From positions 1-33,362 of the forward strand of contig CAIWMU010000265.1 of the NCBI GenBank assembly GCA_903913865.1: 33,362 nucleotides of DNA, read 5' to 3'. A program made the translations under genes and the position numbers. This document shows positions 1 through 33,362 of this stretch, in pieces (the first letter of the stretch is position 1; every line of letters begins with the position of its first letter). The stretch comes from an uncultured Verrucomicrobia subdivision 3 bacterium (GTDB lineage Bacteria > Verrucomicrobiota > Verrucomicrobiia > Limisphaerales > UBA8199). Under the pieces are notes generated by a model. It was not told the origin of the DNA, searched no databases, and worked only from the letters and a program-made list of their open reading frames with translations.

Positions 1-294
1 ACTACAAACACAACCCGCACCTGCCAGACCCAGCAACCCACCCATGGCATGCCGGTAGTCCTCCGGTGAAAACGCCCTGAACTCCCCCTCCGCCACAGCC
101 TCATGGGGAACCCGGTTCAGCACCGTGCCACCCCGGATCGTCCCAGCGTTGAAAGTGATGTTGCGCGAATAGTCCGTCAATGCCGCCACCTGCTGCAGCG
201 TTACACCAAGTTGCACGATCGCGTTCGCCCCCTGGGGATGCTTCCAAAGGCTCTGACGATCTCCGACGCGGAAGCGGATTGGAGCGGAACTCAT
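1..294 (-). pseudogene. M20-family peptidase-like fragment (partial, lacks catalytic N-terminus)
   Basis: This frame starts at an ATG sharing one base with the stop of the transporter gene upstream (TGATG at 296-292) and stays open for 98 codons to the window edge. The translation resembles the dimerisation ('lid') domain of M20 zinc peptidases: a KHPQGANAIVQL stretch, then ALTDYSRNITFNAGTIRGGT, then NRVPHEAVAEGEFRAF and a FSPEDY helix. In normal M20 proteins this domain follows about 170-200 residues of catalytic domain holding the zinc ligands; here the frame begins inside the lid domain, and the small-residue/His stretch usually preceding this point reads DRQSLWKHP. I see no M20 catalytic sequence upstream, because the transporter gene occupies that space. 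It is probably a truncated remnant, or a stand-alone lid domain translated by coupling to the transporter. The family assignment is fairly secure; pseudogene status is inference because the 3' end is not visible. Confidence 0.6.
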
Positions 295-1784
295 CAGCGC
301 GCTGCAGCGTCAACGTCTGGCACCGCTGGTTTTTCTGTCGCCGCAGGCTGTTGCTCACCCTGCCAGGAGCGCTCGATCTCCTCGAGGCTTCGCCCCTTCG
401 TTTCTGGCATGATCTTCCAGACAAAGAAAAACTGCGGGATCAGAACAGCGGCAAAGGCATAAAAGGTAATGTGCTTGCCCCAGTGGTCCCGAATCAATGG
501 AAACAGTTGGTTCAAGATGGCGTCGGCGGCCCAGACGGCGAGTGAGCAAATTGCCACCGCACGTCCACGGATGCTGGTTGGAAAAACCTCCGACATGAAA
601 ATCCACTTGATAGGCCCCATCGAAAAGGCAAAGCAAGCCACGAACGTAGCGGCGGCGGCAACCTTCAGAGCGCTCGCCGAGTCTGGCCGCCCCAACAGCA
701 CACCGAGCAGTATCAATGAGATGAAGCAGCCGAGGTTGCCCCAAAAAAGCAACCTGCGGCGGCCCGCACGATCCATCAACCAAACAGCCACCAGTGTGAA
801 GATTGAGAGCGATGAGGCGATCACAACCATCCCGGTCATCTCGCTGGAGAGTTGGATGCCCTGACCGCGTATGATTTCCGGCCCGAAGTTCCAGATCGTC
901 GTAATGCCACTCCACTCAGAGACGACCGCCAAAAACAGCGCCATGAGCAGCGCCCGACGCAGTCCGGGTTTAAGCAACTCTCGTAGTGAACTGTTTTGCT
1001 GCATAGCGGCGGCTGTAATATCGGCCAGTTCTGTGGCAGCAACCTTTCGGCCATTTATGCGCTCGAGGACTCTTTGCGCCTCCGGATAGAACCCTTTCTC
1101 AGCCAGCCACCGCGGACTTTCAGCAATGAACATGCAGGCACTACAGAAGAGGAGTGCCGGCAGCGACTCCATCCCCAGCATACTCCGCCACACGTCTCGG
1201 GTTACCATCCAGCCAATCAATCCGCCACCTTCTCGCCCGGCAAGATGATCGTGCCAGGACAACAACCAGGTGTTCATGACAATCGCAGCAACAATACCGA
1301 CGCAAATCGCCAACTGAAACAAGGTTACCAACCGCCCCCGGAGCCGTGGCGGCGAGATTTCGGAGATGTAAAGCGGGCAAACCATGGAGGCAATCCCCAC
1401 CCCTACCCCGCCGATCCATCGGAAGAAAATCAACGAGGTCGTTGACCAGGCGAGCCCGCATCCGACAGAACAAGCCAGAAGTAGAACCGATGCCACGAAC
1501 AGAACCTTCTTGCGCCCGAACCGGTCACTGCCGGCACCGGCCAAGAGGCACCCCAGCATGGCACCCACCATCGCTGAACTGACAAACCATCCCTCCATTA
1601 AGGTGGACAACTGGAAGTGCTGAACAATCAGGTCCTTGGCACCCGAGATGACGAACAGGTCATAACCAAACAACAGGCCCCCCAGGGCGGACGCGAAGCT
1701 GCAGAAGCCAAGAAAAATCAAGCTGCCGTCGTTCCCCCCAATGTCTCTTATGGATGCGGCAGAATTACTTGTGGTTGTATTCAT
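294..1784 (-). CDS. MFS transporter, sugar porter family
   Basis: A 496-residue inner-membrane transporter with the twelve-helix pattern of the sugar porter (SP) family, expected to import a sugar or related polyol with protons. Visible hallmarks are GGLLFGYDLFVISG in helix 1 (about residues 35-48), SDRFGRKK in the loop after helix 2 (86-93), the PPRLRGR loop (145-151), ESPRWL before the central loop (222-227), DRAGRRR (338-344), and the C-terminal PETKGRSLEEIE (460-471). The helix-7 QQxSGxN sugar motif reads SEWSGITTIWNFGP (289-302), so the paired glutamines are absent. The ATG at 1784 has AGGA about 11 bases upstream and lies 20 bp after the stop of the secreted metalloprotease-like gene, suggesting cotranscription. 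The stop overlaps the next start (TGATG). The family is clear; the substrate is unknown. Confidence 0.93.
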   Translation of the reverse strand: MNTTTSNSAASIRDIGGNDGSLIFLGFCSFASALGGLLFGYDLFVISGAKDLIVQHFQLSTLMEGWFVSSAMVGAMLGCLLAGAGSDRFGRKKVLFVASVLLLACSVGCGLAWSTTSLIFFRWIGGVGVGIASMVCPLYISEISPPRLRGRLVTLFQLAICVGIVAAIVMNTWLLSWHDHLAGREGGGLIGWMVTRDVWRSMLGMESLPALLFCSACMFIAESPRWLAEKGFYPEAQRVLERINGRKVAATELADITAAAMQQNSSLRELLKPGLRRALLMALFLAVVSEWSGITTIWNFGPEIIRGQGIQLSSEMTGMVVIASSLSIFTLVAVWLMDRAGRRRLLFWGNLGCFISLILLGVLLGRPDSASALKVAAAATFVACFAFSMGPIKWIFMSEVFPTSIRGRAVAICSLAVWAADAILNQLFPLIRDHWGKHITFYAFAAVLIPQFFFVWKIMPETKGRSLEEIERSWQGEQQPAATEKPAVPDVDAAAR

Positions 1785-1804
1785 AATTTCGACAGTCCTA
1801 TGGC

Positions 1805-4800
1805 TCAGGGATAGACCAGGCGGAAATATCCGGCCGGGGCGGATTCGTTCACCCGCAGGCTCACCCGGTTGGTTGTGGAGGATCCGGGGACGACCCCCCA
1901 GTCATTCGCATTCAAGCTGATGCCCGCAGTGGTTTGGTTTGTCTGCACCATCAGTCTCCAGCCGGTGTGGTCGGCGGGCCAGGACAGGACGAGGTTCGTG
2001 CCGCCCACCAGCAGTGCGCCGATGCTGCCCGGGAGGGTGTTCACTGTCTCGACCACCTGGATGCTCCCATTGACGGCCAGCCGGTTGGTCCAGGCCAGAC
2101 CGGTCGGGAGTGGCGGCAGGGTGACGCTGGCGAAACTGCCTGATGTGCTGACTGCGGTGATCAGGGTGAAGGTGTCACCGACCGCCAGCAGGTCGGTGCC
2201 GAGCTGGCTGACAACCAGCGCTCCGCCCATGGTCAAGGCCCCCCTGGTGTTGAGCAGGTCGCTGGAGGGGCGGTTTGCGGACTTGCTGATATCCATCAAC
2301 GTCTGCCCGGAGATCACCAAGCTGTTGCTGAAGGTCAGCGTGCCGAGGGAGTTGTTGCCGGGGGCAAGGGTGCCGCCGGGCTGGATGGTGGTTGAGCCAT
2401 TGATGGCGCCGGTCCCGCCGAGGGTCGCACCCGGCAGAACAGCCACCGTGCCAGCCCCGGCCAATTGACCATTCACCAGCAGGGTGCCGTTGGTGACCGT
2501 TGTTGGACCGGCATAGGTGTTCCGGCCGGAGAGTGCGAGGATGCCATCGCCGGTCTTCCTCAGGCCGTTGCTGCTGTTGTTCATTTGGACCACCGCGCCG
2601 GTGATGGTTGTGTCCACTGCGGGCGCAGCCGGTCCGCGTGTCACGTGGAAGGTGGTCTGACCGCCGTTGTCCTGCAGTGCGAGCCTCGGGCAACTGATGG
2701 TGGCCGGGGTGCCCGCGGCATCGGAGGTGGCGATGATGGCCGCGCCGTTGAAGAGTGAATAATTTCCCCAGACGTCACCGGTGCCCACGGCGGCGAGCAC
2801 ACCGCCGGTCATGGTCACCGAATTGGCGAGTGTGGCGCGGAAGCCGCTGTTGATGGAGACCGCGCCGCCGCTGTTGATGATGAGGGCCTCCCGGCCGGTG
2901 GTCCAGCCGAGGGTGTCTATGCTGTTCAGGCGGAGGGTGGCGCCGGCGTTGATGGTGATGGAGGGCGTGCCGGAGAGTGCCCCGAGGGCAGTGCCGCCGC
3001 CGGAGACCTGGAGAACACCCCCGTTGATCGTGGTTGTGCCGCTGTAGGCGTTGGAGCCGGTGACGAACTGTGTCCCGGCGCCGGACTTGATGAGGCCGAG
3101 GGTCACGCCGGAGGCCCAGGTGCTGTTCAGGATGTTGCCTGAGAAGGTGCCGGAACCGTTGTTGGCTCCCACCGTGAGGGTGCGGCTGCCGTTGTTCGCA
3201 AAAATGATTCCGTTGCCGTTCAGTCCCCCGATCGTGGCACTGTGTTCCCACAGGTCCATCCGGCCGGAAAGCGTCATGGTGGATCCGCCGATGTGGAGAT
3301 CGCCGGTGCCGCTGACCTCCAGAGCGGTGGTCGTGCCGCCGGCGGAGGCGATGGTGGTGGGGCCGGTGTAGCTATTGGTGCCCTGCAGGATCAACCGGGC
3401 GGAACCGCTCTTGGTGATGCCACCCGCGCCGGACACAGGGCCTTTGATAGCCAGGTCACCATTGGCAATGAGGGTGTGTGTGAAGCCGCTGTTGGAAATG
3501 GCACCGGTGATGGTCAACTGGCTGCTGTTGTTCAGCCAGGTCTGCGGTGCGGTGAGCGTCGTGGGAATGCCCCAGGTGTTGTTCCCGGTGTTGGTGAGGC
3601 CGGATTGGAGGGAGAGGGGATTGCCGCTGCAGGCAAAGCCGCCGGTGGTGAATTGGACCCAGGCCGCGCTGGAGATGGCATCATTCACGTTGGCCTGGCG
3701 GCTGGCCTGCCCGAGCACCAGACGGACGCCGGGATAAAGCGTGCCGCCCCCCCAATTACCCGGATCGCTCCAAAGGCTGGTCGTTCCAGAGCCGCTCCAG
3801 ACAAAGGGGACGTTCGTGCCGGTGACCTTGATCGTGACGGTGTTTGTGGCTGCGTGGAGCGGGTAGAGGCCGCCGTAGCCGGAATCCTGCACGGCCACAG
3901 TGAGTTGGAAATTTGTGGCGGCCCGGGAGGTGATGAGGGAATTGTCGAGCAGCCGCAACAGGCCTGAGGCGGGATCGAGGGAGAAGCTGTTGTTGGTGTT
4001 CCCTCCCAGCAGTTGGAAGGTCATCGTGTCGAGCGGGCTGTCGAGGGCGGCCACCATGCCGAGGATGGTGCCGTTCGGCACTGTTTCCAGCATGGAGAAG
4101 GTCTGGCCGTTCAGCACCGGTGCGGAGTTGATGTCAATGGGCTGCAGGTTTTCCCCCGGAATGACATTTGTGACGCCACTGCCGGGCACGAGCCAGGCCA
4201 CCGAGAAATGATCCCCGCCGCCACCCTCCTTCTGCAGCACCTCGATGTAGTAGCGCTGCCCGGCAACAAGCCCCGCCTGCACCGGGGAGGTCTGGGCCGC
4301 GTATTTGGTCCACTGGCGTGCGGAGGAATAATCGCTGACGGTTGCGATGACGACGGCATTCGCCGGGTTCTCATCAGGGCTGAGCTTGAGTTGCCCGGCA
4401 TCGTCCGAGGCCAGGAAGAACTGGTAATCGCCGCTCACAGAGGGCACGACGAAGCCGCGTGCCCGGGATCCATAGGCATCCGCCACATCCACGGCTGTCT
4501 CCAGGGTTGTCAGCGGGGTGAGGGTATCCGGCCTGCCTGGATATTTTGCGTTGCCGGTCAGATCCGTGATGAGCATACCATTCCCAATGTTCTGGAACAT
4601 TTCACGCTGCATCGTGGTCGCCGAGACCACGTCGGGATCGACCAGGGTCAGCACCACGGAGGCAGTGGTTGAGAGCGCAGGCTGGCCGGAATCAGTCACG
4701 CGGATGACCAGGGTGAAATCCACCTGCGGGCTGGTCTGGAGTGCGGTGTCGCTGGCCACGCGCACCCAGCCGTTGCTGTCCACGGCGAACAGGTCGCCTG

Positions 4801-7726
4801 TGTTGCCCTCCAGCAGGGTGAACGCATGGGTGTCGTTCGTGTTCGCATCGGCCACGGTGACCCTACCCACGGCGGCGTTTTGGAAGGCGTCGCGGCGGAC
4901 GTTTGCGGTGAATCCGGTGGCGTGGGGGACGTAATTCACCGCGCGGGGGGCGAGGTAGAGGGCGGGAATGACGGAGATCTGTCCCGGGCTCGGCGGGCCT
5001 TTCCAGCCGATCGCAACGTTGTCGCCGCCGGCACCCTCCTTGTGCCGGGCCTCGATGTAATAGGCGTTTCCGGCCACGAGCGAGCGCCCTGCCGAGGTCT
5101 GGCTCGCGTATTTGGTCCATCCCCGGGGGGGTGCCCAGAGGTCGTTGCCGGTGATTGACGCGATCAGCGTCATCGCTGCCGGGTTGGTGCCGGTGCTCAT
5201 CCACAATTCACCGTTGTCATCCGTTGCGATGCAGAAGTTGTAAACACCGTTGCTCGGGGGGATCAGGTAGCCGCGCATCACGGAGCCGTAGCCATCCCCG
5301 CGGTTGCTCTCCCCCTCTGCCAGGCGGATCTGCTTTTCCCACGTCGGGTCGGTGGGGAACCGGGCGTTGCCGGTCATATCGGTGATGAGGTTGCCATTGC
5401 CCAGACCGTCATAAACCGCGTAGCTAAGGGTTCCGGGCAGGAACGGGGAATTGTTGGTGATGACGGTGATCTGGACGGTGTTTGTGGTGGCCAGTGCGGG
5501 CGACCCGTTGTCCGCCACGCGCACCAACAAGTTGTAAACCGGCTGCAGGGCCGGATCCAGATCCCCCGCAACCGTCAATTCACCGGAGCCGGTGTTCAGT
5601 GCGAATGCATTGTTGCTGTTGCCGCCGAGCATGGAGAAGGTGAGCACGCTGTAGGCATCCGGGTCGGTGGCGGCCAGGGTGCCCACCAGGGTGCCCGGCT
5701 GGGTGTGGGCGATGAGGCTGCTCGTGATAGTGCCGAGCGTGGGCGGCTCATTCACATCGAGCACCCCCACGACAACGCGGCGGTTCAGCTCGGTCAATGC
5801 GGGGTTCAGGGTGTTCGTGATGTTCACAAACAATTCAAATTGCACGGTGAAAACCGTCTTCAGCGCAAGAGCCTCGTAGTTGAGCGCTGCCGCGTTGGTC
5901 ACCGTCAAAACGCCGCTGCTGTTCAGTGCGAAGGCAGTGGAGGTGTTGCCTGAGACGATCGTGTAAACCAGCGGGTTCCCGTCGGGATTGGTGGCTGCGA
6001 CCGTGCCCACCACGGTTCCGGCGGGTGCCGTTTCCAGAACAGTGAAGCGGGATGGCAGAACCGCCCCCGCGACGGAGCCGGTGATGGAGTAACACCCCAG
6101 ACTGGCGTAGCTGGAGAAGCCGTCGTTCAGAGGATCGTTGCGGCCCGCGCCCGTGACCCGGAATGTGTAGGTGCCGGCGGGGAGGTTTGTGCTGATGCTG
6201 GCCGAGAGGAGGGTCTGGGGATTGTTGCTGGCAATCACGATGTCCCGGGCGTCAGCCAGCGTCGCCATGATGGCGAGGTTCGCCCAGTCCCCCACCGGGT
6301 TTGCCGCAAGGGCCACCGCACCGCCGGTGGTGGTGAAGCGGAACGCGTCCGTATCGCCGGTGGTCTCCACGACACCCTCCGCCGATGCGGCGAAGTTGGA
6401 ATAGAGTTCCAGGTACCGGGCGGTGGCGAGTCTGGGCCCTGTGTCATCCGTGCGGTATGCCACGCTGTTGTTCCGGGAGGTCAGAATGGCCAGATCATCC
6501 TCGGTGTTGTTGGCGTTGGCGTATTCGCCCTTGCTCCATTGTGCCACCGGCTGGTAGTAGCCCACCCCCATGATCGGCGCCCATCCGGCTGCCCCGCTGC
6601 CCTGGCCGCCGTAGTATCCCTCGGAAGGGGTGCTGCGTCCGTCGTGACCCAAGGCGAGGGCATGGCCCACTTCATGTGTAATGATTTCCGCCGCGTATTT
6701 GCCCGAGGTGCCGAACGACCAGTTGGGGATGTCCCCGCTCCAGTTCCAGGAATTCATCCACGAGACTCCGCCCGCCCCGGGGGCCGCCGTTGTGGTGTCG
6801 GTGCAGATGCAGCGCTGGCGGCTGGTCTCCGCCGCAGCCTGGTAAACCTTGATGTCGGTTGTGACGTTGATGTTGAACGGCATGTAATCCTCGGCAACCC
6901 GCTTCCACACGTCCCGGATCTGCGCGTTGCTTACATTCGGTCGGCTGTAGGGAAAGCTGCCCCAGTTGTTGTCGTTGTAGCCGCCGCGATAATCGATGTA
7001 GATCACCCCCGCGGCCCCGGGCAGGCTTTGCAGCGAGATGATGCCGTCGTTGTGGGGCGGCACATAATCAGGCACCCCCGAGGGATCCAGCGGTGGAATC
7101 TCCTCCGCCACCGGCGGGGGAGGCATGAGGCAGATCACCTCGTCCAGATGGCGTTGCACCAGTTCGGACCGCCCGTCCGGGCCGCTCGGCTCGATCCTCC
7201 ACGCGGTTTTGCTGGCGGGAAACTGCACCACCCCGGCAAAATCTCCCTGCTTGCCGGGCAGCAGTTGTTTCTGGAAGAAAAACCGGCCCGCTTCGGGCGC
7301 AACAAGATCTCCGGACACGGACACGAGCTCCCCGTTCGTCCGCTCAAGCCGCCGGATCATGCCGGTGGCAAAGATTCCCCCGGTCAGCTCGAACCGGATC
7401 GCCGCTCCCGGGGCGGTCTTCATCAGGCTGCCAAGGTAGGCGTAATCCCAGGCGCGCCTGGTTCGGGCTTGATCCCGCGTTGCGGCAGCCGGGATGGTGA
7501 GTGCCGGGCCAACTCCGTGGGCGTTGGGCGGCAGGTTGGTTGAGGGGGGCGACGCGGGAAGATCCGTCAGGCCCGTTTGACTCTTGATCAGGGATGGTGT
7601 GTGCGATTCTGCTCCTGCCTGAATACCGGCTTCAGGCGAGCCGGGATCCGGTCTATCTGCCGGGCGAAATGACCAGACAACTGCCGCAAATGCGACCACC
7701 GCCAGAACAACTATAGATCGTTTCAT
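1805..7726 (-). CDS. Giant secreted metzincin-like protein with cadherin-like, PA14 and autotransporter-associated repeats
   Basis: A 1973-residue protein with an N-terminal signal or anchor sequence (residues 4-20). Visible order: a zinc-protease region (about 240-425) with HEVGHALALGH at 351-361 and a Met-turn-like APIMG at 383-387; a PPC-like beta domain (430-552); cadherin-like repeats (555-660, 661-757, 930-1032, 1202-1304); two PA14 domains (about 760-928 and 1036-1197) with matching SDD/TDD and EGxGGD motifs; autotransporter-associated beta-strand repeats with the KSGxG...GxNxYxGxT pattern (about 1305-1890); and a C-terminal domain starting LVLSWPADHTGWRL and ending GYFRLVYP, a tail type common in Verrucomicrobiota. 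The three zinc histidines and the catalytic Glu are present, but the usual metzincin Gly of HExxHxxG is Ala358. No outer-membrane beta-barrel is visible. It probably acts outside the cell on proteins or glycoconjugates; the substrate is unknown. No clear Shine-Dalgarno precedes the ATG. Confidence 0.9.
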   Translation of the reverse strand: MKRSIVVLAVVAFAAVVWSFRPADRPDPGSPEAGIQAGAESHTPSLIKSQTGLTDLPASPPSTNLPPNAHGVGPALTIPAAATRDQARTRRAWDYAYLGSLMKTAPGAAIRFELTGGIFATGMIRRLERTNGELVSVSGDLVAPEAGRFFFQKQLLPGKQGDFAGVVQFPASKTAWRIEPSGPDGRSELVQRHLDEVICLMPPPPVAEEIPPLDPSGVPDYVPPHNDGIISLQSLPGAAGVIYIDYRGGYNDNNWGSFPYSRPNVSNAQIRDVWKRVAEDYMPFNINVTTDIKVYQAAAETSRQRCICTDTTTAAPGAGGVSWMNSWNWSGDIPNWSFGTSGKYAAEIITHEVGHALALGHDGRSTPSEGYYGGQGSGAAGWAPIMGVGYYQPVAQWSKGEYANANNTEDDLAILTSRNNSVAYRTDDTGPRLATARYLELYSNFAASAEGVVETTGDTDAFRFTTTGGAVALAANPVGDWANLAIMATLADARDIVIASNNPQTLLSASISTNLPAGTYTFRVTGAGRNDPLNDGFSSYASLGCYSITGSVAGAVLPSRFTVLETAPAGTVVGTVAATNPDGNPLVYTIVSGNTSTAFALNSSGVLTVTNAAALNYEALALKTVFTVQFELFVNITNTLNPALTELNRRVVVGVLDVNEPPTLGTITSSLIAHTQPGTLVGTLAATDPDAYSVLTFSMLGGNSNNAFALNTGSGELTVAGDLDPALQPVYNLLVRVADNGSPALATTNTVQITVITNNSPFLPGTLSYAVYDGLGNGNLITDMTGNARFPTDPTWEKQIRLAEGESNRGDGYGSVMRGYLIPPSNGVYNFCIATDDNGELWMSTGTNPAAMTLIASITGNDLWAPPRGWTKYASQTSAGRSLVAGNAYYIEARHKEGAGGDNVAIGWKGPPSPGQISVIPALYLAPRAVNYVPHATGFTANVRRDAFQNAAVGRVTVADANTNDTHAFTLLEGNTGDLFAVDSNGWVRVASDTALQTSPQVDFTLVIRVTDSGQPALSTTASVVLTLVDPDVVSATTMQREMFQNIGNGMLITDLTGNAKYPGRPDTLTPLTTLETAVDVADAYGSRARGFVVPSVSGDYQFFLASDDAGQLKLSPDENPANAVVIATVSDYSSARQWTKYAAQTSPVQAGLVAGQRYYIEVLQKEGGGGDHFSVAWLVPGSGVTNVIPGENLQPIDINSAPVLNGQTFSMLETVPNGTILGMVAALDSPLDTMTFQLLGGNTNNSFSLDPASGLLRLLDNSLITSRAATNFQLTVAVQDSGYGGLYPLHAATNTVTIKVTGTNVPFVWSGSGTTSLWSDPGNWGGGTLYPGVRLVLGQASRQANVNDAISSAAWVQFTTGGFACSGNPLSLQSGLTNTGNNTWGIPTTLTAPQTWLNNSSQLTITGAISNSGFTHTLIANGDLAIKGPVSGAGGITKSGSARLILQGTNSYTGPTTIASAGGTTTALEVSGTGDLHIGGSTMTLSGRMDLWEHSATIGGLNGNGIIFANNGSRTLTVGANNGSGTFSGNILNSTWASGVTLGLIKSGAGTQFVTGSNAYSGTTTINGGVLQVSGGGTALGALSGTPSITINAGATLRLNSIDTLGWTTGREALIINSGGAVSINSGFRATLANSVTMTGGVLAAVGTGDVWGNYSLFNGAAIIATSDAAGTPATISCPRLALQDNGGQTTFHVTRGPAAPAVDTTITGAVVQMNNSSNGLRKTGDGILALSGRNTYAGPTTVTNGTLLVNGQLAGAGTVAVLPGATLGGTGAINGSTTIQPGGTLAPGNNSLGTLTFSNSLVISGQTLMDISKSANRPSSDLLNTRGALTMGGALVVSQLGTDLLAVGDTFTLITAVSTSGSFASVTLPPLPTGLAWTNRLAVNGSIQVVETVNTLPGSIGALLVGGTNLVLSWPADHTGWRLMVQTNQTTAGISLNANDWGVVPGSSTTNRVSLRVNESAPAGYFRLVYP

Positions 7727-7928
7727 AATCTTAATGAACCATCACCAATCAACGCGAACCTGACTGTGACAAGAAATAAGGACAACATGGACAGAGCCGG
7801 ACAACGCCATGAGATCGTTGACCGTATTCACCGACTCAAGGTGGTGTCGTGAGGATCCACTTGATATGGGCAACCGGCCAATTCTGCTCCGCAGTCGCAG
7901 TATTTTGTGACATGTTTGTGAATCAACT

Positions 7929-10900
7929 TCAAGGCATCTCTTCCATGCGGTAGAACGCCCGTGCTGATGGCGGCGCGGGGTCAGTGAATACATCCACCGT
8001 CGCTGTAGGGACCCGTGGACCATCCACGACGGCAGGGAACCCATGCCCGAAATCCAGAGCTCGGGTAAGGCGGTATCTCCGGCCAAGGTCGAATCCATCG
8101 CCTTGCACTTGGAATGTAGGTCCGCTGAACCCCAGCTGGCGAACCACCACCGGAAAGCCTGCTTGCCCTTTTAAGAAGCGAATCTCACTCAACCCCGTCA
8201 GGCTGCGTCCATCACCACCTCGCACAGTTCCGGTTCCGTCGAACACGGCCCCGTCGTGGCTGGTGCGGATGTTCAAACGGATGTAGCGAACACCTGGAAG
8301 GTTGACCGCGACGGTGTTGCCCAGGTAGTTGTTGGTTCCGGGCGCGAGGGCGAAGCGCACGGCTCCCGCGAAGGTGAAGTTCATACCATCCAAGCTTCCA
8401 TAAACATCCACGTTTTTCGGGCCGATTTTTGCGAGAGCCGACCCAAACGTGAGGAACCCAGCATTGTAACCCCATTCGCGAATCGCCCTCACATCGGAGA
8501 CTTCACCAAGGTCAAATGTGATGAAAGGAGCATAGTCAGTTCCCGGGCCAAGGCTGCCAACCGTAGTCCACACAATGCCGGATTCTCCTTCGGCATGAAT
8601 CGGGCCGAGGTTTCCCGATGCCAGACCACTACTATCCACCGTGTGGCGCGCTTCCCGGTCGAGCCCAAGCACGTTCTCGCTGGACACCGCAGCAACCGTG
8701 GTGGTCGTTGATGGTGCGACCGGGAATACATAATCCAAGACAATCACAGTGTCGATCGGATCGGTCATTCCGGCCGGCAGAAAGACCTGGCACCCGTCTG
8801 TATGTGATGTAAAGGTCAGGGACTGTGCCGGATTCGAGAGCAACCATGCACGCTTGATGGTTCCATAAAGTCCGGATGCCACGATGTTCCCATCCGCAGG
8901 CCGGTTGAAGACATGCATGTAGAGGCGGTTTTCGTTTCGCTTTGAGGTGTATTCTCCCCAGGAAGGCCGGGATCCGACCGGATTTCCCGTGGTCCCCTTC
9001 ACTGAGGCGCCATTCGTGGCCATCCATGCGCCAAGTCCGCCATATTGGAGGATTTGGTGCGGATGCAAGCTACCGTCCCCCTTTGGGCTGACGCTCAATT
9101 CGATTGTGCCGCCCTTGGATGCAACATCAACAACATCCCACACGAGGTTGGACGCGCTCTTGAACGGATAGTAATCCGGTCGGCCAAACCCCCAGGTCGG
9201 CGGCTGGTTTGCCGACATGATGGCCTCCCAATCCCTGTTGTATTGGTTGTAGCCGATGTTGTTCACGTTGGCCTCAGGTGTGGCGTAGTCGCCGTTTGTA
9301 TTGTTCAGGCCGTTCCACAGACGATTGTTGATGATGATGTTCGGATTAAACTGCCGCACCAGATGGACCAGTTTGGTCGCACCCCAAGACTCACCATTGA
9401 TACCGTCAGTGCTGTAGTCGAAATAGACCACGTCGAACGGACCGTAGTTCGTAATGATGCCGGGGTCCACAATCTCGCGAACCTGCTGGTGTAGATAGGA
9501 GACATAGTTTTGCCACACCTCCACATGCGAAGGAGGGTTACCAGCCTGGGGATGCGCCCACAGCGTCCCGGCATGCGGAAAATCGGGGTGATGCCAGTCA
9601 CCCAGAGAGAAATAGAACCCAACACGCAGCCCCTCGACCCGCAGGGCATCCACCAGTTCCTTCAGGAAGTCTCTACGACCCGGGTTCCTCGGGTTGTTGG
9701 CAATCTTGAAACCGTTGGTGGCCAACGCTGTGACCGTCCGGGTGTTCCAAATGGCGTAGCCATCATGGTGCCGTGGCATCACATAAACCATCTCCATGCC
9801 GGCAGCCTTGCACATACGAGCCATTTGGGCTGCATCGAAATTGGTGCCGGTAAGGTAGGGCTCGAGGGTATTCCGGTAGGTGAGAGTGTCCAGGCCCTGC
9901 CAAAATTGCATCCATTCGGCGTAGGTCCAGGAAGAGCCCCTGGCTCCGGTCTGCGGGGGCCAAACCCCTTCCGCCCCGGAATACAACCCCCAAACGATGG
10001 CTCCGAAGAGTTTGCCATGACGGAACCAAGCCATTCTGGCCTCCTTTTCCGCGATTGTCTCCGCGCGGGTGACAAACGACCACGTCGGGCTGGAAACCAC
10101 CCCCGAAGCCGTGAGCTTCTCCACGCGCCACCAGAAGCTCGATCCCTTCTGGATAACATTGGTCGGCGGTAGCCAATTCATCCGTTGGGAAACCGAAACA
10201 GGCACGGTGCTGCTATGGACAAGATAGTTGTAGCTTGCATTACCCACGCCGACAAGAACGCGGTATTCGCTCGCAGCCCCATCCCCGTTGTTCGCGTCCC
10301 AACTCAAGGAGGCATCCGATTCAACTTCCGTAGCGCCGTTTATCGGACCCGGGCTGCTGACTGCCTGGGCGGTTGGTGTCAGGGTGGCGGCCACGAACCT
10401 TACTTCGGATAGGCCGACCAGTGATCGCCCATCCGCCCCGCCCCGCTGCGCACCCGTTATGGAACTCCAAAAAACCGCCCCGTCCCAGTTTGTCAGGATC
10501 TGGAGTTTCACATAGCGAATTCCAGGGATGGCAGTGGCAAAATCCTGAGCGGGCTCGGCGGTCGTGCCACCTCCTGGAGTCAGGGTAAGATTGCCAAGGA
10601 CTGTATAATTACTGTTGTCCGCTGATGTGGATACACGGATGACTCTGGCACCGAATTTTGAAAAACCGGCTTCATTGTAGTTCCAAATCCGAATGGTTTG
10701 GAGATTAATCGTTCGCCCCAGATCATAGTAAAGCTGGGGATTGAAGTCATTTGGCGCCGCAGTGTTCCCCACTGAGGTCCACATGGCACCTTCGACTCCG
10801 TTGCCATGCTTTGAATCAGGGCCACCCAAAATGCCGGATGGTCCAGACGCAAGACCGGAGCCGTTGCATGTGTAAACCGCCTGCCGGTTGATTCCGTAGA

Positions 10901-11066
10901 GCCCCCCGTAGGGATTCTGGGAGGAATACGAAGTCAAGGTCGGCTGGATGAGGATTTGAGCCTGGGCAACCCCACTGAGCAGGCGGATAAAAATAACGAC
11001 ACATGAAACTGCAATCGCGGCTCTCAGCCTCCTGATTGGGCGGTGTGTCTGTGTGGTTGCTTTCAT
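7929..11066 (-). CDS. Divergent GH29-like secreted glycosidase with flanking discoidin modules
   Basis: A 1045-residue exported protein. I chose the ATG at 11066 because it begins directly with a signal peptide ending GVAQA-Q (about residue 36); the frame stays open to a GTG at 11102 but the extra 12 residues look spurious. Domains: F5/8 type C (discoidin)-like module (about 37-226), fibronectin/Ig-like linker (235-333), a GH29 alpha-L-fucosidase-like catalytic barrel (about 336-775), a second discoidin-like module (about 795-966) and a short C-terminal domain. GH29 landmarks kept are RHHDGY (432-437), SLGDWHHPDF (487-496), DVVYFD with the presumed nucleophile Asp550, and GDYATPE plus DWE. 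The fucose-binding His of the family motif FIHWG is replaced (GAIVWG, Val358), and the usual WFDG is YFDY. It is probably a cell-surface or secreted glycan hydrolase, but fucosidase activity should not be assumed. Confidence 0.87.
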   Translation of the reverse strand: MKATTQTHRPIRRLRAAIAVSCVVIFIRLLSGVAQAQILIQPTLTSYSSQNPYGGLYGINRQAVYTCNGSGLASGPSGILGGPDSKHGNGVEGAMWTSVGNTAAPNDFNPQLYYDLGRTINLQTIRIWNYNEAGFSKFGARVIRVSTSADNSNYTVLGNLTLTPGGGTTAEPAQDFATAIPGIRYVKLQILTNWDGAVFWSSITGAQRGGADGRSLVGLSEVRFVAATLTPTAQAVSSPGPINGATEVESDASLSWDANNGDGAASEYRVLVGVGNASYNYLVHSSTVPVSVSQRMNWLPPTNVIQKGSSFWWRVEKLTASGVVSSPTWSFVTRAETIAEKEARMAWFRHGKLFGAIVWGLYSGAEGVWPPQTGARGSSWTYAEWMQFWQGLDTLTYRNTLEPYLTGTNFDAAQMARMCKAAGMEMVYVMPRHHDGYAIWNTRTVTALATNGFKIANNPRNPGRRDFLKELVDALRVEGLRVGFYFSLGDWHHPDFPHAGTLWAHPQAGNPPSHVEVWQNYVSYLHQQVREIVDPGIITNYGPFDVVYFDYSTDGINGESWGATKLVHLVRQFNPNIIINNRLWNGLNNTNGDYATPEANVNNIGYNQYNRDWEAIMSANQPPTWGFGRPDYYPFKSASNLVWDVVDVASKGGTIELSVSPKGDGSLHPHQILQYGGLGAWMATNGASVKGTTGNPVGSRPSWGEYTSKRNENRLYMHVFNRPADGNIVASGLYGTIKRAWLLSNPAQSLTFTSHTDGCQVFLPAGMTDPIDTVIVLDYVFPVAPSTTTTVAAVSSENVLGLDREARHTVDSSGLASGNLGPIHAEGESGIVWTTVGSLGPGTDYAPFITFDLGEVSDVRAIREWGYNAGFLTFGSALAKIGPKNVDVYGSLDGMNFTFAGAVRFALAPGTNNYLGNTVAVNLPGVRYIRLNIRTSHDGAVFDGTGTVRGGDGRSLTGLSEIRFLKGQAGFPVVVRQLGFSGPTFQVQGDGFDLGRRYRLTRALDFGHGFPAVVDGPRVPTATVDVFTDPAPPSARAFYRMEEMP

Positions 11067-11288
11067 GGAATGACTTATACAGTGCCGGGTTATTTCAATC
11101 ACTTGAATTCGAGCACCTTGATGTCGCTAGCCCAGGCTGCGTCTGACCCCACCCAACCCCACCTTGAGCGGGGAGCCACAGACCAAATTCACCTCATTGA
11201 ATGGAGTCAACCTGAGGGGGATTGAGGCCACATCTGTTAAAATTCCGGATGGTTAAGGGATGAGCAACGGCAGAGGTGTGAGCCGATC

Positions 11289-12140
11289 TCAGGGGTTTTC
11301 CTTCGTCGCATACCCGTTGGCGAGAAAGAGCACATCGCGCGGGGCGTCACTGAGGCCGGGGCCCCACGAATACTTACCTGAATCGCTGCTCAGCGCGTGT
11401 GTAATGAACTTGCCGTCCTTCCAATTGCGGCTGGAAGCATGGCCATCTGCCCAGTTGAATGTGCTGCCCGCAGAATTATGCCAGGAGGCGGGAGAATCCA
11501 CCACGCGGGCAGCGGAAAAGTTATCTGGAGAACCGGGAAGCATGAGCCAGGACCCTATGTTCTCTCCCCGGGGATCGTTCTCCTCCACAAACAGGTAGCG
11601 TTCACTCGGATGGATCAGTTCCGTCCTTTTGAATAACCGAGCAACGGGTTGCCCACCGTAGCCGACCACATTCTCGCCGTTAAGGCAGCCGGCCAAAGCC
11701 ACGCTACCGAACGAGAACTGAGGCACCTTGCGTTGGTTGCGACTGTCAGCGGGGCAATGGATGACATTGGGATTGGGGGCATACTGAAATAGCGCACCTT
11801 GTTTATATCCGGCTTGAATCACCATCGCCTGCCATGCCTCAGCTGAAATTCCCGGCGTGGGTGCCGGCATCTTTGGTGGCGTGGCCCACACCCAGGGAAA
11901 GTCACGGGCGGTCATTGGTAAAGGGGATGAATACACCATCTTCTCCTGATTATCATCTGCATACATTGTCCAGGCCAATCCCAACTGCTTCTGGTTGCCC
12001 ACACAATTGACCGTCCAGGCCCGCTGTTTTGCCTTTGACAGTGCAGGCAACAACATGGCGGCTAGAATGGCGATGATGGCAATCACAACCAGCAGCTCGA
12101 TAAGCGTAAACCCTCTGTTTTCCTTCAATTTCTTGTTCAT
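11289..12140 (-). CDS. Type II pseudopilin-like protein with prepilin N-methylation signal
   Basis: A 283-residue protein that opens with a short basic leader and the prepilin peptidase motif [18 protein letters not shown] (Gly-Phe cleavage, Glu at +5 of the mature protein), followed by one hydrophobic helix and the ALSKAKQRA segment. Near the C-terminus is [15 protein letters not shown], a variant of the H-x9-DG motif of the large prepilin-like families of Verrucomicrobiota and Planctomycetota; here ten residues separate His and Asp. Such proteins are inserted through the type II secretion/type IV pilus route, but the role of these expanded families is unknown. The frame also allows a GTG start at 12158, preceded by a GGTGGGG stretch; the ATG at 12140 gives the more usual leader of about ten residues. 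No other secretion genes are adjacent, so it is probably a surface protein of the surrounding glycan locus. Confidence 0.88.
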
Positions 12141-12350
12141 TTTCAGCTGTTCTGCCACGGTTACCCCACCCTACCGCCCAGTTCTCTATCTGGTGTAATC
12201 GGGAATGTTGTGTGATCCGTCACCGTGAAGCTGTGCCTGAGGTTGGATCTTCACTTACCTCCCATGACCTATGGCCAGTTCCTCCCGCCTTGCCTGTTAC
12301 CTTCCGGAACTGCCACCCCGGCAGCACCAATCTACCATTCTTTGACAGGA

Positions 12351-12376
12351 GGGCGCACCCACTAATGGGCGCACCC
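12351..12376 (-). terminator. Hairpin downstream of the three-discoidin gene
   Basis: The ten bases GGGCGCACCC occur twice (12351-12360 and 12367-12376) separated by ACTAAT. In minus-strand RNA the copies read GGGUGCGCCC and pair over all ten positions (eight Watson-Crick and two G-U pairs) around a six-base loop. On the plus strand the same pairs become C-A mismatches, so the structure favours minus-strand transcripts. It lies 46 bp past the stop at 12423. No U-tract follows, so it may stabilise the 3' end or need a factor for termination. Confidence 0.5.
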
Positions 12377-12422
12377 TTCGTGTGCGTTAGCCAGCATCAA
12401 TCATATGCCAGACTCCGGATTC

Positions 12423-14861
12423 TCAAGGCCAGACCACTGCGGCACGGTAGAACCGCAGCAGCCCATTGGTGGTTACCAGACCGTCCACCGCCGGCACCGC
12501 ATATGGTGAAGTCGGAAGAGCCGGAATATCGAGAGTCTGCCAACCCGTCAGGTCATTCAGGCTTTCACCAAACTGCAGCTGGTAGTGAAGTCCGGGGATG
12601 CCTTGAAGAGTGGTTGTCAAAAGAGCCGGGCGTGCCGGGTCAGCCACCACAAAGCGAACAGCCCCCAACGCCTGCTCGGCCCCTCCGTAACCGGATACCG
12701 GCTCAAGCCGAACATAACGAATGCCCGCGGCAGCAGTGGAAAAGTCCTGTGCGGGTTCGACAGAGGTTCCGCCAGCGATGACAAGAGTGTTGGTGCGAAC
12801 GATCGTGTAGTTGACATTGTCAGCGGACACCGAGACTCGCACATCCTTGGCTCCGGCACCTGCATAACCTGGCGAGTTGTAGTTCCAAATGCGGGTGATG
12901 AGCAGATCATGGGTGGCTCCAAGATCGAAAGTGACCGAAGGAGCAGCGTCACCAGGACTTCCACCCCATCCCACGGCTGCGTTGTTATGAGTGTCACTGT
13001 AGTAGCCAGGCCCAGTGATGCCCGCTCCACTTACAAGATTTGTAGCCAGTCGTGCGGCAATTTCGGATGAAAACGCACTGATGCTCGGCGTGATGAGTTG
13101 CCCCCCGCTCCTTGAGCTAATCCTGAGGCTGGGGGCCAAAACCACCTGAAGAAATGCTGGAACGCTGGAGAGACCTGCAACCGTGTTACTAACGATCACG
13201 GAATAGCTTCCTGCGTCACCTCCGGTAACACTGGACACAACCAGCGTGTCAGTAAGGGCCCCGGAGATATTTCCGCCGCTGACCAGAAACTGGCCGTTTT
13301 TCTGCCATCGATAGCTCAACGGGGGATGCCCGTTGGCCTCGGCCACAACGAAAAACGTAACTGACTCACCCGGCAGGTTCGTCGAACCAACTGGTTGTGT
13401 TGTGATGTTTGGCAGAGGCGTGGCAACGGCAGTGCCCTCGAATCGAACGGCGGAGAGGCCATTCCAGCCGCCTCCGTAACCGTCGAGAGGTTGAATCTTC
13501 ACATACCGGATGCTGGAAGCAATCGCCGGAAAGTCCTGCGCTGGCTCCGCTGTGGATCCCCCGGCTCGAGCCAGTGTGTTGGTTTCCAAAATGGTGAATG
13601 TCGCATTGTCCGCCGATACGGAAAGCCTGACGTTCTTGGCTCCGTTGGCAGTCCCGCTAGCTTGATTGAGATTCCAGTAACGCGCGATCAACAAGTTATA
13701 ATAGCCTCCAAGGTCAAAGGTGATAAATGGGTCTGTATCCCCGGGGCCATGGTGCCAGACTTCCTCCTCAGCACGACCATGTGTGTCAGTAAAGTATCCA
13801 GGACCTGACATCCCGGCACCGCTGACCAGATTGGCTGCCAACCGTTGAATACCACCACTATTATATTCCGAGGAAAGAGCATTGATGCTGGGAGTGATGA
13901 GACTTCCCCCAATAAAGAGGTGGGCCACCTGGCTAGTCACCGAGGTTTGTGAATTGGCGACCACGACGTCGTAATAACCCTGATCAGCAAGCGAGATGGC
14001 GTTGATCACAAGGTTGGAGCTGGTGGACCCTGTGATGCTACCAGCGTCGGTCAGAAATGTGCCGTTCTTGCGCCACCGGTAACTAAGCGGCGGAAGCCCG
14101 CTATCGCTGGCATTAACAGTGAAGGACGCAGAGGATGCGACCTGCAAAGTCTGGCTCTGAGGATGCTGCCAGATGACTGGCAGGGTGGTGGCCACCACAA
14201 ACCGCACTTCGGATAGCCCGGTCAGGTAACGCCCGTCGGCTCCGCCATGGTTGGTCCCTGTGAGTGAACTCCAGAAGATCGCCCCGTCAAAGTTGGAGAG
14301 AATCTGCATCCGAACATACCGGACGGAAGTTGCTGCCGTTGCGAAGTCCTGAGCGATGTCCGCCGGTCCGCCTCCCGCTTGCGCAACACTGAGAGCAGTC
14401 AGTTCGGTAAAGTTCGTGCCATCGACCGAGGTTGAGAGCAGGATGCTCTGCGCTCCAACAAAGGTGAAACCGGCTTCGTTGTAATTCCAGATCCGGGTCG
14501 TTTGAAGTTTTTGAATGGCACCTAGATCGAATGTTATGGAGGGATCCAAATCATTCGGAGATTGGGTGCTCCCGACAGTCATCCACATTCCTCCGTCAGG
14601 AGCGCTGCCGCCCGTTGAGTCGGCGGCGCCAATGACGCCGGATGGCCCCGCTGTCAACCCCGAGCCATTGACGGCATAAGACGCCGCACGATCGGTCCAG
14701 GGAGCATATGGGGTCTGGGATGAATAGGCTTTTACAGTTGGAGCAATCAAGAGTTGCGCCTGAGCGGTGAGCCCACACAGGAGCATGGCTGTTGAGATGC
14801 TTGTTGCGAGCAGCCTCGCGGTCAGCAACTTGGATTTTTGACCGAACAATCGATTTTTCAT
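12423..14861 (-). CDS. Secreted protein with three discoidin-like and two Ig-like domains
   Basis: An 812-residue exported protein with a signal peptide ending at LTAQA-Q (about residue 35). The architecture alternates: discoidin (F5/8 type C)-like module (39-223), Ig-like domain with WQHPQSQTL and YRWRKNG (228-317), discoidin-like (321-476), Ig-like with YRWQKNG (482-575), discoidin-like (588-740), then a short C-terminal domain (741-812) with the LHYQLQ...LTGWQTL pattern seen in Verrucomicrobiota secreted proteins. Each discoidin unit shows the same ladder: FDLG, a WNYN or WNLN turn, a VS(T/A)S(V/A)D strand, AQDF and IRYV. The first module closely matches the N-terminal module of the divergent GH29 protein. 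No catalytic domain is seen, so it is probably a carbohydrate-binding or adhesive surface protein serving the neighbouring glycosidases. No Shine-Dalgarno is evident before the ATG. Confidence 0.88.
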   Translation of the reverse strand: MKNRLFGQKSKLLTARLLATSISTAMLLCGLTAQAQLLIAPTVKAYSSQTPYAPWTDRAASYAVNGSGLTAGPSGVIGAADSTGGSAPDGGMWMTVGSTQSPNDLDPSITFDLGAIQKLQTTRIWNYNEAGFTFVGAQSILLSTSVDGTNFTELTALSVAQAGGGPADIAQDFATAATSVRYVRMQILSNFDGAIFWSSLTGTNHGGADGRYLTGLSEVRFVVATTLPVIWQHPQSQTLQVASSASFTVNASDSGLPPLSYRWRKNGTFLTDAGSITGSTSSNLVINAISLADQGYYDVVVANSQTSVTSQVAHLFIGGSLITPSINALSSEYNSGGIQRLAANLVSGAGMSGPGYFTDTHGRAEEEVWHHGPGDTDPFITFDLGGYYNLLIARYWNLNQASGTANGAKNVRLSVSADNATFTILETNTLARAGGSTAEPAQDFPAIASSIRYVKIQPLDGYGGGWNGLSAVRFEGTAVATPLPNITTQPVGSTNLPGESVTFFVVAEANGHPPLSYRWQKNGQFLVSGGNISGALTDTLVVSSVTGGDAGSYSVIVSNTVAGLSSVPAFLQVVLAPSLRISSRSGGQLITPSISAFSSEIAARLATNLVSGAGITGPGYYSDTHNNAAVGWGGSPGDAAPSVTFDLGATHDLLITRIWNYNSPGYAGAGAKDVRVSVSADNVNYTIVRTNTLVIAGGTSVEPAQDFSTAAAGIRYVRLEPVSGYGGAEQALGAVRFVVADPARPALLTTTLQGIPGLHYQLQFGESLNDLTGWQTLDIPALPTSPYAVPAVDGLVTTNGLLRFYRAAVVWP

Positions 14862-14960
14862 GGATTTATTGAACGTGGTTTGCTGGATTGCACTTAATAG
14901 GTTTGCTAGTTATATGGATTACGTGTGAAAGAGAGCATACGGAATAGATCTGGATGTAAA

Positions 14961-14979
14961 CACCCCCCGTTCGGGGGTG
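14961..14979. promoter_or_regulatory. 17-bp palindrome, copy 2 (operator or terminator candidate)
   Basis: The palindrome ACCCCCCGTTCGGGGGT (core 14962-14978) is identical to the copy at 16919-16935. It lies 100 bp upstream of the three-discoidin gene and 36 bp downstream of the stop of the GH29 fucosidase gene. On the minus strand a perfect TTGACA (14985-14990) lies just upstream of it, but no good -10 sits at normal spacing. A short TGTTT follows the hairpin on the minus strand, so a terminator for the fucosidase gene is an equally possible reading. Confidence 0.5.
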
Positions 14980-15014
14980 GTGCCTGTCAACACGCCTTTG
15001 GCGCACTCAGGGGG

Positions 15015-16862
15015 TCACTCGCCGAACAACTGAAATTCGGCGATTACGGGCTCACCGTCGGGCATGCCGGCAGGTTTGTCCACCGTGACCGTCAACCTGA
15101 ACCGTCGCGCCTTCACCGGCTCGAAAACCACCTGTTTCTGGGCACCGATACTTGTACCGGTGGCAACGGGCTTCCATTGTCCATCAATTTCCGATTGCAC
15201 CGAGAACTTGCGGCACCTCTTGAACTCAGAACCTTCGCTCACCAACACCCGGCTTACGGAGCGCTCCTCACCAAGGTCAATCTGCGCCCATCCTTCACGA
15301 GAGTTTTCCGGCCCGGCCCAAATCGTGTCGGTCTTTCCATCGTTGACATGTTCTTTTTTCAAAGTGTCCCGGCCTTGCCACTCAGCGGAGACCGTCACCG
15401 GCATTCCTTGCGAAATGGGCGCAGGCGGTGCGATTACGGCTGCCGGGCCTTCGATGTCCACGACCACAACGCTGGCGATGGGATCCGGGGGGACTGCTGG
15501 CAGTGATAATTCCACGCCCCGCTTGCTGCTGACTGCGACGAGTGCCTCCCGTGGATTAGATAACAAGTAGACCCGGCTGACCTTGTTTGTGACCGGCACG
15601 AGCAGTTTGCCGCTCTTGGGCCAGGCAAATACCTGCAGATAAAGCTTTCCCGGCTTCTGAGTGCATCGACCATCGAACGGCAGCACCTCGAACGGGCTGG
15701 CGGTGGTGCCGTGGATCGACTCCTTGTTGATCTTCATCCACGCAGCGAATTTTTCCAGACATCGGCGGGCTTGCGGCAGGATCTCACCCTCGGCAGTCGG
15801 GCCAATATTGAGCAGCATGTTGCCCCCCTTGCTGGTGACGTCGATCAATTGATGCAACAGATCCTCGAATGAACGGAAGCCCACCAGCCGATTGTAACCC
15901 CAATTGTTCGGTAATTGCATGGTCTGACAGGTTTCCCAATCAATCCCAGGTAAACCCGTTGGGGGGACCTCGCCTTCGGGTGAAATATAGTCACCGGCGA
16001 AAACGTAGCCATAGGAGTTCGCAACGCCGAACCCGAGCTTGGGTTGCGGCGGCACATAGCCGGAACGGTTGTCAAGGATGACGCTGGGTTGGAGCGACCG
16101 TGTATAATCCTCGAGTTCCTTCCCATCCTGAGAAGTCCATGCTTCCCGGTCCCAGGTGCCATCGAACCATACCATCCCGATCGAACCATAGTTGGAAAAG
16201 AGCTCCTTTAGCTGGCCGTACAAGTATGCCTTGAAAAGGGCCTTGTCGGGTGTTCCCTTCGCATAATCGTTGAACTGCGGACGTTTCGGCCAGTCGGGAT
16301 GATGCCAATCCATGACAGAATGATAAATGCAGAACCGAACACCTTCCTCCCGGCAGGCCGCGGCCAACGGTTTGAGCAGATCCTTGCCCCCGGGGGTGAT
16401 CTTGATATTCCAATCGTTATTCATCTTCGTCGGCCAAAGACAAAATCCATCATGATGTTTCGTCGTGATACAGATATACTTCACTCCGGCGGCCTTCATC
16501 AGGCGCACCCATTCGCGTGCATTGAATTTCGTCGGATTCCACGTCTTGACCAGTGAACTATATTGGGAACTTGGGATGCCAAGGTATTGTTGAATCCATT
16601 CCGCCCCGCCTGTGACTGTCTGCCCCTGCCATTCGCCTGCAAGTTGCGAATACAGCCCCCAGTGAATGAACATTCCGAACTTGGCATCGCGAAACCACTG
16701 CATCCGGGCATCCTGCTCAGCTTTAGTCTCGTGGAGGGACGGCGGATCATCCACTGCCGCTGCCGCTGCAAAACTTACCCCCGCGCCGACCATGGTGAAG
16801 GCGATAATCAGACTTTTGAGGAACAAGCCACTGTTCGTTCTTGTTTTTCTTCTAATGCTCAT
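15015..16862 (-). CDS. GH29 alpha-L-fucosidase with C-terminal discoidin domain
   Basis: A 615-residue exported enzyme expected to release terminal alpha-L-fucose from glycans by a retaining mechanism. A signal peptide (about residues 1-36, ending FAAAAA) precedes a full GH29 barrel: KFGMFIHWGLYS (61-72) with the fucose-binding His67, TKHHDGF (134-140), YHSVMDWHHPDW (180-191), GMVWFDG (229-235) with the presumed nucleophile Asp234, and a GDYISPE...DWE segment (290-310) in the region that carries the acid/base in many members. SKGGNMLLNIGP (344-355) is the usual barrel end. Residues about 480-615 form a discoidin-like domain (VNDGKTDTIW, QIDLGEE) probably binding carbohydrate. The gene lies downstream of the two-component pair and upstream of the three-discoidin gene. 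No Shine-Dalgarno is evident; a palindrome with a possible -10 lies just upstream. Confidence 0.95.
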   Translation of the reverse strand: MSIRRKTRTNSGLFLKSLIIAFTMVGAGVSFAAAAAVDDPPSLHETKAEQDARMQWFRDAKFGMFIHWGLYSQLAGEWQGQTVTGGAEWIQQYLGIPSSQYSSLVKTWNPTKFNAREWVRLMKAAGVKYICITTKHHDGFCLWPTKMNNDWNIKITPGGKDLLKPLAAACREEGVRFCIYHSVMDWHHPDWPKRPQFNDYAKGTPDKALFKAYLYGQLKELFSNYGSIGMVWFDGTWDREAWTSQDGKELEDYTRSLQPSVILDNRSGYVPPQPKLGFGVANSYGYVFAGDYISPEGEVPPTGLPGIDWETCQTMQLPNNWGYNRLVGFRSFEDLLHQLIDVTSKGGNMLLNIGPTAEGEILPQARRCLEKFAAWMKINKESIHGTTASPFEVLPFDGRCTQKPGKLYLQVFAWPKSGKLLVPVTNKVSRVYLLSNPREALVAVSSKRGVELSLPAVPPDPIASVVVVDIEGPAAVIAPPAPISQGMPVTVSAEWQGRDTLKKEHVNDGKTDTIWAGPENSREGWAQIDLGEERSVSRVLVSEGSEFKRCRKFSVQSEIDGQWKPVATGTSIGAQKQVVFEPVKARRFRLTVTVDKPAGMPDGEPVIAEFQLFGE

Positions 16863-16913
16863 GAAATTGTGTCATTCGATGCTTTCGATGAGTTTCCTGT
16901 GCTTCAGAGAAAT

Positions 16914-16944
16914 AGTATACCCCCCGTTCGGGGGTAATGGCCAA
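16914..16944 (-). promoter_or_regulatory. Candidate promoter of the GH29 fucosidase gene
   Basis: On the minus strand TTGGCC (16944-16939) and TATACT (16919-16914) are separated by 19 bp, and the palindrome at 16919-16935 fills most of the spacer. The -10 matches the sigma-70 consensus at five of six positions; the -35 matches at four. It lies about 50 bp before the ATG at 16862. An operator inside a long spacer would suit control by DNA distortion or occlusion. This is inference from motif match only. Confidence 0.3.
16918..16936. promoter_or_regulatory. 17-bp palindrome, copy 1 (operator candidate)
   Basis: TACCCCCCGTTCGGGGGTA has seven-base arms around a five-base centre and shares its 17-bp core with the copy at 14962-14978. 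It lies 56 bp upstream of the fucosidase ATG. TACCCC/GGGGTA arms loosely recall the heptamer half-sites of NarL-type regulators, and a NarL/LuxR-type response regulator is encoded next door, but the spacing differs from known NarL sites, so this link is speculative. Confidence 0.5.
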
Positions 16945-17468
16945 CGCTGCGACGAGACCTGAATTCAACCGTGAGAGTGAACAGGACGGGCTGGCCGCAA
17001 CGTGGGATTCCAGGCGTGCCAGCTGGACCCCGACGAGAATTGGGGCATGTGTCGCCTTTGAGATCACCCTCCAGCCCTGCTGGCATGATCGACTCGTGCC
17101 CAATTCCCTTACGTCGTTAATATTGTGTACCCACGTTCGCAGTTACGTGAAGGCTCTCTTGGAGGACACCGCCCAGGGTGTGGCCGTTGGAAGTTTGCAT
17201 CTCCACCTGATGCTTGACCGCATCTTACGGGTGGGGACGTCGCACGGAGACTGAAGCCCGTATCCAGGATTTTTGGCGCAACCGGAACTAGAATAGAATC
17301 CTCATTGAATGCTCCCTTTTGATCCAACGAGAGTGAGGCAGGCAACATGCCAGAGGATCTGCAGGCGGCTGATAGGCTTAAACCGCTCATCACATCGGGC
17401 TGCCGCCTCGCTCCGCTTCTGCTCGAAGCCGTGGAACATGCGGTCCGCGACAACCGACCGTCGACCCG
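16937..17468. other. Intergenic stretch without a supported gene
   Basis: About 530 bp between the response-regulator stop and the palindrome upstream of the fucosidase gene. Open frames exist on both strands (for example 17109-17453 minus and 16937-17254 plus), but their translations are low in hydrophobic core patterns, match no family I recognise and have no ribosome binding site. Only short GC-rich inverted repeats are visible, such as the CCCC/GGGG pair around 17030-17045. It could hold decayed coding sequence or a long leader for the fucosidase gene. Confidence 0.5.
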
Positions 17469-18104
17469 CTACTGGGGCTTGCTCCCGAAGTACTTCATGG
17501 CGGCCTCAGTCCGTGACCGGACATGGAGCTTTTCGTAGATGTGCTTCAAATACCCGCGGACCGTATCCTCTGTAAGGCCCAACATCCCTGCAATTTCCTT
17601 GTTGATGTAACCTCTGGCCACCAGTGCAATGACCTCCTTCTCGCGCACCGACAAGGCTACGGCGGGGGTTTGCGGGGTCGGCTTTTTCGAAAAGGACTGC
17701 ACCACCTGCCTTGCGATGTAGCTCGACATCGGTGCCCCTCCACGATGCACATCTTCGATGGCCCGCAAAATCTCAGGAGCAGGGGTTCGCTTGAGCAGGT
17801 AGCCGCTGGCTCCCCTTTCCAACGCCTCAAAAATCTGCTTCCTGTCGTCATACACCGTCAACATGACAATCAGCAACTCAGGCAGAACCTGTTTGAGGAG
17901 GTATGTGCACTCGACGCCCGACATCATCCCAAGATTGATGTCCATGAGGACCACCTCCGGAGGTTGCCTCGGGATCTCCCGCAGTGCCTGCTCCCCAGAG
18001 CTGTATGCTCCAACACATTGAAACCCCTGGGTCTCGCTGATCAGGGATGCAAGTTCCTGTCGCACAGATCGTTCGTTCTCTACGATGGCTACTCGGATGG
18101 ACAT
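17469..18104 (-). CDS. NarL/LuxR-type response regulator
   Basis: A 211-residue cytoplasmic DNA-binding regulator. The receiver domain (about 3-120) has Glu9 in the acidic pocket, the phospho-acceptor Asp55 in VVLMDINLG, Thr83 and Lys105. The LuxR-type helix-turn-helix (about 148-208) reads LSVREKEVIALVARGYINKEIA followed by LGLTEDTVRGYLKHIYEKL. The start overlaps the last 16 bases of the histidine kinase gene, so the two are translationally linked and almost certainly cognate. The second position of the acidic pocket is Asn10 rather than Asp or Glu, a mild deviation. The pair lies directly upstream of the fucosidase/discoidin locus, which makes those genes likely targets (inference). Confidence 0.95.
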   Translation of the reverse strand: MSIRVAIVENERSVRQELASLISETQGFQCVGAYSSGEQALREIPRQPPEVVLMDINLGMMSGVECTYLLKQVLPELLIVMLTVYDDRKQIFEALERGASGYLLKRTPAPEILRAIEDVHRGGAPMSSYIARQVVQSFSKKPTPQTPAVALSVREKEVIALVARGYINKEIAGMLGLTEDTVRGYLKHIYEKLHVRSRTEAAMKYFGSKPQ

Positions 18105-21100
18105 GGTAAGATTTTGTCTTGATGGAGTGGCGCAAACAACTTCACGCGGGTGCCTTGTCCCGGCTCGCTCGCCAACTCGAACCGCCCACCCACCTCCTTC
18201 ATGCGCTGGCGGATGTTGCGCAAACCGTCACTGCCCTCCACAGAAGTGCCTGGGACAAAGCCCCGACCGTTATCTTCGATGGCAACGCACATCTCTGAGT
18301 CGCTCACAACCAACCGCAACCACACCTCCCCTGCGCCGGAGTGGCGGGCTACGTTATTGCAGGCTTCCTTCACTGCCAGAAGGATATGGTGCCGCTGCTG
18401 GGTCCCAAGCGAAATCTGGGGGACTTCCGTGGGTACGTCCAGCCTGCAACGGATAGGCGTGAGGCGGAAGAAATCCTCAGCAAATTGTACCAGATAATTG
18501 GCTAGATTATCCAGCGTGTCATTCTGAGGATTGATCGCCCACACAATCCCGTCCACCGTTTGCACAGCAGATCGAGCTCGCTGTGATATCCTATCCAGGT
18601 CCTCTCCAACCTGTTCAGTCCGGTCGCGATGCGCATGGGCCCGATCGCTTATCAACGAAATCCCCGTGAGAAGTGTTCCCAGTTCGTCATGAATGTCCCG
18701 CGCGATTCGCATTCGCTCCTGCTCCAGCGCGTGTTCTTGTTGGATGACCGCCAACCGTCGTGTGAGCCTCCGCGTAGCCAGCAGCTTGACCCCCCAACCA
18801 CCCAGCCCCAACACCAGAAGGACCGACAGCAGACGGAACCAACCCGTCTGCCAAAAGGAGGGTAGGCACGTCAACACCAGCACCGCCTCCTGATCGCTCC
18901 TCACAAGGTCCTCGTTGCACGCAGTCACCCGGAACCGGTAGCGACCAGGAGGAAGGTGGGGATACTCGGCAATGCGTCGCCCTCCAGCCTCCACCCAGTC
19001 CGAGTCCAACGCGTCCAATTTGTAACGAAACCTGACCTTCTCAGGGGTGGTGAAACTTAGCGCGGAGTAGCGGAACTCCACCCGCCCCGCCCCGGGGCCA
19101 ATCGCCAACTCGGCTGTGTGCTTATCATTCGCCTTGGGCTCCAGAATCCGGATCACTGATTTCTGTGATTGCGGCACAGGGTTGTTCACATCAGCCGCCA
19201 CCACGTTGCCATCCACCTGCAACTCATCCATTACCACAACCGGGGCCACTGCATTGACTGGAATGTGCCTTGGATCAACGATCACCACCCCTTTTGCCGT
19301 GGAAAACCACATTCGGCCATCCCGTGTCCTCAGGCCCGCCGGACAAAAGCCGCCCGTACATTCCACACTTTCCATCCCTTCAGCCTTGCCATACACGACA
19401 GGTGTCAGCATCCCCAAGTCTCCATCGGCCACCCCATCGAGTTCTTCTTTGGAAACACGGAAGATCCCCCCATTGGAGCCAAACCAAAGGCGGCCGTCGT
19501 CATCCTCAAGAATTTGGGAGATAGTGTCGTTCCACAACCCTTGCCTGGTGGTGATCGACGTTATTCTGCCATTCTTCATCAGGCTCAGACCTCCATTCAT
19601 CCCGATCCACAATCGCCCCTCCTTGTCGGCGTAGAGCGCCCGGACGAAATCACCGGCCAGCCCATTCTGCGCCGTCCAGTGGGTGGTCTGGCCATTGAAC
19701 CAGCAGCTTAGGCCATCGCCCCCGGTGCCAATCCACAACCGGCCCTGGGTGTCGAGCGTCAGCGCGGTGATGTAGCCCGACTGCACCCCGTTTGTGCTTC
19801 GATAGGAGGTAAAGACCCCATCCTTGAACAACTTCAACCCATCCTGGTATGTGCCGACCCAAAGGCCGCCTCCAAGTGCCTCGCACAATGCCAGCACCGG
19901 CTCGTTATTTTCAGGATGCGCCAGGCTAAATTGTTCCAGCTTGGCCCCGCTTTTCCGGAACAGTCCACCATTCCAACTACCCAGCCAGAGCACCCCATCC
20001 CGTGCGGCGAGGACCGATGGAAGACTTTCATTGTCAAGCAGATAGCTCAGATCCGTCGAGCCGAATTCCATATCCAACCCCGAATCCGAAGTGAGCATTC
20101 CTTCGTGCTTCTCCCGAGACTCCACCACTCCTGCGTCCGAGTGGGTCGTCGTTACGTGCCGGTGCCCCATGCTCAGTCCTCCGCCGTTGGAACCGATCCA
20201 TACATTGCCATCACTGTCCTCAGCCATGGACATGATGGCATTGTGGGTCAAGCCCTCCCCGGTGGTCACGAGACGGACCCGCTTCGGCTTGAGTCGGTGC
20301 AGTCCTCCAGCGCTGGTTCCAATCCAAAGGTTTCCTTCGCGATCCTCCACCAGGCAGCGAATGGAGTTGTCTGCCAGTCCCTCCTGCATGGTCAACGAGA
20401 GTTCCTCACCCTTGCGCCAGCGCCTCAACCCCGTCGAGGCCATGCCCAGCCAGAGATCACCGTTCCGTGTTTCGCATACGTCCAGTATTGTATCCGAGGA
20501 GGCTTTGGCCTGTTGTGGAACGCGGGTCAGCACTCCGTTGGTGGCTGTGTTGAGGCGCCCACTTAAGCCGCCGAACCACAATCGCCCCGTCGGTCCACGA
20601 CGCAAGGTGGCGGTCGCGAACTCGCTGGCCGGCTCCATGTTGGGGTTCTCTCGCAGATACTGACGCCCCTTTACCTGGTGCAGAAAGCCGTTGATCACCA
20701 CCCATAATCCGTCCCCGTCACTCAGGACTCGTGAAAACGGCTCACTGCGGCGGGGTGGCATGCTCCCGTCGCGCACAAAATGTCCGTCCCTCCAGCAATC
20801 CAATCCCGCATAGGTTCCAATCCAAAGCCGGTCTTCGGCATCCTGCGCCAGCGCCATTACCACATCACTCCACAACCCGTCCCGCTGGGTCACGGCATGG
20901 AACCGTCCACCCTCGAACCGTAACACCCCCCCTCCATCCGTGCCCACCCAAAGTGTGCCTGACCGGTCCTCAAAGAGGCATAAAACGCTGCTGCTGCGGA
21001 CCCCTTCACGCTCTCCAAACCGGGTGAAGCGCATGCCGTCGAAGCGCGCCAACCCCGCCGAAGTTCCAACCCAGAGGTAACCATCCCGCGTTTGCAATAG

Positions 21101-21886
21101 TGCCGTCACCTCATTGCCCGGCAGACCGTCCTCCGCTTGCCACCGGTCCAGCCTGTATTCTGACCATGGCTCACGCCTGCCCGAAGGCAGGGTGGTGCTG
21201 ATCGGGGCGAAGCGAAGCAAAGCCTGTCGAAACCCGGGACCGTAACCGGCAAAGATCCCGCCAGCAGGCAATGGCCGCCGGTCTGCAGAAGATGTTACGA
21301 TGTTCCAATCGTTACCGTTCTCAGAAACCTCAACGCGATAGTCTGTCGCCAGACGATCAACCAGGTACCCCTCACGGTCACGCCCCCAAACCACGCGGTT
21401 GATCCGCATCGCCTCGGGCAGCTCGATCTGCACCCAGACGTTGCTGAGACCCTCGGCGATCCAGGAATGATTGTTTCCATACCGCCCATCGCTCACCCAT
21501 CGCACCTGGTGGATCTCATAACCCGCCAAAGCACCGGAGGCGGTTGGCTTACTCCCGTTGCTTGCCAGTGCCACGTTTCGCGTTGGCTCACCCTCGGGAT
21601 AAATCTCCAATTCGTCCAAACACGGCTCGCGAACATTGGTCTTGAATACCCGGAACCGGACAAACCTCGCAGACACAGCTGCAAAATCCTCAACGTTCCG
21701 TCGGGGATGTACCGGCGGTCGGAGGTGTGCCGCAGCTTGGTTGGACATTTCGATCGAAGCCTGCACCTCGTTCGACTGTTCTTGAGCAGGGCACGGTGAA
21801 CCAATCGCCAACTCAACTGCACACCAGCACAGGAAGGCTTTGGCACGGAACCGATGCAAGGACCGGATCATGTCGTAAACCACCAT
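18089..21886 (-). CDS. Sensor histidine kinase: discoidin domain, two-component propeller, Y_Y_Y, HisKA_3, HATPase
   Basis: A 1265-residue membrane sensor. After a signal-like hydrophobic segment (about 10-33) comes a discoidin-like domain (about 70-225, with LDELEIYPEG, VSDGRYGNNHSW and WVQIELPEA), then a long set of two-component-regulator propeller repeats (about 245-870; recurrent GxLWVGT or GRLWIGT), a Y_Y_Y domain (about 935-1000), one transmembrane helix (about 1014-1036), a HisKA_3 dimerisation domain with His1066 in ARDIHDELG, and a HATPase domain with N-box EACNNVARH (1174-1182) and DNGRGF (1205-1210). The large outer part probably senses a carbohydrate in the periplasm and the kinase phosphorylates the overlapping response regulator. 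Both ATG 21886 and ATG 21871 are possible starts; the latter gives a tidier signal sequence. Unlike Bacteroidota hybrid sensors it lacks a fused receiver and DNA-binding domain. Confidence 0.93.
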   Translation of the reverse strand: MVVYDMIRSLHRFRAKAFLCWCAVELAIGSPCPAQEQSNEVQASIEMSNQAAAHLRPPVHPRRNVEDFAAVSARFVRFRVFKTNVREPCLDELEIYPEGEPTRNVALASNGSKPTASGALAGYEIHQVRWVSDGRYGNNHSWIAEGLSNVWVQIELPEAMRINRVVWGRDREGYLVDRLATDYRVEVSENGNDWNIVTSSADRRPLPAGGIFAGYGPGFRQALLRFAPISTTLPSGRREPWSEYRLDRWQAEDGLPGNEVTALLQTRDGYLWVGTSAGLARFDGMRFTRFGEREGVRSSSVLCLFEDRSGTLWVGTDGGGVLRFEGGRFHAVTQRDGLWSDVVMALAQDAEDRLWIGTYAGLDCWRDGHFVRDGSMPPRRSEPFSRVLSDGDGLWVVINGFLHQVKGRQYLRENPNMEPASEFATATLRRGPTGRLWFGGLSGRLNTATNGVLTRVPQQAKASSDTILDVCETRNGDLWLGMASTGLRRWRKGEELSLTMQEGLADNSIRCLVEDREGNLWIGTSAGGLHRLKPKRVRLVTTGEGLTHNAIMSMAEDSDGNVWIGSNGGGLSMGHRHVTTTHSDAGVVESREKHEGMLTSDSGLDMEFGSTDLSYLLDNESLPSVLAARDGVLWLGSWNGGLFRKSGAKLEQFSLAHPENNEPVLALCEALGGGLWVGTYQDGLKLFKDGVFTSYRSTNGVQSGYITALTLDTQGRLWIGTGGDGLSCWFNGQTTHWTAQNGLAGDFVRALYADKEGRLWIGMNGGLSLMKNGRITSITTRQGLWNDTISQILEDDDGRLWFGSNGGIFRVSKEELDGVADGDLGMLTPVVYGKAEGMESVECTGGFCPAGLRTRDGRMWFSTAKGVVIVDPRHIPVNAVAPVVVMDELQVDGNVVAADVNNPVPQSQKSVIRILEPKANDKHTAELAIGPGAGRVEFRYSALSFTTPEKVRFRYKLDALDSDWVEAGGRRIAEYPHLPPGRYRFRVTACNEDLVRSDQEAVLVLTCLPSFWQTGWFRLLSVLLVLGLGGWGVKLLATRRLTRRLAVIQQEHALEQERMRIARDIHDELGTLLTGISLISDRAHAHRDRTEQVGEDLDRISQRARSAVQTVDGIVWAINPQNDTLDNLANYLVQFAEDFFRLTPIRCRLDVPTEVPQISLGTQQRHHILLAVKEACNNVARHSGAGEVWLRLVVSDSEMCVAIEDNGRGFVPGTSVEGSDGLRNIRQRMKEVGGRFELASEPGQGTRVKLFAPLHQDKILPCPSE

Positions 21887-21913
21887 AGCAAACCTAGGCG
21901 AGCCAACTCAAGC

Positions 21914-21930
21914 TCCGGAGTTCATCCGGA
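21914..21930. promoter_or_regulatory. TCCGGA tandem palindrome upstream of the sensor kinase
   Basis: The self-complementary hexamer TCCGGA occurs at 21914-21919 and 21925-21930, five bases apart, so the copies can form a six-bp stem or a double operator. It lies 28 bp before the ATG at 21886. Function is unknown; it could be an operator or part of the kinase mRNA leader. Confidence 0.3.
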
Positions 21931-22273
21931 AGAATAGCCGAGTCGCCTCAAATCAAATCTCCAGGGAAGGGAGAGGTGGAGGGAGTAAAAAATAGATCGT
22001 CGCCTCACGGTGGAATGCTACCCGCAATCAAAGGTCATGATTTTATAAAGCTCCGACCTGGATGGGCAGTTGGAACGGTTGAGGCACTATTCCGAGGAGT
22101 AGCGTCACCACGGACAATGGACGGCGGTTGGACGAGTTGTGACAGGATCACGGCCACCATCACACACATGCACTGTGGTTACTCGACGGGTCGATTGTCT
22201 CCCGGAAATCCGAAACCAAAGGAGGCGAACCCAAACTGGCTTCGCGAAATCCTTGCGAAACAGGGAGTCATTC

Positions 22274-22292
22274 CCAACTGGAATCCAGTTGG
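22274..22292 (-). terminator. Perfect hairpin after the redox operon
   Basis: CCAACTGG (22274-22281), loop AAT, then CCAGTTGG (22285-22292) form a perfect eight-bp stem with a three-base loop. It lies 57 bp past the stop of the last gene of the operon. No U-run follows on the minus strand, so it is either a factor-assisted terminator or a 3'-end stabiliser. Confidence 0.5.
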
Positions 22293-22349
22293 ATCACCCA
22301 AGAACTCCAAAAAATATGAAGGCCCATCGTCCACCTGCATCGATCCAGC

Positions 22350-22646
22350 TTAGGCAGCCTGGCTCCCGACGTTCGGAGCATTTGGGGGTGCCCCATCAAC
22401 AGGTCGCACCCCTCCCACACCAGCCTGCGCTTTTTCCTGACGGAAATCCTCCGCCTTCGGTTTCGCGCAATGCCCGTACTCAATGCAGTCGGCGCAGGTA
22501 TAGGTGCGGATGCAGTTTGGATCGTTCTCCAGGCGTCGCCGTTTTGCTTCACCTGTGATGGCGAGCCCAGTCAGACCGGCGAGCAGGGCGTAACGCATGC
22601 CGGATTTCAAAAAATGCCGGCGGGCAACAGTTTCGGTGGGCTTCAT
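22350..22646 (-). CDS. Small Tat-exported four-cysteine protein
   Basis: A 98-residue protein ending the redox operon. It begins with a twin-arginine signal (RRHFLKSGMRYALLAGLTGL, residues 9-28). The mature part is only about 65 residues and contains C45-x5-C51-x2-C54-x5-C60 in the stretch CIRTYTCADCIEYGHC, then a Pro/Ala/Gly-rich tail. Four spaced cysteines behind a Tat signal suggest a cofactor (iron-sulfur cluster or metal) loaded in the cytoplasm before export. The ATG overlaps the stop of the NHL-repeat gene (ATGA), so translation is coupled and it should work with that protein. I do not recognise a named family. It could be a small periplasmic electron carrier or a subunit cap; this is inference. 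Confidence 0.8.
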   Translation of the reverse strand: MKPTETVARRHFLKSGMRYALLAGLTGLAITGEAKRRRLENDPNCIRTYTCADCIEYGHCAKPKAEDFRQEKAQAGVGGVRPVDGAPPNAPNVGSQAA

Positions 22647-23698
22647 GACACGGTCTTAGGGTGGAACCGGCGGACGATTTTCCGGTAGGGGTCGAGGGTC
22701 AGGACATCGCCGTTGTCGGCCAGAGTCACATCGAAACCGGCTCCGACGGTGCAGTCGGTGCAGGCCCGCTTGGCGAGTTCCTTGTCCGTCACCAGACCGT
22801 TGGGACCCGCCACGGCACCCTTGAACTTCCCATCAGCACCATAAACATTAATCCGCGCAAGGCCTTTTTCACTCGTGATGAAGTCGCCCGCAGGGGTAAG
22901 GGTGAAGTAGGCTGGATTGCAACAGCCACAAAAGCGGTCAATCTTCATGCCGGGCTCTCCCCAGGAGGAGACAAATCGGCCATCGAGCGTGTAGGTTTCA
23001 ACGCGCAGAAGCCCGGTGTTGGCAACACGGAGCCTGCCGTCCGGGGGAATGCCGATCGCAAAATAGGGGCTGGGAATGTTGAACCCGGGATTGCCGCGGT
23101 CAGCGTCCTTCTTTCCGAAGCGTTCGAGGACATCACCGGATTTCCGGTCGCAGATGAGGACCTCACGATTGCCGGCATCGGCAAAAAACAAGCGGTCCTC
23201 GTGAGCTGCCACACTGGTCAGGTAGGTGCGGCGCCCGAGATTGGGGGATTTGAATTGTTCCCGGCCACTGCCATCGAGAATCACGTAGCGATCGGAGTAG
23301 CCGACAAGGATCGACTCCTTCCCCAGCGGCAGGATGCAGTGGGTCGGCGCTTCCAGTGGCCACTCCTTGAGTCTGGCACCCTCGGCGCTGAAGATGACCA
23401 TAGACTTCTCACCACTCACCACGATCCCCTGCCCCGACCAGAAGACAAGGCGCTTGGCCTGGTCCACACCCGTCGCAAATTCCCCTGCAGGTTCAAAGAG
23501 CAGGAGGTTCGCTGCGGTCTCCTCGAATTCACTGATATCGTAAACAAAACGATCATCCAACTTGGCCGCATTACCGCTCGCAGGCGTGGGCGGCGGGAGC
23601 AGCCGGGTCATTACCCATCCGGCAGCCGCCCCGGCAGCAACCAGTGCGCCGCCAAGGAACCCGCGTCGTTGCCATTGCCCAGTCTTTTCTTCATTCAT
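22643..23698 (-). CDS. Tat-type NHL/beta-propeller protein with FCGCC motif
   Basis: A 351-residue protein starting at ATG 23698, chosen because AAAGG lies about 11 bases upstream and the protein then starts with a Tat-like signal (QRRGFLGGALVAAGAAAGWV, 10-29). The frame is open to 23842, but that extension would overlap the previous gene by 92 bases and bury the signal. The rest is a six-bladed-type NHL propeller with repeats such as LFFADAGNREVLICDR and LRVANTGLLRVETYTLDGRF. Two cysteine motifs stand out: FCGCCNP (256-262) and CTDC (313-316), probably metal- or cofactor-binding. The protein is expected in the periplasm, anchored or released, as the exported partner of the redox complex. The downstream small four-cysteine gene overlaps it by four bases. 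Substrate or ligand unknown. Confidence 0.87.
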   Translation of the reverse strand: MNEEKTGQWQRRGFLGGALVAAGAAAGWVMTRLLPPPTPASGNAAKLDDRFVYDISEFEETAANLLLFEPAGEFATGVDQAKRLVFWSGQGIVVSGEKSMVIFSAEGARLKEWPLEAPTHCILPLGKESILVGYSDRYVILDGSGREQFKSPNLGRRTYLTSVAAHEDRLFFADAGNREVLICDRKSGDVLERFGKKDADRGNPGFNIPSPYFAIGIPPDGRLRVANTGLLRVETYTLDGRFVSSWGEPGMKIDRFCGCCNPAYFTLTPAGDFITSEKGLARINVYGADGKFKGAVAGPNGLVTDKELAKRACTDCTVGAGFDVTLADNGDVLTLDPYRKIVRRFHPKTVS

Positions 23699-23750
23699 GT
23701 CAATTTTACCTTTCCCGGTGGCCATCAGGTTGATCCAATTTCCACGGCAT

Positions 23751-25316
23751 TCACTCTTCAGCGTTCGCCAATGCGCCGGTGGGGCAGGCCTCCACAACCT
23801 TGCTGCCGCTCTTTTCCAAACCTTCCTCCAGCGATTTACCAAGTGAGATGGCCGCCTTCACCTCGAAACCACGACCCACAAAGGTGAAACCAAACTTTTC
23901 CCCGTCCTTGCTGGTGACCCGCACGCAAAGGCCGCACTTCACACACTTCCCCGGCTCGAAGAGCACGCCGGTGCCACCGTTCATCTGCACGTAGGTCGCT
24001 CGCTGCTCCCCCTTGTAGGCTGATTGCACGGCACCATACTGGTCGCTGTAAGTCCGTAGATCGCAGTCGTGGTTGGCCCGGCAGTCGCAGTGCATGCATC
24101 GCCCGGTTTCCAATACGGCAGCCTCCTTCGCGAAGGACACGTGGCCCGCATCGGCTGAGCGGACGCGCGGAATGGGTGAAGCGTGGCTCGCAAACTCCTT
24201 CAACTCCTCCGGCTGCAGGCGGCCCATCATGTGGTTATACATCTCGTAAATGCCCACAATCTGTTTCCCGTTGAGCCTCTGGCTGATGCATGTGGCCATC
24301 GCCTTGGCCTGCTGCACCGTCCTCAGGATCGGCGTGTCCCGCTTCACCGCATTTCCGGCGGAGAACACGCCGTCAATTTTGGTTTGCGAGGTGCCGGCAT
24401 CAGCGATGATGCCCTTGGCAGTCCCCGGCACGCCCAGCAGTTCGAGGTCCTCCACCGGCACCGCACCGCAGGCTACAACCACTGCGGAGAACTGCCGGCG
24501 AAGGTCCGCCATGGAAATGTCCGAACCGGCCTTTATTCCGGTGCGGATTTCGACGCCCAGCCGGTTCAAAAGCCGCAACTCCCCCTCGACCACCCAATCA
24601 GGCAGCACTTCGGTCCCATTTTCATCACGCAACCGTGGCAACACCCGTGGCTGCCGTTCAAACACAACGGACGAGTGGCCCATCAACGCAAGATAATAGG
24701 CGGTGGACAAACCCGTCATACCGGCACCGATGATGGCGACACGTTTTCCGGATGAAGGTGCGCACGGCGGCACATACGGCTCCGCGTTCTGTAGATCCCA
24801 CTCGGCGGCATGGCGCATCAGGGCGCGGATGGAAACGCTCTCATCCACAAGTCCGCGGCGGCACCCTTTTTCGCAAGGTGCGTTGCAGAACCGCTCCAGA
24901 ACGGCCGGCAGTGCCATGTCACTCCGCAGGTGCGCCACCGCAGTGCCCATTTGCCCCGCCATGATGTCACGGATGATCTGCGGCACCTCGTTGTGCACGC
25001 CGCACAACCGCTGGCATGGTGCCTCGCAATCCCCCAGGTGGTCGCTCAGCAACAGTTCCAGAGTGGATTTCCGGAAGGCGCGGATCTCGTCGTTCTGGGT
25101 TTCGACCACCATGCCGTCGGCGGCACGGGCTGAGCAGGCCGGCACGTTCTTCCCAGCCTTCGTGTCCTTCACCATGCACATCATGCAGGAGGTGAAGTGG
25201 TCATAGCCTTCGCGATAGCAGAGCGCCGGGACCTCAATCCCGATGCGGCGTGCCGCCTCCATCAGGGAGATGCCCTCTTCGCACTCGATTTCCTTGTTGT
25301 CTATGGTCAGCTTCAC
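23751..25316 (-). CDS. [2Fe-2S]/FAD/[4Fe-4S] oxidoreductase subunit related to NuoG N-terminus and GltD
   Basis: A 521-residue cytoplasmic protein starting at GTG 25316, which overlaps the stop of the NuoE-F gene (GTGA). Order: plant-type [2Fe-2S] domain with C33, C44, C47, C61; a GltD-type N-terminal iron-sulfur region (C97, C101, C105 and C144, C148, C152); an FAD Rossmann fold with GAGMTGLSTAYYL (197-209) and Glu220; AVVVACG (278-284); the FAD-closing DGVFSAGN (315-322); a CMHCDC...C cluster motif (407-418); and C458, C461, C464 plus a late C511P for another [4Fe-4S] cluster. In GltD and NfnB a second Rossmann domain for NADPH lies between the ATG-type motif and the FAD-closing motif; here only about 30 residues separate them, so that domain is missing. 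It probably passes electrons between the NuoE-F protein and the membrane subunit. Confidence 0.9.
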   Translation of the reverse strand: MKLTIDNKEIECEEGISLMEAARRIGIEVPALCYREGYDHFTSCMMCMVKDTKAGKNVPACSARAADGMVVETQNDEIRAFRKSTLELLLSDHLGDCEAPCQRLCGVHNEVPQIIRDIMAGQMGTAVAHLRSDMALPAVLERFCNAPCEKGCRRGLVDESVSIRALMRHAAEWDLQNAEPYVPPCAPSSGKRVAIIGAGMTGLSTAYYLALMGHSSVVFERQPRVLPRLRDENGTEVLPDWVVEGELRLLNRLGVEIRTGIKAGSDISMADLRRQFSAVVVACGAVPVEDLELLGVPGTAKGIIADAGTSQTKIDGVFSAGNAVKRDTPILRTVQQAKAMATCISQRLNGKQIVGIYEMYNHMMGRLQPEELKEFASHASPIPRVRSADAGHVSFAKEAAVLETGRCMHCDCRANHDCDLRTYSDQYGAVQSAYKGEQRATYVQMNGGTGVLFEPGKCVKCGLCVRVTSKDGEKFGFTFVGRGFEVKAAISLGKSLEEGLEKSGSKVVEACPTGALANAEE

Positions 25317-27733
25317 ATCGGGATCTTTTCAATGGCGTTTACCGGGCATACTTGCAGGCAGATGTCGCACCGGGTGCAGGTGGATTCCTCGATCACGTGA
25401 TGGTGATAGGGATTCATCGGAATGGAATCGGTCGGGCACATCTGTGAGCAGCGTGTGCAGCCAAAACAGGTGTCGGTGATAAAATACTGCACAAGGTTTT
25501 TGCACCTGCGGGCGGGGCATTTGCCCTGAACGTGGGCCTCATATTCGGCGCGATAATAGCGCAGGCTGGAAAGGACCGGATTGGGGGCCGTTTTTCCCAG
25601 TCCACACAGGCTGCCTTCAATCGTGATGGTGGACAGGGTCTCCAGCAGTTCGAGATCGCCCTTCCGCCCCTTGCCGCAGCACAGGCGGTCGAGCACTTCC
25701 TTCATCCGCTTGGTGCCGATGCGGCAGTGAGTGCACTTTCCGCACGATTCGTCCTGGGTGAAGGAGAGAAAGTAGCGGGCGATATCGACGATGCAATCTG
25801 TGTCATCCAACACCACCATGCCGCCGGAACCGATGATGGCACCCACGGATTTGAGCGCCTCGTAGTCCACAGGCGTATGGGCCAGATGCGCCGGCACACA
25901 ACCGCCCGAAGGCCCACCCATTAGCACCGCCTTGAGCTTGCGTCCTTCAGGCACGCCGCCCCCAATGTCATTCACGATCTCGTTGATCGTCATCCCCATG
26001 GGCACTTCAATGAGGCCGCCCCGGCGCACTTTTCCCGCCAGCGCAAAGGTCTTGGTGCCCTTGCTCTTTTCAGTGCCATAAGCGGCAAATGCCTTGGCAC
26101 CATTGCGGATGATCCATGGAATCGAGGCGAACGTCTCGACGTTATTGATGCAGGTAGGCTTGCCCCAGAGGCCTGATTGCGCAGGAAAAGGGGGACGAAA
26201 CCGCGGCATGCCACGGCCCCCTTCAATCGCCGACATGAGCGCTGTTTCCTCACCGCAAACAAATGCGCCGGCGCCTTCAACCACTTTTAACTTCAACTTG
26301 AACCCCGTGCCCATGATGTTTTCACCGAGCAACCCGCGCTCCTCGCAGACCCGGATCGCTTCCCGGATCCGCTTGGTCGCCAGGGGATACTCCGCCCGGA
26401 TATAGAGGAAGCCCTCATGCGCGCCGACTGCGAAGGCGGCGATCACCATGCCCTCCAAAACGCGGTAGGGAAACGATTCGAGAATCATCCGGTCCATGAA
26501 CGCTCCCGGATCGCCCTCATCCCCATTGCAGATAACGTATTTGACGTCGTTGGGCGTCGCCCGCGTCATCTCCCATTTCATGCCAGTGGGGAAGCCGGCG
26601 CCGCCCCGACCGCGCAGTCCGCTTGACTTCACTTCAGCGATCACATCCTCGAACTTCCGCTGCTTGAGGACCGATTCCAACGCCTTGAATCCGTCATGCT
26701 GGATGTAGTCGTCTATGCTGCGCGGATCGAGCGTTCCGGCATGCTCGGTAACTAAGCGCACCTGGGCACCCGTGTAAGCCTTCTCAACTCCGTGCCTTAC
26801 ATCCTGCGAGTAACGGGTCGGGGGAACCCACGATTCATCGGTGAAAAACGTCTCCAGGGTGTGGAAGAGGCGGGCACCGGCGCGCTTCCACCAGGAGATG
26901 GGCCGGAAATGGCGCAACAACAGATCCCGCACATCCACGGGATCGACCTTGCCATAACGATAGCGGTTGTCGTTGTAGAGATGAAACTCCACAAGCGGGA
27001 TGTCGTAGGATATCCCCGTGCAGCCCACGTCTTTGACTTTCACCGGGATGTCCAGCTTCTCCGACTGGCGCATCACTTCGTCATAGACCTTGCGGGAACC
27101 ACCCGCGACACAGCTGGAACAAAGGCAGATGCGCACTTCGCCGACGGTATCGCGGGCGGACAGTTTACCGCCGTTGGCGTCGGCACTCACCCGGGTTTTT
27201 TCCGAGGCCCGGAAATCCTCGATCAGGTCTGGCACCTTCCAGGTCTCGATTTGGCCATAGATGACATCGTCGATTTGGGCCACCGGTGCCAGCATGCAGC
27301 AACCAAGGCAGGCGACCTCCTCCACCGTGAATTCCCCTTCCCCATCCGTGTGCTCCCCCGGCTTGATCTTCAGGTGCTGCCGGAACGTGTCATGGAGGAT
27401 GTTGGCCCCGCTGACATGGCAGGCCGTGCCCGTGCAGGTCCTGATAACGTGCTTGCCCACCGGGTGATGTCGGAACTGGGAGTAAAAGGTTGAAACCCCA
27501 TCGACAACATCGGGAGTGATATCAGTGATCTGGCAGAGCCGTTCCAGCGCGGGCTTTGGCAGGTAGTTGTAGTGCTTCTGCATGGCCTGCAGCAGCGGGA
27601 TGAGGTCCTCCGGGCGCCGCCCGATGGACGCCACGATTGCCTCAACCGGTGCAAGGTCGAGTTCCGCCGGGCTTCTCGAACTCGTCTTGCCCCCGCAACC
27701 GCCGCTGCATGTGCTGGCACCGCTCTCACTCAT
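25313..27733 (-). CDS. NuoE-NuoF fusion, NADH-oxidising flavin/iron-sulfur subunit
   Basis: An 806-residue cytoplasmic protein. Residues about 25-175 are a NuoE-like thioredoxin-fold [2Fe-2S] domain (C100, C105, C142, C146). A second thioredoxin-like [2Fe-2S] domain follows (C203/C205/C208, C238), as in HydB-type subunits. The NuoF core contains the FMN/NADH motifs GLRGRGGAGFPTGMKW (372-387) and EGAGAFVCGEETAL (486-499), and the N3-type cluster ligands C664, C667, C670 and C710. The C-terminus adds two [4Fe-4S] clusters (C756, C759, C762, C766; C786, C789, C792, C796). It should oxidise NADH (or reduce NAD+) and deliver electrons to the adjacent flavoprotein. Separate NuoE and NuoF genes are more usual, so the fusion is notable. 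Starts and stops overlap both neighbours by four bases. The N-terminal CSGGC (9-13) is an unexplained extra cysteine motif. Confidence 0.95.
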   Translation of the reverse strand: MSESGASTCSGGCGGKTSSRSPAELDLAPVEAIVASIGRRPEDLIPLLQAMQKHYNYLPKPALERLCQITDITPDVVDGVSTFYSQFRHHPVGKHVIRTCTGTACHVSGANILHDTFRQHLKIKPGEHTDGEGEFTVEEVACLGCCMLAPVAQIDDVIYGQIETWKVPDLIEDFRASEKTRVSADANGGKLSARDTVGEVRICLCSSCVAGGSRKVYDEVMRQSEKLDIPVKVKDVGCTGISYDIPLVEFHLYNDNRYRYGKVDPVDVRDLLLRHFRPISWWKRAGARLFHTLETFFTDESWVPPTRYSQDVRHGVEKAYTGAQVRLVTEHAGTLDPRSIDDYIQHDGFKALESVLKQRKFEDVIAEVKSSGLRGRGGAGFPTGMKWEMTRATPNDVKYVICNGDEGDPGAFMDRMILESFPYRVLEGMVIAAFAVGAHEGFLYIRAEYPLATKRIREAIRVCEERGLLGENIMGTGFKLKLKVVEGAGAFVCGEETALMSAIEGGRGMPRFRPPFPAQSGLWGKPTCINNVETFASIPWIIRNGAKAFAAYGTEKSKGTKTFALAGKVRRGGLIEVPMGMTINEIVNDIGGGVPEGRKLKAVLMGGPSGGCVPAHLAHTPVDYEALKSVGAIIGSGGMVVLDDTDCIVDIARYFLSFTQDESCGKCTHCRIGTKRMKEVLDRLCCGKGRKGDLELLETLSTITIEGSLCGLGKTAPNPVLSSLRYYRAEYEAHVQGKCPARRCKNLVQYFITDTCFGCTRCSQMCPTDSIPMNPYHHHVIEESTCTRCDICLQVCPVNAIEKIPM

Positions 27734-29499
27734 AATCCAAATCGATAGACGTTTTTGACGCCCCGCACGTAAAGCGCATTCCCCACCGGTGCCGGCGTGG
27801 CATAGACCTCCTCACCAACCGCCGGTGCCCCCACCTCCTCAAACCCGCTGCGCTGGGCCTTGAAAACATGCACCGTTCCTCCCTTGTCAACGACATAGAC
27901 ATTCGCTCCGGCGAGGACGGGTGATGCAAAGAGCGGTTGATCCGTTTCCTTGCGCCACAATTCCTTGCCGGTCTTGGCGTCAACACAGACAATCGCCCCA
28001 TCCGTAAGGCATATGAAAATCAGGCCGTTGCAGATCAGTGGCGTGCAGATGCTCGGAACAGCTTCGTCCTCTTTCCAGACCACCTGATGCGTCACGGCGT
28101 CAATGGCCGTGATCCCAACCGTATCGCAGGCGGCATAGACAACCCCGTCAGCGTAGAAGGGGCACACCGCCACCTCGGCATCCCTGAGGCAATCAACCCG
28201 CCAGAGTTCCTTCCCGGTTCGAGGGTCGTAGGCCACGAGGTAGGGGTTTGCGGCCACAACCAGCAGCGGGCCCTGCGGGCCTTGGAACACTTGCGGAGTG
28301 GCCCACGACGGGCCGAAATCCCGAGGCACTTTCCACCTGTCTTTCCCGGTTGCAACATCAAGCCCGAACAGGAAACTGTTCGTTCTGCGATCCATCTGGA
28401 CAATCAACAAATCCTCAAACGTCGCGAGGGATGAGGCGTGTCCGTAGGGGTTGTCGGGCCAGCCAAGACTGCGTTTCCAGGCTGCCTTGCCGTCGAAACC
28501 GAACGCGGCCACTTCCCCGTCGGCAAAAACCGCAAATGCCCGGGTGCCGTCTGTTGCCATGGTGCATGGGGCGTATCCGGTCGATTCAGGCACCTGGATG
28601 AACTTGTTCGATGCGTTGGGAAGCGGCGCAACGCTCCCCTTCCATCGCAATTCGCCCGAAACCGCGTTGAAACAATAGACCTCGCGGCTGTTTGCGTCCG
28701 CACCGGATACAAATACGTGATCCTTCCAAACCACGGGCGAATTCATTCCCGGCAGGCCCACCTCGCGCTTCCAGACGGCACCTTTTCCAGCATCCCAGGT
28801 CGTCGGAACCTTGGCTGCCCGGGCTACCCCACCTCCAACTCCTCGAAAAGCAGGCCACTGCGACAACTGTTCCTCCAAAGACGGCCAGGTGGCCGCGGGG
28901 GGCGTGAAGGCAACGGTCGCGGGAGCGGCAGGGTTTGCGATGGATTGTGCCGGGGTGGCCGTTTTCGGCCCGGCTGCGGCCGTTCCTTTCACGGGCGGCG
29001 TATCCAGTGGGCTCTTCCACGGCAAAGCCAGCATCAGGCCAAAACCGAATAGAACCAACCCCACCGCAGTGACCGATTTCCGAGCCCACAAGGCCGTCGC
29101 CACCAGATCGTCCTTGGGATCCTTCGAGTTTGGATACGGCGGAGCAGCCTTGTAGGCGTTCAGGCTCTTGAAGCAGATGATCGCCACTACCAACCCGCCC
29201 ACCAGCAACCCGACCCCCACATGCGTGAAGTGCTGACTGGTGAAGAAAGCGCGCCGGGTGAGCAGGTCGAGTTCGCGAATCTCTTCACGGATGGCGGCGT
29301 CCCGGGGGTTGGCCTTCAGTTGCTCCAGCAACTTCGTCAGCGCGGGGGAGTGGACCGGGTCCAGCCGGGTGACGCTCACGTTGTTTGCAATCATCAGGAC
29401 GCAAACGAGCAACGAGAAGACGGCAGCCACATAACCGGTCACACGAAGGACCTGGTATGGCGCGGACTTCGTTCCGGGCTCAATGACAACGATTCTCAT
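27730..29499 (-). CDS. Membrane-anchored PQQ-like beta-propeller protein (three transmembrane helices)
   Basis: A 589-residue protein with transmembrane helices at about 19-41, 92-110 and 141-159, a Pro/Ala linker (160-205), then a BamB/PQQ-like propeller starting at WPAFRG (215-220). Repeats such as VYCFNAVSGELRWKG, LVAYDPRTGKELWRV and VCVDAKTGKELWRKE show the usual aspartate/tryptophan blade ends. With three helices and a cytoplasmic N-terminus the propeller would face the periplasm. I see no proof that it binds PQQ; many such propellers are structural. AGAGG lies a few bases before the ATG, and both ends overlap neighbours by four bases (ATGA). Its place between the membrane iron-sulfur gene and the NADH subunit suggests it is an integral subunit of the same complex. 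Confidence 0.88.
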   Translation of the reverse strand: MRIVVIEPGTKSAPYQVLRVTGYVAAVFSLLVCVLMIANNVSVTRLDPVHSPALTKLLEQLKANPRDAAIREEIRELDLLTRRAFFTSQHFTHVGVGLLVGGLVVAIICFKSLNAYKAAPPYPNSKDPKDDLVATALWARKSVTAVGLVLFGFGLMLALPWKSPLDTPPVKGTAAAGPKTATPAQSIANPAAPATVAFTPPAATWPSLEEQLSQWPAFRGVGGGVARAAKVPTTWDAGKGAVWKREVGLPGMNSPVVWKDHVFVSGADANSREVYCFNAVSGELRWKGSVAPLPNASNKFIQVPESTGYAPCTMATDGTRAFAVFADGEVAAFGFDGKAAWKRSLGWPDNPYGHASSLATFEDLLIVQMDRRTNSFLFGLDVATGKDRWKVPRDFGPSWATPQVFQGPQGPLLVVAANPYLVAYDPRTGKELWRVDCLRDAEVAVCPFYADGVVYAACDTVGITAIDAVTHQVVWKEDEAVPSICTPLICNGLIFICLTDGAIVCVDAKTGKELWRKETDQPLFASPVLAGANVYVVDKGGTVHVFKAQRSGFEEVGAPAVGEEVYATPAPVGNALYVRGVKNVYRFGL

Positions 29500-30956
29500 G
29501 CCCTCTTGCCTTTGGCGACCGCCTCAGGTGTTGTCCCCTCCTGTTTCGCCACTGTCAGGGCGGCGTCATACGCCGGGTTGCCCGGCACAAAGTTACCCTT
29601 GTGAATCGCATCACTTGGGCAATAGGGACAGCAGCGGGCGCAACTAAAGCAATGTGTCTTGTCCACCTCATAATCTTTCTGTGTGCGGGAGACCGACACC
29701 CCGATGAGCTTGACTCCAAAAACCAGGCCGAGAAGCCCACCCAGAAGCCAGCCACCCGCATTCATCCGTGACCGCACCAGCTGAGCCTCAGCCATGAGTT
29801 TGGCCTCAGGTGTGCCCTGTGTTCGGAAGGTGGTGGTTTCAAGGGACGGCTTGAGGTCGGGGTTGGATTTTTCCATCAGCAGATTCTCAGCCAGCATCAC
29901 CGAATGGTTATAGCGGGACATCGGAACCGAAAGCCGGTGTCCCACCCATCCGCCGAGGATGATCACTAGGGGCAGAACGCAAAACAAGTAGCCCAACCGC
30001 TGGGTGCCCACTGCCCGGTTCTCGCGCGCAAGGCCGAGGTTGGGCTTCTCCACGTAATCGAAGGGGCACGATTTCTCGCAAAGACGACAGTTAACACACT
30101 CGGTGGGAGTGATGGTCAGATGCCAACGTGCAAATTGCGACATCCAGCCAAGCAGAACTCCGTAGGGACAGAAGAACCGGCAATAGGGCCGCGCAATGAA
30201 GATGCCCGACAACAGAAAACCGGCACCAAGATACAGATACGGTGCGTTGCCATCGAGACGGAAGAAACCGATGAAAGGATCATACCGGCAGATTACAAAA
30301 CCTGTGTTGGTGGCGGCGAAAAGGATGGCCACGCCCAAATAGGCGTAGGGGATCATACTCAGGCCGATGGTGAGTTTGCGCGGCAGGGTTATCGGCTTGA
30401 GGATGACCAGATCCTGGATCGCCCCCAGAGCGCATACGGAGGAGCAAAACACCCGGCCGAAGAAGAGCGCAAACGCCAGCGGCAGAATGAAGAAAAGGAG
30501 CACCGTGATCGGCACTGCGTAATTTGAATTGAAGAGCGACAAAGTGACATTCTGGATCGAGCCGATGGGGCACACGCAACCCTGCTTGTAAAACCCAAAG
30601 TAGAGAAGGCTGAACACCATCAGGGCGAAGATGCCCTTGCGGGTCCGTTTCTTGATCGCCAGCCAGGAAGCCAGACTCAACGTCGCCAGCAGCACCCCGA
30701 CATCGATCCACTGCCGGGCCTCGGAGGTGGGCTCCGGGATGGTGGTCTCCGGAAGCTTGTAGCCGCTTGTGAAGTTGGGTGCGGGGAATCGCATTTCGTC
30801 TGCGGCCAGGTTTGCAACCGGAATTAGGAACCCGATCAACATCGACAGCAGGATCAAGGCAAACAGACAGCGGCGCCAGGCGGGTGCCATCGTCCGCAGG
30901 CGCTCAGGACCGCTGCTTGCGCAACACAAGCAGCCTAGGTTTTCGGGGTGGTCCAT
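29496..30956 (-). CDS. NapH/NosR-like polytopic membrane iron-sulfur protein
   Basis: A 486-residue inner-membrane protein with about eight helices (near 28-50, 84-101, 108-125, 147-167, 199-215, 239-257, 321-340, 402-421). It carries the paired cysteine signatures of the NapH/NosR/RdxA family: CVCPIG (127-132), FCSSVCALG (170-178), ICRYDP (222-227) and CRFFCPYG (259-266). These are followed by one ferredoxin site (C287, C290, C293, C297 in CVNCRLCEKSCP) and a C-terminal CFSCARCCPYCPSD (436-449). Such proteins exchange electrons between quinols or cytoplasmic carriers and periplasmic acceptors. GGAG lies about eight bases upstream of the ATG, and the start lies 22 bases inside the upstream ferredoxin gene. 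It is the likely membrane pivot of the operon. Direction of electron flow cannot be read from sequence. Confidence 0.92.
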   Translation of the reverse strand: MDHPENLGCLCCASSGPERLRTMAPAWRRCLFALILLSMLIGFLIPVANLAADEMRFPAPNFTSGYKLPETTIPEPTSEARQWIDVGVLLATLSLASWLAIKKRTRKGIFALMVFSLLYFGFYKQGCVCPIGSIQNVTLSLFNSNYAVPITVLLFFILPLAFALFFGRVFCSSVCALGAIQDLVILKPITLPRKLTIGLSMIPYAYLGVAILFAATNTGFVICRYDPFIGFFRLDGNAPYLYLGAGFLLSGIFIARPYCRFFCPYGVLLGWMSQFARWHLTITPTECVNCRLCEKSCPFDYVEKPNLGLARENRAVGTQRLGYLFCVLPLVIILGGWVGHRLSVPMSRYNHSVMLAENLLMEKSNPDLKPSLETTTFRTQGTPEAKLMAEAQLVRSRMNAGGWLLGGLLGLVFGVKLIGVSVSRTQKDYEVDKTHCFSCARCCPYCPSDAIHKGNFVPGNPAYDAALTVAKQEGTTPEAVAKGKRA

Positions 30957-31558
30957 TGGGGAAGCTCCATTTTGAGTTGGGTTGCAGGGTGCAGCATGTG
31001 TTTGAGCAGGTATGCCTCACTCGCAGGGAGCCTCACCCAGGCATCCGAGGGGCATTGCCGGGCAATCGAGCAATCGTTGCAATTGACACAGCGGTCGTGG
31101 CGAACCTGCAGATAAAACGAGGCGTTCCCAAACATCTCGCAGGCTTTCACGCACTTGGAACAGCCGATGCACAGGTCCTCCTTGATGTTGTATTCCCAAT
31201 AAGGGTCTTCAACGAACTTACGCTCGATGGCACCGGTCGGGCAAAGCTGGTTCTCTGCGGCGGAAGTCAACTCCGGTGCGTTCGGCTGAAAATAGCCGAA
31301 GCACAACCGGCAATATCCGCAGATGGGATACGATTGCACACACTTCACCGCCGAGGGCGTGACCACACAAGCGGTGGCGCAGTGTCCGCACTGCGTGCAC
31401 TTCATTGGATCGATCTGCCAGACGGTGTTCTTCTTGCGCGCACCGAAAGCAGTCACCCCTCCGACCACACCCAGACCAAAGGCGGCAACGCGGCCAAGCC
31501 CCTGACGGATGAACTCGAAGCGGTTTAGCGTGTTTATTTTTGAGCCGGGAGCAGGCAT
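30935..31558 (-). CDS. Poly-[4Fe-4S] ferredoxin-like electron carrier (NapG/RnfB-like)
   Basis: A 207-residue protein with a single hydrophobic stretch near the N-terminus (about 21-40) and at least sixteen cysteines. Ferredoxin-type groups are CTQCGHCATAC (54-64), CGYCRLC with outlying C73, C80 and C106P, CIGCSKCVKAC (130-140) and CVNCNDCSIARQC (157-169). This allows up to four [4Fe-4S] clusters, the arrangement of NapG/DmsB-like subunits. The hydrophobic segment may anchor it to the membrane or act as an export signal; no clear twin-arginine motif is present, so the side of the membrane is uncertain. The start shares one base with the stop of the upstream propeller gene (TAATG), with AAAGGG about eight bases before it. 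It probably shuttles electrons to or from the NapH-like protein. Confidence 0.9.
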   Translation of the reverse strand: MPAPGSKINTLNRFEFIRQGLGRVAAFGLGVVGGVTAFGARKKNTVWQIDPMKCTQCGHCATACVVTPSAVKCVQSYPICGYCRLCFGYFQPNAPELTSAAENQLCPTGAIERKFVEDPYWEYNIKEDLCIGCSKCVKACEMFGNASFYLQVRHDRCVNCNDCSIARQCPSDAWVRLPASEAYLLKHMLHPATQLKMELPQWTTPKT

Positions 31559-33060
31559 TATAATCCCTTTCCACCGTTGAGGGTTAACTCTTGATTGGCA
31601 CGAACATCGAGACAGACCATCTCTTCAAAATCCCGCAGGAGCAGTCGGCCATCCACCAGCGCCATCGGCGCCCAGGCCTCCCGCCCATGCAGCACGCGAG
31701 CCCGCGCAAGCCGTTGATAGCCGGTGATCGAAGACTTGATGAGCGAAAGTGTGCCGTCGTCGTCGAGAATGAACATATTATCGCCGGCGCGCAGGAATGG
31801 CCCCAGCCCGAACCTCTCGGTCTTGCCGCTGGTCCAGACAATCTTCCCATCCAAATTCATGCAGGCGAACTGCGCGCGAAACTCGCCTGCGTCCTTCGGC
31901 AGCACGGCGAAGAAGTGGTCTTGAAAGGCCAGCGGCGTATGCTGTTCGCACGAGAATACAGCCTTTTCCAGCTCGTAAAGCGGCTCGGCCACAGGCTTTC
32001 CATTCACCTCTTTCAATCCCAGCATCATGCTCCCTCCACCGTAGCCCGCAGTGACAAAAACCCGATGGCCATCAACTGGCAGCGGCGAAGGGGATGTCAC
32101 CGAATGCGCCCAGGCCGTGCTCCGCCATAGCACTTGCCCGCGATCCACCCCGTCTGCGGCGACACCCACTGTCCCCTCCTTTGCACAATAAACATATGTT
32201 TTACGCCCCAGCAAGGTCGCCGGCACCACCGACGAATGAGACATGCCCCAGCGATCCGGGTTGGGGGTCTCCCACAGGATCTTGCCGGTCGCGCAGTCCA
32301 CTCCCATCAACAGGTTCTTCCCGCCCGGGGCAACCACGGCTATGCCCTCGTCGATCAGCGGACACTGCCCTGTATACCAGAGCGGCACCTCTGTGCCATA
32401 CTCCGCTACAAGGTCAATCCCCCAGAGAAATTCACCGGAGGACGGACGGTTGCACATCACGATGCAACGAGGCCCTATTGTCACCACATAATCATCCGTC
32501 ACTGCCGGAACCGTGCGGGAATATCCATGGTTTTTCTTGATCGGCGCCTTGTAGGTTCTACGCCAGATCTCTTTGCCGTCCGTCAGGGAAAAGACACGCA
32601 GCGAATCGCCCTCTTCCTTCTCGTCATAATCAAGCAGGAAGACGCGTCCCTGATGGGCCACCGGCCCCGCATATCCCTGCCCCACCTTCGTCCTCCAGAG
32701 GGCCGGGGGTCCGGTATCGGGCCAATGCTCCAGAACCGCAGGGCCCTGCACACTGTTGCTGAAATCCTTGCCACGAAACCGCGGCCAGCTTCCCGTCTCC
32801 CGGCCTGGCTTCCCATCAAACGTCGCGAGTTTGCCGGCGATGTCCACTTTCTCGGCGGCAGGCTCTTTGCTCTCCACAGACGCTGCCGCAGTCGCGACAG
32901 GTTCCTTGGGCAGTGTTCCGGCAGCCCGCTCCGCAGGGTAATCCGTCACCCGCTTCTCAACGAGCACTGCTGCCGGCGGGCGCAAGAGAATGGCCAGAAA
33001 CCCGATGGCCATTCCCACAACCACCAGGATCATGACGAGCGTTAGCTGCCGTTGACTCAT
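31558..33060 (-). CDS. Membrane-anchored PQQ-like beta-propeller protein (single anchor), first gene of the redox operon
   Basis: A 500-residue protein with one N-terminal helix (about 7-27), an Ala/Glu/Lys-rich spacer (28-90) and a periplasmic BamB/PQQ-like propeller that opens with SWPRFRG (91-97), the same type of entry motif as the second propeller protein of this operon. Blades include LRVFSLTDGKEIWRRTY and LMGVDCATGKILWETP. There are no c-type heme motifs, so it is not a quinohemoprotein. It could hold a cofactor, sense a ligand or act as an assembly scaffold. The ATG at 33060 has no strong Shine-Dalgarno, and the stop overlaps the ferredoxin start. As the first gene it sets the 5' end of the eight-gene transcript; possible promoter elements lie at 33061-33150. 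Confidence 0.88.
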   Translation of the reverse strand: MSQRQLTLVMILVVVGMAIGFLAILLRPPAAVLVEKRVTDYPAERAAGTLPKEPVATAAASVESKEPAAEKVDIAGKLATFDGKPGRETGSWPRFRGKDFSNSVQGPAVLEHWPDTGPPALWRTKVGQGYAGPVAHQGRVFLLDYDEKEEGDSLRVFSLTDGKEIWRRTYKAPIKKNHGYSRTVPAVTDDYVVTIGPRCIVMCNRPSSGEFLWGIDLVAEYGTEVPLWYTGQCPLIDEGIAVVAPGGKNLLMGVDCATGKILWETPNPDRWGMSHSSVVPATLLGRKTYVYCAKEGTVGVAADGVDRGQVLWRSTAWAHSVTSPSPLPVDGHRVFVTAGYGGGSMMLGLKEVNGKPVAEPLYELEKAVFSCEQHTPLAFQDHFFAVLPKDAGEFRAQFACMNLDGKIVWTSGKTERFGLGPFLRAGDNMFILDDDGTLSLIKSSITGYQRLARARVLHGREAWAPMALVDGRLLLRDFEEMVCLDVRANQELTLNGGKGL

Positions 33061-33362
33061 TTTGCTATATTCACTTTGCCGGCATGACGTATGGGTAATC
33101 CACTTCAGGTCAACCCTGTCTTTGATTCCGTATGAATTCCTAAATTAACGTCTTTTTCAACCGAACTTCGTTCGTCGATGATACCGGATGGGAGCCCCAA
33201 ATGCAAGTTGGAAGGTGAACTATCTGCAAATCAGACACTGGGGGAAGGAGGCGACCCCGGTCTGGCGAACGTGGGATAGAAACCCTGGCGAGCAAGCTGA
33301 GTCGGGGGGCTTTTTTTTGGTGGTTTGCTAACCGAAGTGGCGTGCCAGCCTCTGGCAGATCT
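33061..33362. other. Right-edge intergenic region
   Basis: This 302-bp region upstream of the redox operon has no supported protein gene. For the minus strand, TTGACC (33113-33108) is the best -35-like hexamer, but I see no matching -10 at a normal distance, so the operon promoter is unresolved. The distal half holds a possible plus-strand RNA (33191-33318) and a short TGCCAG/CTGGCA hairpin at 33343-33357. Confidence 0.45.
33191..33318 (+). ncRNA. Candidate structured small RNA ending in a T-run
   Basis: On the plus strand AGCCCC (33193-33198) can pair with GGGGCT (33306-33311), extendable by two G-U pairs, closing about 107 bases. Eight T (33311-33318) follow directly. Inside lie CTGGGG/CCCCGG (33238-33243 with 33255-33260) and GGG-ATAGAAA-CCC (33273-33285). 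A terminal closing stem next to a T-run is typical of small structured RNAs. I recognise no Rfam-type family, and no promoter is obvious, so confidence is low. Confidence 0.25.

Follow-up and report, generated by a model that had tools for sequence, protein, structure and literature searches.

The window (the whole 33,362-nt stretch analysed) was called as 17 genes, all 17 of them on the minus strand. An alpha-L-fucosidase gene is followed downstream by the gene of a protein rich in discoidin domains, and upstream of it lie the genes of a NarL/FixJ-type response regulator and of a sensor kinase (Table 1). The end of the kinase gene overlaps the regulator gene by 16 nt, and a gap of 606 nt separates the regulator gene from the fucosidase gene. 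Two small reading frames inside this gap had no Pfam match, and a search of the window with Rfam at gathering scores returned 0 matches. The 211-aa regulator matched NCBIfam NarL-like models below the model cut-offs, and the 812-aa protein gave partial matches only, both at other loci of this genome and in 13 further genomes. Elsewhere in the window, a second fucosidase of 1057 aa (7929-11102) adjoins a 1973-aa protein with cadherin, PA14 and passenger-associated-transport repeats (1805-7726). An 806-aa protein with thioredoxin-like [2Fe-2S], Nuo51 FMN-binding and 4Fe-4S domains (25313-27733) is adjoined by a 521-aa iron-sulphur/flavin oxidoreductase (23751-25316), in a run that includes PQQ-propeller and ferredoxin-type genes; the pair presumably resembles the electron-input subunits of NAD-linked hydrogenases or dehydrogenases.

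Table 1. Features of the fucosidase locus, in window coordinates.
Feature	Position	Strand	Description
812-aa protein	12423..14861	-	Three F5/8 type C and two immunoglobulin-like stretches (Pfam); downstream of copy 2
Copy 2	14961..14979	-	19-bp palindrome/hairpin CACCCCC-GAACG-GGGGGTG, 7-bp stem, then TTTACATCCA on the gene strand
Alpha-L-fucosidase, 615 aa	15015..16862	-	With F5/8 type C (discoidin) domain; Pfam Alpha_L_fucos E 1e-87, F5_F8_type_C E 7.9e-14
Weak promoter-like pair around copy 1	16914..16944	-	TTGGCC 16944-16939, TATACT 16919-16914, 19 nt apart
Copy 1	16918..16936	-	19-bp palindrome/hairpin TACCCCC-GAACG-GGGGGTA, 7-bp stem, then TACTATTTCT on the gene strand
NarL/FixJ-type response regulator, 211 aa	17469..18104	-	Pfam Response_reg and GerE
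Sensor kinase	18089..21886	-	Reg_prop propeller, Y_Y_Y, HisKA_3, HATPase_c (Pfam, reading frames)

The fucosidase gene is bracketed by two copies of a 17-bp palindrome, ACCCCCCGTTCGGGGGT, which an earlier note on this DNA had reported as identical. Both copies were located exactly, at 16919-16935 (copy 1) and 14962-14978 (copy 2), and the distances given there to the next start codons are correct, with 56 nt between copy 1 and the ATG at 16862 and 100 nt between copy 2 and the ATG at 14861. The stem is longer than first described: it spans 19 bp, and its outermost pair, T-A in copy 1 and C-G in copy 2, is compensated between the copies and paired in both. Identity between the copies is 17/17 and extends to the 5-nt centre. 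Copy 2 starts 36 nt past the fucosidase stop codon when measured from the 17-mer and 35 nt past it when measured from the 19-bp stem, and copy 1 lies 532 nt beyond the stop of the regulator gene, its 19-bp stem ending 55 nt ahead of the fucosidase start codon. Homology beyond the palindrome is absent in alignments of the flanks over 12-40 nt on each side (shuffle p 0.36 to 0.98), and this limitation of the identity to the palindrome favours an operator or the duplication of a short unit. Scanning the window for the 17-mer with up to 3 mismatches gave no third site. The GGTGCCTGTCAACAC stretch beside copy 2 matched 19 places at up to 2 mismatches, versus 12 for its control, and was found in exact form only in the window.

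The rarity of such a pair was assessed in a 703-kb sample of 38 stretches of this genome (40 fetched, 4 shorter than 4 kb dropped, and the window and L150 added). When intergenic regions lying within 5 kb of each other were compared in direct and inverted orientation, the longest exact word shared by neighbours was 12 or less in all of the 508 pairs bar two, the exceptions being the palindrome pair (17) and, on another contig, a repeat of 48 bp; at uniform composition, about 0.003 matches of 17 bases are expected in a comparison of this size. Dinucleotide shuffles of the window yielded a mean of 0.27 matches at up to 3 mismatches and reached two matches in 3 of 100 cases, a test that is weak because the word is rich in C and G. 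Among 466 exact repeats of at least 14 bases separated by 0.2-6 kb (123 loci, 1.5 Mb, relatives included), 12 hold a stem of at least 5 pairs with at least 4 G-C, and the longest stem of these 12 is that of the palindrome pair. Over the whole genome the 17-mer occurs twice in exact form and at no place with 1-2 mismatches; the 36 places found at up to 3 mismatches consist of the 2 exact copies and 34 sites at exactly 3, with 27 for the reversed control. Searches of 320 genomes of the order and of 288 drawn from the phylum, each set counting the genome itself, returned the exact word from no further genome, and 0 viral contigs contained it. The outcome that the earlier note had set against an operator, many genome copies at gene 3' ends, was not observed, and exactly two copies leave room for a private operator with two sites. 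Chance likeness of two C/G-rich hairpins could appeal to the low complexity of the word and to the 3 shuffles that gave two matches at up to 3 mismatches. Set against these are the length of the exact word shared by adjacent gaps, compared with the limit of 12 in other pairs (the 48-bp repeat aside), and the absence of that word from the other genomes in the two sets searched. On these sequence comparisons a chance origin is unlikely, and we assign it a very slight probability.

When one mismatch was allowed, a match appeared in 1 of 57 relatives, G001, which is the nearest genome and carries a kinship label of the same genus. This match was not accepted as an orthologous site, since it lies inside a 653-aa open reading frame and blastn at E 1e-3 aligns none of the surrounding DNA to the window. 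A genome-wide hairpin family was likewise discarded, the pattern C5-N3-6-G5 giving 79 matches per strand (overlaps counted repeatedly) versus 66 for the reversed control, which is no clear excess. Since there are only two copies in the genome and no exact one in the other genomes searched, the palindrome is neither a dispersed repeat nor the standard terminator sequence of this genome. REP-type elements are short palindromic repeats, intergenic and GC-rich, and the pair resembles them in being a short intergenic GC palindrome present more than once; it differs in having just two copies, confined to a single genome among those searched, and these occupy adjacent gaps instead of forming the many dispersed copies of a REP or MITE family.

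Folding of the gene-strand RNA produced a 7-bp stem with a 5-nt loop in both copies, that is, a stable GC-rich hairpin on the coding strand of the kind expected of terminators, with -13.7 kcal/mol over 41 nt for copy 1 (z -1.66) and -19.3 kcal/mol over 46 nt for copy 2 (z -2.16). Over 102-118 nt the z-scores approach nothing (-0.49 and -1.19, respectively), and the stems also fold on the opposite strand (-12.4 kcal/mol for copy 1, -16.4 kcal/mol for copy 2). The T-tail scores of 1.72 (copy 1) and 2.60 (copy 2) compare with a sample maximum of 4.7, and neither tail is a clean U-tract. A scan for terminator-like sites found 4 versus 3.1 expected in 14500-17500 and 1 versus 0.5 expected in 16850-17500, so that its matches are no commoner than in shuffles; it called copy 1 and passed over copy 2. 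The pair thus shares with Rho-independent terminators the GC-rich 7-pair stem, the 5-nt loop, the T-rich gene-strand tail and, in copy 2, the place just past a stop codon, and differs from them in the broken T-runs of the tails, in the distance of copy 1 from its upstream gene and in the existence of two identical copies.

To place these hairpins among others, gaps of 40-900 nt in the 703-kb sample, between genes called by a hexamer script, were surveyed for perfect stems of at least 6 pairs with at least 5 G-C. Tandem gaps contained 37 hairpins, both copies included, versus 11.5 in shuffles; convergent gaps contained 19 versus 3.7, and divergent gaps 19 versus 5.7, a threefold excess. The corresponding densities per kb were 1.19 (tandem), 2.86 (convergent) and 1.16 (divergent). 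The excess in divergent gaps implies that hairpins here also serve, or arise from, something besides termination. Within tandem gaps, 17 of the 37 hairpins, copy 2 among them, lie no more than 50 nt from the upstream stop. For the 61 hairpins located up to 180 nt past stop codons, a set that includes copy 2 and in which a hairpin between convergent genes may count for both, the sense-side tail scored at least 1.5 in 24/61 and at least 2.5 in 16/61, and the antisense side reached these values in 11/61 and 6/61. On contig C106, a further C5/G5 hairpin, ATCCCCCATTCGGGGGAT, is located 31 nt past a stop and has no T-tail (score 0.20).

The promoter context of the two copies was also examined. The earlier note had copy 1 filling the 19-nt spacer between TTGGCC and TATACT; 16 of its 17 bases do lie inside, but the last one is already the first T of TATACT. 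A consensus scan at this place gave TGGCCA/18/TATACT, with 9/12 consensus bases, and promoter-like sites numbered 1 versus 0.4 expected in 16850-17500 and 1 versus 1.8 expected in 14500-17500. The TTGACA reported ahead of copy 2 is present at 14990-14985, 6 nt before the copy, and is followed by no usable -10 at spacers of 16-19 nt (GGGGGG, GGGGGT, GGGGTG, GGGTGT). The palindrome therefore has no consistent place relative to a promoter, copy 1 sitting in a weak spacer and copy 2 being without a -10. MerR-type promoters carry a palindrome within a 19-bp spacer, which copy 1 recalls by nearly filling its 19-nt spacer; here, unlike in those promoters, the -35 is weak and copy 2 is without a -10, and the 17 window reading frames scanned contain no MerR domain. 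Copy 1 also resembles the type 2 operators of CsoR/RcnR/FrmR (DUF156) regulators, such as that of Streptomyces lividans copZA1, in its TAC/GTA ends around C- and G-tracts (PMC3902906). The spacing described in that source is TAC-X9-GTA, whereas copy 1 reads TAC-X13-GTA and copy 2 has CAC/GTG ends. In a PF02583 (DUF156) search, the genome, which is 95% complete, gave no match at E 0.001, and a control search found the family in 6 of 14 known genomes. Taking the operator as that source describes it, a CsoR/FrmR-type site was rejected on the spacing, the ends of copy 2 and the missing PF02583 match.

Conservation of the locus was evaluated in relatives of the fucosidase. The 21 relatives examined were the paralogue on contig C88 and the first 20 of 80 fetched; in a search covering roughly 400 nt ahead of the open frame and 300 nt behind it, 0 of 21 had a C5/G5 palindrome. 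The nearest of these relatives are 68-74% identical, and none was found with the same neighbours. The closest of them (L069, 74% identical; L070, the G001 locus, 68-70%; the C88 paralogue, 70%) differ from the window in both upstream and downstream sequence. Kinase matches outside the window, among those listed, were 34-52% identical and in many cases partial. A fucosidase match and a regulator match (E 1e-20) occurred together in none of the fetched loci compared, whose flanks span only 1.5-5 kb; at L069, a 136-aa partial kinase match adjoins the fucosidase.

The interpretation we prefer, while holding it at somewhat less than even confidence, is that the palindromes are RNA hairpins marking transcript boundaries on both sides of the fucosidase gene, one having arisen as a copy of the other. 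From the hairpin-forming sequence, the moderately T-rich gene-strand tails, the place of copy 2 near a stop, the uniqueness of the word in the genomes searched and its unrelated flanks, we infer that copy 2 may terminate or protect the fucosidase mRNA at its 3' end and limit read-through into the 812-aa gene, that copy 1, across the long gap from the regulator gene, could do the same for transcripts arriving from upstream, and that the identity of the copies would reflect recent copying of one from the other as a short unit. An outer pair that has changed and is still paired is what a selected stem would allow, although a single such pair may be due to chance, and the T-rich tails, the location of copy 2 and the stop-proximal hairpins of this genome point in the same direction. 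Hairpin terminators had been the rival reading in the earlier note, and that proposal suits copy 2 well and copy 1 in part, but leaves the identity of the copies unexplained: terminators need pairing and not identity, so the identity presupposes that one was copied from the other, and no mechanism for this was found. Against boundary hairpins also stand the site of copy 1, so far past one stop and so close to a start, which is unusual for a terminator; the tails, well short of the U-tracts of the best terminators in the genome; the terminator scan, with matches at the expected level and copy 2 missed; the abundance of hairpins in divergent gaps; stems that fold on either strand; z-scores that are modest at best and fade over the longer intervals; and the tail-less C5/G5 hairpin on C106. 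If boundary hairpins are what the palindromes are, they illustrate how one fucosidase-like gene out of many in a bacterium is insulated, an ordinary finding.

A different account, doubtful but to be taken seriously, is a private operator, in which the palindrome, as 17-19 bp of double-stranded DNA, would be bound by a regulator that governs both the fucosidase gene and the gene of the 812-aa three-discoidin protein, the candidates for binding being the adjacent NarL-type regulator or an unlinked one. Complete identity through the 5-nt centre between unrelated flanks would suit such a role, as would the presence of exactly two genome copies, both upstream of neighbouring genes in the same orientation, and the overlap of copy 1 with the sole promoter-like site that the scan gives in its gap. 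Since regulators of local scope can have as few as one or two sites, the present results are compatible with this account. It is opposed by the absence of the palindrome before the kinase/regulator operon and from the rest of the window, by the lack of graded sites (no place at 1-2 mismatches, and those at 3 to be compared with the reversed control), by the missing -10 at copy 2 and a promoter layout not common to both copies, and by the 21 fucosidase relatives examined, which have no such palindrome nearby. The NarL heptamers known from E. coli are unlike runs of C and G, and tying the palindrome to the response regulator next to it is at present guesswork that no result supports. Were the operator real, it would offer a first handle on the control of glycan genes by such two-component systems in this group. 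Much less probable is a one-gene cassette, in which the fucosidase gene would be flanked on either side by a direct copy of a recombination core or of a long target duplication and could be excised so as to leave one copy behind. The direct orientation and sharp boundaries of the copies, the identical asymmetric centre that strand exchange would need, the single gene between the repeats and the dissimilar flanks of the closest fucosidase relatives are in keeping with this; yet Pfam detected no integrase or transposase domain in the 17 reading frames of the window that were scanned, any pair of tandem gaps has a gene between them, and with an 812-aa neighbour matched only partially elsewhere there is no empty site for comparison. 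The more specific version, equally improbable, has a palindromic recombination core, a fucosidase gained or lost as a unit and site-specific recombination that another part of the genome would provide; glycan enzymes moving as single-gene cassettes would be a real surprise. No more credible than chance likeness is descent from a multi-copy insertion element with a similar end hairpin, CCCCCC-GAACA-GGGGGG. The loop letters of that element end, found near contig ends, are similar, but the window copies have neither the outer sequence of the element, GCCCGACTTTCGCACCCC, nor its inner sequence, arms and loop differ, and the element hairpins enter the mismatch search only at 3 mismatches.

The comparisons also brought up repeats elsewhere in the genome. 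The multi-copy element, which looks like an insertion element whose hairpin is subterminal, has an end that reads TA(G/A)CCCGA(C/T)TTTCGCACCCCACCCCC, then a short loop (TGGACA, GAACA or GGACA types), then GGGGG(G); its ends were found on the G000 contigs C2, C44, C161, C173, C179, C197, C205 and C209 (L019-L025, L223), 61 to 383 bases from the contig end and thus close to assembly breaks. The 48-bp repeat is an exact direct repeat on G000:C10 (L179), in the neighbouring intergenic gaps 198-960 and 2652-2837. On G000:C4 (L173), a single intergenic region (8841-9448) contains two similar, non-identical C5/G5 hairpins, GGCACCCCCTCGGGGGTGCC and GCACCCCCGGCAGGGGGTGC.
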